64,000 nt of DNA, from NCBI RefSeq assembly GCF_001598055.1, contig NZ_CP014845.1:62001-126000 (forward strand). Direction: 5' to 3'. This document shows positions 1 through 64,000 of this stretch, piece by piece. Position numbers and translations under genes: made by a program. The DNA is from Cupriavidus nantongensis (GTDB lineage: Bacteria > Pseudomonadota > Gammaproteobacteria > Burkholderiales > Burkholderiaceae). Within the stretch, counting starts at the first letter, position 1; each line of letters starts with the position of its first letter. The notes beneath the pieces are model-generated. The model saw only the letters and a list, made by a program, of their open reading frames with translations. It made no database searches and was not told the DNA's origin.

Positions 1-241
1 GCGGCAGTTCGACGCCATCGTCACCATGTACCACGACCAGGGCCAGATCGGCATCAAGCTGATGGGCTTCTCGCGCGGCGTGACGGTGCAGGGCGGACTG
101 CCGGTGCCGATTACCACGCCCGCGCACGGCACCGCGTTCGACATCACGCAGCAGGGCCGCGCCGATCCCGGCGCCACGCTGCAGGCGTTCCAGATCGCCT
201 GCCGCATGGGCGCGCAACGGCGCGCCGCCGCGCAAGCCTAG
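1..241 (+). CDS. PdxA-family dehydrogenase (PdxA2-like), C-terminal end only
   Basis: The 3' end of a gene that begins before the window; the frame is open from base 2 and about 79 codons are visible. The residues MYHDQGQ and the later HGTAFD stretch are typical of the C-terminal part of PdxA-type NAD-dependent 4-phosphate dehydrogenases, where the histidine and aspartate of such motifs bind the metal and substrate. The next genes are sugar-acid dehydratases and a transporter, so the catabolic paralogue (PdxA2, acting on four-carbon acid-sugar phosphates) is more likely than the vitamin B6 enzyme; that choice is inference from context. The gene ends 91 bases before the next gene, in the same direction, so they may share a transcript. 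Confidence 0.75.
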
Positions 242-332
242 CCACCCGTCCCTCTCTAACCGAATCCGGCAGGACCGCCCCCGGCGCGGCCGGGGCGCGT
301 TCGCGCCAACGCATTGCCATCAGGAGCTGAAT

Positions 333-1508
333 ATGAAGATCACCAACGTCCGCGCCCGCGTCTTCGAATGGAAGGGCAAGACCGTGCCGCCGCAGGCGCA
401 CTTCTGCACCAACGCCACCGACATCCTGTACGAGCGCGGCGACGCCATGGGCTCGTTCCGCTTCCACGGCTGGATGGTGGTCGAGATCGAGACCGATACC
501 GGCCTGGTCGGCATCGGCAACTGCGCGCTGGCGCCGCGCGTGGCCAAGCAGATCGTCGACCAGTACCTGGCCCCGGTGGTGCTCGGCCAGGACCCGTTCG
601 ACAACGAATACCTGTGGCAGAAGATGTATCGCCGCACCCACGCCTGGGGCCGCAAGGGCATCGGCATGGCGGCGATCTCGGCGGTGGATATCGCGCTGTG
701 GGACCTGATGGGCAAGGCGGTCGGCAAGCCGGTGTTCAAGCTGCTGGGCGGGCGCACCAAGGAAAAGATCTGGTGCTACGCCTCCAAGCTCTACAACAAC
801 GACGACCGCGACGCCTTCCTGGCCGAAGCGCAGCGCTATCTCGACCAGGGCTTCACCGCGATGAAGATGCGCTTCGGCTACGGCCCCAAGGACGGTCCCG
901 CCGGCATGCAGAAGAACCTCGAGCAGGTGCGGCTGCTGCGCGAGCTGGTCGGCGACGGCGTCGACATCATGCTGGAGTGCTACATGGGCTGGACCCTCGA
1001 ATACGCGCGCCGCATGCTGCCGCGCCTGGCCGAGTTCAATCCGCGCTGGCTGGAAGAACCGGTGATTGCCGACGATATCGAAGGCTATGTCGAGCTGAAG
1101 AAGGCCAGCCCGTTCCCGATTTCCGGGGGCGAGCACGAGTTCACCTCGTACGGCTTCAAGGACCTGCTGGAGCGGCGCGCCGTCGACGTGATCCAGTACG
1201 ACACCAACCGCGTCGGCGGCATTACCGCGGCGCAGAAGATCAACGCCATGGCCGAGGCCTGGTCGGTGCCGGTGATCCCGCACGCCGGCCAGATGCACAA
1301 CTACCACCTGACCATGGCATCGACCGCGTCGCCGATGGCCGAGTACTTCCCGGTGCATGACGTCGAGGTCGGCAACGAGCTGTTCTACTACATCTTCAAG
1401 GGCGACCCGGCGCCGGACAATGGTTACCTGCAGCTTGACGACAACCTGCCGGGGCTGGGGCTGGAACTGAACCAAGCGTATTTCGACCAGTTCGACATCC
1501 TCGGCTGA
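333..1508 (+). CDS. enolase-superfamily acid-sugar dehydratase (L-rhamnonate dehydratase-like)
   Basis: A 391-aa member of the mandelate racemase/muconate lactonizing enzyme group. Visible active-site features are the three acidic metal ligands spaced as in this superfamily (E215 in LECYMGW, E241 in EEPV, E267 in GEHEF) and the C-terminal histidine H317 (IPHAG). The GEHEF signature and overall length fit the L-rhamnonate dehydratase branch, which removes water from an aldonic acid to give a 2-keto-3-deoxy acid. The first ligand is Glu rather than Asp, so the true substrate may differ. A CAGGAG ribosome site lies about 6 bases before the ATG. It sits between a PdxA2-like gene and a LysR gene in a sugar-acid catabolic cluster. 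Confidence 0.85.
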
Positions 1509-1532
1509 CGCCGGCACCAGGCACGCGCCGTT

Positions 1533-2474
1533 TCACGCCGGCGCGTGCCCGTCATAGATGGCCTGCGCGGCCTCGCGCAGCGCGTCGGCGACCAGCAGCG
1601 CGCCGGGCGACATCAGCCGGTCGGTCGGCGTGATCAGGCCGAAGTCGTCCATATGGCAGGGCATCGCCATCGGCAGGATCTCCACCATGCCGAATGCGGC
1701 GTAGTATTGCGCCACGTCGGCGGTCAGTACCGCGATCATGTCCGACTGCGTCACCATGCGCGTCAGGAACAGCAGCGCGGCGGTCTCGACCACATTGACC
1801 GGCGGCGCCAGGCTGGCGCGCTGGAACATCAGCTCGAAGCGGTGACGCAGCACGGTGCCGGCCGGCGGGATCAGCCACGCGGCATCGGCGGCATCGGCCA
1901 GTGACAGGCCGCGCGCCGCCAGCATCGGATGGCCTGGCCGCACCACCGCGCAGACCGGCTCCTGCGCCATCGGCTCGTAGCGCAGCCGGCCCTTGTCGTG
2001 CTCGGGAAACAGGCGCGCCACCACCATGTCCAGCTTTTCCTGCCCCAGGCGGTCGAGCAGCACGTTGCTGTTGTCGATGTCGACCGAGACCCGCAGCCCC
2101 GGATAGCGCGCCTTGACCTGCGCGATCGCCACGGGCAGCAGCTGCACCCCGGGCGAGGTGATCGCGCCGATCGCCACATGGCCAAGCCGCCCGGCCTTCA
2201 GCGCCAGCACTTCTTCACGCGCCTGGTTCAGGCTGCCCACCACCGCGCGCGCGTGGCGGATCATCGCGCGGCCGCAGTCGGTCGGCGCCATGCCGCGCGG
2301 CAGGCGCTCGAACAGCGGTACCGACAGCAGTTCCTCCAGCTCGCGCAGCAGCTTGGACGCGGCCGGCTGCGTCATCGCCAGCCGCTCGGCCGCGCGGTGG
2401 ATGCTGCCTTCGTCGGCCACGGCCAGCAGCAGCAGGAGCTGGCGGGTCTTGAGGCGGGTGTGGTTGTGCCACAT
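1533..2474 (-). CDS. LysR-family transcriptional regulator
   Basis: A 313-aa LysR-type regulator. The N-terminal helix-turn-helix is clear (LAVADEGSIHRAAERLAMTQ followed by PAASKLLRELEELL), then comes a long effector-binding domain of the periplasmic-binding-protein type. The start at 2474 (MWHNHTRLKT) gives the usual family length and has a GAGG ribosome site. A longer frame reaching 2633 would add a low-complexity tail and run through the shared promoter, so it was not used. It is divergent from the IlvD/Edd dehydratase and converges with the enolase-family dehydratase, so it probably controls this sugar-acid cluster; the effector is unknown. Confidence 0.88.
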   Translation of the reverse strand: MWHNHTRLKTRQLLLLLAVADEGSIHRAAERLAMTQPAASKLLRELEELLSVPLFERLPRGMAPTDCGRAMIRHARAVVGSLNQAREEVLALKAGRLGHVAIGAITSPGVQLLPVAIAQVKARYPGLRVSVDIDNSNVLLDRLGQEKLDMVVARLFPEHDKGRLRYEPMAQEPVCAVVRPGHPMLAARGLSLADAADAAWLIPPAGTVLRHRFELMFQRASLAPPVNVVETAALLFLTRMVTQSDMIAVLTADVAQYYAAFGMVEILPMAMPCHMDDFGLITPTDRLMSPGALLVADALREAAQAIYDGHAPA

Positions 2475-2752
2475 GGGCAGGGCCTCGGGGGCCGGGGAAG
2501 TCGCGGCAGAAACGGGGGCGGCAGGGGTGGCGGGCATGGGGCTAGGGTTTGTACTGATGCCGGAATCGATATGCCAAAGGCCGAACTCTTCATTAGTAGC
2601 ATATCGGCAAGCTGCATACACTGCGTCCCACAAAACATAACGACCGGAGACAGCGTGGTGCCGCCTGCCGCCGCCGGACAGCGCCCCGCCGCTGGATCCG
2701 TCGTCCCTGCCATTCCCGCCGCCAGCGATGGCGGCCCCGCACCAGGAACAAC
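2475..2752. promoter_or_regulatory. divergent intergenic region with an inverted repeat, candidate LysR operator
   Basis: This 278-base gap separates the LysR gene from the divergent dehydratase. It contains a pair of 8-base inverted arms, CGATATGC at 2567-2574 and GCATATCG at 2599-2606, in the only AT-richer part of the gap. LysR proteins usually bind such paired sites between themselves and their divergent target. Binding is inferred. Confidence 0.5.
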
Positions 2753-4498
2753 ATGTCGGATTCCAACGACAAGCAACGCAAGCCGCTGCGCTCGACCGCG
2801 TGGTTCGGCACCGCCGACAAGAACGGCTTCATGTACCGCAGCTGGATGAAGAACCAGGGCATCCCCGACCATGCCTTCGACGGGCGCCCGGTGATCGGCA
2901 TCTGCAACACCTGGTCGGAACTGACCCCGTGCAACGCGCACTTCCGCAAGCTGGCCGAGCACGTCAAGCGCGGCGTGTATGAAGCCGGCGGCTTCCCGGT
3001 TGAGTTCCCGGTGTTCTCCAACGGCGAATCGAACCTGCGCCCGACCGCGATGCTGACGCGCAACCTCGCCGCGATGGATGTCGAGGAAGCGATCCGCGGC
3101 AACCCGATCGATGCCGTGGTGCTGCTGACCGGCTGCGACAAGACCACGCCCGCGCTGCTGATGGGCGCGGCCAGCTGCGACGTGCCGGCCATCGTCGTCA
3201 CCGGCGGGCCGATGCTCAACGGCAAGCTCGACGGCAAGGACATCGGCTCGGGCACCGCGGTGTGGCAGCTGCATGAATCGCTGAAGGCGGGCGAGATCAA
3301 CCTGCACCAGTTCCTGTCGGCCGAGGCCGGCATGTCGCGCTCGGCCGGCACCTGCAACACCATGGGCACGGCCTCGACCATGGCCTGCATGGCCGAGGCG
3401 CTCGGCACCTCGCTGCCGCACAATGCCGCGATCCCCGCCGTGGACGCGCGCCGCTACGTGCTGGCGCACATGTCCGGCATCCGCATCGTCGAGATGGCGC
3501 GCGAGGACCTGACGCTGTCGAAGATCCTGACGCGCCAGGCGTTCGAGAACGCGATCCGCGTCAATGCGGCAATCGGCGGCTCGACCAACGCGGTGATCCA
3601 CCTGAAGGCGATCGCCGGCCGCATCGGCGTGCCGCTGGAACTGGAAGACTGGAGCACGGTGGGGCGCGACACGCCGACCATCGTCGACCTGATGCCGTCG
3701 GGCCGCTTCCTGATGGAGGAGTTCTACTATGCCGGCGGCCTGCCCGCGGTGCTGCGCCGCCTGGGCGAGGCCGGCCTGCTGCCGCATCCCGGCGCGCTCA
3801 CCGTCAACGGCAAGGCGATCTGGGACAACGTCAAGGACGCGCCGATCACCAACGATGAAGTCATCCGTCCGCTGCACCAGCCGCTGATCCGCGACGGCAG
3901 CATCCGCATCCTGCGCGGCAACCTGTCGCCGCGCGGCGCGGTGCTCAAGCCGTCGGCGGCGACGCCGAAGCTGCTGCGCCACCGCGGCCGCGCGGTGGTG
4001 TTCGAGAACCTGGAGCACTACAAGGAACGCATCGTCGACGAGTCGCTCGAGGTCGACGAGAACTCGGTGCTGGTGCTCAAGCGCTGCGGGCCGCGTGGCT
4101 ATCCCGGCATGGCCGAGGTCGGCAACATGGGCCTGCCGCCCAAGCTGCTGCGCCAGGGCGTCAAGGACATGGTGCGGATTTCCGACGCGCGCATGAGCGG
4201 CACCGCCTACGGCACCGTGGTGCTGCACGTCGCGCCGGAAGCTGCTGCGGGCGGGCCGCTGGCGATCGTGCGCGACGGCGACTGGATCGAGCTCGACTGC
4301 GAGGCCGGGCGCCTGCACCTGGATATCGACGAAGCCGAGTTCGAACGCCGCATGGCTGACGTGCAGCCGCTGCAGGCGCCCGCCGACGGCGGTTATCGCA
4401 AGCTGTACGTCGACCACGTGCTGCAGGCCGACGAGGGCTGCGACCTCGACTTCCTGGTGGGCTGCCGCGGCCGCGAGGTGCCGCGCCACTCGCACTGA
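2753..4498 (+). CDS. IlvD/Edd-family sugar-acid dehydratase (L-arabinonate dehydratase-like)
   Basis: A 581-aa dehydratase of the IlvD/Edd family, which uses an Fe-S cluster and Mg to dehydrate sugar acids or dihydroxy acids. Three cysteines (C60 in ELTPCN, C128 in TGCDKT, C201 in AGTCNT) sit where the [2Fe-2S] ligands of L-arabinonate and related aldonate dehydratases lie, and K129 follows C128 as the conserved (carbamylated) lysine. The N-terminal stretch PLRSTAWFG is typical of the sugar-acid branch, not of branched-chain amino-acid IlvD. AGGAACAAC precedes the ATG. It is transcribed away from the LysR gene and 65 bases before the transporter. The exact substrate (arabinonate, galactonate, fuconate or similar) cannot be fixed from sequence alone. 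Confidence 0.88.
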   Translation: MSDSNDKQRKPLRSTAWFGTADKNGFMYRSWMKNQGIPDHAFDGRPVIGICNTWSELTPCNAHFRKLAEHVKRGVYEAGGFPVEFPVFSNGESNLRPTAMLTRNLAAMDVEEAIRGNPIDAVVLLTGCDKTTPALLMGAASCDVPAIVVTGGPMLNGKLDGKDIGSGTAVWQLHESLKAGEINLHQFLSAEAGMSRSAGTCNTMGTASTMACMAEALGTSLPHNAAIPAVDARRYVLAHMSGIRIVEMAREDLTLSKILTRQAFENAIRVNAAIGGSTNAVIHLKAIAGRIGVPLELEDWSTVGRDTPTIVDLMPSGRFLMEEFYYAGGLPAVLRRLGEAGLLPHPGALTVNGKAIWDNVKDAPITNDEVIRPLHQPLIRDGSIRILRGNLSPRGAVLKPSAATPKLLRHRGRAVVFENLEHYKERIVDESLEVDENSVLVLKRCGPRGYPGMAEVGNMGLPPKLLRQGVKDMVRISDARMSGTAYGTVVLHVAPEAAAGGPLAIVRDGDWIELDCEAGRLHLDIDEAEFERRMADVQPLQAPADGGYRKLYVDHVLQADEGCDLDFLVGCRGREVPRHSH

Positions 4499-4563
4499 GC
4501 ATTGCACCAAAGCGCCGGCCGCCGACGCGGCGGCCACGAGAAGACAAAACAAGGAGACCCGCC

Positions 4564-5907
4564 ATGCAAGGCACCCAGACCGCTCCGTTGGAGCGCGCCG
4601 CCCCGATCCGGGGTGAAACATCACAAGCCGCGGAGGAGCACCGCATCATCGGCATGCTGGTGCGGCGCCTGATCCCGTTCCTGGCGCTGATCTATGTGGT
4701 TGCGTATATCGACCGCTCGGTGGTCGGCTTCGCCAAGCTGCACATGAACGCGGCCATCGGCATCAGCGATGCGGCTTATGGCCTGGGCGCGGGCCTGTTC
4801 TTCGTCGGCTACTTCCTGTGCGAGGTGCCGAGCAACCTGGCACTGGAACGCTTTGGCGCGCGCCGCTGGTTTGCGCGCATCCTGTTCACCTGGGGCGTGA
4901 TCACCATGGCGATGGCGTTCACGCAGGGCGCGCACAGCTTCTATGTGCTGCGCTTCCTGCTGGGCGCGGCCGAGGCGGGCCTGTATCCGGGCATCCTCTA
5001 CTTCCTGACCAAGTGGTTCCCGATGCGCCATCGCGCCCGCATCATCGGCCTGCTGGTGCTGGCGCAGCCGATCGCGCTGATCATCACCGGTCCGCTTGCC
5101 GGGCTGGTGCTGTCCACCCACGGCCTGTTCGGCATGAGCAACTGGCAGACGCTGTTCGTGCTGAGCGGCCTGCCGGCGGTGCTGCTGTGCCTGCCGACGC
5201 TGAAGCTGCTGCCCGAGTCGCCGGCCAGCGCCGCGTGGCTGGCGCCGGCGGACCGCGCCTGGATCGAACGCGAACTGGCGGCGGACCAGGCCGCCTATGC
5301 GCTGAAGTCGCACGGCAATCCGCTGCAGGCGCTGAAGGACAAGCGCGTGCTGCTGCTGTCGCTGCTGTTCCTGCCGTTTCCGCTCAGTATCTACGGGCTG
5401 TCGCTGTGGTTGCCGACCATCATCAAGCAGTTCGGCGTCACCGATGCGATGACCGGGCTGCTGTCGGCCGTGCCCTACCTGTTTGCCGTGGTCGGGCTCT
5501 GGCTGGTGCCGCGCCATTCCGACCGCAAGCGCGAGCGCTATGGCCATATCGTGGTGGTGTCGGGCATGGCGGCCATCACCATGGCGCTGAGCGCATGGGT
5601 GCAGTCGCCGGTGCTGCAGTTCCTGTTTATCTGCCTGACCGCGTTCTCGATCTATTCGATCCAGGCCGTGGTGTGGGCGCTGCCCGGCGAGTTCCTGACC
5701 GGCGCCAGCGCCGCGGTGGGCATCGCCACCATCAATTCGCTCGCCAATCTCGGCGGCTATTTCGGGCCGTATGGCATCGGCGTGATCAAGGACGCCACCG
5801 GCAGCCTTGCGGCCGGGCTGTACTTCCTGGCGGCGATGCTGCTGTTTGCGGTGCTGATGGCCTTCGTCGTGCGCGCCGCGCTGCGGCCGGCGGCCGCGCG
5901 GGCCTGA
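4564..5907 (+). CDS. MFS transporter of the anion:cation symporter type
   Basis: A 447-aa, 12-helix major facilitator protein. The N-terminal part carries the family pattern YIDRSVVGFAKLHM, and a charged loop (SDRKRERYG) follows the sixth/seventh helix region. Such proteins (hexuronate, galactonate, tartrate and phthalate porters) import organic acids with protons. An AAGGAG ribosome site lies 7 bases before the ATG. Its place directly behind the dehydratase suggests that it imports the same sugar acid. Gene end and helix content are complete; substrate is inferred. Confidence 0.87.
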   Translation: MQGTQTAPLERAAPIRGETSQAAEEHRIIGMLVRRLIPFLALIYVVAYIDRSVVGFAKLHMNAAIGISDAAYGLGAGLFFVGYFLCEVPSNLALERFGARRWFARILFTWGVITMAMAFTQGAHSFYVLRFLLGAAEAGLYPGILYFLTKWFPMRHRARIIGLLVLAQPIALIITGPLAGLVLSTHGLFGMSNWQTLFVLSGLPAVLLCLPTLKLLPESPASAAWLAPADRAWIERELAADQAAYALKSHGNPLQALKDKRVLLLSLLFLPFPLSIYGLSLWLPTIIKQFGVTDAMTGLLSAVPYLFAVVGLWLVPRHSDRKRERYGHIVVVSGMAAITMALSAWVQSPVLQFLFICLTAFSIYSIQAVVWALPGEFLTGASAAVGIATINSLANLGGYFGPYGIGVIKDATGSLAAGLYFLAAMLLFAVLMAFVVRAALRPAAARA

Positions 5908-5927
5908 GCGACCCGCACCAAACCGGA

Positions 5928-6164
5928 TCAGGGCCGCCGCTTCTTCCACTCGTAGTCGGGCGGCGGATCGGCCGCGCCGGCGCGGCCGACCGAGTCGGGG
6001 TTTTCCGAGCACAGCGTGACAAAGCTGACCGCCTCGCCCGCGTGCTGGCGCTGGCGCAGCGCTTCGGTAAAGCGCAGCGCCTCGCGCATCGCGTCGCTGG
6101 GGAACGACTGCGCATGCGGCGTCAGTCCGGTGCCGAGGGCTTCGGACCAGTAGACCATGTACAT
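5928..6164 (-). CDS. conserved small hypothetical protein
   Basis: A 78-aa protein beginning MYMVYWSEALGTGLTPHAQS and ending with a charged tail (DYEWKKRRP). The start at 6164 was chosen because AAAGGAAG sits just before this ATG on the minus strand; the much longer open frame upstream has no such site. No domain is recognised and there is no signal peptide or membrane segment. It converges with the MFS gene (20 bases apart) and is divergent from the lipoprotein gene. Confidence 0.7.
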   Translation of the reverse strand: MYMVYWSEALGTGLTPHAQSFPSDAMREALRFTEALRQRQHAGEAVSFVTLCSENPDSVGRAGAADPPPDYEWKKRRP

Positions 6165-6445
6165 AAGGCTTCCTTTTGCTTGCGCGGAGGGTGTCCCGGG
6201 TTGCTGCAACCTTCGTTCCCGCTGCCGCGGCGGCGCGCAAGCGAAGGCCGGGTGTGCCGGGGACCACGATTGCAAACCCTTCCTCCGCCTTTTGCAAGCT
6301 TTGGCATGGCGCGGGCGCGCCTGATATGCCGCATCTTGCCGCCCCGTACTGGTTCCGCCGTGTCTTTCCCGGCTCGTGCCAGGCGTTGCCACGCCGCGTG
6401 CCGCTGGCCTACCATCGCCGGCATGCCAACCGGAGACCACCTGCC

Positions 6446-7585
6446 ATGACGCCATCGACCGCCCGCCTGCCGCAGTCCATCCGTTCGTTTCTGGCGCGCG
6501 CCCTTGCCGCCGCCGCCATCGCGGTAGTGGCCGGCTGCGCCGGCACGCCGGCAGTGCCGCCCGCCGCAGACAAGGCCGCCGGTCCCACGGCCGCCGCGCC
6601 GCAGTGGCAGCGCGTGCATCTCGGCTCCGGCGCCGGCTATGACTTTCCGGTATATGCCAACCACCGGCTCGATGGCGACCTGTCGCGCATCCGCGAAGTC
6701 GTGCTGGTCCAGCATGGCCTGCAGCGCAACGGCGACGACTACTTTGCCGCCGGCGCGGCACTGCTGAAGGCCAGTGGCCGCAACCGGGACGAGGTGCTGC
6801 TGGTGGCGCCGAATTTTCCCGGCACGCCTGACCGCAACAAGGGCTTTACCGGCATGCCGCACTGGTCGGTGCAGGGATGGCTCAGCGGCGAGGACGCGGT
6901 CGAGGGCCCGGCGCGCGTCAGCTCATTGCAGGTGCTGGACGACCTGCTCGCGCGCTTCACCGACAGGGCGCGGTTGCCGCAGGTGCGCAAGGTGACGGTG
7001 GCCGGCCACTCCGGCGGCGCGCAGATCGTGCACCGCTACGCGGTGCTCAACAATGTCGACGAACGCATCCGCGCACGCGGCATCGAGCTGCGCTACGTCG
7101 TGGCCAATCCGTCTTCGTACCTGTATTTCACGCCAGTGCGGCCGGCTGGCTCCGACGGCAAGTCGTTCGCCCCATATGACGTGGCCCGTTGCCCGGACTA
7201 CAACAGGTACCGCTACGGCATGCAGGACATGGTGCCGTATGCCAAAGGCGCCGACGGCATGGCGCTGTACCGGCGCTATGCCGGGCGCCAGGTGACGTAT
7301 CTGGCCGGCACCGAGGACAACGATCCCAACCACCGCGTGCTCGACAAATCGTGCGGCGCCGAGGCCGAGGGCCCCACGCGGCTGCAGCGTGCGCGCGGCT
7401 ACCTGCGCTATGAGCGCTACCTTGCCGGTCCGGACCTCGTCATGCGCCACCAGGCCTATGAAGTGGTGGGCGTGGGGCACGACCAGGCGCGCATGTTCGG
7501 GTCGCAATGCGGCGCGCGGGCCGTGTTCGGCATGCCCGAGGCGGACAATGCCGGCGGTGCCGCCTGCCGTGCGCCGCAGCTCTGA
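6446..7585 (+). CDS. alpha/beta-hydrolase-fold lipoprotein
   Basis: A 379-aa protein with a lipoprotein signal: basic N-terminus, hydrophobic stretch LARALAAAAIAVVAGC and a lipobox cysteine near residue 32. The mature part has an alpha/beta-hydrolase pattern: an early VLVQHGLQRNGDDY oxyanion-type segment and the nucleophile elbow GHSGGAQ near residue 190, followed by YVVANPSSYLYF. A late GHDQARM segment could hold the catalytic histidine. It probably acts in the periplasm or at the membrane as an esterase or peptidase-like hydrolase; substrate unknown. The start at 6446 follows a GGAG site; the open frame extends upstream without a signal peptide. Confidence 0.8.
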   Translation: MTPSTARLPQSIRSFLARALAAAAIAVVAGCAGTPAVPPAADKAAGPTAAAPQWQRVHLGSGAGYDFPVYANHRLDGDLSRIREVVLVQHGLQRNGDDYFAAGAALLKASGRNRDEVLLVAPNFPGTPDRNKGFTGMPHWSVQGWLSGEDAVEGPARVSSLQVLDDLLARFTDRARLPQVRKVTVAGHSGGAQIVHRYAVLNNVDERIRARGIELRYVVANPSSYLYFTPVRPAGSDGKSFAPYDVARCPDYNRYRYGMQDMVPYAKGADGMALYRRYAGRQVTYLAGTEDNDPNHRVLDKSCGAEAEGPTRLQRARGYLRYERYLAGPDLVMRHQAYEVVGVGHDQARMFGSQCGARAVFGMPEADNAGGAACRAPQL

Positions 7586-7615
7586 AGCAGGCGCCCTCCG
7601 CAACCGTCACGGCAA

Positions 7616-7642
7616 GAAAAAAACCCGCGAAATTCGCGGGTT
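7616..7642 (-). terminator. rho-independent terminator
   Basis: The arms AACCCGCGAA and TTCGCGGGTT (7622-7642) form a strong hairpin. On the minus strand it is followed by a run of T (bases 7616-7621), about 60 bases after the stop of the small gene at 7705. The lipoprotein gene ends 31 bases to the left, so it may act in both directions. Confidence 0.8.
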
Positions 7643-7704
7643 CAAGTCCCTGCCCGCAGGATCGGGCTTGGAGGAGACAACCACAGGAAAACGGTGGCGC
7701 GGGA

Positions 7705-7926
7705 TCAGCTCAGGCTGTATTTGACGACCTGTTCCTCGACGCCGACAAAACGTACCAGCTGGCGCAGGCCGCTGGGATATTCCTTGATATGGTGCCCGTC
7801 AGGCGTATCGGGCATCCGGTAATAAACTGGCGCCTTGTCGTGCACTGGCGCCAGCAGGCCGAGCGGGCGCGCGTCGGCCTCCCAGGGCACGTCGCGGTCT
7901 TCGGCAAGCAGGTTTCTTCCGGTCAT
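7705..7926 (-). CDS. small hypothetical protein
   Basis: A 73-aa acidic-to-neutral protein starting MTGRNLLAEDRDVPWEADAR. A TTTGGAG ribosome site lies about 8 bases before the ATG, and a clear terminator follows the stop, which together argue that it is a real, singly transcribed gene. No domain is recognised; the segment GHHIKEYPSGLRQLVRFV is a likely conserved core. It is divergent from the PadR gene, with an AT-richer promoter region (7927-8100) between. Confidence 0.65.
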   Translation of the reverse strand: MTGRNLLAEDRDVPWEADARPLGLLAPVHDKAPVYYRMPDTPDGHHIKEYPSGLRQLVRFVGVEEQVVKYSLS

Positions 7927-8240
7927 GGACACACTCCAAAGTTCTGCATGGTGCGGCCGGGGGCGGATCGTTTTTGCTCGCACAGTTCAATGTATGGAAT
8001 GTATGGCACGGCGGCCGGAAATGCCATTCAGCTTTTTTTAATTCTGTCTGGTGGGAAATTTCTTAACTGACAAAATCGACGAATATATCGTGTCCCGCCA
8101 TATTGCCTGGCGCCCTTCGGGCACTGCCCCGGCATTGCGCTACCATAGCGCGAGTTTTTGAAAGTGCGGTGACCGGCGCGCCTGCCGGCACGCTGCGCTG
8201 TCCGAATCCACTCCGATCATTCCCCGCGCCCAGCAGACGC

Positions 8241-8786
8241 ATGTCGACCCAGCACGCCTTGTTGATCTCCCTGATCGAAAAGCCCTCGTCCGGCTATGAC
8301 TTGGCGCGGCGCTTCGACCGTTCCATCGGCTATTTCTGGCATGCCACGCACCAGCAGATCTATCGCGAACTGGGCCGCATGGCGGACAGCGGCTGGATTG
8401 CCGCCGATGAAAACGACGCGGCCGAAGGCGAGGCCGGCGCCGACCGGCGCAACCGCAAGAAGGTCTACCGGGTGCTGCCGGCGGGCCGTGACGAACTGGC
8501 GCGCTGGGTGCTGGCGCCGGGTGCGGGGCTGGACCAGCGCGAGGAGATTCTGGTCAAGCTGCGCGCCGATGCGGTGATCGGCCCGCTTGGGCTGGGCGAC
8601 GAGATGCGGCGGCTGATCGCGCTGCACCGCGCCCGCCTGGAGACTTACCTGGCGATCGAGCGGCGCGATTTCTCGGCGCCGGACATGGACCGCGCGCAGC
8701 AGCTGCGCTATGCGCTGCTGCAGCGCGGGATCCGTTTCGAGACCGACTGGGTGGCTTGGGGCGAAGCCCTGCTGCCGCTGCTGTAG
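8241..8786 (+). CDS. PadR-family transcriptional regulator
   Basis: A 181-aa regulator with an N-terminal winged helix typical of PadR (ALLISLIEKPSSGYDLARRF, then HATHQQIYRELGRMADSGWI) and a C-terminal helical dimerisation part (AHRARLETYLAIERRDF region). PadR proteins usually repress genes for phenolic-acid or drug stress. The start MSTQHALL at 8241 was chosen because the fold begins there. It converges with a flavoprotein gene; its target is not evident. Confidence 0.85.
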   Translation: MSTQHALLISLIEKPSSGYDLARRFDRSIGYFWHATHQQIYRELGRMADSGWIAADENDAAEGEAGADRRNRKKVYRVLPAGRDELARWVLAPGAGLDQREEILVKLRADAVIGPLGLGDEMRRLIALHRARLETYLAIERRDFSAPDMDRAQQLRYALLQRGIRFETDWVAWGEALLPLL

Positions 8787-8813
8787 CGGCAGCGGGCACC
8801 GACCCCTGCGCGC

Positions 8814-9809
8814 TCAGGCCAGGTCGACGGCGCGTGCGCCGGCCGGGCTGGCTTCGCCCAGTCCCAGGCGGCGGCGCGCCAGCGCGTACTCCTCGGCAAA
8901 GCGGCGCACCAGCTCGGCCGCCGGCACCACGCGCTTGATCGCGCCGACGCCCTGGCCGGCGCCCCAGATGTCCTTCCACGCCTTGACGCTGGTCGAACCG
9001 AAGTTCATCTTCGACGGGTCCGATTCCGGCAGCGCGTTCGGGTCCAGCCCGGCGCGCTCGATGCTGCCGCGCAGGTAGTTGCCATGCACGCCGGTGAACA
9101 GGTTGGAATAGACGATGTCGTTGGCGCTGCTGTCGACGATCATCTGCTTGTAGCCGTCCTGCGCGTTGGCTTCGTGCGTGGCGATGAAGGCCGAGCCGAT
9201 GTAGGCCAGGTCGGCGCCGGCGGCCTGCGCGGCCAGGATGGCGTCGCCGCTGGAGATCGCGCCGGACAGCAGCAGCGGGCCGTCGAACCATTCGCGGATC
9301 TCGTGCAGCAGCGCGAACGGCGACAGCGTGCCGGCATGGCCGCCGGCACCGGCCGCCACGGCCACCAGGCCATCCGCGCCTTTTTCGATCGCCTTGCGCG
9401 CGAAGGTATTGTTGATCACGTCATGCAGCACGATGCCGCCGTACGAGTGGACCGCGTCGTTGACCTCCTTGCGCGCGCCCAGCGAGGTGATCACGATCGG
9501 CACCTTGTAGCGCACGCATAGTTCCAGGTCATGCTCGAGCCGGTCGTTGGACTTGTGCACGATCTGGTTGACCGCGAACGGCGCCGACGGGCGCTCGGGG
9601 TGCTTGGCGTCGTGTTCCGCCAGTTCGGTGGTGATGCGGTCCAGCCATTCCTCCAGCTTGGGCGCGGGGCGGGCGTTCAGCGCGGGGAACGAGCCGACCA
9701 CGCCGGCCTTGCACTGGGCGATGACCAGGTCGGGGTTGGAGATGATGAACAGCGGCGAGCAGACCACCGGCAGCGAAAGCCGGTTCTGCAGCTGGGCGGG
9801 AAGGGCCAT
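8814..9809 (-). CDS. nitronate monooxygenase-like FMN flavoprotein
   Basis: A 331-aa TIM-barrel flavoprotein of the nitronate monooxygenase (2-nitropropane dioxygenase) family. Visible features are the N-terminal LPVVCSPLFIISNPDLV, the barrel strand VPIVITSLGARKEV, the glycine-rich phosphate loop GLVAVAAGAGGHAG and the later LLLSGAISSGDAI and ADLAYIGSAFIATHE, all typical FMN-binding segments. The family oxidises alkyl nitronates; some members act on other substrates as enoyl-type reductases. It is followed upstream by an NTF2-like gene in the same direction (70 bases), so they may form a two-gene unit. Confidence 0.87.
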   Translation of the reverse strand: MALPAQLQNRLSLPVVCSPLFIISNPDLVIAQCKAGVVGSFPALNARPAPKLEEWLDRITTELAEHDAKHPERPSAPFAVNQIVHKSNDRLEHDLELCVRYKVPIVITSLGARKEVNDAVHSYGGIVLHDVINNTFARKAIEKGADGLVAVAAGAGGHAGTLSPFALLHEIREWFDGPLLLSGAISSGDAILAAQAAGADLAYIGSAFIATHEANAQDGYKQMIVDSSANDIVYSNLFTGVHGNYLRGSIERAGLDPNALPESDPSKMNFGSTSVKAWKDIWGAGQGVGAIKRVVPAAELVRRFAEEYALARRRLGLGEASPAGARAVDLA

Positions 9810-9879
9810 GGGGGAAGTCTCCTGGGTAATTCCGATGGATGCGGTGAAGCGATGCGGTGGCGCTGCGGGCCGGCGTGCG

Positions 9880-10311
9880 TCAGGCGGCGCCGGTCAGCAG
9901 GTGTTTCTGGCTGGCCAGGCGCGCGGCCATGGCGGCGGCCAGCGCCTCCAGGCCGGAGCGGGGGCGCACCATGACCTCGAACTCGGCAATGCGGCCGGCG
10001 TCGTCGAAGCGGATCATGTCGATGCCCTTGAGCGCCTTGCCGTCCACGCTGGCACTGAACTCCAGCACCACGCTGTGGCCGTCGCCGCTGACGAAGCTGC
10101 GGTGGTAGCGGAAGTCCTGGAACACCTGGTTCACCGTGGTCAGCACCAGCGCGATGGCGGCGCGGCCGGGATACGGCGTATGCGCGACCGGCGAGCGGAA
10201 CACTACGTCGTCGGCGACGATGGCATCGAGCCCGGCCATGGAATGGGTGGCGATCATCTGGTGCCAGGCGTCGAGCGAGGCCTGGGCGGCGGGAAGCAGG
10301 GCGTTGGTCAC
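9880..10311 (-). CDS. NTF2/SnoaL-like protein
   Basis: A 143-aa single-domain protein of the NTF2-like fold (SnoaL-like): an N-terminal helix pair, then DAIVADDVVFRSPVAHTPYPGR, a central beta stretch (SVVLEFSASVDGKALKGID) and MIRFDDAGRIAEFEVMVRP. Members bind small hydrophobic ligands or act as isomerases. No catalytic residues can be assigned. It is probably cotranscribed with the flavoprotein gene downstream. Confidence 0.75.
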   Translation of the reverse strand: MTNALLPAAQASLDAWHQMIATHSMAGLDAIVADDVVFRSPVAHTPYPGRAAIALVLTTVNQVFQDFRYHRSFVSGDGHSVVLEFSASVDGKALKGIDMIRFDDAGRIAEFEVMVRPRSGLEALAAAMAARLASQKHLLTGAA

Positions 10312-10481
10312 GGGGTCTCCTGGACGGCGTCGGGGCGATCTCTGTCATGTTCTATGCAACCAGTTGCATAGTGAATCGAAAGGTAGCACGCGCCGCGGTT
10401 GGCCGCAAGTTCAGCGTACCCGGTCAGGCGCCCAGTGACGCGTTGTCTACAATAGGCGGGTTCGCTTCTCCCGGAGGGTCC

Positions 10482-11516
10482 GTGACCACCAAGCCCAGCC
10501 CCGCGCAAATCGAGCAGGCGGCCTTGTTCGATGCCGACCTGGCCGCCTGGCGCGACCACCCCGAGCGCGCGTTCGACGGCTGGCTGGCGCAGCACGGTTT
10601 TCGCCACGGCACCAGCGTGGTCTACCGCGCGATGTGGGGCAAGCTGCTGCGCTGGTCGGCCGAGCGCGGCTTGCCGCCGCTGAGCTGGTCCGCCGAGCAG
10701 ATCGGCGAGTTCCTGGACGCGCAGCAGCTGCACAAGTCGCACCGCTACCGTTATGCGCGGCTGATCGAACGGGTGTTCCACCACCTGTCCCGCTTGCGCG
10801 AGGGCATGCACAACCCGGGCAGCCAGGCGGTGCGCGCCCATCTGGCCGAGGGCGAGAACGATCCCACCGCGTTCCTGCTGCCGGGCGAGCGTGACCTGCT
10901 GGTGGCGCGGATCCTTGGCCCGGCCGGCGCTCCCGCCGGCGACACGGGCGCCGCGGCGTCGCCCACGCAATGGAAGCGCGCCCGCGACGCGGCGCTGCTG
11001 GCGGTGCTGCTCGGCGGCGGCCTGAAGGTGGCCGAGGCGCGCGCGCTGCGCATCGACGTGATCGCCGACATGTCCGCCGACAGCAGACCCGGAGGGATGG
11101 CGCTGCGCATGGTGCGCGCGGACAACGGCCGCGCCTACACCGTGCCGCTGTTCCCGCTGGCGCATGCGCCGCTGCGCGCCTGGCTGGCACTGCGCGAGGC
11201 CTCCGGCACGCTCGGCAGCCTGGTGTTCCCGGCCATGCCGACGGGGCGGCCGATGCATGCGGCGTCGGTCTACCGGCGCGTGGAGATCCTGCTGGATGAA
11301 GCCGGCGTGCTTGCCGGGCGCAGCGAGCGCGCGTCGCCGCAGACCTTGCGCAATACCTGCGCGGCCATGCATTTCGATGCCGGCACGGCGCCGGCCGAGG
11401 TGGCGCAGTACCTGGGCATGCGCGACCTGGAATCGGGCTGGCGGCTGCGGGCGGCGTACGAGGCCTGGCAGGCGCGGGCCGGGCTGGTGGTGCCGGCTTC
11501 CGCGGCCCCTGACTGA
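10482..11516 (+). CDS. tyrosine-recombinase-like protein with degenerate active site
   Basis: A 344-aa protein of the XerC/XerD-integrase type. Residues 1-115 form a SAM-like core-binding region (AQIEQAALFDADL, WSAEQIGEFLDAQQ), and the rest matches the catalytic domain (RARDAALLAVLLGGGLKVAE, SPQTLRNTCAAMHFDAG, VAQYLGMRDLESGW). The usual catalytic set is altered: the first Arg is Lys (GLKVAE), the His of H-x-x-R is Gln with the Arg kept, the later LGH is LGM, and no Tyr sits at the expected spacing. It is therefore probably not an active recombinase. A GTG start at 10482 follows GGAGGGTC. It stands alone, not at an island boundary. Confidence 0.72.
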   Translation: MTTKPSPAQIEQAALFDADLAAWRDHPERAFDGWLAQHGFRHGTSVVYRAMWGKLLRWSAERGLPPLSWSAEQIGEFLDAQQLHKSHRYRYARLIERVFHHLSRLREGMHNPGSQAVRAHLAEGENDPTAFLLPGERDLLVARILGPAGAPAGDTGAAASPTQWKRARDAALLAVLLGGGLKVAEARALRIDVIADMSADSRPGGMALRMVRADNGRAYTVPLFPLAHAPLRAWLALREASGTLGSLVFPAMPTGRPMHAASVYRRVEILLDEAGVLAGRSERASPQTLRNTCAAMHFDAGTAPAEVAQYLGMRDLESGWRLRAAYEAWQARAGLVVPASAAPD

Positions 11517-11672
11517 AGCCGTGACCGACGCGCCCGGCAGGGCGCGATGGCGCATCGTGGATAATAGGCACCTTTCCGTGGCGGGCGCGGCAGCCAGGTT
11601 ATTTGCCGCGCACATGACGCACCGGCTGCCCTCCGCATAACGCTGAATCGAATCGACCAACGCCAATACCCC

Positions 11673-12692
11673 ATGCCTGAAACCCTGCTGCTGACCGGTG
11701 CCACCGGCTATATCGCCTCGCATACCTGGGTGGCCCTGCTCAATGCCGGCTACCACGTGATCGGCCTGGATAATCTGTGCAACAGCAGCCCGGCCGTGAT
11801 CGACCGGCTTGCCACCATTACCGGCCAGGCGCCGCATTTCGTGCAGGGCGATGTGCGCGACCGCGCGCTGCTGGACCGGCTCTTTGCCGAACACCGCATC
11901 AGCGCCGTGATCCATTTTGCCGCGCTCAAGGCGGTGGGCGAATCGGTCAGCCAGCCGCTGGACTATTACAGCAACAACCTCGATGGCCTGCTGACGGTCT
12001 GTGCCGCCATGGGCGCGGCCGGGGTGAAACAGCTGGTGTTCAGTTCGTCGGCCACGGTTTATGGCAATCCGCACACCGTGCCGATCCTGGAGGATTTCCC
12101 GCTGTCGGCGACCAACCCCTATGGCCAGACCAAGCTGATGGGCGAGCAAATCCTGCGCGACCTGGAAAAATCCGATCCGGCCTGGCGCATTGCCTACCTG
12201 CGTTATTTCAATCCGGTCGGCGCGCATGAAAGCGGCCTGATCGGCGAAGACCCGCGCGGCATTCCCAACAACCTGATGCCCTATGTGGCGCAGGTGGCGG
12301 GCGGGCGCCGCGAACAGCTGATGGTATTCGGCGGCGATTACCCCACCGTCGACGGCACCGGGGTGCGCGACTATATCCACGTCTGCGACCTGGCCGACGG
12401 CCATCTGGCGGCGCTCAATTATCTGCGCCGGCAGGGCCGCGGCATGACCGTGAACCTGGGCACCGGGCGCGGCTACAGCGTGCTGGAAGTGGTGCAGGCC
12501 TACCAGCGCGCCAGCGGCAAGCCGGTGCCGTACCAGATCGTGGACCGCCGCCCCGGCGATATTGCCGCCTGCTATGCCGACCCGGCACTGGCCCATGAGC
12601 TGCTGGGCTGGCGCGCGCAGCATGACCTGGACCGCATGTGCCAGGACTCGTGGCGCTGGCAGTCGATGAACCCGAACGGCTTCGACGCCTGA
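11673..12692 (+). CDS. galE: UDP-glucose 4-epimerase
   Basis: A 339-aa short-chain dehydrogenase-type epimerase interconverting UDP-glucose and UDP-galactose for exopolysaccharide and lipopolysaccharide precursors. It has an N-terminal NAD loop (TGATGYIASH, with Ala for the third Gly), the VIHFAALKAVGES segment, SSSATVYG for the catalytic Ser/Thr and YGQTK for the Tyr-x-x-x-Lys pair, then the RYFNPVGAHESG and GTGVRDYIHV segments diagnostic of GalE. The length is normal. A bidirectional hairpin terminator follows. Confidence 0.95.
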   Translation: MPETLLLTGATGYIASHTWVALLNAGYHVIGLDNLCNSSPAVIDRLATITGQAPHFVQGDVRDRALLDRLFAEHRISAVIHFAALKAVGESVSQPLDYYSNNLDGLLTVCAAMGAAGVKQLVFSSSATVYGNPHTVPILEDFPLSATNPYGQTKLMGEQILRDLEKSDPAWRIAYLRYFNPVGAHESGLIGEDPRGIPNNLMPYVAQVAGGRREQLMVFGGDYPTVDGTGVRDYIHVCDLADGHLAALNYLRRQGRGMTVNLGTGRGYSVLEVVQAYQRASGKPVPYQIVDRRPGDIAACYADPALAHELLGWRAQHDLDRMCQDSWRWQSMNPNGFDA

Positions 12693-12722
12693 CCCCCGGC
12701 CGGTTTTCCGCCCTGTAAAACA

Positions 12723-12752
12723 AAAACGCCACGGAAGTCTCCGTGGCGTTTT
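12723..12752. terminator. bidirectional rho-independent terminator
   Basis: A 13-base stem (AAAACGCCACGGA paired with TCCGTGGCGTTTT) with a 4-base loop and A/T runs on both sides. It lies between the converging galE and H-NS-like genes and should end transcription from both. Confidence 0.9.
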
Positions 12753-12774
12753 GCCGTCGGCCGGATCGCGCGTT

Positions 12775-13083
12775 TTAGCGGATCAGGAAGTCTTCGACCG
12801 ATTTGCCCTGGGCCAGGGCCTGGGTCAACCAGCCCGGACGCTTGCCGCGCCCGGTCCAGGTATTGCCGGCGTTGTCGCGATAACGCACCGGCACCTTGCG
12901 GTTGGCCGCCTTCTTGCCGGCCGGGGCCTTCGCGCCAAAACCCAGGTCTTCCGCGGTCAGGCCATATTGCTCGATTTTCTCGCGAATATCCGCGATCACC
13001 GCGGATTGTTCGCGCGCCTTGATTTCCTCGGCTTGCTTCTGCAGTTCGCTGATTTTCTGAACGATTTCCTGATACGTCGCCAT
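12775..13083 (-). CDS. H-NS-family nucleoid-associated protein
   Basis: A 102-aa H-NS-like protein. The N-terminal half is a coiled coil (IVQKISELQKQAEEIKAREQ) for oligomerisation; the C-terminal half holds the DNA-binding loop YRDNAGNTWTGRGKRPGWL, the usual minor-groove-binding motif (core TGRGKRP). Such proteins silence AT-rich, foreign DNA. The gene is single and ends at the shared terminator. Several H-NS paralogues are usual in this group, so no specific symbol is given. Confidence 0.9.
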   Translation of the reverse strand: MATYQEIVQKISELQKQAEEIKAREQSAVIADIREKIEQYGLTAEDLGFGAKAPAGKKAANRKVPVRYRDNAGNTWTGRGKRPGWLTQALAQGKSVEDFLIR

Positions 13084-13621
13084 TGCGTCCTCGGTTCCGG
13101 TGATTGAATTGCGCTGGGTGCGCTGGTGGGCGGGGAAAATGCTGAAAACAATTATAACGGGCTCGCTGCGCGCTGCAAATCCTGGCTACCTAATCCCGGA
13201 CGCTTTTTGCGAAAATTCTTGCTGCTGATAATTGTGTGAACTTTCAGTGTCAGGGCGAGTCGCGCCTGATTTTGCCCGTGCCGGCGCTACTGCGCGGTGG
13301 CCGGCAGTGCCGAAATCCCGCCGGCCCCATCGAAACGCGCTGTCGTCGTGGTGTGCGGATACCGGCCATGACATTAATTGCACCGCTATTTACGGACAGG
13401 CCGCCGCCCGGTTTCCGGCCATACCAGGCAGGCCAACGCCCCGCGTGCCTGATATCCGACATGGCGTTTATCACTGATTCACCATAACCGTGCGGGCCGG
13501 GCGCCGACTCAAGGATGAAGGGGGCGCGCCGTTATCCGGGCAGGGCGGATCAATGCGGTAACGATCCTGCCGGACCGGGGCAAGGGGTGTGTCCCGAGGA
13601 TTGCCTAAGTCTTATTTCATC
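13084..13621. other. intergenic region between H-NS-like gene and first MCP
   Basis: No convincing gene. The AT-richer stretch 13135-13235 is probably the promoter region of the H-NS-like gene, and a sigma-28-type promoter for the MCP lies at 13509-13535. The rest shows no clear structure. Confidence 0.6.
13509..13535 (+). promoter_or_regulatory. sigma-28 (FliA) promoter
   Basis: TCAA at 13509-13512, a 15-base spacer, then GCCGTTAT at 13528-13535. This closely follows the flagellar consensus TAAA-N15-GCCGATAA. It lies 86 bases before the MCP start, as expected for a late motility gene. Confidence 0.75.
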
Positions 13622-15421
13622 ATGTCCTTCCACAACAATATTCAGATCAAGACCCTGCTACGGGGCGCCATGGGAATCCTGTCGCTGCTGTTGCTGCTGG
13701 TCGGCGGCGCCGGCCTGTACGGCATCTCGCAGAGCAACGATGCGCTCAGGGATACCTATGCCAACCAGCTCGGCTCGACCATCGCGCTCAGCGACGCGAT
13801 GCTGGCGACCACGCGCATGCGCCTGGCGCTGGACCGCAACGTGATGCAGGGCGAGCAGGACGATCCCAAGGTCAACGTGGACCGTTCGCGCGTGTTCGTG
13901 GAGGCGTCGGACGCGGCCTGGAAGCGCTATATGAGCCTGCCACAGAATGCCGAGGAAAAGGCCCTGGCGGCGGAGCTGGGCAAGCAGCGCCAGGCCTTCA
14001 TGGAGCAGGGCGTGCTGCCGTTGCAGGCGGCGTCGCTGGCGGGCAACCAGGAAGAGTCGGTGCGGCTGGCGAAGAAGGTGCTGCCTGACCTGCAGCGCAG
14101 CATGTCGAGCGCGCACGAGAAGCTGCAGAAATTCCAGATGGCGGCGGGCGAGGCCAATTTCGGCGTGGCGCAGGCCGGCTTTGCGCGCATCCGCATGCTG
14201 TCGATCGTGATGATCGTGCTGGGCCTGGCGCTTGCCGCGCTGTGCACGGTCGCGCTGAACCGCGCCATCGTCGCGCCGGTGCAAGAGGCGCTGGCGGTGT
14301 TAGAGCGCATCGCCCGCGGCGACCTGACCGCGCGCATCACCAGCATCTCGAAGAACGAGATCGGCCGCATGATGCAGGCGCTGGCCGCGATGCAGGCGAG
14401 CCTGTCGGGCATCGTCGCGGAAGTGCGCAGCGGTGCGGATTCGATGGCGTCGGCTACGCAGCAGATTTCCACCGGCAACCTGGACCTGTCGCAGCGCACC
14501 GAGGAACAGGCCTCGTCGCTGGAAGAGACCGCCGCGAGCATGGAAGAGCTGACCACGGTGGTGCGCCAGAACGCCGACAATGCACGCCAGGCCGGCGTGC
14601 TGGCGGGCGAGGCGTCGCAGATCGCTCTCAAGGGTGGCGAGGTGGTGGGCCGCGTGGTCGACACCATGAACGAGATCAACGGTGCCTCGCGCAAGGTGGT
14701 GGAAATCATCAGCGTGATCGAGGGCATCGCCTTCCAGACCAATATCCTGGCGCTCAATGCCGCGGTCGAAGCCGCCCGCGCCGGCGAGCAGGGCCGCGGC
14801 TTTGCCGTGGTGGCGGGCGAGGTGCGCAGCCTGGCGCAGCGCTCGGCCTCGGCCGCCAAGGAGATCGAGGCGCTGATCAGCGAGTCGGGCCAGCGCGTGG
14901 AGAGCGGCACCCGGCTGGTGGCCGAAGCCGGCCAGACCATGGGCGAGATCGTGCAGGCGGTGCGCCGGGTCACGGACATCATGAACGAGATCGGCGCGGC
15001 GTCGCAGGAGCAGACCAGCGGCATCGAGCAGGTCAGCCAGGCCGTGACCCAGATGGACCAGGTGACACAGCAGAACGCCGCGCTGGTCGAAGAGGCCGCG
15101 GCGGCGGCGGGCGCGCTGGAAGAGCAGGCGCAGAAGCTGAAGAACGTGGTTTCGGTGTTCACGGTTGGCGCCGACACCGCGGCCAAGGCCCCGGCGAAAG
15201 CGCTGGCATCCCCTGCGCCGGCTACGGCCGCCGGCGCCGGTGCGAGCCGTGGTACGCGCACCACGGCGGGGCGTAGCCTGCCGGCCCGTCCTGCCGGTGC
15301 GCCCGCGAGCAAGCCGGCAAACAGTGCCGCAAAAAGCGCCGCAAAAAGCGCCGCAAACCGGCCCGCAGCACGCCCGGCCGCCGCTACGGCCGGCGGCGAT
15401 GATGACTGGAGCGCGTTCTAA
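13622..15421 (+). CDS. methyl-accepting chemotaxis protein
   Basis: A 599-aa transmembrane chemoreceptor. Helix 1 spans about residues 11-34, followed by a periplasmic four-helix-bundle-type sensor, helix 2 around 190-212 ([15 protein letters not shown]), a HAMP linker ([23 protein letters not shown]) and the coiled-coil signalling domain with the hairpin tip [20 protein letters not shown]. After a low-complexity Ala/Pro linker the protein ends in DWSAF, resembling the NWETF-type pentapeptide that tethers CheR and CheB. The ligand is unknown. An in-frame GTG lies upstream at 13589, but the ATG at 13622 begins the typical [10 protein letters not shown] start. A sigma-28 promoter precedes it. 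Confidence 0.92.
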
Positions 15422-15476
15422 CACCCTGCGTTCGAGTCATTGCCTTGTTCACACGGCGACTGCAAGATGACATGAT

Positions 15477-15492
15477 GCGGGGTTTGCCCCGC
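15477..15492 (+). terminator. possible hairpin terminator
   Basis: GCGGGG and CCCCGC arms around TTTG, 56 bases after the MCP stop. There is no T-run, so termination is only possible. Confidence 0.35.
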
Positions 15493-15536
15493 GTCCTGAC
15501 CGTCTTCGCGCATCTTCATCATCATCGCGCAGCCTA

Positions 15537-17510
15537 ATGATTGCCCTGAGTTCCGTCCTGTTGCTGCTGGCTGCCCTGCTGGGCGTAGCCGCCGCCCTCG
15601 GCGTTCGCGCCGGGCGCGCGGACCAGCCGGCCGGCAGCCGGTCGCTGCGCGTGCTGACGTGGTCGGCGGCGCTACTGTCGCAATTGAGCATCGGCATGCC
15701 GGTGCTGGTGGTGGGCCTGTCGGGCAGCGTGCCGGCCGTCAACGACACCGCGCAGCTGGCGGCCAGCTTTGCCGCCGCGGCGGCGGCCACCACCGCGGTC
15801 AAGCTGCTGGTGCAATGGCTGCGCCAGGGCGCGCGGCTGTGGCGCGGCGCGGCGCTGATGGCGGTGGTGGCCGGGGCCGGGCTGGTCGCGGCCGCCGGCA
15901 CCCACCTGGGCCGCTCGTGCGGCGCCGGTACCGTGACCGCGCGCGACTGCATCGACGCCGCCGGCCTGCCGCACCCGGCGTGGCTGGCGGGCGGGCTGAC
16001 CGCGCTGTGCGCGCTGCTGTTCGCCGTGCATCGGGCCCAATCGCGCGGCTGGCTCCCGGCGCCGGCGCGCGCCGACGCCATGCTGGCGGACGAACTTGCC
16101 GATGACCTGCCGGTGCTGCATCGCGGCGCCGAGCCGCGGCTGGCGCGGCGGGGTGCGCGCATTCCCGGGCGCCCGGGCCGCCTGACCGTGCGTGCCGGCG
16201 CGCGCGGCCAGGACACGGTCGGCGAGTACAGCGTGGCGACGGTGATGCCGGACCGCGTGGCCTTTGGCCGCTGGCTGGACCAGGCCATCAGCCAGGCCCG
16301 GCTGGCCGAGACGGGCTGCGCCGTGCTGCTGATCCATATCGCCGATTACCGCGAAGTCGACGAAGTCTTCGAAGTGCGCGCCGACGACATCCTGGCCCAG
16401 GACGCCGGCGCGCTGGCGCAGGCCGTGCTGGAGCCGCACGATTTCCTGGCGCGGCTGGCGCGCGACGAATTTGCCGTGGGCGTGCCCGAGCTGGTCCACC
16501 ACTGCCGCGCGCAGGAACTGGGCTCGCGCATGCTGGGCTCGCTGGCGGAGTTCATCGCCGCGCGCGGGCTGCAGATGCAGATCGGCGTCAATATCGGCAT
16601 TGCCATCTATCCGCGCGACGCGCAGACGTCCGAGGCGCTGATGCAGGCCGCCCGCGTCAGCCTGGCCGAAGCGCGCCAGAGCGGCTCGAACCAGGTGCGC
16701 CTGTTCAACAGCGCCGCCGGCGAACGCGCGCGCCGCACCCGCGTGATCCGGCGCGACCTGTGGGTGGCGATCCAGGACGATACGCTGTCGCTGCAGTTCC
16801 AGCCCAAGTACGACGCGCGCCGCCGCACCGTGGTTGGCGCCGAGGCGCTGTGCCGCTGGCGCCATCCCGCACTGGGCCAGGTCAGCCCCGCCGAATTCAT
16901 CGCGGTGGCCGAGCAGTCGGGCCAGATCGACAAGCTCGACGACTGGGTCCTGACCAGCGTGTGCCGCCAGGTGCGCCAGTGGCGCGACGCCGGCGTGCCG
17001 ACCGTGCCGGTGGCGATCAATGTCTCGGGGCTGCGCTTTGCCAGCCGCAACTTCCCGCAATACCTGCTCGAGCAGATCCACCAGCACGACATCCCGCCGT
17101 CGGCGATCACGCTGGAGATTACCGAGACCGCGGCGATGAAGGACATCGGCAAGTCGCTGGAAACGCTGGCCGAGCTGCAGTCGCTCGGTATCCAGGTGGC
17201 GCTAGACGATTTCGGCAGCGGCTATTCGAGCCTGGGCTATCTCAAGCGGCTGCGCGTGGGCACGCTCAAGATCGACCGCACGCTGATCGGCGGGCTCGAT
17301 ACCGATGCGCAGGGCCGCGCCATCGTCGGCTCGATGGTGGCGCTGGCGCACGAGCTGCGCATGAAGGTGGTGGCCGAAGGCGTGGAGTCGGCCTCGCAGC
17401 TGGAGATCCTCAACCAGATGGGTTGCGACGAGGTGCAGGGCTACCTGCTGTCGCTGCCGCTGGACGCCGCCGGTTTCGGCGACGCGCTGCGCGCGCAGGC
17501 TGCCGCCTGA
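15537..17510 (+). CDS. membrane GGDEF-EAL protein, probable cyclic-di-GMP phosphodiesterase
   Basis: A 657-aa protein. The first ~170 residues hold several hydrophobic segments (SSVLLLLAALLGVAAALG, then three or four more), a membrane sensor of unknown type. A degenerate GGDEF domain follows (about 215-390; the signature reads ARDEF, so cyclase activity is unlikely). The C-terminal EAL domain (about 400-650) has an intact AEALCRW signature, the NVSG segment, LEITET, the DDFGSGYSS loop, LKIDRTLI and the VVAEGVE motif, so it should hydrolyse c-di-GMP. In a motility cluster this would favour swimming. No strong ribosome site is seen at the ATG; the start is the least certain point. Confidence 0.87.
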   Translation: MIALSSVLLLLAALLGVAAALGVRAGRADQPAGSRSLRVLTWSAALLSQLSIGMPVLVVGLSGSVPAVNDTAQLAASFAAAAAATTAVKLLVQWLRQGARLWRGAALMAVVAGAGLVAAAGTHLGRSCGAGTVTARDCIDAAGLPHPAWLAGGLTALCALLFAVHRAQSRGWLPAPARADAMLADELADDLPVLHRGAEPRLARRGARIPGRPGRLTVRAGARGQDTVGEYSVATVMPDRVAFGRWLDQAISQARLAETGCAVLLIHIADYREVDEVFEVRADDILAQDAGALAQAVLEPHDFLARLARDEFAVGVPELVHHCRAQELGSRMLGSLAEFIAARGLQMQIGVNIGIAIYPRDAQTSEALMQAARVSLAEARQSGSNQVRLFNSAAGERARRTRVIRRDLWVAIQDDTLSLQFQPKYDARRRTVVGAEALCRWRHPALGQVSPAEFIAVAEQSGQIDKLDDWVLTSVCRQVRQWRDAGVPTVPVAINVSGLRFASRNFPQYLLEQIHQHDIPPSAITLEITETAAMKDIGKSLETLAELQSLGIQVALDDFGSGYSSLGYLKRLRVGTLKIDRTLIGGLDTDAQGRAIVGSMVALAHELRMKVVAEGVESASQLEILNQMGCDEVQGYLLSLPLDAAGFGDALRAQAAA

Positions 17511-17534
17511 TATGTCCCGACGCCATCTGATGGC

Positions 17535-17562
17535 TAAAGCCCGGCCGCTGCGCCGCCGATAA
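17535..17562 (+). promoter_or_regulatory. sigma-28 (FliA) promoter
   Basis: TAAA at 17535-17538 and a perfect GCCGATAA at 17555-17562 with a 16-base spacer, one base longer than canonical. It lies about 125 bases before the CheY-like gene and may drive the CheY-like/CheW/Aer/MCP group. Confidence 0.75.
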
Positions 17563-17685
17563 CGGGTCTGGCAGGCTGGCCCGCATCGACGCCAGCCCTG
17601 CGCCGGCCCGTCCGTCGCCGCCGCGTTGCCCGTGCCATCGATGTTCCTGGCGGACCCACCCGTTCCTGCACCTCCGGAGGCGCTC

Positions 17686-18078
17686 ATGTCATTGCCCAGC
17701 ATCCTCGTCGTCGACGATTCTCCCTCGCTACGCCGCATGATCGGCGCCTGCCTGCGCACCGGAGGGTTTGACGTGACCGAGGCCGCTGACGGCGACCAGG
17801 CGCATGCGCTGGCGCTCGCGGGCCACTTCGGCATGCTTGTCACCGACCAGGTCATGCCCGGCATGGACGGCCTCACGCTGATCCGCAGCCTGCGCGCCAC
17901 GCCGCGTTACGCACGCCTGCCGATCCTGATGCTGACCACCGAGCAGGACGGCAGCATCCGCGCACAGGCGCGCGCCGCCGGCGCATCGGGCTTCCTGCCC
18001 AAGCCGTTCGACCCGGACGGGCTGATGCAGGCGGTGGCCGCGCTGCTGGACCCGGCACCCCCTACCTCCGAAGGGTAA
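17686..18078 (+). CDS. CheY-like single-domain response regulator
   Basis: A 130-aa receiver domain with no output domain. The acidic pocket (VVDDSPSLRR), the phosphoacceptor Asp in LVTDQVMPGMDG, the switch Thr in LMLTTEQ and the Lys in LPKPFDPD are all present. It is followed by CheW and receptors and is distinct from the CheY next to CheZ, so it may act as a second CheY or a phosphate sink. GGAGG lies 5 bases before the ATG. The first gene after the sigma-28 promoter. Confidence 0.9.
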   Translation: MSLPSILVVDDSPSLRRMIGACLRTGGFDVTEAADGDQAHALALAGHFGMLVTDQVMPGMDGLTLIRSLRATPRYARLPILMLTTEQDGSIRAQARAAGASGFLPKPFDPDGLMQAVAALLDPAPPTSEG

Positions 18079-18218
18079 GAAAAGCGGCGGCGTCGCCCTT
18101 CAGTCACCCCGGATCCTGCCGTAAACACTGGTGGGCGAAGTCACGCCCCGGCGCAGCCAGCGGCCCTGGCCGTTGCGGCGCCAGACACCAGCATGAGCCA
18201 AATTTGGGGGGCTAGACG

Positions 18219-18695
18219 ATGCAGCACATCGACAAGGCAGACGGCGCGGGCGAGGAGTTCCTGGCCTTTACCCTGGGCCGCGAGGAATACGGCGTCGATA
18301 TCCTGAAGGTGCAGGAGATCCGCGGCTACGAGTCGGTCACCCAGATCGCGAATGCGCCCGACTACATCAAGGGCGTGATCAACCTCCGCGGCATCATCGT
18401 GCCGATCATCGACCTGCGCATCAAGTTCCGCCAGCCCAAGGTCAGCTACGACCAGTACACGGTCGTGATCATCGTCGACCTCAACGACCGCACCACCGGC
18501 ATCGTGGTGGACGGGGTCTCCGACGTGCTGACGCTGAGCCCCGCGCAGATCAAGCCCACGCCGCACTTCTCCGGCGAACTGGCGACCGACTATATCCGCG
18601 GCCTGGGCTCGGTCGAGCAACGCATGCTGATCCTGGTCGATATCGAGAAGCTGCTCAATACCGAAGAACTGGCCGCGCTGGAAGCGGTGTCCTGA
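18219..18695 (+). CDS. cheW: chemotaxis coupling protein CheW (first copy)
   Basis: A 158-aa CheW that links receptors to CheA. Typical segments are [20 protein letters not shown], the [16 protein letters not shown] strand-loop, [16 protein letters not shown] and [10 protein letters not shown]. It is close in sequence to the second CheW at 28648, so the two may serve different receptor arrays or be redundant. It lies between a CheY-like regulator and an Aer-like receptor. Confidence 0.95.
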
Positions 18696-18814
18696 TCCCG
18701 CAATAGCGCCCCCCGCCGTCCGGCACGCGCCATCCGCGCGCCGGACCGAACCCGCCCGCGGTGCGCACCGCATGGACCCATGCGGCGCGCCACGGGCAAG
18801 CAGTACAGACTTAG

Positions 18815-20458
18815 ATGCGAAACAACCAACCCGTTACGCAGCGCGAGTACCCGCTGTCACCGTCCGACTACCTGATCTCGCGCACCGACCTCAAGGGCCG
18901 TATCACCTTTGCCAACCGCACCTTTATCGAGGCCAGCGGCTTTACGGCGGAAGAACTGCTGGGCGCGCCGCATAACCTGGTGCGCCACCCGGACATGCCG
19001 CCCGAGGCGTTCGCCGACCTGTGGCAGGATCTGCAGGCCGGGCGCACGTGGATGGGCGTGGTCAAGAACCGCCGCAAGAACGGCGACTTCTACTGGGTCA
19101 ATGCGACCGTGACGCCGACGCGCGTCGACGGCCGCGTGGTCGGCTACACCTCGGTGCGCGCGATGGCAACGCGCGAGCAGGTGCAGGCCGCGGGCGCCGC
19201 CTATGCGCGCTTTCGCGCCGGGCGTGCCGACGGGCTGGCGATCCGCCACGGCGCGGTGGTGCGCACCGGCGTGCGCGGCCTGGTGCAGGGGCTGCTGCGG
19301 CTGAACCTGAAACGCCGCATCCTGTGGGCGCAGGCCGGCGGGCTGGTGTGGTTCCTGGCCGCGCTGGTGGCGGTGGAAGTGCTGGGCGGCACCGGCGCCG
19401 AAACCTTGCGCCCGTGGCTGTGGAGCGGCTTTGCGCTGGCGCTGGCGTCGTCCTTCGCCGCCGGCACCATGCTGCTGGCGCGCGTGAACCGGCCGGTGCG
19501 CGACATGCTGGACTTCGCGCTGCGCATGGGCGCGGGCGACCTGACCACGCGCTTCGAGCACCGCAGCGGCGACGAGATCGGCGCGCTGGCGCAGGCGATG
19601 CAGACCATGCAGCGCAGCCTGCTGTCGGTGGTGCATGAGATCCAGGAAGGCATGGCCAGCATCTCGACCGCGACGCGCCAGGTAGCCGCCGGCAACAACG
19701 ACCTGTCGCAGCGCACCGAGCAGCAGGCGGCGTCGCTGGAACAGACCGCATCGAGCATGGAAGAGCTGACCAGCACGGTGCGCCAGAACGCCGACAACGC
19801 GCGCCAGGCCAGCGGGCTGGCGGCGAATGCCTCCGACACGGCGCTGCGCGGCGGCGAAGTGGTGGGCCGGGTGGTGCAGACCATGGACGAGATCAACGAT
19901 GCGTCGAAGAAGATCGTCGACATCATCGGTGTGATCGAAGGCATTGCGTTCCAGACCAATATCCTGGCGCTGAACGCGGCGGTGGAAGCGGCACGCGCCG
20001 GCGAGCAGGGCCGCGGCTTCGCGGTGGTGGCGGGCGAGGTGCGCAGCCTGGCGCAGCGCAGCGCCAACGCGGCCAAGGAGATCAAGGGCCTGATCGGCGA
20101 TACGGTGGCACGCGTCGACAACGGCTCGGCGCTGGTCGGCCAGGCCGGCCAGACCATGGAAGAGATCGTGCAGGCGGTGAAGTCGGTCACCGACATCATG
20201 GCCGAGATCAGCGCGGCATCGGCCGAGCAGAGCTCGGGCATCGAGCAGGTGAACCAGGCGGTGGCGCAGATGGACGAGGGCACGCAGCAGAACGCGGCGC
20301 TGGTCGAGGAAGCCGCTGCCGCAGCCGGCGCGCTGGAAGAACAGGCGCTGCGGCTGCGCGATGCCGTGGCCACGTTCCGCGTCAGCATGCAGGCGGAGGT
20401 GCGGCCGCAGCGCCAGCCAGCGCAGGCGCGCGGCGATGCGGTGCTGGCCCGCGCGTAG
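18815..20458 (+). CDS. aer: Aer-like PAS-domain chemoreceptor (aerotaxis/energy taxis)
   Basis: A 547-aa receptor with an N-terminal cytoplasmic PAS domain very like that of Aer ([18 protein letters not shown], then [15 protein letters not shown]), which in the family binds FAD and senses redox state. A hydrophobic region around residues 170-225 ([33 protein letters not shown]) anchors it, followed by HAMP-like and signalling domains with [20 protein letters not shown]. It has no C-terminal pentapeptide of the xWxxF type, as in Aer. Its signalling domain is almost identical to that of the next MCP. Confidence 0.9.
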
Positions 20459-20573
20459 GCGCGGCACCGGCACGTTGGGATCGAAGTGAAGGCAGGCGCG
20501 GCACACCGCGCCGCCAGCGTACACAGGGTGCGGCAGGCCGCGCCCGAGGCTTCAGTTACAAGGGGGAGTTGCT

Positions 20574-22412
20574 ATGCATTGGTTCAATCAATTGCGCGTC
20601 ACGACCAGGCTGGTTGCCGGATTCCTGGTGGTCGCCGTGATCGGCGCCGTGATGGGGCTGCTGGGCGTCGTCAACATGGGTCGCATGGCCGACTGGACCG
20701 GCAAGATTTACCACGGCGACCTGCAGGCGCTGAAGGCGGTGCAGGACGCCAACATCAACCTGGTCTATGCCAGCCGCTCGCAGATCGCGCTGCTGTCGGC
20801 GTCGACCATGGGCGAGCGCACGGTCGAGAAAGAGCAGATCGCCAAGTCGCTGGCCGCGATGGACGAGCGCATCCGCCAGGTGACGGGCGCCTTCGAGAAG
20901 CCGGAGGGCAAGGCGCTGGTCAAGCAGTACCAGGACCTGTCGCCGGCGTTCCGCGCGCGCATGGAAAAGTATGTCGAGCTGGTCGGCAAGCAGCCGCTCG
21001 ATACCTCGCAGTTCGAGAGCCAGGTGTTCTCCGAAAGCGCCGACCTGCTCAAGGACAGCCACGCGCTGGAAGCGGTGATGCTGCAGATGGTCAAGCGCCG
21101 CGACGACCGCGCCCGCAACAACATGGAAGAAGCGCGCAGCGTCTACGACGAAACGCGCCTGTGGATGCTGGGCCTGGTGCTGGGCGGGCTGGCGCTGTCG
21201 GTGCTGCTGGGCGTGCTGCTGGCGCGCGCGCTGTCGCGCCAGCTGGGCGGCGAGCCGGCGTATGCCGCGGCCATCGCCGCGCGCATTGCCGAGGGCGATT
21301 TCTCGCAGCCGGTGACCACGCGTGCCGGCGACAAGAGCAGCCTGGTGTTCGCGATGCAGCAGATGCAGGCGCAGCTGTCGCGCATGGTGCGGGATTTCAA
21401 GGCCTCGGCCGAATCGATCGGCAGCGCGTCGCGCGAGATTGCCGCCGGCAATAACGACCTGTCGCAGCGCACCGAGCAGCAGGCGGCGTCGCTGGAGCAG
21501 ACCGCATCGAGCATGGAAGAGCTGACCAGCACCGTGCGCCAGAACGCGGACAACGCACGCCAGGCCAGCGGCCTGGCGGCGAATGCCTCCGACACGGCGC
21601 TGCGCGGCGGCGAGGTGGTGGGCCGGGTGGTGCAGACCATGGACGAGATCAACGATGCGTCGAAGAAGATCGTCGACATCATCGGCGTGATCGAGGGCAT
21701 TGCGTTCCAGACCAATATCCTGGCGCTGAACGCGGCGGTGGAAGCCGCACGCGCCGGCGAGCAGGGCCGTGGCTTCGCGGTGGTGGCGGGCGAGGTGCGC
21801 AGCCTGGCGCAGCGCAGCGCCAATGCGGCCAAGGAGATCAAGGGCCTGATCGGCGATACGGTCGAGCGCGTCGACAACGGCTCGGCGCTGGTCGGCCAGG
21901 CCGGCAAGACCATGGATGAGATCGTGCAGGCGGTCAAGCGCGTGACCGACATCATGGGCGAGATCAGCGCCGCGTCGGCCGAGCAGAGCTCGGGCATCGA
22001 GCAGGTGAACCAGGCGGTGGCACAGATGGACGAGGTGACGCAGCAGAACGCGGCACTGGTCGAGGAAGCCGCTGCCGCAGCGGGCGCACTCGAAGAGCAG
22101 GCCAGCCGCCTGCAATCCGCGGTGGCGACCTTCCGCCTGGCGGCGGAGGATGAGCGCGCGGATCGCTTCGAGGTGTTGCCGGCCACTGCCGCGGTGCCCC
22201 CCAAGACTCAACGCGCGGGCGGCGTGCGTGCCATCGCCGTAAGCAAGCGCGCGGCCAAGCTGCCGATGGCCAAGGCGGAAGCCGCCAGCGCCGATGAAAT
22301 CCCGCACGACGCGGCCGAACCCGCGCCAGTCAAGGCGGCGCCGCGCGCAGCGGCGATGACGCCGCGTCCCGCGCTTGCCGCGGCCGACAACGGCGACTGG
22401 AGCGCGTTCTGA
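20574..22412 (+). CDS. methyl-accepting chemotaxis protein
   Basis: A 612-aa transmembrane chemoreceptor. Helix 1 ([20 protein letters not shown]) is near residues 14-33, then comes a four-helix-bundle-type periplasmic sensor, helix 2 near 200-222 ([20 protein letters not shown]), HAMP, and a signalling domain that differs from that of the preceding Aer-like protein by only a few residues. The tail is Ala/Pro/Lys-rich and ends in GDWSAF, a likely CheR-docking pentapeptide. A GGGGGAG site precedes the ATG. It is probably in the same transcript as the Aer-like gene. Confidence 0.92.
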
Positions 22413-22420
22413 GTGTTGCC

Positions 22421-23155
22421 ATGACCACCGATATCACCCTCGCTCTGCCGCAAGAAGACGCGGCCAGGCTGCGCAAGGAATTCGACCAGTTCATCGGGGT
22501 CTCGACCGGGCTCGACCGCGAGTTCCTGCCGCCCGAGTTCCATGACTTCCTGCGCGCGCGGCTGCTGCAGCATGACGGCCCGCTGACCGAGCGCGCGGTC
22601 TCGCGGCTGCTGTCCGGGGGTGAGTACGGCTGGGCCCGCCGCGTGTTCGACAAGCAGTTGCCGAACGCGCTCGCGGCGCTGATGCGCGATGCCCAGCGCT
22701 TCGGCTTCGGCCTGGCGGTGCAGCCGGGCTGGACTGGCGAGCAGCGCCTGGCGCATGCGCGCGAATGGGCGGCGCAGGTGCTGGCCGAGTGCGGCGCCGA
22801 CAGCGCCTATACCGAAGCGCTGGCGACCCAGGTGGCGGCGTCGGCCGAAGACCTGCGCGCGCTCGAAGAGCGCATGCGCACGCCGGCATGGCGCCTGGCC
22901 GAAAGCCTGCGCCAGCGCGCCTATGACCTGATGTACGCGCTGCAGACCGAAGACAACGAAGCCGCCGGCCGCGCGCGCGTGGGCGAGTTGCGCGGCATGC
23001 TGGGGCTGGCGCTGGAATATGGATCGGTACAGCCCGAAGAGGCCTCGCGCGTGCTGGAGCAGGTCGAGCGCATGCGCCCGGCATTGTTCCGCGAAGCGCC
23101 CGACGATGTGTTCGCGCGGCTCGCGAACTGGCTGCGCCGATTGTTCGGACATTGA
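22421..23155 (+). CDS. hypothetical protein cotranscribed with the MCP
   Basis: A 244-aa soluble, largely alpha-helical protein with no recognised domain, signal peptide or membrane segment. It starts 8 bases after the MCP stop and so is translationally close-coupled. The middle is rich in Ala, Glu and Arg (AASAEDLRALEERMRTPAWR) and may be coiled. It is the last gene before the flhDC control region. Codon use is as in the neighbours, so it is a resident gene and not recently acquired. A role in chemoreceptor function is only suggested by position. Confidence 0.75.
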   Translation: MTTDITLALPQEDAARLRKEFDQFIGVSTGLDREFLPPEFHDFLRARLLQHDGPLTERAVSRLLSGGEYGWARRVFDKQLPNALAALMRDAQRFGFGLAVQPGWTGEQRLAHAREWAAQVLAECGADSAYTEALATQVAASAEDLRALEERMRTPAWRLAESLRQRAYDLMYALQTEDNEAAGRARVGELRGMLGLALEYGSVQPEEASRVLEQVERMRPALFREAPDDVFARLANWLRRLFGH

Positions 23156-23637
23156 AGCCGGTGCTGCCGCATAGCGCAAATTCCAGCCGAATATTCTGGA
23201 CAGTACTACGAACACCATGCGCGGCGATACACTCCGCGCGGCCTTCGTCAATAGAGGAATCCAGCAAGCTACCAACGCCGTGCCGGCTCGTTTGATGCAG
23301 ATGGGCGGTTGCTCGTGCTGTGTTGAGCGAAATCAAAAGTCACACGTGTGACTTGTTACAAAATGTACCGGTCACAATGTATGTTTCATGCGACATTGCG
23401 TTCCCCCCGCGTAAGTAGGGATTGGCATTGCGGGGCGATTGCCGATATAAACGTAACAGTCTTACTTACACTCTGTAACACTTGTAACGGAGTTGATAAC
23501 AGTTGGACACGGGCGTAGTTCCTTAGTCGTACGTTGTACCCGCCCAGCCGCATACAAACGATCTGGTCGCCGCGCCCGCCAGGGCACGGTAAGCGCCGGA
23601 CAAGCGGCTACGGTGGGTTTTTGGTAGCGGGGATAAA
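23156..23637 (+). promoter_or_regulatory. flhDC upstream control region
   Basis: A 482-base gap before flhD, AT-richer than its surroundings. It contains a perfect 18-base palindrome at 23337-23354 (AAGTCACAC / GTGTGACTT) followed at once by TTGTTACA, and a later cluster of GTAACA-type words at 23453-23512 (GTAACAG, TGTAACAC, TGTAACGG, ATAACAG). Such repeated words suggest cooperative regulator binding; the factor is not identified. Master flagellar operons commonly have large control regions. Confidence 0.6.
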
Positions 23638-23955
23638 TTGGAAAGCAGTGAAGTTCTCCAGGAGATCAGGGAGGTTAACCTCGCCTATCTGCTGCTCGCG
23701 CAACGCCTGGTGCGCGAAAACCAGGTCGAAGCCATGTTCCGGCTCGGGGTCAGCAAGGAAATTGCGGATATCCTTGCCAAGCTGACCTCAGCGCAACTCG
23801 TCAAGCTGGCGGCATCCAACATGGTGCTGTGCAGGTTCCGCTTCGACGACCATGCGCTTCTGTCTACCCTCACCCACACGGCCAAGAGCCATGACATGCA
23901 GCAGATCCACGCCGCGATCCTGCTTGCACGTCAGCCTGTGGAGTCGCTCAATTGA
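23638..23955 (+). CDS. flhD: flagellar master regulator subunit FlhD
   Basis: A 105-aa FlhD. With FlhC it forms the complex that activates flagellar class II promoters. The sequence [20 protein letters not shown] and [20 protein letters not shown] are typical, as is the CRFRFDD stretch. The start is TTG at 23638 with GCGGGGA upstream; a longer leader frame has no ribosome site. The stop overlaps the flhC start. Confidence 0.93.
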
Positions 23956-24557
23956 CCGCGCTCCTGCAGGCCGAGCCAAACCGGAGTTACACGGCCACCT
24001 CCGTTCCCAGCCGCAAGAGCGTGCTCCAGGACGCCAACCAGACCCAGCTCGCGATCGAGCTGATCGGCCTGGGCGCGCGCCTGCAGGTGCTTGAAGCCGA
24101 GACCACGCTGTCGCGTGACCGGCTGATCCGCCTGTACAAGGAGTTGCGCGGCGTCTCGCCCCCCAAGGGCATGCTGCCGTTCTCGACCGACTGGTTCACC
24201 ACCTGGCTGCCGAATATCCATTCGTCTCTGTTCTTCTCCGCGTACCAGTTCATGGTGCAGGAAGGCGAGACCGTGGGCATCCGCGCGGTGGTGGCCGCCT
24301 ATCGCCTGTACCTCGAGCATGTTTCGCTGCTCGGCGGTGAAATTGTCTTAAGTTTCACGCGGGCCTGGACGTTAGTACGGTTCTTCGAGAGCAACATGCT
24401 GCAGCTGTCCCGGTGCACGTGTTGCGGCGGACAGTTTGTCACGCACGCGTATGAGCCGCACGCGAACTTCGTGTGCAGCCTGTGCCGTCCGCCGTCGCGC
24501 GCAGGGAAAGTGAAGAAGCTCTCGAAAGACGCCGCCGCCGAGCAGACCAACACCTGA
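23952..24557 (+). CDS. flhC: flagellar master regulator subunit FlhC
   Basis: A 201-aa FlhC, the DNA-contacting subunit of FlhD4C2. The core is highly conserved ([40 protein letters not shown]) and the zinc ligands are present as C155/C158 and C175/C178 (CTCCGG and CSLC). The start is probably TTG at 23952, overlapping the flhD stop by two bases, with a GTG at 24021 as the alternative that matches the shorter enteric N-terminus. Confidence 0.93.
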
Positions 24558-24676
24558 TCCTGGTCAGGGTCCGCCGGCTGGCAAGCTTGCAGCGCTGGCG
24601 GACGGATTCCCTCCGTGCGCCCGTGCCGCGGGCCAATGAGCGTGGCTGACGCGCGTTTTTAGACGGGGATCCGATC

Positions 24677-25540
24677 GTGCTAGTAGTTCTTGGCTATGTC
24701 GTCGTGGTTGTGGCGGTGCTTGGCGGTTACGCCATGACCGGCGGCCACATGGGCGCGCTATATCAACCGGCGGAATTCGTGATCATTGGCGGCGCCGCCT
24801 TCGGCGCCTTCATTGCCACGAACACGGGCAAGGCCATCAAGGCGACCGCCCGTGCGCTGCCCGGACTGTTCAAGAGTTCCAAGTACAAGAAAGAGCTGTA
24901 CCTGGACGTCATGTCGCTGCTGTACGTGCTGCTGTCCAAGGCACGGCGCGAGGGCATCCTGTTCCTGGAAAAGGAAATCGCCGATCCCGCCGCCAGCAGC
25001 GTGTTCAGCCAGTACCCGCGCATCCTGTCGGATCCGGTGGTGATGGAATTCCTCACCGACTACCTGCGCATGATGGTCAACGGCAACATGAATGCGTTCG
25101 AGATCGAGGCCCTGATGGACCACGAGATCGAGACCTTCCGCCATGAAGCCGAGATCCCCGCCCACGCGCTGTCGCGCGTCGGCGATGGCCTGCCCGCGTT
25201 CGGCATCGTCGCCGCGGTGATGGGCGTGGTGCATGCGCTGGGTTCGGCCGACCTGCCGCCAGCCGAGCTGGGCGCGCTGATCGCGCACGCCATGGTCGGC
25301 ACCTTCCTCGGCATCCTGCTGGCCTACGGGTTTATCTCGCCGCTGGCCGCGCGCATCGAGCTGCAGGTGTCCGAGAACGTCAAGGTCTACGAGTGCATCA
25401 AGGTGGTGCTGCTGGCCTCCCTGAACGGCTACGCGCCGCTGGTGGCGGTCGAATTCGGCCGCAAGGTGCTGTACTCCACGGTGCGTCCGTCGTTCCTCGA
25501 GCTCGACGACCACGTGCGTGAAGTCAAGAGCCTGAACTAA
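24677..25540 (+). CDS. motA: flagellar motor stator protein MotA
   Basis: A 287-aa inner-membrane stator subunit. It has the MotA N-terminus (LGYVVVVVAVLGGYAMTGGH, ALYQPAEFVIIGGA), a large cytoplasmic loop with conserved charged residues, and the C-terminal membrane pair containing DGLPAFGIVAAVMGVVHALG and AMVGTFLGILLAYGF. With MotB it conducts protons to turn the rotor. The start is a GTG at 24677 after GGGGA. It follows flhC by 120 bases and leads the mot-che run. Confidence 0.95.
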   Translation: MLVVLGYVVVVVAVLGGYAMTGGHMGALYQPAEFVIIGGAAFGAFIATNTGKAIKATARALPGLFKSSKYKKELYLDVMSLLYVLLSKARREGILFLEKEIADPAASSVFSQYPRILSDPVVMEFLTDYLRMMVNGNMNAFEIEALMDHEIETFRHEAEIPAHALSRVGDGLPAFGIVAAVMGVVHALGSADLPPAELGALIAHAMVGTFLGILLAYGFISPLAARIELQVSENVKVYECIKVVLLASLNGYAPLVAVEFGRKVLYSTVRPSFLELDDHVREVKSLN

Positions 25541-25574
25541 GGCAACCGGCAACGCACGCAGCAAGGGGCACCAC

Positions 25575-26546
25575 ATGAGCAGCGCACACGATATGCGTCC
25601 GATCATCGTCCGCCGGGCGAAGTCGCACGCCAGGCCGCACGGCAACCACAGCTGGAAGATTGCCTACGCCGACTTCATGACGGCGATGATGGCGCTGTTC
25701 CTGGTGCTGTGGCTGCTGTCCAGCGCCAACAAGAAGACGCTGGAAGGCATTGCCGAATACTTCCGCATGCCGCTCAAGGTCGCCATCGTCGGCGGCGAGA
25801 AGAGCAGCCAGTCGCCCAGCGTGATTCCCGGCGGCGGCATGGACGTGATGCGCAAGGACGGCGAGATCATGCGCGCACACGACAACGACCCCAGCGACGA
25901 ACAGCGCCGCAACGAACAGCAGGAAGCGCAGCGCCTGCGCGCGCTCAAGCAGCGCCTGGAACAGATCATCGAGAACAACCCGGTGCTGCGCCAGTTCCGC
26001 CCGCAGCTGCTGCTGGACATCACCAGCGAAGGCCTGCGCATCCAGATCCTGGATACGCAGAACCGCCCCATGTTCCGCACCGGCAGCGCCACCGTCGAAA
26101 GCTATATGCGCACCATCCTGCGCGAGATCGGCCCGGTGCTGAACGAGCTGCCCAACAAGGTCAGCCTGTCCGGCCATACCGACGCTGCCAACTATTCCAA
26201 CGGCGAGCGCACCTACAGCAACTGGGAGCTGTCCGGCGACCGCGCCAACGCCTCGCGCCGCGAGCTGATCGCGGGCGGCATGCAGGAAGGCAAGGTGCTG
26301 CGCGTGCTGGGCCTGGCCGCGACCATGCCGCTGGACAAAGAAGACCTGCTCGCGCCGATCAACCGCCGCATCAGCATCGTGGTGCTGAACCAGAAGGCGC
26401 AGGCGCGCTTCGAGGCCGAGAACGCCAGCGCCGCCGAGGTCACGGTGGCGGCGCAGGCCGGCAAGGCCGCGCAGGAGATGCAGGCAGGGCTGGCGGCGGC
26501 GTCGGCGCCTGCAGCGGCAGCGCCAGCATCGGGCAGCAAACCATGA
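25575..26546 (+). CDS. motB: flagellar motor stator protein MotB
   Basis: A 323-aa MotB with one N-terminal membrane helix carrying the proton-binding Asp (AYADFMTAMMALFLVLWLL, Asp near residue 36) and a C-terminal OmpA-like peptidoglycan-binding domain (about 150-270; VSLSGHTDAANYS, SNWELSGDRANASRRELIAG, NRRISIVVLN). The tail is Ala-rich. It follows motA by 34 bases. Confidence 0.95.
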   Translation: MSSAHDMRPIIVRRAKSHARPHGNHSWKIAYADFMTAMMALFLVLWLLSSANKKTLEGIAEYFRMPLKVAIVGGEKSSQSPSVIPGGGMDVMRKDGEIMRAHDNDPSDEQRRNEQQEAQRLRALKQRLEQIIENNPVLRQFRPQLLLDITSEGLRIQILDTQNRPMFRTGSATVESYMRTILREIGPVLNELPNKVSLSGHTDAANYSNGERTYSNWELSGDRANASRRELIAGGMQEGKVLRVLGLAATMPLDKEDLLAPINRRISIVVLNQKAQARFEAENASAAEVTVAAQAGKAAQEMQAGLAAASAPAAAAPASGSKP

Positions 26547-26601
26547 CGCAGGACCGCTGCCGCAGCGTGCCCCGCGCCGTAACCAAGTGACTCAGGACGC
26601 C

Positions 26602-28623
26602 ATGTCTGTCGATATCGATATCACTCAGTTTTACCAGACCTTCTTCGAGGAAGCCGAAGAGCTGCTCGTTGAAATGGAGCAGCTGCTGCTCGGCCTGGAC
26701 ATCGAGGCGCCCGATGCCGAGCACCTGAACGCGATCTTCCGCGCCGCGCATTCGATCAAGGGCGGCGCCGCCACCTTCGGCTTCGCCGCGCTGACCGAGA
26801 CCACCCATATCTTCGAGAACCTGCTGGACCGCACGCGCCGGCAGGAACTGGCGTTGACCAGGACCATCATCGACACCTTTCTGGAAACCAAGGACGTGTT
26901 GCAAGACCAGCTCAACGCCTACCGCAACGGCACCGAACCCGATCCGGAAACGCTGGCGCGCATCTGCGCCGTGCTGCAGCAGCTGGCGCAGGAAGCCGCC
27001 GGCCATGACGCGGCCCCGGCACCTGCCCCGGCGCCCGCACCGGTCGCGGCCGCAGCGCCAGCAGCCGCGCCCGCCGGCGGCGGCCTGAAGATCCGCCTGA
27101 TCAAGGTCTCGGCATCGGACCAGGCGCTGCTGCGCGAAGAACTCGCCAACCTGGGCGAGATCACCGGCCAGCAGGAAACCAATGGCGAACTGGTGGTGTG
27201 GCTCAACACCCAGTGCAGCGCCGACGACATCATCGCGGTGTGCTGCTTCGTGATCGACATCGACCAGATCGTGATCGAGGCCGCGGCCGCGGCCAATGCC
27301 CCGGCGGCGGCGCCGGCCCAGGCCGAGGTTGCCGCACCCGCGCCCGCACCAGTGGCTGCCGCACCCGCGCCGGCCCCTGCCGCCCCCGCCGCGCGCGAGA
27401 AGGCCAAGGCCGCACCGGCCCCCGCCCCATCGCACGGCGAAGGCTCGATCCGCGTGCCGACCGAGAAGGTCGACCAGATCATCAACCTGGTGGGCGAATT
27501 GGTGATCACGCAGTCGATGCTGGCGCAGACCGCCTCGTCGCTGGACCCGGTGCTGTTCGACCGCCTGTTCTCCGGCATGGGCCAGCTCGAGCGCAACGCG
27601 CGCGACCTGCAGGAAGCGGTGATGTCGATCCGCATGATGCCGATGGACTATGTGTTCTCGCGCTTCCCGCGGCTGGTGCGCGACCTGGCCAGCAAGCTCG
27701 GCAAGCAGATCGACCTGGTCACCTTCGGCAAGGCGACCGAGCTGGACAAGAGCCTGATCGAACGCATCATCGATCCGCTGACGCACCTGGTGCGCAACAG
27801 CCTGGACCACGGCATCGAAACCCCCGACAAGCGCGTCGCCGCCGGCAAGGACCCGACCGGCCAGCTGATCCTGTCGGCGCAGCACCATGGCGGCAATATC
27901 GTCATCGAAGTCAGCGACGACGGCGGCGGCCTGAACCGCGAGCGCATCCTGGCCAAGGCCCTGCAGAACGGCCTGCCGGTGTCCGACACCATTACCGACG
28001 AGGAAGTCTGGCAACTGATCTTCGCGCCGGGCTTCTCCACCGCCGAGGTCATCACCGACGTGTCCGGCCGCGGCGTCGGCATGGACGTGGTCAAGCGCAA
28101 CATCCAGGAGATGGGCGGCCATGTCGAGATCAGCTCGCGCCCGGGCCTGGGTACCACCATCCGCATCGTGCTGCCGCTGACGCTGGCGATCCTGGACGGC
28201 ATGTCGGTCAAGGTGGGCGAGGAGACCTTCATCCTGCCGCTGAACTGCGTGATGGAGTCGCTGCAGCCCAAGGCCGAAGACGTGCATACCGCGGCCAACT
28301 CGGACCGCGTCATGCACGTGCGCGGCGAATACCTGCCGCTGCTGGAGATGCACCGCGTATTCAACGTCGCCAACGCGCTGCAGGAGCCGACGCAAGGCAT
28401 CGCCGTGATCCTGCAGGCCGAAGGCAAGCGCTTCGCGCTGCTGGTGGACCAGCTGATCGGCCAGCACCAGGTGGTGCTGAAGAACCTGGAAACCAACTAC
28501 CGCAAGGTGCCGTGCATTTCCGCGGCAACCATCCTTGGCGACGGCAGCGTGGCGCTGATCGTCGATGTCGGCGCGCTGCAGCGCACCGGCGTGCGCCGGC
28601 AGGAACCGGCGCTGCAGCAGTAA
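26602..28623 (+). CDS. cheA: chemotaxis histidine kinase CheA
   Basis: A 673-aa CheA. Domain order: HPt with the phosphorylated H50 (AAHSIKGGAATFG), Pro/Ala-rich linker, P2-like CheY/CheB-binding domain (about 155-230), a second long Pro/Ala linker, dimerisation domain (VDQIINLVGELVITQSML), ATPase domain with the N box (HLVRNSLDHGIE), G1 (VSDDGGGLN) and G2 (GRGVGMDVVKRNI) boxes, and a C-terminal CheW-like domain. The ATG at 26602 gives the usual MSVDIDITQFYQTFFEEAEE start with AGGA upstream. Confidence 0.96.
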   Translation: MSVDIDITQFYQTFFEEAEELLVEMEQLLLGLDIEAPDAEHLNAIFRAAHSIKGGAATFGFAALTETTHIFENLLDRTRRQELALTRTIIDTFLETKDVLQDQLNAYRNGTEPDPETLARICAVLQQLAQEAAGHDAAPAPAPAPAPVAAAAPAAAPAGGGLKIRLIKVSASDQALLREELANLGEITGQQETNGELVVWLNTQCSADDIIAVCCFVIDIDQIVIEAAAAANAPAAAPAQAEVAAPAPAPVAAAPAPAPAAPAAREKAKAAPAPAPSHGEGSIRVPTEKVDQIINLVGELVITQSMLAQTASSLDPVLFDRLFSGMGQLERNARDLQEAVMSIRMMPMDYVFSRFPRLVRDLASKLGKQIDLVTFGKATELDKSLIERIIDPLTHLVRNSLDHGIETPDKRVAAGKDPTGQLILSAQHHGGNIVIEVSDDGGGLNRERILAKALQNGLPVSDTITDEEVWQLIFAPGFSTAEVITDVSGRGVGMDVVKRNIQEMGGHVEISSRPGLGTTIRIVLPLTLAILDGMSVKVGEETFILPLNCVMESLQPKAEDVHTAANSDRVMHVRGEYLPLLEMHRVFNVANALQEPTQGIAVILQAEGKRFALLVDQLIGQHQVVLKNLETNYRKVPCISAATILGDGSVALIVDVGALQRTGVRRQEPALQQ

Positions 28624-28647
28624 TCGATCACAGGAGAACAAGACATC

Positions 28648-29142
28648 ATGGCCGGCATCGGACACATCGATACCCCCGGAAGCGACGCTTCGGGCCAGGA
28701 GTTCCTGGTCTTCACGCTGGGGTCGGAGGAATACGGCATCGACATCCTCAAGGTGCAGGAGATCCGCAGCTACGAGACCGTCACGCGCATCTCCAGCGCG
28801 CCCGACTTCATCAAGGGCGTGACCAACCTGCGCGGCGTGATCGTGCCCATCGTCGACCTGCGGCTTAAGTTCCGCCTCGGCAACGTGCGCTACGACCACC
28901 AGACCGTCGTCATCATCCTGAACGTGGCCGGCCGCGTGGTGGGCGTCGTGGTCGATGGCGTGTCGGACGTGCTGACACTGACCGGCGACGCGATCAAGCC
29001 CGCGCCGGAATTCGGCGTGTCGATCTCGACCGAGCACCTGACCGGCCTGGGCACCATCGACGGCCGCATGCTGGTGCTGATCGACATCGAGAAGCTGATG
29101 ACCAGCCCCGAGATGGCACTGGTCGAAGCCGAGTACGCCTGA
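28648..29142 (+). CDS. cheW: chemotaxis coupling protein CheW (second copy)
   Basis: A 164-aa CheW following cheA by 24 bases, with CAGGAGAAC as ribosome site. Core segments are [36 protein letters not shown] and [18 protein letters not shown]. It differs from the copy at 18219 mainly at the ends. It scaffolds receptor-CheA arrays. Confidence 0.96.
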
Positions 29143-29167
29143 CCTTGCATTACCGAAGCAACAGCCC

Positions 29168-30082
29168 ATGACGCCGTTCCGCAACGCCGCCCCCGCACAC
29201 ACCGGCCCGGTCACCGCGCCGGCCGCCCTGCTGCGGCGCGACGACGCGCGCGACTTTTTGCTGACCGAGCGCGATTTCGAGCAGATCCGCACGCTGATCC
29301 ACCGGCGCGCCGGCATCTCGCTGGGCAGCCACAAGCGCGAGATGGTCTACAGCCGGCTCGCGCGCCGGCTGCGCACGCTGCAGCTGACCGACTTTGCCTC
29401 GTACCTGGCGCTGCTGGAAGCGGACGACCGCTCGCCGGAGTGGGAGTTCTTCACCAACGCGCTGACGACCAACCTGACCTCGTTCTTCCGCGAGGCGCAC
29501 CACTTCCCGCTGCTGGCGGAGCATGCCAGGCAGGTTGGCCGGCCCTACAGCGTGTGGTGCTCGGCCGCATCCACCGGCGAAGAACCGTACTCGATCGCCA
29601 TCACCCTGGCCGAGGCGCTGGGCGACCGCGCCGGCACCGTGCTGGCCACCGACATCGACACCCAGGTACTGGCCAAGGCCCGCAGCGGCGTCTATTCGGC
29701 CGAGCAGGTGGCGCGGCTGTCGCCGGAACGGCTCAAGCGCTTCTTCCTGAAGGGCACCGGCCCGCGCACCGGATCGGTCAAGGTCAAGCCGGAACTGGCC
29801 GCCACCATCGCGTTCGAGCCGCTGAACCTGCTCGCGCCCGACTGGGGCATCCGCGAGCAGTTCGACGCCATCTTCTGCCGCAACGTGATGATCTACTTCG
29901 ACAAGCCGACCCAGGGCCGCATCCTGGAGCGCTTTGTGCCGCTGCTCAAGCCGCACGGGCTGCTGTTCGCCGGCCATTCGGAGAACTTCTCCTACGTCAC
30001 GCGCGCGTTCCAGCTGCGCGGGCAGACCGTCTATGAACTGGCACCGGGCGCGCTGTCCGCGGCCGGTCGGGGCAGGCCGTAA
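29168..30082 (+). CDS. cheR: chemoreceptor glutamate methyltransferase CheR
   Basis: A 304-aa SAM-dependent methyltransferase that methylates receptor glutamates for adaptation. It has the N-terminal helical domain ([30 protein letters not shown]), the SAM site ([17 protein letters not shown]), [17 protein letters not shown] and the late [15 protein letters not shown] and [10 protein letters not shown] motifs. The stop overlaps the cheD start by one base (TAATG), implying coupled translation. Confidence 0.96.
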
Positions 30083-30732
30083 TGCGCACGCCCCACCTGC
30101 CCGAAGCACTGGCCACGCGCACCTACTTCGACCGCGAGTTCGGCAAGCAGGCCATCAAGCTGCTGCCCAACGAGTACTACGTGACCCGCGACGACGTGGT
30201 GCTGACCACCGTGCTGGGCTCTTGCGTGGCCGCCTGCATCCGCGACGAAGTGGCCGGCGTCGGCGGCATGAACCACTTCATGCTGCCGGACGACGACGGC
30301 AGCGCCGACCGCATGCTGTCGGCATCGATGCGCTATGGCAGCTATGCGCTGGAAGTGCTGATCAACGAACTGCTCAAGATGGGCGCGCGCCGCGAGCGGC
30401 TCGAGGCCAAGGTCTTCGGCGGCGGCGCGGTGCTGGCCAACATGACCACGCTGAACATCGGCGACCGCAACGCGGACTTCGTACTGCGCTATCTGAAAGC
30501 GGAAGAGGTGCGCGTGGCGGCGCAGGACCTGCGCGGCCCGCATGCGCGCCGCGTCAGCTATTTCCCGATCGGCGGGCTGGCGCTGGTGCGCCGCCTGACG
30601 CGGCAGGACGACCAGGTTTCGGTGGCGCGCGACGAACGCGCGCTGGCGCGGGCCATTGCCACTTCGGCGCGCGAACCGTCGCGCTCGCCGGAACTGTTTG
30701 CGCGGCAGACGTACTCGCGCCAGCTTCCCTGA
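30082..30732 (+). CDS. cheD: chemoreceptor glutamine deamidase CheD
   Basis: A 216-aa CheD, which deamidates receptor glutamines. The catalytic Cys ([12 protein letters not shown]) and His (GGMNHFMLP) are present, as are the [20 protein letters not shown] and KVFGGGAV segments. It overlaps cheR and precedes cheB, the usual order in this lineage. Confidence 0.95.
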
Positions 30733-30754
30733 AACCTTACAAGCACGACCAATC

Positions 30755-31837
30755 ATGACTGCCGCCAAGATCAAGGTGCTGTGCGTGGATGACTCCGCGC
30801 TGATCCGCAGCCTGATGACGGAGATCATCAACAGCCAGCCCGACATGGAAGTGGTCGGCACCGCGCCCGACCCGCTGGTCGCGCGCGACCTGATCAAGCG
30901 CCTGAACCCCGACGTGCTGACGCTCGATGTCGAAATGCCGCGCATGGACGGCCTCGACTTTCTGGAGCGGCTGATGCGGCTGCGGCCGATGCCGGTGCTG
31001 ATGGTGTCGTCGCTGACCGAGCGCGGCTCCGAAATCACCATGCGCGCGCTGGAGCTGGGCGCGGTGGACTTCGTCACCAAGCCCAAGCTGGGCATCCGCG
31101 ACGGGCTGCTCGAATACACCGACACCATTGCCGACAAGCTGCGCGCCGCATCGCGCGCGCGCGTACGCGCAGCCGCGCAACCGGCCGCGCCCTCCGCCAC
31201 CGGACCCGCGCCGGTGCCGATGCTGCGCAGCCCGCTGCTGTCGACCGAGAAGCTGATCATCCTGGGCGCCTCCACCGGCGGCACCGAGGCCATCAAGGAA
31301 TTCCTGATGCCGCTGCCGCCCGACAGCCCCGCGGTGATGATCGTGCAGCATATGCCGGCCGGTTTTACGCGATCCTTCGCGCAGCGGCTGGACGGCCTGT
31401 GCCGCATCACCGTGAAGGAAGCCGAGCACGGCGAGCGCGTGCTGCCGGGCCATGCGTATATTGCACCGGGCGACTCGCATCTGCTGCTCGCGCGCAGCGG
31501 CGCCAACTACGTGGCGCACCTGTCGCAGGAGGCGCCGGTCAACCGCCATCGCCCGTCGGTCGACGTGTTGTTCGATTCCGCCGCCCAGCACGGCGGCAAG
31601 AACGTGATCGGCGTGATCCTGACCGGCATGGGCAAGGACGGCGCACGCGGCATGCTGCGCATGCGCGAGGCCGGCGCCTACAACCTGGCGCAGGACGAAC
31701 AGAGTTGCATCGTATTCGGCATGCCGAAGGAGGCGATTGCCGCCGGCGGCGTGCATGAAGTCGTGCCGTTGCCGGCGATGACCCAGCGCGTCATGGCGCG
31801 CCTGGCCACCTACGGCACGCGCGCGCAACGAGTCTAA
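30755..31837 (+). CDS. cheB: receptor methylesterase/response regulator CheB
   Basis: A 360-aa CheB: an N-terminal receiver with phosphoacceptor D58 ([12 protein letters not shown]), a short Ala/Pro linker (about 132-160), and a C-terminal methylesterase with the catalytic Ser ([10 protein letters not shown]), His (VQHMPAGFT) and Asp (GMGKDGARG). It removes methyl groups from receptors when phosphorylated by CheA. The start at 30755 was chosen because the receiver begins there. Confidence 0.96.
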
Positions 31838-31906
31838 GCGAGCCGGCAAGCCGAAACAACAAAGCCGGACCCACCAGCCATCACTGTATTTACTGGAGTC
31901 TTTAAA

Positions 31907-32293
31907 GTGGACAAGAACATCAAGATCCTGGTCGTGGACGATTTCCCGACCATGCGCCGGATCATCCGCAACCTGCTCAAGGAGCTGGGTTTCGTCAACG
32001 TCGAAGAAGCCGAGGACGGCGCCGCCGGCCTGGAAAAGGCCAAGGACGGCAGCTTCCAGTTCGTGATCTCCGACTGGAACATGCCCAACATGGACGGCCT
32101 GTCGATGCTGCAGGCCATCCGCGCCGACGCCAACATCGGCAAGATCCCGGTACTGATGGTCACCGCCGAGGCCAAGAAGGAAAACATCATCGCCGCGGCC
32201 CAGGCCGGCGCCAACGGCTACGTGGTCAAGCCGTTCACGGCCGCCACGCTGGACGAGAAGATCACCAAGATCTTCGAAAAACTCGGCGGCTGA
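31907..32293 (+). CDS. cheY: chemotaxis response regulator CheY
   Basis: A 128-aa CheY with the full active site: D11/D12, phosphoacceptor D56 ([11 protein letters not shown]), T86 and K108 (VVKPF). Phospho-CheY binds the flagellar switch. The start is GTG at 31907, 13 bases after GGAG. It lies next to cheZ, unlike the second CheY-like gene at 17686. Confidence 0.96.
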
Positions 32294-32311
32294 GGCGGAG
32301 GCGCGTTTGTC

Positions 32312-32947
32312 ATGACCCCCACCCTGAGCAACGATTCCGCCGAACAACTGATCCTGCGCATCGGCAACCTGACGCGCATGCTGCGCGACAACATGCGCGA
32401 GCTCGGCCTGGACAAGGAAATCGAGCGCGCCGCGCAAGCCATCCCCGACGCGCGCGACCGCCTGAACTACATCGCCGCGATGACCGAGCAGGCCGCCGAA
32501 CGCACGCTCAACGCGGTCGAACTGGCGCAGCCGATCCAGTCCGACATCGAACAGCAAGCCGAAACGCTCGATAAGCGCTGGGCCGCCTGGTTTGAAAAGC
32601 CGGTGGAACTGGCCGACGCCCGCTCGCTGGTACTGGACACCCGCGCCTTCCTGTCCGAGGTACCCGGCCAGGCCCGCGCCACCAACAGCCACCTGCTCGA
32701 CATCATGATGGCGCAGGACTTCCAAGACCTGACCGGCCAGGTCATCAAGAAGATGATGGACATGATCCGCGCGCTGGAGCAGGAACTGCTGCAGGTGCTG
32801 ATCGACAACGTGCCGTCCGAGCGCCGCGTGGAAGTGCAGCAGCCGTCGACGCTGATGAATGGGCCGCAGGTGAATCCGGAAGGGAAGCCGGATGTGGTGT
32901 CGGACCAGGCGCAGGTGGATGATTTGTTGGCTAGTCTGGGGTTTTGA
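32312..32947 (+). CDS. cheZ: CheY-phosphate phosphatase CheZ
   Basis: A 211-aa CheZ, mostly a long helical hairpin. The catalytic region reads MAQDFQDLTGQVIKKMMDMI, in which the Gln of DLTGQ acts on phospho-CheY, and the C-terminal helix (QAQVDDLLASLGF) is the usual CheY-binding tail. It is the last gene of the mot-che run and is followed by a strong palindrome that may terminate transcription. In related genomes flhB usually follows; here an accessory island does. Confidence 0.95.
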   Translation: MTPTLSNDSAEQLILRIGNLTRMLRDNMRELGLDKEIERAAQAIPDARDRLNYIAAMTEQAAERTLNAVELAQPIQSDIEQQAETLDKRWAAWFEKPVELADARSLVLDTRAFLSEVPGQARATNSHLLDIMMAQDFQDLTGQVIKKMMDMIRALEQELLQVLIDNVPSERRVEVQQPSTLMNGPQVNPEGKPDVVSDQAQVDDLLASLGF

Positions 32948-32990
32948 GGGTTGATTAGCCTGCGGCATTTCGCGATGCCGCGTGTTTGCT

Positions 32991-33030
32991 CCCCTCTCCC
33001 GCTTGCGGGAGAGGGGCGGGGGAGAGGGCC
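32991..33030. repeat. REP-like palindromic repeat
   Basis: A perfect 26-base palindrome (32991-33016; centre CCCGCTTGCGGG with flanking CTCT/AGAG) followed by a GGGGGAGAGGG tail. The same unit recurs several times at 55555-57180. It lies 44 bases after cheZ and may double as its terminator. Confidence 0.8.
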
Positions 33031-33159
33031 GGCGCATCCACGAAGCCAACCGCATCAACACCTGCGCACCCACTCCATCCCGGCAATCCGGCGATGAACG
33101 TTTTAAGAGTTTGCCCATACTCGCGCTTGCTGCCCCTCTTCATACTGGGTTCGTCGCTG

Positions 33160-33330
33160 CGTCGTGGCGACCGGGTTTAGCAGCCCGAAAAGAGAGAGCC
33201 GAACGTTCGTCTTCTGGCGGTATCCTTACGTTCGCCGCGCCTGCGCACGCCCCTTCTTTGGGCGGGCCCTGGCAGGGGAGCCTTCGGGCTCGCCGGCTTT
33301 TGGCTCTTTCTCCGGTCTGCTAACCCTGCC
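33160..33330 (+). ncRNA. candidate structured RNA element (C4/P4-immunity-RNA-like)
   Basis: The segment GGGTTTAGCAGCCC at 33173-33186 is nearly complementary to GGTCTGCTAACCC at 33314-33326, giving a long-range stem that encloses about 127 bases with further local hairpins (for example around CCTTCGGGCTCGCCGG near 33280). This pattern recalls, from memory, the C4-type antisense RNAs and ash-linked elements of phages and islands. No covariance search was possible, and coding by one of the open frames is not excluded. Confidence 0.4.
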
Positions 33331-33495
33331 TTGCGCCCGCCCACCCCTATCAACACCCGGGGAGCGGGACTGAACCTGTATGGTTAGGGGGCATTCCTAT
33401 GCTTCAGTTCTTACTTGCCCATTCTGGGCGATTGGCTATCTCCAGTACCTTCACGATGCAGCAGCGCGCGCGGGACGCGTATGTGGAGGTGTGCC

Positions 33496-33786
33496 ATGTA
33501 TAGCCATAGTCATCACGGTATTACGGCGGAACACAATGGTGTCGACATGCTCGTCACCGCTCACACCCCTGGCGAGAATCCGTTGAGTCTTGCGGTGCAA
33601 CGGGCGGCGCAGCTTCATGGGCTATTGCTTATGGCTAGTGAGCATGGGGCTGTTAGTTTGGAGGCGGCGGATTTGGAGCAGGGGGTTTGGGAGGGTTTGC
33701 TTTCCCTTGCGGCTACGCTGGCGCATGAGACGCTGGTGTTGAGTGAGTTGGCGGTGGTGGAGGGGCAGGGGGTGGAGGTTGAGTGA
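33496..33786 (+). CDS. small hypothetical protein
   Basis: A 96-aa soluble protein starting MYSHSHHGITAEHNGVDMLV. A GGAGG ribosome site lies 6 bases before the ATG. The second half is a run of hydrophobic and acidic helices (LAVQRAAQLHGLLLMASEHG, LLSLAATLAHETLVLSEL). The GC content and codon use drop toward its end, where the island begins. No function is suggested. Confidence 0.6.
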   Translation: MYSHSHHGITAEHNGVDMLVTAHTPGENPLSLAVQRAAQLHGLLLMASEHGAVSLEAADLEQGVWEGLLSLAATLAHETLVLSELAVVEGQGVEVE

Positions 33787-34815
33787 AATTAGGCGGGTCG
33801 TGCAGCCGTGTAGTCGGCTGCCGCCCAATCTTGGAAGCAATCTGAGCGTCGCGGGCCGACCCGCTGCTGTTATTGGGCTCCGGCCCGCTGCGCCGTCGGT
33901 TCCCGCAGTACAGCGATCATTCAACGCCTCGTCACACGTCGCAAATCCGCTTGCGATTGTCTTTTCAATCCTTTTGGCATAGCACGGATTGACGGGGCCG
34001 GCTCATCTGTATGGCACGGTCGCCTGTGCAGTGCACCACGTGATCAGAGTTGTTTACTCCTCAAGAATCAAACACTATTCCTAGTGACGTGAGGCGAATC
34101 GTGTAGCCGTTCTTCAAGTGAATCTTTAATAATCTTTTGAGAGGCGATTTGCCGGCTGACAGATCATCCGCATCATGAGCGGAGACGCAGCAGATGCGGG
34201 GAAGAGCCTCCCAAACGCTGCAACAATACGGAACAGAGTTCCGCCGCTCGCAACTGATTTCGGCGGAAAAAACATGAAACCCAACGGGCCGGCGCGAAGC
34301 GGTGGCAGCCCTGACTGTGCGGCAGGCTCAGCAACGCAAGCATGTCGTTAGCCCAGGCGCAGTTGGCGATGGCGTGACTTTTATGAGATCAAGCGGGCGG
34401 AGAAGGACGTGGCGAGCGCCTGGTACCGGCATCGTCAGGGTGTCGCGCGTTGGCTATCGTCGGCGGTCGCGGTGGCTGACGATAAGGTAATCACGTGTGC
34501 GGGGATCTAGCGCGCCCTGAAACCAGCCATCGTGACGGCGCCCCTGTCGACGCTGTTGCGGCAGCGATATTCGGAGACCCCCGACGGCGAACTGCTGATG
34601 AATTGCTGAAGGAGGAGTGTTCCAGGGCAGCGACGAGGGCAAGGTGCTCATCGAGCGCGGGATCCATTTCTACTAGAACTGATCGGCTACAAAATTTCGT
34701 ACCGCAGCGCCAACGTATCTTTGGCGAAAATGCGAAGGCACCCCTCGTTCGTCGGCTGGACAAGGGTGCCCGATATGTATATCTTTATATGAATCACAAA
34801 AGGCCGGCGCAGCCA
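33787..34815. other. gene-poor left part of the island
   Basis: About 1 kb without a convincing gene. The base composition becomes mixed: AT-rich pieces (34030-34150) alternate with GC-rich ones. Short open frames lack ribosome sites and look like debris of older insertions. The AT-rich stretch 34765-34790 could hold the promoter of the next operon. Confidence 0.5.
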
Positions 34816-35499
34816 ATGACACTCGAAGACATCAAGGCATTCCTGGACTGGAAAACCCCGCTTTTCGACAAGGGCGTTGTTGTCAAAGCAGGTCAGATAC
34901 AGCGGCACGATGGCGCACAGATTTCATTCGAAATACAGGCTGGTTGGGATTTGGGTAAAGCTCACTGGTGTGATAAGAACTGGGGTGTCTTCAATCTTCA
35001 ACTTTTGAAGTTCATCAAAGAAAAAGATTACTCTGCCAAAGAGAGAGCGGAAGTACTGGAGTCGATCCAAATCGATGATAGCCACTGGGAGTGGCTGAAA
35101 AAGGCCTTAGCCTATCGGACGTCCGAGTATGTCTGGTTATTTCTTATGGCCGATGACGCTCCTCAAGGTGCGTGTCTAATCTACCACCCGAAGAAGAGTG
35201 AACTAGAGCCTGGAGACATCTTCTACATCGAATACATCGCGTCGGCACCTTGGAATCGTAAGAACCCAATGTCGCCCCGCCGCTTCGGCGGTATCGGAAG
35301 TCTTCTGATTAAGGCTGCGATGGCATACGCCACCGACGAGTTGAAGCTTCGCCAGGGTTTCTCGTTGCATGCGCTACCGCGTGCCGTACCGTTTTATGAG
35401 CAGATCGGAATGAAGCCTTTCGCCGCTTTGGACAAGGCGAGGCTAAAGTATTTCGAGATGCCACAGGAAACAGCTACTCAGTTTGAGGTGGGTCAGTGA
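34816..35499 (+). CDS. GNAT-fold N-acetyltransferase-like protein, first gene of a putative defence operon
   Basis: About 227 aa from the ATG at 34816; an in-frame ATG at 34789 (236 aa) is the alternative, and neither has a strong ribosome site. The C-terminal half has a GNAT acetyl-CoA-binding pattern: the strand FYIEYIASAPWNRKN, then R-x-x-G-x-G in RRFGGIGSLLIKAAMAYA, and the terminal ALPRAVPFYEQIGMKPF. The N-terminal half is unassigned. Codon use is less GC-biased than in the flagellar genes. Its stop overlaps the start of the metallopeptidase gene, so the two are translationally coupled. The target of acetylation, if any, is unknown. Confidence 0.7.
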   Translation: MTLEDIKAFLDWKTPLFDKGVVVKAGQIQRHDGAQISFEIQAGWDLGKAHWCDKNWGVFNLQLLKFIKEKDYSAKERAEVLESIQIDDSHWEWLKKALAYRTSEYVWLFLMADDAPQGACLIYHPKKSELEPGDIFYIEYIASAPWNRKNPMSPRRFGGIGSLLIKAAMAYATDELKLRQGFSLHALPRAVPFYEQIGMKPFAALDKARLKYFEMPQETATQFEVGQ

Positions 35500-36350
35500 C
35501 GGCAGATCAATTCGACGACTTCCCTGTCAGTTCCGCAGGCACCGCCGACGCAAAAGACCTTTACGAGTCGTTTTTGGAATTTGAGATTTTGCTAGCGCAA
35601 GTTCCAAAAAAACACTTAGGAGAAAATCCCAGGCTCGCAGAGTACGACTTTTTTCGCGAGGTGCACACAGCACGCTCGGCTAAAGGCGCGCTTTATCGCA
35701 GGCGATCTGACGCAAGCGAAGCGCTTGGTCGATTGTGGCTTTCGAGAATCCGCCAGCAGGCCCAGCTGCTTGTAGCGTCAACAGAACTCGTCCCGTTTAA
35801 CGGACTTTCCGCGATTGAGTTGAACGAGATTGCCCGGCTCTGTGTCGACCCCAAAGAGGTTTTCTCGTTGCAGCAGTTACTGTTGAACAAGGGAATCGTG
35901 CTGATCTATGAAGCCTCGATTCCAGGTATGAAGCTCGATGGCGCAGTTTTTTGTCTTGACGACGGACGTCCTGTCGTAGGGCTCAGTCTCCGGTATCCTC
36001 GATTCGACATCTTTTGGTTCACATTGATGCATGAATTGGCTCACATCGTACTTCATCGCGAGATGTTGATGGACCCCATCCTAGAGGATTTGGATGCCGC
36101 ACCGGAAGGATTGATCGAGGAGCAAGCCGACCGCCTTGCTGGAGACTCGCTTATTAGTCGTAGTGATTGGCGTAGCGCCAATGTAAAGTATTCGCCAACA
36201 GAAGAGAACCTGTTTGAATTTGCGCGGCGTGTCGGTGTACACCCCGCTATTGTCGCCGGGCGGCTGCAACGCGAGTCTTCGAGAAAGAATATGTTCGCGA
36301 CAGTACTTAATGAAGTGAATATTCGAAGGATGCTTTTTGGTCATGAATAA
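35496..36350 (+). CDS. ImmA/IrrE-type metallopeptidase
   Basis: A 284-aa protein with a GTG start overlapping the preceding stop by four bases. The zinc motif H-E-x-x-H is at residues 179-183 (MHELAHIVLH), preceded by FDIFWFTLMHE and followed by EEQADRLAGD, whose Glu residues (208/209) supply the third ligand. This is the ImmA/IrrE pattern. In mobile elements and the DNA-damage response such proteases cleave regulatory proteins. There is no helix-turn-helix, so a separate substrate is expected. The N-terminal ~110 residues are charged and helical. It overlaps the next gene by 8 bases, giving a tight three-gene operon. Confidence 0.82.
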   Translation: MTADQFDDFPVSSAGTADAKDLYESFLEFEILLAQVPKKHLGENPRLAEYDFFREVHTARSAKGALYRRRSDASEALGRLWLSRIRQQAQLLVASTELVPFNGLSAIELNEIARLCVDPKEVFSLQQLLLNKGIVLIYEASIPGMKLDGAVFCLDDGRPVVGLSLRYPRFDIFWFTLMHELAHIVLHREMLMDPILEDLDAAPEGLIEEQADRLAGDSLISRSDWRSANVKYSPTEENLFEFARRVGVHPAIVAGRLQRESSRKNMFATVLNEVNIRRMLFGHE

Positions 36351-37413
36351 CTACGTTCCATTTCTCAAACTGAAAACAGGTGAGATTGGTGCCCTGTCGA
36401 CCTTGGATGGAGCGATCAAGTCTTCTATCGTCCCCTTCATTGATTTGCCTAAAAAAGACGGAATGACGGCGGATGGGTTCAAGGGCATGGTTGATAGGGG
36501 GGCGAAGAGTATTGCGAAGCATCTCAAGCAGTTTCCGATGTTCTTTCTGGATAACTTCGACATCGACGACTCGCTGTTGGTAGATGGTCAGCACAATTAT
36601 AATTACGTTCTGAAATCGCTCGGGCACCTTAATTTTGCGCCCGTCGTGGGCCTTGATCGCGCAACAGGAAGAAACGAAGCAGTTTTTAAGGCAAAAGAAG
36701 CGGGGAAATTGATTGCTACGACAATTTCTCTCCGTCTGCAACCAGACGATTTCGAGAACTACGCATTAGTTGCCCACGAAATTGATCAATTACTAAAACG
36801 TGGGAACGGATTATTTACGCATTGGATTCTCGTTCTCGACAACCGCGTTTGCACGGCGGTGGGCCCGGTGAAGCGCGCTAATGTGCTGGCAAAATTCATC
36901 CACGATTCCTCCGCTGCAGCAAAGTTCTCCGCGATCATTGTGACAGGCTCCTCAATACCGCCGTCGATCAGCGATGTGACTAGAGTACTAACCGAGCATG
37001 ATCACCCGCGCGTGGAGATAGCGATCTATCGGGCATTGCGTAAGCAACTGGGAGGTTCAAAGCTATTCTGCGGGGATTATACGATTGTTAGTCCGTTGTA
37101 TTCGGATGTTAAGCTCGCACCAGAGGTAATGTATAACGTCATGACCGCGAAAGTGGTTTATTCGCATGGCGATATACATTATATTGCGCGCGGGGGCGCA
37201 CTCAAAACTCATCCACGCGGTAATTTGCAGTACAACGATATTTTTGCGCAACTTGCCACCAAAACATTCTACCGCCAGCCCTCATTTTCGTTTGGCGATC
37301 AATTCATTTGGGATAGGACTGTTTCTACAGGGGTGATGGTGACGCCAGCCAGTGTGTTAAAACCGACCATAAACGCGCATATGAGCTATATGTTTAAGAG
37401 TTTCTCGGCGTAG
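36343..37413 (+). CDS. Beta-family protein (phage T4 beta-protein-like)
   Basis: A 356-aa protein starting MNNYVPFLKLKTGEIGALST, the form typical of the Beta protein family (a TIM-barrel-like family named after a phage T4 protein and seen repeatedly in accessory islands). Further family-like segments are VPFIDLPKK, GLFTHWILVLDN and the C-terminal KVVYSHGDIHYIARGG and DQFIWDR. No biochemical function is established. Its ATG lies inside the end of the metallopeptidase gene. Its 3' end overlaps, tail to tail, the nuclease gene by 28 bases, an arrangement that links the two physically. Low GC for this genome suggests transfer. Confidence 0.75.
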   Translation: MNNYVPFLKLKTGEIGALSTLDGAIKSSIVPFIDLPKKDGMTADGFKGMVDRGAKSIAKHLKQFPMFFLDNFDIDDSLLVDGQHNYNYVLKSLGHLNFAPVVGLDRATGRNEAVFKAKEAGKLIATTISLRLQPDDFENYALVAHEIDQLLKRGNGLFTHWILVLDNRVCTAVGPVKRANVLAKFIHDSSAAAKFSAIIVTGSSIPPSISDVTRVLTEHDHPRVEIAIYRALRKQLGGSKLFCGDYTIVSPLYSDVKLAPEVMYNVMTAKVVYSHGDIHYIARGGALKTHPRGNLQYNDIFAQLATKTFYRQPSFSFGDQFIWDRTVSTGVMVTPASVLKPTINAHMSYMFKSFSA

Positions 37414-37964
37414 CTGGATCGGTCTACGAGTCGATCGCCAATTTGTTCACACAGCATTCCTCGACCCACATTAAGGGCAATGAAATCTGTCAACTGGGCG
37501 CGAGTGAGCTTATCCAATTTCTTAGGTGAAATCGGTAGCGCGACTTTAAGTAGCTCCGATTTCCACAGCGTCATTAGCGCCACACGCGTGTCATAAAGTG
37601 GATTCCGACTTGCGTTCCGTACATATCTGATCGCTACGCTTCCCCGTGATTGAGACGCGATCATAATTCCCCAGTGTCTAGGCGCTAGGTGCAACGCGTT
37701 GTCGAGATGGCGATCAGTTGTGACTAGGGTGATTCGGCGGAAAGCTAAATCGTAAAATTGACGCTGAACGAGGATTCGACGCACCGCATCCGTATCGCCC
37801 TTTATTTCATAGCAGTGAGCGTATTTGAGAATCGCCACAACGTCTGCGATTGCGTTACCGTTGTGCACACGCAATTCTTCGATAATTGCCTTCGGTTTGT
37901 TCGATAGGGACGCAAGCCTTGCGATCAAAAACTTGCGAATCGTCTTGTCGTCGAGATTCATCAT
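37386..37964 (-). CDS. sce7726-family protein, PD-(D/E)xK nuclease-like
   Basis: A 192-aa minus-strand protein. The segment IIEELRVHNGNAIADVVAIL followed by CYEIKGDTD matches the PD-(D/E)xK nuclease core: E30, D41 and the E53-x-K55 pair; then VTTDRHLDNALHLAPRHWGI gives the later strand. This pattern is that of the sce7726 family, often found beside Beta/sce7725-type genes. The gene converges with and overlaps the Beta gene by 28 bases. An ATG at 37964 and a second at 37961 are both possible. The role as a DNA- or RNA-cutting effector is inferred. Confidence 0.72.
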   Translation of the reverse strand: MMNLDDKTIRKFLIARLASLSNKPKAIIEELRVHNGNAIADVVAILKYAHCYEIKGDTDAVRRILVQRQFYDLAFRRITLVTTDRHLDNALHLAPRHWGIMIASQSRGSVAIRYVRNASRNPLYDTRVALMTLWKSELLKVALPISPKKLDKLTRAQLTDFIALNVGRGMLCEQIGDRLVDRSSYAEKLLNI

Positions 37965-38883
37965 TTCAACGGTGGTCGGTATTCATATTTAAGCAGAAAT
38001 GTCGTCGCGGCGTGGTTCAGCCCGACAATGAGGCGACCCCAATTTCAACGCCACGCACCTATGACGAATGATACAGGGGTTGGCTCTTTTCACACGTCCT
38101 TCCGCCTTTTTCACTTCGGAACCACTAGCTGGGGAGCTTGACGGCGCGGCTCCTCGTCTCTCTTGAGCCTGTTCTGGACAATCCCTCCGATCTTCCTTTT
38201 CGGAGCGGAGCTGGTGAGCGGTATGCGCTCATCGACGCTATCAGCGGCTTTGCCAGATTCTTCGCGCTTTGACCAGTTGGGATGTCGCGCAGCTGCTCCA
38301 GCGATTTTACGTTTGCGGTAAATTGTCTCGTGGCTAGTGCCGCCCTGGCCGCAATACTGGCCGCAGTGTTGCCAGACGGTTGGGTGGGTATGGCGCCTCC
38401 CGGGCGGCCATAAGCGCGCGCTATCCCTTTGGCTCTGAGCTCTCGAGCGCCGCTTCCCAGGACATAACGGCAGCGCGACTAGGATTTGGTGGTGGGCAGC
38501 CGTCCAAGATCGGCCATCTACTGACCGCCGCGTCGCTCAACACGTCTCAAAGCCGAGGAAGGCTCCGATGTCGTTTGTGTCACCAACTTCAGACTGAGCG
38601 CTGCCTGCGCACGTGCAGCGCTGGCTGAATCCTTACCTTCACAGTCTGGCTGCTCGTTACGAGATCCCCGATGATTGGCAAGATCCGCACTACGAGCACC
38701 GCTTAGCGGCTTGAGTGCAGATGGCCGATAGGCGCACACGTAGGAAAAGGGCATAATGCGGAGGTGCTTGGGGGAGCTATGCGGGTCAGTTTCGGGTATG
38801 CGTCCTGTGCTTTAAAACGCAAATGTTGCTTCGGCAGCAGTCCAAGGTCTGACTCCAACGCTTCTCCCATGCACACTTCCCCC
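37965..38883. other. gene-poor stretch with decayed coding sequence
   Basis: No intact gene is convincing. A minus-strand frame ending at 38111 stays open for about 290 bases and reads Lys/Arg-rich residues (SHETIYRKRKIAGAAARHPN), but it has no start or ribosome site, so it is probably the end of a lost gene. The remainder shows short mutually inconsistent frames. Confidence 0.5.
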
Positions 38884-39561
38884 TTACCGCCTTCTTGCGA
38901 TCTCGTAGATCGAGTAGAGGGTACGGTTGACCAGCGGACTGAATGGACCGTCTGATTGCGCAGGTCTTGTCTCCGTGCACTCAATGATCACTCGAACCAC
39001 TGCCTCCTGTCGCTCGTAGAAGGTCACCCGTGCTGTCACAGCTTCGTAGTACCGCGCCCACTTGGTTCCATTTGGGAGGGTCTTCTCCTGCGTGTTGTTC
39101 AGCCGCTTCGGGATAAGGCTAGAGGATCGCTCCAACATCATGCTAGCCACGGAGAGAAGCAACAGGGATTGAAACATGGTCTGCTTGGGGCGGCCGATAC
39201 GCGTCATGTGACGCCATCCTCTGTTAGTAACCTGAGCAATGAAGTCCCTGGGATGTGCCTTGCTATGCGCCATCCAATCGGCATAGAAGCCACGGCACCT
39301 GTCGTGGAAGTTCCCCGAGAGCGCTTGCATTTGTAGGGGAGTGTGATCCTTGGACCATTGGATTCTACCCGGGGCCGTCAAGGTCGGAAGTTTGCGCAAT
39401 TCCGCCCAACGCCAGCAAAGGTTGTAGAGACCGCCTTTACCTTGCCCATCAAACTTGCGTTTCACGTCGAATTTGACGCAGCCCGGCGTAGCACAGGTTT
39501 GTGGATCTCTCAAGTCGGCCCAATATGCTACCGGATCCTTCTTGGTAATCCGCGTGTGAAT
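38884..39561 (-). pseudogene. DUF4365-type gene, 3' part separated by IS21-family insertion
   Basis: The C-terminal part of a gene split by the insertion sequence at 39561-42950. The frame reads through the junction (ITKKDPVAYWADLRDPQTC) and continues for about 225 codons, with a possible zinc-binding CATPGC...C segment and the end IYEIARRR. Joining it to 42951-43285 with one copy of the 5-base duplication removed gives exactly 1008 bases, one open frame of 335 aa. The joined sequence IMIH/TRITKKDPVAYWADL is what a DUF4365 domain looks like at this point. Alone, a TTG at 39513 might allow translation, but without the N-terminal domain function is unlikely. Confidence 0.75.
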
Positions 39562-39828
39562 GGCTGTCTAAAACCGGCACTAAACGGCGGCGCGGCTTAA
39601 AGATGCGGAGCAACTCCTGCATTGCAGGATTGTCTCGAGGTCTTCTGATTCGATATTGAAGGTGGCCACCGGGCGCGTCGGAGCGAGCCCGTAGGGCGAG
39701 TGCAGACGCGCCCGGTGATGGGCATTCCGCAAGGTGGTGACGTCGCAGTGGGGATGCGGTAAAAAGGTTGGCTTTACCGCCGAAAAGAAACAGGCACGAC
39801 ACCGGTCCAAACCGCCAAGTTCATCCCG

Positions 39829-40368
39829 ATGTCGTGCCCCACTCGTGCCAAGGGCGCGCGTGCCGAGCCAGTATGGCACGGCTCGTCCATCCCGTCGAGG
39901 CCGTTTCGGCATGACTGGGGGATCGCCGATGCCGGCCACGGGCCGCCTCTTTGTGTGCGCCCATGGCGGGCGCAGGTCGTTGTTTGCCGCCGCTGCGACC
40001 GCGGTCAGATCTACTGCAATGGCGGCTGCTCGCAAGCAGCGCGTCGCGCCAGCCTGCGCGAGGCCGCTCAGCGCTATCAACGCAGCCGCCGCGGCCGCTT
40101 GGCGCACGCGGAGCGGATGCGCCGCTACCGCTGTCGCCAAAAGAAAGTGACGCATCAGGGTTCCGCCGCGCAGGCCGCCGATGCTCTACTGCCGCTGACC
40201 TTGACGACGCCGGCCAGAGCACCGGCGCCCGCTGGCGCCTCAACACCGGTGCCTGAGCATTGCCACTTCTGCCGTTGCACATATTCGGGCTTTGTCCGCC
40301 TCGGACCACTGCGTCGTCGGGTCTTCCGTGATGTTCGTACGACTGACCGCACAGGACACGACCCATGA
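39829..40368 (+). CDS. IS21-associated zinc-motif protein of unknown function
   Basis: A 179-aa basic protein whose middle has a double-cysteine motif ([15 protein letters not shown]) followed by an Arg-rich helical stretch ([20 protein letters not shown] and [18 protein letters not shown]). A C-terminal CHFCRC pair may be a second metal site. Similar proteins are remembered as sitting directly before istA in several beta-proteobacterial IS21 elements. Its stop overlaps the istA start (ATGA), so the two are translationally coupled. A nucleic-acid-binding or transposition-modulating role is possible but unproven. The N-terminal ~45 residues may not all be translated. Confidence 0.65.
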
Positions 40369-41867
40369 CCATTGGAGTAGAACTTGAAGCCCAGATCCTG
40401 CGTTACTACCACGTCGAGAAATGGCGCGCCGGCACCATCGCGCGCCAGTTGCATGTGCACCGCGACACCGTCCAGCGTGTGCTGGCGCAGGCCGGCCTGC
40501 CCAGGATTGGCAGCGTGCAGCGGCCGTCGCAGATCGACGCCTACCTGCCATTCATCCATGAGACGTTGAAGAAGTTCCCGTCGCTCACGGCCAGCCGCCT
40601 GTATGCGATGGTGACCGAACGCGGCTACCGCGGGAGCCAGCACCACTTCCGGCACATGATCGCGCTGCACCGGCCGCGCCCACAGCCGGAAGCCTATCTG
40701 CGTCTGCGTACCTTGCCGGGCGAACAAGGGCAAGTCGATTGGGGTCACTTCGGCCATCTGCAGATCGGCCGCGCACGCCGGCCGCTGATGGCCTTCGTGA
40801 TGGTGCTGTCATGGTCGCGGCAGATCTATCTGCGCTTCTACCTTGATGCACGCATGGACAGCTTCCTGGCCGGCCATGCCGGTGCCTTCGAAGCCTGGTC
40901 CGGCCTTCCCAGGGTCCTGCTCTACGACAACCTGAAGAGTGCCGTGCTGGAACGCCAGGGCGATGCGATCCGTTTCCATCCGACACTGCTCGCGTTCGCG
41001 GCGCATCACCGCTACGAGCCCCGGCCGGTTGCCGTCGCCCGTGGCAACGAGAAGGGGCGCGTCGAGCGCGCCATCCGCTATGTACGCGAGAGCTTCTTCG
41101 CCGGACGCACCGTGACCGACCTCGATGAGCTCAACGCCCAAGCCGCCCATTGGTGTGCGGGACTTGCGGCCGATCGTCCCTGCCGGGAAGAACCGACGAT
41201 CAGCGTACGCGAGGCGTTCTCCCGCGAGCAGCCCAGCCTGCTCGCCTTGCCGGAGAATCCCTATCCATGCGAACTGCAACTGGCTGTCAAGGTCGGCAAG
41301 ACACCGTATGTGCGCTTCGATCTGAATGACTACACGATCCCGCATACGCATGTGCGACGCACGCTCACGGTGCGGGCCAGTCCCCGGCAGGTACGCATCC
41401 TCGATGGCACGGAACTGCTCGCCACTCATGAGCGCAGTTACGATCGCGGCGCGCAGATAGAGATTGCCGCGCACATCAATGCCTTGGTCGAACGCAAACG
41501 CGAAGCCCGCCACCATCGCGGACTTGACCATCTGGCTCGGGCGGCGCCGGCCAGCCAGGCGCTGCTGCAGCGCGCAGCGGAACGGGGCGGCAATCTGGGC
41601 AACATCACCACCCACCTGCTGCGGCTGCTCGACCGCTATGGCGCCGCTGAATTGCAAGCGGCGATCGAGGAAATCCTCGCCAGCGATGCGGCGCCTCACC
41701 AGAATCCGGTGCGCCTGGCGCTGGAGCGCCGGCGCGAGGCGCGCCAGGCACCGCCGCCCGTGGGTATCCATCTACCTGAACACGTCCGGCACAAGGACAA
41801 GCTGGTGATACCCCACCGCCTCGACATCTACGATCAGCTCACGGGAGATGCCAATGAACACGCCTGA
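40365..41867 (+). CDS. istA: IS21-family transposase IstA
   Basis: A 500-aa DDE transposase. An N-terminal helix-turn-helix ([20 protein letters not shown]) is followed by the catalytic core with D ([13 protein letters not shown]), D ([12 protein letters not shown]) and E ([14 protein letters not shown]). The C-terminal beta domain ([16 protein letters not shown]) and Arg-rich tail are typical. It overlaps the upstream zinc-motif gene by four bases and istB by fourteen. It seems intact. Confidence 0.95.
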
Positions 41868-42621
41868 GAACCTGCAAAGCCGTGCGAACGCCTTGCGCCT
41901 GCATGGGCTACTGGCACACTGGCCGGAGGTCGCCGACGCCGGCTGGGTGGCGCCGCTGCTGCAATGGGAAGAAGAGGAGCGCTCGCGCCGCTCGCTGGAG
42001 CGACGCATCCGGGATGCCCGACTGGGCAACTTCAAGCCCTTGTGCGACTTCGACTGGGCCTGGCCGACGCGCTGCGACCGGGCCGCCGTCGAAGAATTGA
42101 TGTCGCTGGAGTTCGTCAAGGACTCGGCCAACGTCGTGCTGATCGGCCCGAACGGCGTCGGCAAATCGACCCTGGCGCTGAATCTGGCCTATCAGGCGCT
42201 CGTCCAAGGGCACACAGCGCTGTTCACCACCGCCGGCCAGATGCTCGGCGAGCTGGCCGCCCTCGACAGCGATTCGGCCTTGCGTCGACGCCTGCACCGC
42301 TATGCCTCGCCGGACGTTCTGGTCATCGACGAGGTCGGCTACCTGTCGTACTCGAACCGACATGCCGATCTGCTGTTCGAGCTCATCAGTCGCCGATATG
42401 GCGCCACCAGTACGGTGGTTACAACAAACAGACCATTCGCCGAATGGTCGGAGGTGTTCCCGAACGCCGCCTGCGTCGTCTCGCTGGTTGACCGACTGGT
42501 GCATCGTGCCGAAGTCATCGCGATCGAGGGCGAGTCGTATCGCGTCAAGGAAGCGCGTGAGCGGGCCGATCAGCGAGCAAAGAAACGCAGCGTGGCCCGG
42601 GCGGAGAAAAAGCCATCATGA
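41854..42621 (+). CDS. istB: IS21-family helper ATPase IstB
   Basis: A 255-aa AAA+ ATPase that, with IstA, selects the target. Walker A is [14 protein letters not shown], Walker B is [12 protein letters not shown], and the sensor/arginine region [13 protein letters not shown] follows. The ATG at 41854 has GGGAG six bases upstream; an earlier ATG at 41848 would add two residues. It seems intact. Confidence 0.95.
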
Positions 42622-42824
42622 CGCATCTGCACCTGCCTTCAGGAATCACCAACGGGCTGGACTTCCTGATCCCAGACAACTGGTCCCCAGAACAGGCCCT
42701 CGCCGTCGTCGAACTCATCGACGATCTACGCGAGCGAATCTGCGCGCACTACCAGCTCGCACTGCATGACCTGCTGCGTGAGCAGCGCTCGCCCCCCGAG
42801 AAAAGCCTCGACGATCCGTTCTAG
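42618..42824 (+). CDS. small IS21-associated hypothetical protein
   Basis: A 68-aa acidic protein ([20 protein letters not shown], ending SLDDPF) whose start overlaps the istB stop (ATGA). It is mostly helical. Its coupled position before a strong terminator shows that it belongs to the element. Similar short proteins are remembered after istB in related elements; the role is unknown. Confidence 0.7.
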   Translation: MTHLHLPSGITNGLDFLIPDNWSPEQALAVVELIDDLRERICAHYQLALHDLLREQRSPPEKSLDDPF

Positions 42825-42842
42825 CCTGCACCATCCAACCCA

Positions 42843-42876
42843 AACAGCAAGGGGCCGCATGCGGCCCCTTGCTGTT
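42843..42876 (+). terminator. perfect palindrome terminating the IS21 operon
   Basis: A perfect 34-base palindrome with 17-base arms centred on GCATGC (outer bases AACAGCAAGG / CCTTGCTGTT). It lies 18 bases after the last gene of the element and is still inside it. The short T-run is weak, but the hairpin is very strong. Confidence 0.75.
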
Positions 42877-42950
42877 GACCTTCTGACCCAACCATACGCC
42901 GCCATTTACTGTCGCTTTTACACCGCCGTCAACACCGCGGAGGCGTCACA

Positions 42951-43285
42951 TGAATCATGATCACGGGACCAGGCATTGAGAGCCAGCGAGGGAAGTGTGC
43001 TTCGTTATGCTTACGACCCAGACTCAAGTTGTACGTGCCGGTCACTGGCGGCATCGACTTTCGGTATCCGGTTTTGATCTGAGCGAAGATCACGTCGCCC
43101 GTCGGACCAGCGTAACCACCCGTCTTTTCGCTGCGCTTGAGGAAGATAAGAACATCGATGCTGTTGTCATTGTGGGCGGAGACCACTTCGACTCCGCAGC
43201 CCCACAGCCCCTCCACAATCCATGTGACCCAACTGACTCCGATTTGACCCGTATGGGTCGTGTCATGGTTCTTTCTCTTCTTCAT
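42951..43285 (-). pseudogene. DUF4365-type gene, 5' part separated by IS21-family insertion
   Basis: The N-terminal part of the split gene. From an ATG at 43285 it reads MKKRKNHDTTHTGQIGVSWV, then DNSIDVLIFLKRSEKTGG and VIFAQIKTGYRKS, and stops making sense after PGPVIMIH at the element junction (five foreign residues, then a stop). The TGQIGVxWV start, the D...AQIKTG nuclease-like core and the hydrophobic PVIMIH strand match DUF4365 domains, which are related to restriction-type nucleases and common in defence islands. The 3' part is at 38884-39561. An upstream in-frame start at 43360 is possible. Confidence 0.75.
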
Positions 43286-43395
43286 CGTCCGTGTCCATAG
43301 CAACTTGATGATTGCACGGCCGGTGGGCGCCTTGCTCGAGTATCTTGGAGCGATTGCCAAAACCGTCGCCTACCCAGCCTGAATGCACAGCGATC

Positions 43396-44358
43396 CTAAG
43401 GAAGCGTGATGCCAGCCACGGTCGCAGCTGCTTTGACGGCTGTGTATGCATCGGAGGTAGAGCCGAGCGTCTGCATTGTTGTGGCAATTCCACCAAGCAA
43501 GGACTTCAGCGAAAGCTTGTTCGGCTTTTGCTTTTCGGTTTCGGCAATGGTGGTCCGGACCAGCTCTTTCGCTTCCTCCCGCTCGTCCTCAGGAAGATTC
43601 GCCTTGGTGAGTTCAGCGAGAACTGCCTCAAGGGCGCTCTTCAAGCCGGCGAGTTGGCTCTGATCGGCGGACTGCTGGATGTGTGCCACCGAGTTGTCCC
43701 CGGTTTGAACCGCGCCCACGGGCGAATGAAAAATGTAAGTATTGCTTGCGGGTACAGGTGCGGGTGCCGGTCGGGATCGCTTCGTCATCATTTCGTCCTG
43801 CCAAGCATCAAATGCAAGTCCCCTGAAAAAGAGCGACACGCCGGAGCCACCTCTCTTATTGTGTTGTATGTACGACTTCTCGCTCAGATCGTCCACGACA
43901 TCAGAGAACTCTTGCCAATAGGTCTTCAACGACTCGCCAGCTGCCGTCTGAAAGGCTGTCATGACCTCATAGATTTGTAGCGATCGCGACGCCGGACGCG
44001 CATTCAACATGTTGAAAAGCAGCTTCCTGAGCTGAGTCCGTATTACATCGCTCGACCGGGTACGCTGCGCCGAATCGCCGCCAGGCTTCTCTTCAACAAT
44101 CAGGCCCCGTGCTAGATCCATTCTCGCGTTCAGACAATCCCTATTCGCAAGGTCGATCCAGCGACGAGCAACATATAGCTGATGATCAGCCAGTCCAGGG
44201 GCTTCATGAGAGTACTGGGGTTGGGCCGTGAAGACCGCTTCTTTCCAAGCAAGAAAGTTCGCCACCCCAGGAAACTTTGAATCCAGTTGCCAAATTGCCG
44301 CAGCGAGATCTCCTTGTCCGTCTGCCAATCCCTTGAACCCACTCAAATCACCGATCAT
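43396..44358 (-). CDS. hypothetical protein with C-terminal GxVQTGxNSxAHIQQ motif
   Basis: A 320-aa protein; the ATG at 44358 has GGAG eight bases upstream. The N-terminal ~190 residues are helical with many Trp and Arg (FLAWKEAVFTAQPQYSHEAP, ARRWIDLANRDC) and match nothing I recognise. After a Pro/Ala linker (RPAPAPVPA) comes VGAVQTGDNSVAHIQQSADQ, a glycine-turn motif seen at the start of C-terminal helical tails in various bacterial accessory proteins, followed by a charged coil and a hydrophobic end (AVKAAATVAGITL) that might contact membranes. It stands directly upstream of the broken DUF4365 gene in the same direction, so it may be part of the same former operon. Confidence 0.65.
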   Translation of the reverse strand: MIGDLSGFKGLADGQGDLAAAIWQLDSKFPGVANFLAWKEAVFTAQPQYSHEAPGLADHQLYVARRWIDLANRDCLNARMDLARGLIVEEKPGGDSAQRTRSSDVIRTQLRKLLFNMLNARPASRSLQIYEVMTAFQTAAGESLKTYWQEFSDVVDDLSEKSYIQHNKRGGSGVSLFFRGLAFDAWQDEMMTKRSRPAPAPVPASNTYIFHSPVGAVQTGDNSVAHIQQSADQSQLAGLKSALEAVLAELTKANLPEDEREEAKELVRTTIAETEKQKPNKLSLKSLLGGIATTMQTLGSTSDAYTAVKAAATVAGITLP

Positions 44359-45726
44359 AAGCAATCTCCAATTTATTCAATGCGGTCCAGCCGTCGTCAG
44401 TGTCCTTTCCGGACATGCTTGCAGTAGGCAATCCGCCCGATCCAGTATTCGGCCAACCTCTGCTTGCCGCCTAGGCCCGCGGAGAGACGCGCTAATTCTA
44501 TCAACAGGGTCTGGGTAACGACATCAATCGGAGGGCGTTCGCCAATCTCAATATGTGGCTGAGAAAGAGCGCAGTAGGTGCCCTACTCGTCTGCTACGTC
44601 CGCTGCCGAGCTCGGCAACAGCGACATAGCATCAAACTGCACGGCCAAGTTCAAGTGCATGCTGGCTGCCTCAGCCCTTTACTCCCAAAGGTCGGGACGG
44701 TCCGCCCAGTCCCGTATCATGCAGCGGCGCTACTCGACATACTCCGGCGTAGTCACCTGAATCGATCCTATTGGGCTAGGTACATTCCAAGCAATAGGAG
44801 GTGCTATTAAGTCTAACCAGCTACCTGGAGGAGGCTCAGGTTGAGACGACCAAACAGACCACACAGTCGGTCATCAGTCTCATCGGCTTGCAACTAACTG
44901 AGTCGCGTGGCTGAGCAGTTGTCGCATAAGTCGTTGATCGGCGACTGCCTCGTGTTGATCGCTGCGACCATTCGAATCTCTGCTTCGAATGACTCAGCTA
45001 AGCATGAAGCAGCCGCCCATGTGAAGCTGCTGACCGACTGCCTGATGTTTATGACGTTGCTTCAGCCCCAACTGCGGGCTTAGACCGAAGGCCAACTGAA
45101 GCCCTAGCAGAAGCCTGGGACTAATCACCATTTTGAAGTTCGCATCAAATGAGATCAGGCTTCGGTCGAACATTTTGTCAAAATTCGGCGTTAGCAACAA
45201 GCCGTTCGCCGGTGATATTCGCTGCCACCGTGTCACACAAGGTCCATAGGCGAATGTGCGAAGCAATCAGGAACTCAGTTGCCTTCGGCAGGGCCGTGGT
45301 CGAGCATTTACCATTCCAACGCTGAATCAGTTGCTCGCGGAATAGACCCTGACCGACACGTGATTTGATGACCGCCTCACGGACGGTTTCATCGAGGGTT
45401 TCCAAATACCGCTGCAGAGGCGGGTCGTTGCCGGGTTCAAGCTAAGCCGGGTCAAACTTCGGTGCCCCCCTGGGGCAGCGGGAGATTACGGTAGACGCGG
45501 TAAGCCTCAGTCATGCCGTCATATGAGTGGACCCACCAGTCATAGCCGGTTACTGCCGTCCGTTGTCCTTGCACTCTAGCCCTTTACGCGTCGCCGAACG
45601 ACTTGTATCACGACTTCTCACGGATTTTGAGAAGATTCGGCATCAGCGTTCGGCGTGTACGCGGCGCGGTCTCTTCGGTGATTTTCAAAAGCAGCAACCA
45701 GGGAGCATCTCGCTTCATAAAAGAAA
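44359..45726. other. gene-poor right part of the island
   Basis: About 1.4 kb with no intact gene. It includes the HNH-nuclease relic at 44994-45441. Elsewhere, for example 44800-45000, plus-strand words such as SYLEEAQVETTKQTTQS look protein-like but are broken by stops, consistent with decay of older accessory genes. Confidence 0.5.
44994..45441 (-). pseudogene. HNH endonuclease relic with frameshift
   Basis: Two minus-strand frames join to give an HNH-nuclease domain of the type used by modification-dependent and island-borne restriction enzymes. The first frame reads QGLFREQLIQRWNGKCSTTA and EFLIASHIRLW; the second, from about 45210, reads NGLLLTPNFDKMFDRSLISF. In intact members these are continuous (ASHI...W...NGLLL...D..FD..LISF). 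A stop precedes the first frame at about 45445 and the second frame loses its end, so the gene is dead. Confidence 0.7.
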
Positions 45727-45752
45727 AACGCCAACCCTCACGGGTTGGCGTT
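45727..45752 (-). terminator. rho-independent terminator of aceA
   Basis: Arms AACGCCAACCC and GGGTTGGCGTT with a 4-base loop, followed on the minus strand by a T-rich run. It lies 25 bases after the aceA stop. Confidence 0.88.
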
Positions 45753-45776
45753 CTACTTTAGGGTGCCCCACCAGAA

Positions 45777-47357
45777 TCAAAACTGATTCATAGTATTGTC
45801 CTTCCCCGCCGCCTTCAGTGCCGCTTCCCCGCTGAAGTACTCCTTGTGGTCATCCCCCATGTCTGATCCAGCCATATTCTGGTGCTTCACACAAGCGATG
45901 CCCTGACGAATTTCCTTCCGCTGCACACCAGCCACATAACCCAGCATCCCCTGGTCACCAAAGTATTCCTTAGCCAGGTTATCCGTCGACAGCGCAGCAG
46001 TGTGATACGTCGGCAGCGTAATCAGGTGATGGAAGATCCCCGCTTCACGCGACGCATCAGCCTGGAACGTACGAATCTTCTCGTCCGCCAGCTTCGCCAG
46101 TTCGCTGTCGTCATATTCCACGCTCATCAGCTGCGCGCGGTCATAGGCCGACACGTCCTTGCCCTCGGCCTTCATCGCGTCATAAGCCTGCTGGCGGAAA
46201 TTCAGGGTCCAGTTGAACGACGGGCTGTTGTTGTACACCAGCTTGGCGTTCGGGATGACCTTGCGGATTTCGTTGACCATGCCGGCGATCTGGGCGATGT
46301 GCGGCTTTTCGGTTTCGATCCACAGCAGGTCGGCGCCGTTCTGCAGCGCGGTGACGCAATCCAGCACGCAGCGTGCTTCGCCCGTGCCGGCGCGGAACTG
46401 GAACAGGTTGCTGGGCAGGCGCTTCGGGCGCAGCAGTTTGCCGTCGCGCTTGATGATGACGTCGCCATTGCCCAGTTGGTCGGCCGACAGTTCTTCGCAA
46501 TCCAGGAACGAGTTGTACTGGTCGCCCAGGTCGCCCGGCTGGCGGGTCACGGCGATCTGCTTGGTCAGGCCGGCGCCCAGCGAGTCGGTGCGGGCGACGA
46601 TGATGCCGTCGTCCACGCCCAGTTCCAGGAAGGCGTAGCGGATGGCGCGGATCTTGGCCAGGAAGTCTTCGTGCGGCACGGTGACCTTGCCGTCCTGGTG
46701 GCCGCATTGCTTCTCGTCGGAGACCTGGTTTTCGATCTGGATGCAGCAGGCGCCGGCTTCGATGAATTGCTTGGCCAGCAGGTAGGTCGCTTCGGCGTTG
46801 CCGAAACCGGCGTCGATGTCGGCGATGATGGGCACCACGTGGGTGACGTGGTTGTCGATCTTCTGCTGGATCGCGGCCTTTTCGGCGCCGGTGGCGGCGT
46901 CGAGTTGGCGGAACAGGCCGCCCAGTTCACGGGCGTCGGCCTGGCGCAGGAAGGTGTACAGCTCGCGGATCAGTGCGCTGACCGCGGTCTTCTCGTGCAT
47001 CGACTGGTCCGGCAGCGGGCCGAACTCGGAGCGCAGCGCGGCGACCATCCAGCCGGACAGGTACAGGTAGCGGCGTTCGGTGCTGTTGAAGTGCTTCTTG
47101 ATGGAAATCATCTTCTGCTGGCCGATAAAGCCGTGCCAGCAGCCCAGCGACTGGGTGTATTTGGACGGGTCCGCGTCATAGGCAGCCATGTCGGCGCGCA
47201 TGATCTTGGCGGTGTACTTGGCGATGTCCAGGCCCGTCTTGAACTTGTTCTGCGCGCGCATGCGGGCAGCGTACTCGGGGTTGATGGCATTCCAGGCGCT
47301 GCCCTGGGTTTCTTTCAAAGCAGCCACTGCCTTGATGTCGTCTTGATACTGGGCCAT
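45777..47357 (-). CDS. aceA: isocitrate lyase
   Basis: A 526-aa isocitrate lyase, which cleaves isocitrate to glyoxylate and succinate in the glyoxylate shunt for growth on acetate and fatty acids. The active-site cysteine lies in KQCGH (216-220, C218), with Gln where many members have a second Lys. IADIDAGFGNAEATYLLAK supplies metal ligands, and NNSPSFNW and the late ATG/AKP-like segments complete the site. At 526 residues it belongs to the long subclass known from Pseudomonas and related bacteria, not the ~430-aa enteric form. It has its own promoter region and terminator, and stands alone inside a flagellar cluster. Confidence 0.95.
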   Translation of the reverse strand: MAQYQDDIKAVAALKETQGSAWNAINPEYAARMRAQNKFKTGLDIAKYTAKIMRADMAAYDADPSKYTQSLGCWHGFIGQQKMISIKKHFNSTERRYLYLSGWMVAALRSEFGPLPDQSMHEKTAVSALIRELYTFLRQADARELGGLFRQLDAATGAEKAAIQQKIDNHVTHVVPIIADIDAGFGNAEATYLLAKQFIEAGACCIQIENQVSDEKQCGHQDGKVTVPHEDFLAKIRAIRYAFLELGVDDGIIVARTDSLGAGLTKQIAVTRQPGDLGDQYNSFLDCEELSADQLGNGDVIIKRDGKLLRPKRLPSNLFQFRAGTGEARCVLDCVTALQNGADLLWIETEKPHIAQIAGMVNEIRKVIPNAKLVYNNSPSFNWTLNFRQQAYDAMKAEGKDVSAYDRAQLMSVEYDDSELAKLADEKIRTFQADASREAGIFHHLITLPTYHTAALSTDNLAKEYFGDQGMLGYVAGVQRKEIRQGIACVKHQNMAGSDMGDDHKEYFSGEAALKAAGKDNTMNQF

Positions 47358-47467
47358 GTCAGTTTCCTAAGATAAGGCGCGTTTGAGAAAAATCGTTTGG
47401 CGTGCCGACCGTGGGTCGAAGCAAACAGCGTGAACTCATTGTAGGGGGATCCGGCGCCGTTGCGGCC

Positions 47468-47485
47468 ATGTCTTATATAAGACAT
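47468..47485. promoter_or_regulatory. perfect palindrome, candidate aceA operator
   Basis: ATGTCTTATATAAGACAT is a perfect 18-base palindrome about 111 bases before the aceA start, and part of it is repeated at once (ATAAGAC at 47484-47490). Such short AT-centred palindromes are typical of GntR- and similar regulators of central carbon genes; the factor is not identified. Confidence 0.6.
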
Positions 47486-47675
47486 AAGACTTTGTTTTTC
47501 CTTATTTTTCAATGAGATACGTGTCAATTTTCACGATACGGAACGTTTTTTCGCAGAACGAAAGCGGGCGCGGCGCAGCGCAACATCGAAATCCCACGAT
47601 GTGAAACGCGCTTTCAGTCAGCGGGCCAAGGCGGGTTCGGCGCATCGCATGCCGCCGGCTTCGTCACTTTTCCGC

Positions 47676-47703
47676 TAAAGACTCCCGCCGCGTCCGCCGT
47701 TAA
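47676..47703 (+). promoter_or_regulatory. sigma-28-like promoter before flhB
   Basis: TAAA at 47676-47679 and GCCGTTAA at 47696-47703 with a 16-base spacer, the same form as the site at 17535. It is 127 bases before flhB. Confidence 0.6.
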
Positions 47704-47829
47704 CCCCAACAGTCCCTCATTTCCCAAACAGCACCCAATTCCCCCGCCTTTTCGCGCGAATGGGAATCCCACCCCGCTTCGATAATCCCCGCTGACGAAT
47801 AGCGGCCTGCCGCTTCGCACGGAGCGTGG

Positions 47830-48972
47830 ATGTCCGAAGAAAGCGATCTCGAGAAAACCGAACCCGCCTCACCCCGGCGCCTGGAAAAGGCGCGCGAGGA
47901 GGGGCAGGTGGTGCGCTCGCGCGAGCTGGCCACGTTCGTGATGCTGATTGCCGGCGTGACCGGCCTGTGGACGCTGGGCGGCCACCTGGGCCGCAGCCTG
48001 AACCAGGTGATGCAGGGCGCGTTGCGCTTTGAGCGGGCCACGGCGTTCGATCCGGCGCGCATGCTGTCGCGCTTTGCGCTGATGGTGTGGGACAGCCTGC
48101 TGGCCTTCCTGCCGTTGCTGCTGCTGTTCGGCGTGGCTGCGCTGGCCGCGCCGCTGCTGCTGGGCGGCTGGGTGTTCTCGGCCAAGTCGTTCGCGCCGCA
48201 GTTGTCGCGGCTGTCGCCGCTTGCGGGGCTGGGGCGGATGTTCTCCGCGCATGCGCTGGTGGAGTTGCTCAAGGCCGTGGCCAAGTCGCTGCTGGTGGGC
48301 GCGGTCGGTGCCTGGGTGCTGTGGCGCCGTCTGCCGGAGGCCATCGCGTTGATGAATGCGCCGGTGCAGGAGGCGCTGCTGCACATGGTGGACCTGGTGA
48401 TGTTCTGCTGCCTGGTGGTGTCGCTGTCGCTGCTGGTGGTGGCGGCCATCGACGTGCCGTGGCAGTACTGGGAGTTCTTCAAGAAGCTGCGCATGACCAA
48501 GGAAGAGGTCAAGCAGGAATTCAAGGAGAGCGAGGGCGACCCGCATATCAAGAACCGCATCCGCCAGCAGCAGCGCGCCATGGCACGCCGCCGCATGATG
48601 ACGGAGGTGCCCAAGGCCGATGTGGTGGTGACCAACCCTACCCACTTTGCGGTGGCGCTGCGCTACGAGGAAGGGCGCATGGGCGCGCCGCGCGTGGTGG
48701 CCAAGGGCACCGGCGACGTGGCCGCGCGCATCCGCGCGCTGGCGGCGGAGCATCGCGTGCCGCTGATGTCGGCGCCGCCGCTGGCGCGCGCGCTGCACCG
48801 ACATGTGGAGCTGGGCCAGGAAATCCCGGCCGGCCTCTATACCGCCGTGGCCGAAGTGCTGGCCTGGGTCTATCAACTGAAGCACTGGCACTACTCGCAG
48901 GGCCCGCAGCCGCAGGCGCCGGCGGACCTGCACGTGCCCGATGAACTCGCCGTACCGGAAATGCGCGAATGA
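47830..48972 (+). CDS. flhB: flagellar type III export switch protein FlhB
   Basis: A 380-aa membrane protein of the flagellar export gate with four membrane helices (about 34-50, 87-116, 145-165, 187-208) and a cytoplasmic domain that self-cleaves within N269-P270-T-H (VVVTNPTHFAV) to switch export from rod/hook to filament substrates. The N-terminus is basic and charged (PRRLEKAREEGQVVRS). GGAG precedes the ATG. Its stop overlaps the flhA start. Confidence 0.96.
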   Translation: MSEESDLEKTEPASPRRLEKAREEGQVVRSRELATFVMLIAGVTGLWTLGGHLGRSLNQVMQGALRFERATAFDPARMLSRFALMVWDSLLAFLPLLLLFGVAALAAPLLLGGWVFSAKSFAPQLSRLSPLAGLGRMFSAHALVELLKAVAKSLLVGAVGAWVLWRRLPEAIALMNAPVQEALLHMVDLVMFCCLVVSLSLLVVAAIDVPWQYWEFFKKLRMTKEEVKQEFKESEGDPHIKNRIRQQQRAMARRRMMTEVPKADVVVTNPTHFAVALRYEEGRMGAPRVVAKGTGDVAARIRALAAEHRVPLMSAPPLARALHRHVELGQEIPAGLYTAVAEVLAWVYQLKHWHYSQGPQPQAPADLHVPDELAVPEMRE

Positions 48973-51050
48973 ACGCTCTGAGCAACCTGTTCAACCTGCC
49001 TGGCCTGCGTTCGGCCGGCCAGCTCAAGGCCATGACCGGGCCGCTGCTGATCATCATGATCCTGGGGATGATGATCCTGCCGCTGCCGCCTTTTGTGCTG
49101 GATCTGCTGTTCACCTTCAATATCGCGCTGGCGATCATGGTGCTGCTGGTCAGCATGTACACGCAGAAGCCACTGGATTTTGCGGCGTTCCCGGCGGTGC
49201 TGCTGTTCACCACGCTGCTGCGGTTGTCGCTGAACGTGGCGTCGACGCGCGTGGTGCTGCTGGAAGGCCATACCGGCCCCGACGCGGCCGGCAAGGTGGT
49301 GGAGGCCTTCGGCCACTTCCTGGTGGGCGGCAACTTTGCCGTGGGTATCGTGGTGTTCGCCATCCTGGTGGTGATCAACTTCATGGTGATCACCAAGGGC
49401 GCGGGGCGCATTGCCGAAGTCGGCGCGCGCTTCATGCTGGATTCGATGCCGGGCAAGCAGATGTCGATCGATGCCGACCTGAACGCCGGCCTGATCGACG
49501 AAGCCGCTGCAAAGAAGCGCCGTGCCGAGGTGGCGCAGGAATCCGACTTCTACGGCGCCATGGACGGTGCCAGCAAGTTCGTGCGCGGCGATGCGGTGGC
49601 GGGCCTGCTGATCATGTTTATCAACGTGGCCGCGGGCATGGTGGTGGGCATGGTCCAGCACGACCTGGACTTCGGCACCGCCGTCCACAACTACACGCTG
49701 CTGACCATCGGCGATGGCCTGGTCGCGCAGATTCCGGCGCTGGTGATCTCCACCGCGGCCGGCGTGATCGTGTCGCGCGTGTCGAACGAGCAGGACGTGG
49801 GCGAGCAGCTGACCGGCCAGCTTTTCGCCAATCCGCGCGTGCTGTACCTGACCGCGGGCATCATCGGCCTGATGGGCATCATCCCGGGCATGCCGCACTT
49901 TGCCTTCCTGCTGCTGGCGGGCGCGCTGGTGTGGATGGGCCGCTATATCGCGCGGCGCGCCGCGACGCAGGCGCAGACCAAGCAGCGCGAAGAGCGCACC
50001 CCGGCGGTGGCGCAGGAATCGACCGAAGCCAGCTGGGACGATGTCACGCTGGTGGACCCGCTCGGCATGGAAGTGGGCTACCGCCTGATCACGCTGGTGG
50101 ATCGCGCGCAGGACGGCGAGCTGCTGGGCCGCATCAAGAGCATCCGCAAGAAGGTGGCGCAGGAGATCGGCTTCCTGGTCCCCGTGGTGCATATCCGCGA
50201 CAACCTGGAACTGAAGCCCAACGCCTACCGCATCACGCTCAAGGGCGTGGAGATCGGCCGCGGCGAGGCCATGCCGGGCCAGTGGATGGCAATCAACCCG
50301 GGCCAGGTCAGCGGCACGCTGCCGGGCGCGGCCACGCGCGATCCGGCCTTCGGCCTGCCCGCGGTGTGGATCGATGCCGGCATCAAGGAACAGGCGCAGG
50401 CGTACGGCTACACCGTGGTCGATGCCAGCACCGTGGTGGCCACGCACCTGAACCACGTGATCCACATGCACGCGGCCGAGCTGCTGGGCCGCCAGGAAGT
50501 GCAGGCGCTGCTGGACCGCATCGCCAAGGAGTCGCCAAAGCTGACCGAAGACCTGGTGCCGAAGACGATTTCGCTCACCGCGCTGCAGAAGATCCTGCAG
50601 AACCTGCTGGACGAAGGCGTGCCGATCCGCGACATGCGCACCATCCTGGATGTGGTGGCCGAGCACGCGCCCAAGATCAGCGACCCCAACGAGCTGACCG
50701 CGATGGTCCGCGTGGCGCTGGGCCGCGCCATCACGCAGCAGCTGTTCCCGAACAATGCCGACCTGCAGGTGATCGGCCTCGACGCCGGCCTGGAGCGCGT
50801 GCTGTCGCAGGCGTTGACCAACGGCGGCGGCATCGAGCCGGGCCTGGCCGACGCGCTGCTGCAGCAGACCCAGGGCGCGGTCACGCGCCAGGAGCAGCTG
50901 GGCATGGACCCGGTGCTGCTGGTGCCGTCGCAGCTGCGCCCGCTGATGGCGCGCTTCCTGCGCCGGACCATGCCGCAGCTGCGGGTGCTGTCGCACGCCG
51001 AGGTGCCCGACAACCGCAATATCCGCATCACCGCCATGATCGGCGCGTGA
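48969..51050 (+). CDS. flhA: flagellar export gate protein FlhA
   Basis: A 693-aa FlhA. The N-terminal ~330 residues hold eight membrane helices and the family signature between the fourth and fifth (GAGRIAEVGARFMLDSMPGK with QMSIDADLNAGLID, the FHIPEP region). The C-terminal ~350 residues form the cytoplasmic ring that docks chaperone-substrate complexes. Length is normal. It overlaps flhB by four bases (ATGA) and precedes flhF by 10 bases. Confidence 0.96.
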   Translation: MNALSNLFNLPGLRSAGQLKAMTGPLLIIMILGMMILPLPPFVLDLLFTFNIALAIMVLLVSMYTQKPLDFAAFPAVLLFTTLLRLSLNVASTRVVLLEGHTGPDAAGKVVEAFGHFLVGGNFAVGIVVFAILVVINFMVITKGAGRIAEVGARFMLDSMPGKQMSIDADLNAGLIDEAAAKKRRAEVAQESDFYGAMDGASKFVRGDAVAGLLIMFINVAAGMVVGMVQHDLDFGTAVHNYTLLTIGDGLVAQIPALVISTAAGVIVSRVSNEQDVGEQLTGQLFANPRVLYLTAGIIGLMGIIPGMPHFAFLLLAGALVWMGRYIARRAATQAQTKQREERTPAVAQESTEASWDDVTLVDPLGMEVGYRLITLVDRAQDGELLGRIKSIRKKVAQEIGFLVPVVHIRDNLELKPNAYRITLKGVEIGRGEAMPGQWMAINPGQVSGTLPGAATRDPAFGLPAVWIDAGIKEQAQAYGYTVVDASTVVATHLNHVIHMHAAELLGRQEVQALLDRIAKESPKLTEDLVPKTISLTALQKILQNLLDEGVPIRDMRTILDVVAEHAPKISDPNELTAMVRVALGRAITQQLFPNNADLQVIGLDAGLERVLSQALTNGGGIEPGLADALLQQTQGAVTRQEQLGMDPVLLVPSQLRPLMARFLRRTMPQLRVLSHAEVPDNRNIRITAMIGA

Positions 51051-51060
51051 GGAGTCAACG

Positions 51061-53388
51061 ATGAGCGTAGCCAAGTTTGTCGCGGCCAACGGCCGCGAAG
51101 CCATGCGCCAGGTGCGCGAAGCCATGGGGCCGGATGCCGTGGTGCTGTCCAACCGCACCGTCGAGGGCGGGGTCGAGATTGTCGCCATGCGCGATACCGA
51201 TCTGGGCAGCGTGTCGGCCAGCGCGCAGGTATACGTGCCGCCTGCACCGGCGGCCGAGCCCGCGGCCATCGGCGACCTGCGCGGCGAGTTGCAATCGATG
51301 CGGGCGATGCTGGAACGCCAGCTGGCCGGCATCGGCGCGGCGCCGGGCGTGGCCCCGAGCGCGGCGGCGCACGGCGTGGCAGCGAGCGACCCGCTGCGCG
51401 AATCGCTGTTCGAATGGATGGTCGGCGCGGGCTTCTCCGGGCAGCTGGCGCGCACGCTGCTGGCGCGGCTGCCGCTCGGCTATGACCGTCCCGCGGCAAT
51501 GGGCTGGATTCGCAGCGAGCTGGCTAGCAAGCTGCCAGTGCTGGGCGACGAAGACAACCTGTTCGCGCAGGGCGGCGTGCTGGCGCTGGTGGGCCCCACC
51601 GGCGTGGGAAAGACGACTACCACGGCCAAGCTGGCCGCGCGCTACGTGCTGCGCCACGGCGCCGACAAGCTGGCGCTGCTGACCACCGACAGCTTCCGTA
51701 TCGGCGCGCATGAGCAGCTGCGCATCTACGGCGACATCCTGGGCGTGCCGGTGCATGCGGTGAAGGACGCCGCCGACCTGCGCTTTGCGCTCGCAGCGAT
51801 GAAGGACAAGCACCTGGTCATCATCGACACCGTCGGCATGAGCCAGCGCGACCGCAGCCTGTCGGAGCAGATCGCCATGCTGGCCGGCGTGCCCGCGCCG
51901 GTGCAGCGCGTGCTGCTGCTCAACGGCGCCAGCCACGGCGATACCCTCAATGAAGTGGTGCATGCCTACCGCCATGACGCCGCGCCCGATGGCGGCGGCA
52001 TCGATGGCTGCATCATCAGCAAGCTGGATGAAGCCACGCACCTGGGATCGGTACTGGACGTGGTGATCCGCCACCGGCTGCCGGTGTTCTATGCGTCCAC
52101 CGGGCAGCGCGTGCCGGAGCACCTGGAACTGGCCAACAGCACCGCGCTGGTCGAGCGCGCCTTCCTGACGCCGCGTCGCGGCTCGGTGTTTGCCGATGCC
52201 GATGCGGCGCGCCGTGCCGCCGCTGCTGCGGGGGAAGAGACCACCGCGCGCGGTGGCGCCACCGACGTGCTGCGCTCGCTGACCGATAGCGCCGACGCGC
52301 TCGGCCAGTGCGTGGCCGAACTCAATGGCGCGGGCCTGGGCTTCGACCTGGCACGCTCGCTGTGGCAGCAGCGCGGCGCCGGCGCGCCAGCACTGCGCGC
52401 GATGTCGCAGCAGGTGCGCGAAGCCGTGTGCCGTGACGTGACGCGCCAGTGCGAACAGTACGTACTGGCCGTCGCCGCCACGCTGCAGGTGGCCGTGCCG
52501 GGGCGCCGCTCGCCCCAGCCGATCCAGCACACGCTGTGGCTGGCCGATCGCAACGGCATGCCGCTGGCTGCCGCCGTCACGCCGACCGGCCGTGCCGGCC
52601 AGCCGTTGGGCGAAGCCGAGGCCGATGCCGCCAACCTGCGCGCCGCGATGAGCGCCGCGCGCAAGGTCGTCAACCTGGTCGACGCGCTGCCGTCCGCCGC
52701 CACGCTGGCGCGCTGGCAGCAGGCCGGCGAGCGCTGGGTGGCCAGCGCGCGCAAGACCGCGCGCGTGGTCAGCGCCGGCTCCGCGTGGAAGCTGGATGCG
52801 CTGGCGGATACGCTGACCTTCCATGCCGTCGGCGAAGACACCGTGCGCGAGCGCGATGCCGTGCGCTGGCTGGCAACCGCCGATGTGCGCGTGCCGGACA
52901 GCCCGGTGCGCGGCAAGGGCACGCCCGAAGGCGGCATCGACGCCTGCCTGGTGGTGGCCCGCCTGGCCGACCGCGCCACCGGCGAGCTGCTCGATACGCG
53001 CTACCTGCTGTGCGATCCGGCGCTGGCACAGGATGCCGCGCAGGTGGCACGCTGGGCCTTGTGGACCGACGCGGCCGAATCCGGCCTGCGCACGCTGCGC
53101 CATGCCATCGACCATTTCGCGCAGGACGCATGCGATGCGCACGATGCATCCGCCGTGGCTGCGCTGCAGCTGGGCTTGTCGGTGCTGCGCCTGGAACATG
53201 CGCCGACCGCGGCCGCGCCGGCATTCCTCGCGCGCCTGGCCGGCCGTACGGTGCGCCCGGGCGCGCTGGTGCCGGGCACCGTGCTCAATGAAGGCATGGG
53301 CCGCATGCTGGCGCTGCTGGACGTGCTGGAAAACTATCCGGGCCGCGGCACCGCCGCGCCCGCTGCCCCCGCGGAGGCCCTGCAGTGA
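51061..53388 (+). CDS. flhF: flagellar placement GTPase FlhF with long C-terminal extension
   Basis: A 775-aa protein. Residues 1-60 form the B domain (VAKFVAANGREAMRQVREAM, GPDAVVLSNR), then comes a variable linker and the SRP-type NG domain (about 105-375) with P-loop GPTGVGKTT (178-186), TTDSFRIGAHEQL, IIDTVGMSQRD and the closing KLDEATHLGSVLDV. FlhF recruits the flagellar basal body to its site and works with FlhG. The G domain ends near residue 375, but the frame runs on for about 400 more residues (VLRSLTDSADALGQCVAELN onward), twice the usual FlhF length. The extension has ordinary codon use, no domain I recognise, and no sign of a frameshift. It overlaps flhG by four bases. Confidence 0.93.
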   Translation: MSVAKFVAANGREAMRQVREAMGPDAVVLSNRTVEGGVEIVAMRDTDLGSVSASAQVYVPPAPAAEPAAIGDLRGELQSMRAMLERQLAGIGAAPGVAPSAAAHGVAASDPLRESLFEWMVGAGFSGQLARTLLARLPLGYDRPAAMGWIRSELASKLPVLGDEDNLFAQGGVLALVGPTGVGKTTTTAKLAARYVLRHGADKLALLTTDSFRIGAHEQLRIYGDILGVPVHAVKDAADLRFALAAMKDKHLVIIDTVGMSQRDRSLSEQIAMLAGVPAPVQRVLLLNGASHGDTLNEVVHAYRHDAAPDGGGIDGCIISKLDEATHLGSVLDVVIRHRLPVFYASTGQRVPEHLELANSTALVERAFLTPRRGSVFADADAARRAAAAAGEETTARGGATDVLRSLTDSADALGQCVAELNGAGLGFDLARSLWQQRGAGAPALRAMSQQVREAVCRDVTRQCEQYVLAVAATLQVAVPGRRSPQPIQHTLWLADRNGMPLAAAVTPTGRAGQPLGEAEADAANLRAAMSAARKVVNLVDALPSAATLARWQQAGERWVASARKTARVVSAGSAWKLDALADTLTFHAVGEDTVRERDAVRWLATADVRVPDSPVRGKGTPEGGIDACLVVARLADRATGELLDTRYLLCDPALAQDAAQVARWALWTDAAESGLRTLRHAIDHFAQDACDAHDASAVAALQLGLSVLRLEHAPTAAAPAFLARLAGRTVRPGALVPGTVLNEGMGRMLALLDVLENYPGRGTAAPAAPAEALQ

Positions 53389-54188
53389 GCACCCTCGCCA
53401 TGGACCAGGCCGCGAGCCTGCGCCGGATGCTGGCGCCGCGCACCACGCGCCGCATCGCCGTGGTCGCCAGCGAACGCGGCGCCGGCGCCACCACCGTGGC
53501 GCTGGGTTTGTCGCATGCGCTGGCGATGCAGGGCGAGCGCGTGCTGCTGGTCGACGAAGACACCAGCGCCCGTGCCACGCGCTGGTCCGGCGCCAGGCCG
53601 GCGGGCACGCTGGCTGACGTTCACGCGGGGCGGCTGTCGCTGGAGGCCGCGGCGGGCGTGAGTCCGCAAGGCGTGCTGTCGGTGCTGCCGGCGGGCCGGC
53701 CGGTGCCGGGCGCTGCCTTGCCGGCGGCGGCGAACGATTTCCGTAGCGTGCTGGTCGATGCCGCGCTCGATGCCGACGGCGCGTCGTCGCCGCTCGCGGG
53801 CGATGCGCACAACGTGCTGGTGGTGATGCGCCCGGAGCTGGCGTCGATCACCGCCGCCTACGCCTGCATCAAGCGGCTGCACCACCTGTATGCGTGGCGC
53901 CAGTTCCACCTGATCGTCAACCTCGCGGCGAGCGAGGCCACGGTGCAGGCCATCCTGCGCAACCTGGCACGCACCGCCAGCCAGTACCTCGGCGTCGAGG
54001 TGCTGTGCGCGGGCTGGCTGCCGGCCGACCCGCTGGTGGCGCGCGCCGCGCAGCTGGGCCGCTGCGTGGTCGAGGCCTTCCCGGCGGCGCCGGCCACCGC
54101 GGCCCTGCGCCGCAGCGCCGGCGGCATCGGCGCGTGGCCGCTGCGCACAGATGCCGCGATGCCTGCCGCCGCCCCCGCGATGGCCTGA
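53385..54188 (+). CDS. flhG: flagellar number regulator FlhG (FleN, MinD-like)
   Basis: A 267-aa MinD/ParA-like protein. The N-terminal DQAASLRRM helix is the FlhG element that stimulates FlhF GTPase. The nucleotide loop reads ERGAGATTVALGL: the usual GKT/GKS lysine is Ala, and the signature Lys of KGG is Arg. The second motif (LLVDEDTSARATRW) and LVDAALDADGASS replace the normal Walker B region. Nucleotide use may therefore be altered. A hydrophobic-basic C-terminal helix is not obvious. It overlaps flhF and is 97 bases before fliA. Confidence 0.87.
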   Translation: MSTLAMDQAASLRRMLAPRTTRRIAVVASERGAGATTVALGLSHALAMQGERVLLVDEDTSARATRWSGARPAGTLADVHAGRLSLEAAAGVSPQGVLSVLPAGRPVPGAALPAAANDFRSVLVDAALDADGASSPLAGDAHNVLVVMRPELASITAAYACIKRLHHLYAWRQFHLIVNLAASEATVQAILRNLARTASQYLGVEVLCAGWLPADPLVARAAQLGRCVVEAFPAAPATAALRRSAGGIGAWPLRTDAAMPAAAPAMA

Positions 54189-54285
54189 GCCTGCCAGCCA
54201 TGCCACCTGAAACCACCACACCCTGAGCCAGCCGGCACGCCAAGGCGCGCCGGTCCAGCCATCCAGCAGTCACGAGAATTGCACC

Positions 54286-55002
54286 ATGTACACGATCCAG
54301 GGAAAGCTCGAACAGGCCGATGTGGTCAAGGCGCACGCGCAGCTGGTGCGCCGCATCGCGCTGCAGCTCGCCGCCCGGCTGCCCGCCAGCGTGCAGATCG
54401 ACGACCTGATCCAGGCCGGCATGATCGGCCTGCTCGACGCCGCCAAGCGCTATGAAGACACCCACGGCGCGCGCTTCGAGACCTACGCCAGCCAGCGCAT
54501 CCGCGGCGCCATGCTCGACGAGGTGCGCGCCAACGACTGGCAATCGCGCAGCCTGCGCCAGTTCACCCGCCGCATCGAACGCACCCAGCGCAACCTGGAA
54601 CAGAAGCTCGGCCGCACGCCGATCGACTCCGAAGTGGCCGAGGCCATGGAGATGCCGCTGGACGAATACCAGCTGCTGCTCAACGAGGTCTATGGCTGCC
54701 AGCTGCTGCACTATGAAGACTTCGAGCGCTCCGGCGAGGAAGACTTTCTGGACCGCCACCTCGGCGGCAGCGATGACGGCAACCCGCTGACCGTGCTGAT
54801 GGAAAGCGGCATGCGCGAAGCACTGGTCCGCGCCATCGAGCGCCTGCCCGAGCGCGAGAAGCTGGTGCTGTCGCTGTGCTACGACCAGGAACTGAATCTG
54901 CGCGAAATCGGCGCAGTGCTCGACGTGACCGAGTCGCGCGTATGCCAGATCCGCGGCCAGGCCATCAACCGGCTGCGCAGCCAGTTGCGTGGTCTGCTGT
55001 GA
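54286..55002 (+). CDS. fliA: flagellar sigma factor FliA (sigma-28)
   Basis: A 238-aa sigma-70-family factor for late flagellar and chemotaxis promoters. Region 2 (VQIDDLIQAGMIGLLDAAKR, FETYASQRIRGAMLDEVR), region 3 (RTPIDSEVAEAMEMPLDEYQ) and region 4 (LPEREKLVLSLCYDQELNLR, EIGAVLDVTESRVCQIRGQA) are all intact. Its regulator, the anti-sigma factor FlgM, is at 58896-59213. The stop overlaps the next start by one base (TGATG). Confidence 0.96.
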   Translation: MYTIQGKLEQADVVKAHAQLVRRIALQLAARLPASVQIDDLIQAGMIGLLDAAKRYEDTHGARFETYASQRIRGAMLDEVRANDWQSRSLRQFTRRIERTQRNLEQKLGRTPIDSEVAEAMEMPLDEYQLLLNEVYGCQLLHYEDFERSGEEDFLDRHLGGSDDGNPLTVLMESGMREALVRAIERLPEREKLVLSLCYDQELNLREIGAVLDVTESRVCQIRGQAINRLRSQLRGLL

Positions 55003-55439
55003 TGCCAGCCAAGGCGCGCGCCGTGCGTGGCGCTTGCGGGCTGCTGGCAGCGGTATCGGCATGCGCATGGGCCGCCTTCGATGCGGGCACACGACACGCA
55101 TGGACCGGCTCGGTCAACGGCCCGGCCCTGCACGGCCGCGGCCAGCGTGCGGTGTCGCCGCCGATTATGCCCACCGGGGTGTTGCCGCAATCGGAAGGGG
55201 TCATTACGTCGGTGCGCTGGCGCTACAGCTTCGCCAAGACGCCGCCGGCGGAACTGCAGGCCTACCTGTGCAACGCGCAACGCTGCGTGCTGCTGCCACA
55301 GGCGGAGGGCAAGACCGACGCGTTCTTTGGGGACGATGCCACCAAGGGGTTTGTGTTTGCGTTCCGGGTGCCGGGGCAGGGGAGTCTGGTGCCGGTGTTG
55401 CAGGGGCGGAGTAATGAGGTGGTGGTGGGGTTTCGGTAG
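55002..55439 (+). CDS. flhE: FlhE-like periplasmic flagellar protein
   Basis: A 145-aa exported protein with an N-terminal signal peptide (GACGLLAAVSACAWA). The mature part has the FlhE pattern: GSVNGPALHGRGQRAVSPPI, an ITSVRWRYSFAKTPPAELQAYLC core, the paired Cys of CNAQRCVLLP, and AFRVPGQGSLVPVLQGRSNEVVVGFR. FlhE proteins act in the periplasm on flagellar rod/export control. In enterics flhE follows flhA; here it is coupled to fliA. Frame and length support a functional gene. Confidence 0.82.
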   Translation: MPAKARAVRGACGLLAAVSACAWAAFDAGTRHAWTGSVNGPALHGRGQRAVSPPIMPTGVLPQSEGVITSVRWRYSFAKTPPAELQAYLCNAQRCVLLPQAEGKTDAFFGDDATKGFVFAFRVPGQGSLVPVLQGRSNEVVVGFR

Positions 55440-55816
55440 GGATGAATGTTCCGCTTTTTCGTCAGTTATCAACAAGTGACGAAAAAATGGAACATCAGGC
55501 GATCGACTAGCTAGCTGTCAGACTCACGCCCCCCTGTGCTGCCACGCCTGATTGTCGCAAGCGGGAGAGGGGAGAAACCCGCAGCGGAATCAACTACCTC
55601 GGCTTTCCAATTCCCGCTTGTGTACTCCCTCTCCCGCTTGCGGGAGAGGGTTGGGGAGAGGGCCGGAATATCAACGAAGTGAAGGCCGTCGCCATTGCCA
55701 GCGCCGGCCCTCACCCCCGGCCCCTCTCCAGCAAGCGGGCGAGGGGAGAAAACCCGCAGCGTCATCATTGCCTCGGGCTTTCCAGTTCCCGCTTGTGTAC
55801 TCCCTCTCCCGCTTGC
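55440..55816. repeat. ~174-bp tandem repeat of REP-like palindromes, left portion
   Basis: From about 55555 there are palindromes of the type CTCTCCCGCTTGCGGGAGAG joined by the same spacers. A unit starting GGGGAGAAA near 55569 recurs near 55743: GAGAAAnCCCGCAGCG, then CTTTCCAnTTCCCGCTTGTG, then TACTCCCTCTCCCGCTTGC. The second unit continues on the right side of the IS481-type element (57073-57180) and again after the IS110-type element (58394 on). No gene is present. Confidence 0.8.
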
Positions 55817-57072
55817 TGTATAGACCGGGGACATAGGTAACAGGTGTGCCAGGACATGGGTAACACTTTTCCCGCTTAGTCAGCGGGAGGATAACGTTGC
55901 CCTGGAGCCAAACCACCGTGAAGCAGCAAAGAGAAGAGTTCGTCCGCCTGGCACGCCAGGCGGACGCCAACATTGCGGAGCTTTGCCGCCGCTTCTGCAT
56001 CAGTCGCAAGACCGGTTACAAGTGGTTGAATCGAGAGGATCTGGACGACCGAACTCGGCGTCCACATAGCTCTCCCGGTCGAACTCCAGCTGCCGTCGAA
56101 GAGCGCGTGCTAGCGATTCGAGCCGAACATTCGGCCTGGGGCGCCCGCAAGATCGCACACGTGCTGGAGCGCGACCACCGCCTCCAGATCGCCCCGAGTA
56201 CAGTCAATTGGGTGCTGCGCCGCCATGGCTTGATCGATCCGGCCGCCAGCGCGGCCGCGACAGCATGGCAGCGCTTCGAGCACGACCGGCCCAATGCACT
56301 ATGGCAAATTGACTTCAAAGGTCACTTCGCGACCGACACGCAGAGGTGCCACCCGCTCACGGTCTTGGACGATCACTCCCGGTTCAATGTGCTGCTCAGG
56401 GCCTTGGGCAACGAACAGTTTGAATCCGTACAAGAAGCGTTAGCGAAGGCTTTTGCGCGCTATGGGCTGCCCGAGCGGATCAATGCAGACAACGGCCCGC
56501 CCTGGGGTTCTCCAGTGCCTCGTGCGTTAACCACGCTGGGCGCCTGGCTGATTCGCCTGGGCGTGCGGCTCAGTCATAGCCGACCTGGCCATCCTCAGAC
56601 CAACGGCAAGGACGAGCGCTTCCATCGAACCATGCAGGCAGAGCTGCTGGCCAACCAGCGCTTCCGGGATCTGGATGATGCGCAGCATCACTTCAGCCAT
56701 TGGCGCCACGTGTACAACTTCAAGCGCCCACACCACGCGCTGGATATGGAGACACCCGCAAGCCGCTATGCGCCTAGTCCACGGGCGATGCCGCGCGAAC
56801 TCCCGCCTATCGAGTACGACAGCGATGACATCGTGCGAAAGGTAGGCGACGGTGGGCGCATCTGCTTCCGGGGAAAGACGTTCCGGGTCGGACGAGCCTT
56901 GATCGGAACGCCCGTAGCATTGCGCCCTCGCGTGGACCTGGACGGCACCTTTGACGTCTACTTCTGCCATCAAAAGGTGGCCACAATAGACCTACAGCAG
57001 GTCTATTAAACTGGAGACTGGACTGTTACCCATGTCCCGGCACATGTGTTACCCATGTCCCCGGTCCATACA
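55817..57072 (+). mobile_element. IS481-family insertion sequence
   Basis: A 1256-base element with 25-base imperfect terminal inverted repeats, TGTATAGACCGGGGACATAG at the left (55817 on) and the complement TGTATGGACCGGGGACATGG at the right. It is flanked by a 6-base direct repeat GCTTGC (55811-55816 and 57073-57078), so it sits at the centre of a REP-like palindrome. It carries one transposase gene. Confidence 0.9.
55897..57009 (+). CDS. IS481-family transposase
   Basis: A 370-aa DDE transposase with an N-terminal helix-turn-helix (DANIAELCRRFCISRKTGYK, WLNR) and a second one (GARKIAHVLERDHRLQIAPS). The catalytic residues lie in LWQIDFKGHF, INADNGPPW and KDERFHRTMQ, and the C-terminal beta segment (FRGKTFRVGRALIGTPV) is typical of the family. 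The start is TTG at 55897 after GGGAGGATAACG. It seems intact. Confidence 0.93.
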   Translation: MPWSQTTVKQQREEFVRLARQADANIAELCRRFCISRKTGYKWLNREDLDDRTRRPHSSPGRTPAAVEERVLAIRAEHSAWGARKIAHVLERDHRLQIAPSTVNWVLRRHGLIDPAASAAATAWQRFEHDRPNALWQIDFKGHFATDTQRCHPLTVLDDHSRFNVLLRALGNEQFESVQEALAKAFARYGLPERINADNGPPWGSPVPRALTTLGAWLIRLGVRLSHSRPGHPQTNGKDERFHRTMQAELLANQRFRDLDDAQHHFSHWRHVYNFKRPHHALDMETPASRYAPSPRAMPRELPPIEYDSDDIVRKVGDGGRICFRGKTFRVGRALIGTPVALRPRVDLDGTFDVYFCHQKVATIDLQQVY

Positions 57073-57195
57073 GCTTGCGGGAGAGGGTTGGGGTGAGGGC
57101 GGGAGCATCAACGAAGTGAAGGCCGTCGCCATTGCCAGCGCCGGCCCTCTCCCCCGGCCCCTCTCCCGCAAGCGGGAGAGCAACTGTGTTTAAAG

Positions 57196-58391
<1,196 letters not shown>

Positions 58392-58427
58392 AGGGGAGAA
58401 AACATGAGGCGTGCACCGGCCCGAAGC

Positions 58428-58889
58428 CTAACCAGCCGCCAAACTAACCCCACCCACCCCCGCCGCCGCTTTCCCATCCTTCCCATACAACCCCGCATCC
58501 CCGCCACTATGCTGGCGCAGCGCCTGGATGGCCTCGCGGGTGAATTCGAGATGGGCGTCAACCACCGCCCCGTTGAGCGCATTGGCGTCGCGCGCGGTGC
58601 GGGCCGCGAAGATCAGCCCGCGCCAGGCATCGGCCACCGCCGGTTCGACCTGGCGACCCAGCAGTTGCCCTTGCGGGCCGGCGCGCAGCCCCAGCGCGCC
58701 CATCTGGGCTTCGCGGGCCTTGAGCTGCCGGGACAGGGCCTGGCCCAGTTCTACCTTGCGCGTCAGCAGTCCGCTCAGGGACTGGAAATCGCCCCGCTTG
58801 AGGGCGTCGCGCTCTTCGGCGAGGAGTTGGCCGAAGGCCTTGATGCCTTCGGTTTCGCGCTGCAGGGACTGGATCAGGCTCTGGCTCAT
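58428..58889 (-). CDS. flgN: flagellar chaperone FlgN
   Basis: A 153-aa helical export chaperone for the hook-filament junction proteins FlgK and FlgL. It has the family N-terminus (LIQSLQRETEGIKAFGQLLA, EERDALKRGD), a long amphipathic helix and a Gly-rich tail. It follows flgM by 6 bases in the usual flgM-flgN order. The repeat/IS region ends only about 35 bases from its stop, so the IS110 element sits just downstream without breaking it. Confidence 0.9.
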   Translation of the reverse strand: MSQSLIQSLQRETEGIKAFGQLLAEERDALKRGDFQSLSGLLTRKVELGQALSRQLKAREAQMGALGLRAGPQGQLLGRQVEPAVADAWRGLIFAARTARDANALNGAVVDAHLEFTREAIQALRQHSGGDAGLYGKDGKAAAGVGGVSLAAG

Positions 58890-58895
58890 GGTTGG

Positions 58896-59213
58896 CTATT
58901 TGGCGTCGGCCTGGCCGAGCTCGCGCAGGGTGGCGAGCAGGCCATCGGCAATCTTGCCCGGGTCGATGCGCATCCGGCCTTCGGCGATGGCCTGGCGGAT
59001 TTCTTCGACCTTGGCGGTATCGATATCGTCGTCAGTCGGCTGGGCCAGGCGGGCGCTGATGTCGCGCACCTGGGCGGCCAGCGGGCTGACGCTCAGGCCG
59101 GCGGACGGCGCGGCATCCGTGGCGTCGGCGGCGGCCGGGGCGGCCAGGGGCCGGGCGGCGTCGCCTGCGGCGGCGTCGGCGGGCCGGGACGAGGTGGAGT
59201 GGTTAATCTTCAC
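58896..59213 (-). CDS. flgM: anti-sigma-28 factor FlgM
   Basis: A 105-aa FlgM, which holds FliA inactive until it is exported through the finished hook. The N-terminal half is disordered and Ala-rich; the C-terminal FliA-binding part reads DDIDTAKVEEIRQAIAEGRM and RIDPGKIADGLLATL. A sigma-28-type promoter lies just upstream. Confidence 0.93.
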   Translation of the reverse strand: MKINHSTSSRPADAAAGDAARPLAAPAAADATDAAPSAGLSVSPLAAQVRDISARLAQPTDDDIDTAKVEEIRQAIAEGRMRIDPGKIADGLLATLRELGQADAK

Positions 59214-59241
59214 GGGGCGTTCCTTGCTGGTTTCCTATGGC

Positions 59242-59268
59242 ATTACGGACGCGCCGGCGAATTCTTTA
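59242..59268 (-). promoter_or_regulatory. sigma-28 promoter of flgM-flgN
   Basis: On the minus strand: TAAA (59265-59268), a 15-base spacer, then TCCGTAAT (59242-59249), close to GCCGATAA. It is 28 bases before the flgM start. This gives the usual autoregulation of flgM by FliA. Confidence 0.6.
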
Positions 59269-59376
59269 GGGCGCCTGGCCCGGATTCGCCGCGCGGCGGC
59301 TGCGGCGGCATTTTCGCACGCCGCCCGCCCCGGAAATCCAGTCATTCCAGCCACGGTTACAGCACTTGCCGCGATG

Positions 59377-60147
59377 TCATTGCAGCACCACGGTGTCGCC
59401 GCTGCGGACCAGGCCATTGACCACCTGGCCGCTGCGCAGGCGCACCTGCACGGTGTTGCCGGTGGCGGCGTCGGCCAGCACCTTGCCTTCGCTGGTGATC
59501 TGGAAGGCCTCGCCCTCGACCGCCACGGTGACGGTCTGGCCCTGGCGCACGGCGATGGCCTTGCGCAGCAGGTCGGTGCGCAGCGGCGAGCCGGCGGCGA
59601 TGCGGTTGGCGGTGACGGCGCCGGCGAGCTGCGCCGGGTCGGTGATCACCGCGCGCGGCAGTGCGCCCAGGTCGCCCTGGCGGACCTCGACATCGGCCTG
59701 GCCGACCGGCTCGCCCGCGCCCAGCGCGCGCGCGGCGACGTAATAGTCGGTCAGCACCGACACGCGCGCCTGCATGTAGCGCACCCAGGGCCGCTCGCCG
59801 CCGCAGCGCACGCCCACCGAAACGCGCCCCCACGGCGAAGCGCCGGCGGGCAGGAACGGATCGGGCGCGATGCACTCGGGCGCGCGCCCGCCTGACGGCG
59901 GTGCCACCTGCACGCTGACCTTGCCCGGCAGGCCGGCGGTCTGCTGCTGCAGGAAACGCTCGACCGCGACCCGCGCGGGGTCTTCGGTGAAGGGGCTGGC
60001 GGCGGCGTGGGTGCCGCCACCGTGCGCGGCCGGCGCCTGCATGGCCACCGGCGTGACCTGCGCCAGCGCGGCGCCGGCGGCGCCAAGCAGGCAGGCGCCA
60101 AGCGTGGCTTGCGCCAGGCGGCGCGCGTTGCGGCAAAGGGGTTTCAT
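59377..60147 (-). CDS. flgA: flagellar P-ring assembly chaperone FlgA
   Basis: A 256-aa periplasmic protein with an N-terminal signal peptide (RLAQATLGACLLGAAGAALA, cleavage after ALA). The C-terminal SAF/antifreeze-like domain carries AARALGAGEPVGQADVEV, NRIAAGSPLRTDLLRKAIAV and the terminal GQVVNGLVRSGDTVVLQ. It assists P-ring (FlgI) assembly. The ATG at 60147 was chosen because the signal peptide begins there and GGGAAG lies before it. It is divergent from flgB. Confidence 0.92.
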   Translation of the reverse strand: MKPLCRNARRLAQATLGACLLGAAGAALAQVTPVAMQAPAAHGGGTHAAASPFTEDPARVAVERFLQQQTAGLPGKVSVQVAPPSGGRAPECIAPDPFLPAGASPWGRVSVGVRCGGERPWVRYMQARVSVLTDYYVAARALGAGEPVGQADVEVRQGDLGALPRAVITDPAQLAGAVTANRIAAGSPLRTDLLRKAIAVRQGQTVTVAVEGEAFQITSEGKVLADAATGNTVQVRLRSGQVVNGLVRSGDTVVLQ

Positions 60148-60381
60148 CTGGACTTCCCGGCAAGGACGGCGCGCGGCCCCGTGACTGGCTGCGCGCGCCG
60201 TATACATCTGTCATCGGGGCCCATTGTAGGCAGCGCCTCGCGCGCGGGCGGGCCGAAATGCGCGGATTTCCCGTCCTTATTCATCCGATTGGCGTGACAG
60301 CTCCCCGCCTAAGATGCCAACCCTGAAGAAGCCACGTGCGCTCTGATTGCGGGAGCGCTGGCCCAGCAGGGGAGATGCCAG

Positions 60382-60789
60382 ATGATTGACAGACTTGATG
60401 CGGCGCTACGTTTCCAGCAGGAAGCGCTGAGCCTGCGCAACCAGCGGCAGTCGGTGATTGCCTCGAACATCGCGCACGCAGACACGCCCGGCTACAAGGC
60501 GCGCGACTTTGATTTCTCCAGCACGCTGGCGCAGACCGTGGAGCGCGGCCACCGCAACGAGGGCATGTCGCTGTCGACCACCTCGGTGCGCCACCTGCCC
60601 GCGCAGGCGCCGGGCCGCGAGGAATTCGACCTGGCCTACCGCATCCCGCTGCAGTCCAGCGTGGATGGCAACACCGTGGAAATGGACACCGAACGCGTGG
60701 CCTTCGCCGACAACGCCGTGCACTTCGAGTCCGGCCTGACGGTGATGAATTCCAAGATCAAGACCATGCTGGCCGCGATCCAGCAGTAA
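60382..60789 (+). CDS. flgB: flagellar proximal rod protein FlgB
   Basis: A 135-aa rod protein. It has the rod/hook N-terminal pattern (RQSVIASNIAHADTPGYKAR) and the C-terminal coil (FESGLTVMNSKIKTMLAAIQ). It is the first gene of the flgBCDEF run and is divergent from flgA across a 234-base control region. Confidence 0.95.
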   Translation: MIDRLDAALRFQQEALSLRNQRQSVIASNIAHADTPGYKARDFDFSSTLAQTVERGHRNEGMSLSTTSVRHLPAQAPGREEFDLAYRIPLQSSVDGNTVEMDTERVAFADNAVHFESGLTVMNSKIKTMLAAIQQ

Positions 60790-60804
60790 CCGGGGAGCGA
60801 ACCC

Positions 60805-61212
60805 ATGCCGGCAATGAACATCTTCGACGTCGCGGGCTCGGCCATGGCCGCGCAGTCGCAGCGCATGAACGTGACCGCGTCCAACCTGGCCAACGCCGAC
60901 AGCGTGGTCAGCCCGGACGGGCAGGCCTACCGCGCCAAGCAGGTGGTGTTCGGCATGGCGCCCACGCCGGGCCAGACCGATATCGGCGGCGTGCAGGTGC
61001 AGGGCGTGAGCGAGGACCCGTCGCCCCCGCGCATGGTGCACAACCCCACGCATCCGATGGCCAATGCGCAGGGCTATGTGGTGATGCCCAACGTCAACCC
61101 GGTGGAGGAGATGGTCAACATGATCTCGGCCTCGCGCTCGTACCAGGCCAACGTGGAAGTGCTCAACACCGCCAAGAACATGATGCTCAAGACGCTGACG
61201 ATCGGCCAGTAA
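60805..61212 (+). CDS. flgC: flagellar proximal rod protein FlgC
   Basis: A 135-aa rod protein with the N-terminal motif [20 protein letters not shown] and the C-terminal [20 protein letters not shown]. It follows flgB by 15 bases and has GGGGAG as ribosome site. Confidence 0.95.
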
Positions 61213-61270
61213 GACGCCCCGGTCCATCACGGCATCGGCTCCATCCGCACCTCGCACACAAGTAACTGAC

Positions 61271-61936
61271 ATGACCACCACTCCACCGGTAGGCAGCAAT
61301 ACGCAAGGCATCAACGACGCACTGAAGAGCGGCAGCGCCAGCGCGTCGGAGCTGCAAAACAACTTCCTGACCATGCTCGTCACGCAGATGAACAACCAGG
61401 ATCCGCTCAACCCGATGGACAACGCGCAGCTGACCTCGCAGCTGGCGCAGATCAGCACCGTCAGCGGCATGCAGACCATGAACGCGACGCTGTCGCAGCT
61501 GCTGGGGCAGGTCAGCGCCAGCCGCGCGATGGATTCGGCCGCGCTGATCGGCCGTACCGTGATGGTGCCGGGCAAGCAGGTATCGGTGGAAGGCGGCGTG
61601 CCGGGCAAGATCGGCGTGGACCTGCCGTCGACCGCGGACGCGGTCACCGTCGACGTGCTCGACAAGGACGGCAACGTGGTGCGCACCATCGACATGAAGG
61701 GCCAGACCGCGGGCGTGCACAACATCGCGTGGGACGGCAAGAACAACGCCGGCGTGGCGGTGGCCGACGGCGACTACACCTTCAAGGTGACCGCCACCGC
61801 CAACGGCACCTCGGTGCAGCCGGTGGCGCTGGTGTACGGCAAGGTCGAGAGCATCAGCGGCGACGCCAGCGGCGTGCTGGTGGACCTGGGCGACGGCCAG
61901 ACCGCCAACGTCGACGACGTGCGCCGCATTCTGTAA
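61271..61936 (+). CDS. flgD: hook assembly scaffold protein FlgD
   Basis: A 221-aa hook cap protein. The N-terminal NNFLTMLVTQMNNQDPLNPM with DNAQLTSQLAQIS is the family signature; the C-terminal part has the FlgD Ig-like fold (VDVLDKDGNVVRTIDMKGQ, WDGKNNAGVAVADGDYTFKV). It caps the growing hook and leaves when the hook is complete. Confidence 0.96.
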   Translation: MTTTPPVGSNTQGINDALKSGSASASELQNNFLTMLVTQMNNQDPLNPMDNAQLTSQLAQISTVSGMQTMNATLSQLLGQVSASRAMDSAALIGRTVMVPGKQVSVEGGVPGKIGVDLPSTADAVTVDVLDKDGNVVRTIDMKGQTAGVHNIAWDGKNNAGVAVADGDYTFKVTATANGTSVQPVALVYGKVESISGDASGVLVDLGDGQTANVDDVRRIL

Positions 61937-62013
61937 TACGCAGGTGCCGGCAGCGCGCGGGCGCCGGCCGGCTTCAATGACAGCCTAGTGGGCCAATCAA
62001 AAAGGAAGCAATC

Positions 62014-63240
62014 ATGGGTTTCGGTCAAGGGGTAAGCGGCCTGAACGCCGCCGCGTCCAACCTGGACGTGATCGGCAACAACATCGCCAACGCCAACACG
62101 GTTGGCTACAAGCAATCGGCCGCGCAGTTCGCCGACGTCTACGCCGGCACCAAGATCGGCCTGGGCGTGCGCGTGAACTCGGTGGTGCAGTCGTTCAACC
62201 AGGGCAATATCGAGGCCTCGGGCCGGTCGCTGGACGTGGCCATCACCAACGGCAACGGCTTCTTCCGCATGACCAGCCCGGAAGGCGCGGTCTACTACTC
62301 GCGCAACGGGCAGTTCCAGCGCCAGGAAGACGGCCGCATCACCAATATGCAAGGGCTGCAGGTGACCGGCTATCCGGCCGGCGTGGCCGGCGGCGCGGGC
62401 GTGCAGCCGCAGCCGCTGGTGATCAGCAACGCGCAGATGGAGCCGCGCGCCACCAGCAGCATCACCGCCAAGTTCCAGCTCGATTCGCGCGCCACCGTGC
62501 CGACGCAGGCGTTTGCCAGCGCGCCCGGCGTGCCGCCGACCAGCAACATGTTCAACTACAGCACGGCGATCAACGTCTATGACTCGCTGGGCAACAAGCA
62601 GCAGCTGATGGCGTACTTCGCCAAGTCGGGCGCGGCGCCGACCGTGCCGGGCGGCACCGACTGGCAGATGTATGTGACCGACGTCAACGGCAACGCCGTC
62701 GGCGGCGCCCCGGTCACGCTGTCGTTCGACAACGCCGGCGCGCTGCAGGCACCCGGCGCGGGCGCGGTCACGCTGACCCAGCCGGCGGCCAACGGCGCCC
62801 AGGCCATGGCCATGCGCCTGGACCTGACCGGCACCACCCAGTTCGGCGCCGACAACGACGTCAAGCAGCTCAGCCAGGACGGCTACACCTCGGGCAGCCT
62901 GCTGGGCTTCTCGGTCAACGGCGACGGCACCATCACCGGCAGCTATTCCAACGAGCAGACCAAGCCGCTGGGCCAGATCGTGATGGCCGCGTTCGGCAAC
63001 GTCGAAGGCCTGAAGCCGGAGGGCGACAACGTCTGGTCCGCCACCGGCGCCTCCGGCCAGCCGCTGCTCGGCGTGGCCGGCGGCAGCCTGGGCACGCTGC
63101 GCTCGAACGCGGTGGAAGCGTCGAACGTGGACCTGTCCGGCCAGCTGGTGAACCTGATCGTGGCCCAGCGCAACTACCAGGCCAACGCGCAGACCATCAA
63201 GGCGCAGGACACGGTCATGCAGACCCTGGTCAACCTGTGA
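62014..63240 (+). CDS. flgE: flagellar hook protein FlgE
   Basis: A 408-aa hook subunit. The N-terminal region reads GFGQGVSGLNAAASNLDVIG and NNIANANTVGYKQS, followed by the Gly/Ala-rich D1/D2 domains, and the C-terminal end has SNVDLSGQLVNLIVAQRNYQ and ANAQTIKAQDTVMQTLVNL. The AAAGGAAG site lies 9 bases before the ATG. Confidence 0.96.
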   Translation: MGFGQGVSGLNAAASNLDVIGNNIANANTVGYKQSAAQFADVYAGTKIGLGVRVNSVVQSFNQGNIEASGRSLDVAITNGNGFFRMTSPEGAVYYSRNGQFQRQEDGRITNMQGLQVTGYPAGVAGGAGVQPQPLVISNAQMEPRATSSITAKFQLDSRATVPTQAFASAPGVPPTSNMFNYSTAINVYDSLGNKQQLMAYFAKSGAAPTVPGGTDWQMYVTDVNGNAVGGAPVTLSFDNAGALQAPGAGAVTLTQPAANGAQAMAMRLDLTGTTQFGADNDVKQLSQDGYTSGSLLGFSVNGDGTITGSYSNEQTKPLGQIVMAAFGNVEGLKPEGDNVWSATGASGQPLLGVAGGSLGTLRSNAVEASNVDLSGQLVNLIVAQRNYQANAQTIKAQDTVMQTLVNL

Positions 63241-63266
63241 CCGCCACGCTGAACTGAGCCGCCGCC

Positions 63267-64000
63267 ATGGACCGCATGATCTACACCGCCCTGTCGGGCG
63301 CCAAGCAGATACTCGACCAGCAAGCGGCGGTATCGAACAACCTCGCCAACGTCTCGACGCCGGCGTTCCGCGCGCAGGTGAACCTGTACCGCGCGGTGCC
63401 GGTGGTCGGGGCGGAAGCCGGCACGCGCGCCTTCACCCTGGCCTCCACGCCGGGTGCCGACATGCGCGCCGGCCCGCTCACCTACACCGGCCGCGCGCTC
63501 GACGTGGCGCTGCAGGGCAATGGCTGGCTGGTGGTGCAGGCACCCGACGGCAGCGAGGCCTACACCCGCGCCGGCGCGCTGCAGGTGGCGCAGGACGGCC
63601 AGGTGCAGACCATTTCCGGATTGCCGGTGATGGGCGACGGCGGTCCGCTGGCGGTACCGCCGGGCTCGCAGGTAACTATCGGCACCGACGGCACCATCAC
63701 CGCGCGCGGTCCGGGCGAAGCCTCGGCCGGCCTGGCGCAGGTGGGCCGGCTGCGCGTGGTCAATCCGCCCAACGACGCCATCGCCCGCGGCGATGACGGC
63801 CTGTTCCGCCTGCGCCCCGGCGCGCAGCCGCTCGAGGCCGATCCCACCGTGCGCGTGATTTCGGGCGCGCTCGAAGGCAGCAACGTCAACCCGACCGAAG
63901 CCATGGTCGAGATGATCGCCAACGCGCGCCGCTTCGAGATGCAGATGAAGATGATCCAGGGCGCCGACGGCAACGAGCAGCGCGCCAACCAGCTGCTCTC
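63267..64000 (+). CDS. flgF: flagellar proximal rod protein FlgF (runs past the end)
   Basis: The first 244 codons of FlgF; the window ends before the stop. It has the typical start MDRMIYTALSGAKQILDQQA with AVSNNLANVSTPAFRAQ, and reaches the C-terminal VNPTEAMVEMIANARRFEMQ and MKMIQG, so only the last few residues are missing. It follows flgE by 26 bases. Confidence 0.94.
   Translation, partial: MDRMIYTALSGAKQILDQQAAVSNNLANVSTPAFRAQVNLYRAVPVVGAEAGTRAFTLASTPGADMRAGPLTYTGRALDVALQGNGWLVVQAPDGSEAYTRAGALQVAQDGQVQTISGLPVMGDGGPLAVPPGSQVTIGTDGTITARGPGEASAGLAQVGRLRVVNPPNDAIARGDDGLFRLRPGAQPLEADPTVRVISGALEGSNVNPTEAMVEMIANARRFEMQMKMIQGADGNEQRANQLL

Follow-up and report, generated by a model that had tools for sequence, protein, structure and literature searches.

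The four genes at positions 34816 to 37964 of the window (the whole stretch of 64,000 nucleotides analyzed here) form, as judged from their sequence relatives, one conserved and co-inherited unit, which carries homologues of parts of two anti-phage systems, PD-lambda-2 and gop-beta-cII. We lean toward the view that the locus is a mobile toxin-antitoxin-like module, probably acting against phages by abortive infection, and that it represents a GNAT-type variant of the PD-lambda-2/gop-beta-cII group.

The four genes and their surroundings

Three genes are read from the plus strand. The first (34816..35499, 227 amino acids) encodes a GNAT acetyltransferase in what we call slot A, and it is followed, with an overlap of 4 bases, by an ImmA/IrrE (M78) zinc peptidase gene (35496..36350, 284 amino acids), which in turn shares 8 bases with a Beta-family gene (36343..37413, 356 amino acids). 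The fourth, a sce7726/P4 cII-family gene, lies on the minus strand (37386..37964, 192 amino acids) and meets the Beta gene tail to tail, so that the 3' ends of both share 28 bases (37386..37413). A preliminary description of this DNA had given the same three overlaps, exact to the coordinate, and its four family calls were borne out: the peptidase matched PF06114 at 8e-11, above the cut-off, Beta matched PF14350 at 2e-44, and sce7726 matched NF033832 at 1.5e-38, while the GNAT call came from the modeled fold.

By Pfam, the GNAT protein fell marginally below the cut-off (23.4 versus 23.6 bits). Its structure model (pLDDT of 91.9) had a GNAT fold with the acetyl-CoA loop and gave 145 PDB matches in Foldseek at E≤0.001, the 50 listed being nearly all acetyltransferases. 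There were 171 homologues at E≤0.001, and the start at 34816 fits the length of most relatives (ca. 225 to 232 residues). The active-site residues E148 and Y203, numbered as in P0001, which starts at 34789 and carries 9 extra residues, were invariant in the family alignment. The model resembled the fold of the translation-stopping TacT/AtaT toxins with Z values tied with those of ordinary GNATs; other GNATs occupied the top Foldseek ranks, and identity to TacT/AtaT-type toxins was 9 to 14%. P0001 had no PADLOC match at E≤1, and neither GNAT, sce7726, nor Beta had convincing sequence relatives in the PDB.

In the peptidase, the HELAH motif spans residues 179 to 183, and H179, E180, H183, and E208, the last being the presumed third zinc ligand, were kept in 28/28 aligned proteins. 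It matched the PADLOC model PD-Lambda-2_B at 1.6e-49 over profile positions 189 to 396 of 402. The N-terminal Xre domain is missing, and Pfam gave no match to any HTH family at E≤1; among PDB sequences, the matches were an HTH-type protein (9e-4) and CapP (0.07). Beta matched PADLOC PD-Lambda-2_C at 1.8e-39 and the PADLOC "beta" model only weakly (0.0084). Its predicted fold is a TIM barrel, a call based on VIA Z and the order of strands and helices; Foldseek gave no match to its model at E≤0.001.

The sce7726 protein had no Pfam match in the window copy, some of its relatives had weak ones (MmcB-like in 3/31 and HSDR_N in 1/31), and it matched the PADLOC cII model ("cll") at 3e-14. It bears a PD-(D/E)xK-type signature (E30, D41, E53-x-K55, and Q67-xxx-Y/F). 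The four residues that had been named as those of a nuclease (E30, D41, E53, and K55) were, like Q67, invariant in 31/31 aligned proteins, with position 71 being Y in 26 and F in 5. A QxxxY stretch is a meaningful mark in RecB-like nucleases. We thus regard sce7726 as a putative PD-(D/E)xK-type nuclease, a fold assignment based on these invariant residues.

As previously described, the GC content of the module is lower than that of its surroundings (0.48 to 0.52 over 35 to 38 kb, versus 0.63 to 0.70 over 24 to 33 kb and 0.66 to 0.70 over 48 to 52 kb). The broken nuclease genes said to lie beside it do exist, namely, fragments of DUF4365 (42929-43360; 6e-7) and HNH_2 (44994-45266; 24/66 positions) genes, but "beside" was loose, since they are ca. 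5 to 7 kb away on the far side of an IS21 element (40365-42621). No RHH family was found at E≤0.1 in six small open reading frames around the module. We also checked whether the insertion site belongs to a defense island: in a sister genome, the gap in which the window copy is inserted is occupied by Gabija, while the other genome tested at the same gap (G664, locus L066) had two open reading frames without a convincing defense match.

Recurrence and the exchange of slot A

The same four genes, in identical order and with the fourth convergent, were found in 24/25 close GNAT-family loci, many of them in unrelated genomes, the outcome that had been fixed beforehand as support for the preliminary description. 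Divergence was correlated among all four families (r, 0.84 to 0.93; L003, L005, L012, L017, and L022 left out). Together, these two results indicate that the genes are not neighbors by chance. Given that L003-L005 are apparently near copies, as are L011 and L012, the 24 loci represent fewer independent events, and the loci assigned to Asgard, Planctomycetota, and Verrucomicrobia are from metagenomic bins that may be misassigned. L003 was scored as Beta positive despite an interrupted frame: a stop at codon 140 cuts Beta, while the GNAT, ImmA, and sce7726 frames are intact, and Beta therefore seems not to be the sole restraint in the module. Among the close loci listed, only L018 and L019 had a separate HTH gene (by profile) directly before the GNAT gene; RHH-type genes preceded distant GNAT relatives only.

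Beta and sce7726 were both missing from six distant GNAT loci and from L022, which has a fragmentary GNAT match. In the distant loci, the peptidase was detected by its own profile (L061), by Pfam (L093, and weakly in L104), or by annotation only (L095); L062 had no Pfam match for it, and none was seen in L094. In a set of 398 genomes, Beta occurred in 13, sce7726 above the cut-off in 14, and both in 11 (Fisher P, 3e-17); in 11/11 of the latter, the two genes were adjacent and convergent, which argues that the pair belongs together. They overlapped in all 21 loci measured (range, 4 to 74 bases). The pair stood without an adjacent recognized peptidase in 4/11 genomes (L035, L049, L058, and L060) as well as in prophage Rac-SA53. 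In control genomes, each family was absent (Beta, 0/14; sce7726, 0/14).

In other loci, slot A is filled by HigB, DUF6932, or DUF4917 proteins, so the GNAT appears to be one of a number of interchangeable proteins and not a fixed sensor. More tentatively, Beta and the convergent sce7726 could be a general immune chassis for varied arming cassettes, with the window carrying a protease-gated tRNA-acetylating toxin plus a nuclease under the control of a TIM-barrel sensor. The cassettes of this possible chassis would be Gop, a small ImmA accompanied by another short gene, DUF6932 with Xre-ImmA, and the GNAT with a bare ImmA, while HigB and DUF4917 cassettes would join Beta without the nuclease.

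Possible mode of action

In our preferred reading of the locus as an abortive-infection module, the GNAT would be the growth-arresting effector, acetylating aminoacyl-tRNA in the manner of TacT/AtaT, and would be held in check by, or together with, the ImmA-type peptidase. The latter may act as the switch, perhaps sensing infection-derived single-stranded DNA as PprI/IrrE does. The predicted TIM barrel of Beta might serve as the third component, linking infection to release, and the convergently expressed sce7726 could add a nucleic-acid attack. Several observations count against this reading. In PD-lambda-2, the peptidase and not the slot A protein is toxic alone (PMC9519451); the toxin-like structural neighbors of the GNAT model tie with ordinary acetyltransferases and rank behind other GNATs; sce7726 is missing from 5/5 HigB-type loci examined, and L022 and the six distant GNAT loci (L061, L062, L093, L094, L095, and L104) lack both Beta and sce7726; and neither an RHH-type gene in the small open reading frames tested nor a convincing defense match in the G664 gap was found. 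No phage or toxicity test of a GNAT-type module was found.

It is possible, with a lower probability, that the module is the same but that the peptidase is the toxic component, the GNAT merely restraining or modifying it as the slot A protein of PD-lambda-2 does. The zinc-ligand residues kept in 28/28 peptidases and the PD-Lambda-2_B match are consistent with this, as are the open frames next to the truncated Beta of L003 and the report that component C of PD-lambda-2 is not needed for neutralization but is needed for defense (PMC9519451). However, the Xre domain of PD-lambda-2B is absent from the window peptidase, the GNAT active-site residues are invariant, and four unrelated slot A families (HigB, GNAT, DUF6932, and DUF4917) better suit a rotating effector than the inhibitor of a single peptidase. 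This last argument is weak, two of the four families being without known function.

A selfish addiction module that stabilizes mobile elements, with no real anti-phage role, seems unlikely to us. In its favor, two close GNAT loci (L020 and L021) lie within viral contigs, distant GNAT-HTH-ImmA units were found on plasmids, and Beta loci of other kinds were found on plasmids and prophages; toxin families such as HigB also occur in slot A. Yet none of 72,556 plasmid records had a match covering >80% of the GNAT (the 46 matching records held distant relatives only), the insertion gap is shared with Gabija in the sister genome, and both of the closest systems to have been studied give protection against phages (PMC9519451 and PMC9122126).

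We consider it improbable that, as the preliminary description proposed, the peptidase acts after infection by cutting Beta or a different restraint and so licenses sce7726 as the true effector, with the GNAT as sensor or modifier. The invariance of the nuclease residues (31/31) and the tight association of sce7726 with Beta (11 of 398 genomes, always adjacent and convergent) would fit such a scheme, but Beta and the peptidase occur without sce7726 in 5/5 HigB-type PD-lambda-2 loci, and no recognized peptidase adjoins the pair in L035, L049, L058, L060, or Rac-SA53. Finally, a chance assembly in a junk island, to which the IS21 element and gene fragments nearby might point, is refuted for practical purposes by the conserved order in 24/25 close loci and the correlated divergence.

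Comparison with known systems

RHH proteins are the usual antitoxins of GNAT toxins. The TacT/AtaT/KacT toxins have such a partner, whereas none was detected among the small open reading frames tested in the window, and the N terminus of the window GNAT is ca. 35 to 45 residues longer than the aligned stretch. The GNAT-RHH link has been described together with a proposed three-component COG2856-Xre toxin-antitoxin (Makarova et al. 2009; PMC2701414), and in PprI/IrrE-DdrO, a zinc peptidase cleaves a repressor (PMC10904395). The window module resembles both in that its zinc peptidase gene shares an operon with a gene of toxin type, repressor cleavage being proposed or shown there, but the module has no Xre target gene. 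The sce7726 gene also adjoins a partner in 3/14 genomes with sce7726 above the cut-off; this partner was sce7725 by profile in L074 and 61 to 63% identical to sce7725 in L076 and L077. In these pairs, unlike in the window, both genes are on the same strand. By hhalign, sce7725 gave a weak N-terminal profile match to Beta (probability, 2%; E, 0.022).

The closest relatives are PD-lambda-2 of E. coli (Vassallo et al. 2022; PMC9519451) and gop-beta-cII of satellite P4 (Rousset et al. 2022; PMC9122126), both reported to act against phages, PD-lambda-2 by abortive infection of, e.g., lambda-vir. As first suggested, the module probably has a defense role. Based on profile matches, the peptidase and Beta are homologous to PD-lambda-2 B and C and the convergent sce7726 is homologous to P4 cII. 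In PD-lambda-2, the Xre-peptidase is toxic by itself and the slot A protein rescues the cell, while component C, already related to the P4 antitoxin in that report, is required for defense and dispensable for neutralization (PMC9519451). The order of slot A, ImmA/IrrE peptidase, and Beta, with ends close or overlapping, is the same as in the window. However, slot A is HigB-like there, the peptidase is fused to an Xre HTH, and the convergent sce7726 was absent from all five HigB-type loci examined, so the nuclease is not required in that branch.

In gop-beta-cII, a Beta gene likewise faces a convergent sce7726/cII gene (P4 cII versus NF033832, 2.5e-44), but gop is replaced in the window by two genes, those for the GNAT and the peptidase. 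The PADLOC gop model had no match at E≤1 in any window protein (P4 Gop itself, 4.8e-70), the Beta protein of P4 is a distant relative (profile E, 4.6e-6), and P4 beta and cII are separated by a 27-base gap instead of overlapping. We rejected the idea that P4 Gop is an unrecognized ImmA peptidase, as it had no M78 match and only weak Pfam hits (E, 0.026 to 0.045). By eye, its sequence is that of a short protein with hydrophobic stretches.

Plain membership of either system was also rejected, because the module lacks a defining feature of each. The module is thus not the new arrangement that it had been taken for, two of its parts being PD-lambda-2 homologues and the Beta and convergent cII pair being that of P4; what is new with respect to both systems is the GNAT in slot A, the HTH-less peptidase, and their combination with cII. 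Among the literature matches listed from an open-access PMC search, no paper naming the four-gene set was found, which does not prove its absence. Neither these matches nor the passages of the reports used here gave a biochemical role for Beta or cII, and the module offers a ready test of their function. Since the GNAT has no PADLOC match, a rule that calls for a HigB-like protein in slot A would probably not recognize the module. PD-lambda-2 and gop-beta-cII were reported separately. A fixed unit that combines homologues of components from each joins the two systems in a single family whose slot A is exchangeable.

The four-gene unit and its recurrence

The preliminary description of this locus, three overlapping plus-strand genes meeting a convergent nuclease gene, held for genes, strands and overlaps as well as for the gene families called. 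Within 34816 to 37964, genes for a GNAT protein (34816 to 35499), an ImmA/IrrE peptidase (35496 to 36350) and a Beta protein (36343 to 37413), all on the plus strand, are followed by an sce7726 gene on the minus strand (37386 to 37964), with successive overlaps of 4, 8 and 28 bases. Between 35 and 38 kb of the window, GC content falls to 0.48 to 0.52.

A scan based on GNAT alignment yielded 18 loci from genome contigs and 3 from viral contigs. All four genes were found in identical order, the fourth convergent, in 20 of these 21 loci (counting L003, whose Beta frame is cut), and the sole exception (L022) had a fragmentary GNAT match. Recurrence of the gene set in other genomes had been set beforehand as a test; with L056, L102, L103 and the window added, the complete unit was present in 24 of the 25 loci close by GNAT kinship. 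The Beta and sce7726 genes overlapped at their 3' ends in all 21 loci measured (span, 4 to 74 bases), and distance matrices built for each of the four proteins across 20 loci were correlated (r, 0.84 to 0.93), with 0 of 2,000 permutations as high. The L003 Beta gene (9528 to 10592) has an in-frame stop at codon 140, with GNAT, ImmA and sce7726 open; loss of Beta may be tolerated, or this may be a sequencing error. Immediately 5' of GNAT, two loci carry a separate Xre-type HTH gene (L018, 6158 to 6583; L019, 1246 to 1611), as if supplying from another gene the HTH absent from the peptidase.

A variable site between cheZ and flhB

The cheZ-flhB gap (32947 to 47830 in the window) is a variable site within the genus. 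Both genes lay on one contig in 16 of 19 same-genus genomes, including this one, at intervals of 0.27 to 14.9 kb. Gabija occupies the gap in the sister genome G328 (CheZ and FlhB 99% identical), and PADLOC, applied to just one other gap, that of G664 (two ORFs), showed no convincing defense gene there; for five further gaps (L067 to L070 and L073), ORFs were listed only. GNAT occurred in 3 of 60 same-genus genomes, this one included, and the other two copies were far more distant, yet complete in all four genes. This sparse occurrence and the distant copies fit horizontal gain. An IS21-type istA/istB pair (40365 to 42621, both frames open) separates the module from DUF4365 and HNH fragments. 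Adjoining the DUF4365 fragment, a 322-aa minus-strand ORF (43396 to 44364) weakly matched the candidate PADLOC model PDC-M14B (residues 212 to 315; 1.4e-8).

Beta, sce7726 and GNAT with other partners

Among 398 genomes surveyed, Beta was detected in 13 and sce7726 above the cutoff in 14 (weaker matches in five more). Both occurred in 11 genomes (Fisher P, 3e-17), always adjacent and convergent, and in 4 of these 11 (L035, L049, L058 and L060) no peptidase was recognized beside them. The remaining 3 of the 14 sce7726 genes had sce7725 as same-strand neighbor. Upstream of Beta, we found HigB plus Xre-ImmA (L051), DUF6932 plus Xre-ImmA (L025 and L050), DUF4917 plus Xre-ImmA (L055), Gop (satellite P4), or no recognized partner (L023, L027, L035, L049, L058 and L060). 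In L052, L053, L054, L057 and L059, another short gene, in several cases with a hydrophobic start (by eye), precedes a small ImmA/IrrE gene (165 to 186 aa) immediately 5' of Beta; these two may encode a membrane protein resembling Gop and a peptidase. The sce7726 gene is missing from L054 and L055. In L074, L076 and L077, sce7725 occupies the position of Beta in a one-strand set of sce7726, sce7725 and a further gene whose start is cysteine-rich (134 to 143 aa visible; it extends past the fetched stretch in all three).

Neither Beta nor sce7726 was found at six distant GNAT loci (L061, L062, L093, L094, L095 and L104). A small RHH_1-matching gene precedes GNAT in all of them except L094 (above the cutoff in L061, L062 and L095; below it in L093 and L104). 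These five carry a peptidase-type gene 3' of GNAT, which profile or annotation identifies as ImmA in L061, L093 and L095 and, weakly, in L104. Such RHH-GNAT-(HTH)-ImmA-type sets (L093, 3605 to 5845; L095, 3669 to 5943; also L061, L062 and L104) seem to represent an earlier version of the pairing of GNAT with a peptidase; on plasmids L093 and L095, according to their annotation, multiubiquitin, ThiF and DUF6527 genes lie next to them. On a Nostoc plasmid (L094, 3896 to 6355), the GNAT relative is followed by an uncharacterized gene and an AIPR gene (PF10592, 1.2e-49), named for abortive infection phage resistance.

Probable function and known relatives

The module is real and conserved, its homology, gene order, co-inheritance and conserved residues being established at the sequence level, and its function is probably defense. 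GNAT would cause growth arrest, with the peptidase as a putative switch, Beta coupling infection to release and sce7726 perhaps contributing nucleic acid attack; the trigger might be single-stranded DNA, by analogy to PprI (PMC10904395). The preliminary description's model, in which the protease licenses the nuclease, is a hypothesis. We favor GNAT as the effector because the HigB toxin family shares its slot (A) in the anti-phage system PD-lambda-2, because RHH-type genes lie beside its distant relatives, and because of its fold. Our confidence is only moderate, since the PD-lambda-2 experiment of Vassallo et al. 2022 (PMC9519451) points to the opposite, the peptidase (slot B).

The window peptidase and Beta matched the PADLOC models PD-Lambda-2_B (1.6e-49) and PD-Lambda-2_C (1.8e-39), and sce7726 matched cII (3e-14), while GNAT had no PADLOC match at an E value of ≤1. 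PD-lambda-2 B has an HTH half, whereas the window peptidase lacks it, since its match begins at profile position 189 of 402. Five HigB-type PD-lambda-2 loci (four in E. coli) were without sce7726. A SIR2-family gene lies downstream in 2 of the 4 E. coli loci viewed, immediately in L105 (5530 to 7047) and after two other genes in L107 (7807 to 9061). The P4 record carries gop, beta and then a gene annotated sce7726, convergent with beta as sce7726 is with Beta in the window. According to Rousset et al. 2022 (PMC9122126), gop-beta-cII protects against lambda and P1, and gop and beta are a likely toxin-antitoxin pair. The module is not a new category: as the PADLOC matches and the survey of Beta loci and their partners indicate, it joins PD-lambda-2 slots B and C, a fourth gene shared with gop-beta-cII and a slot A enzyme unmatched by any PADLOC model.
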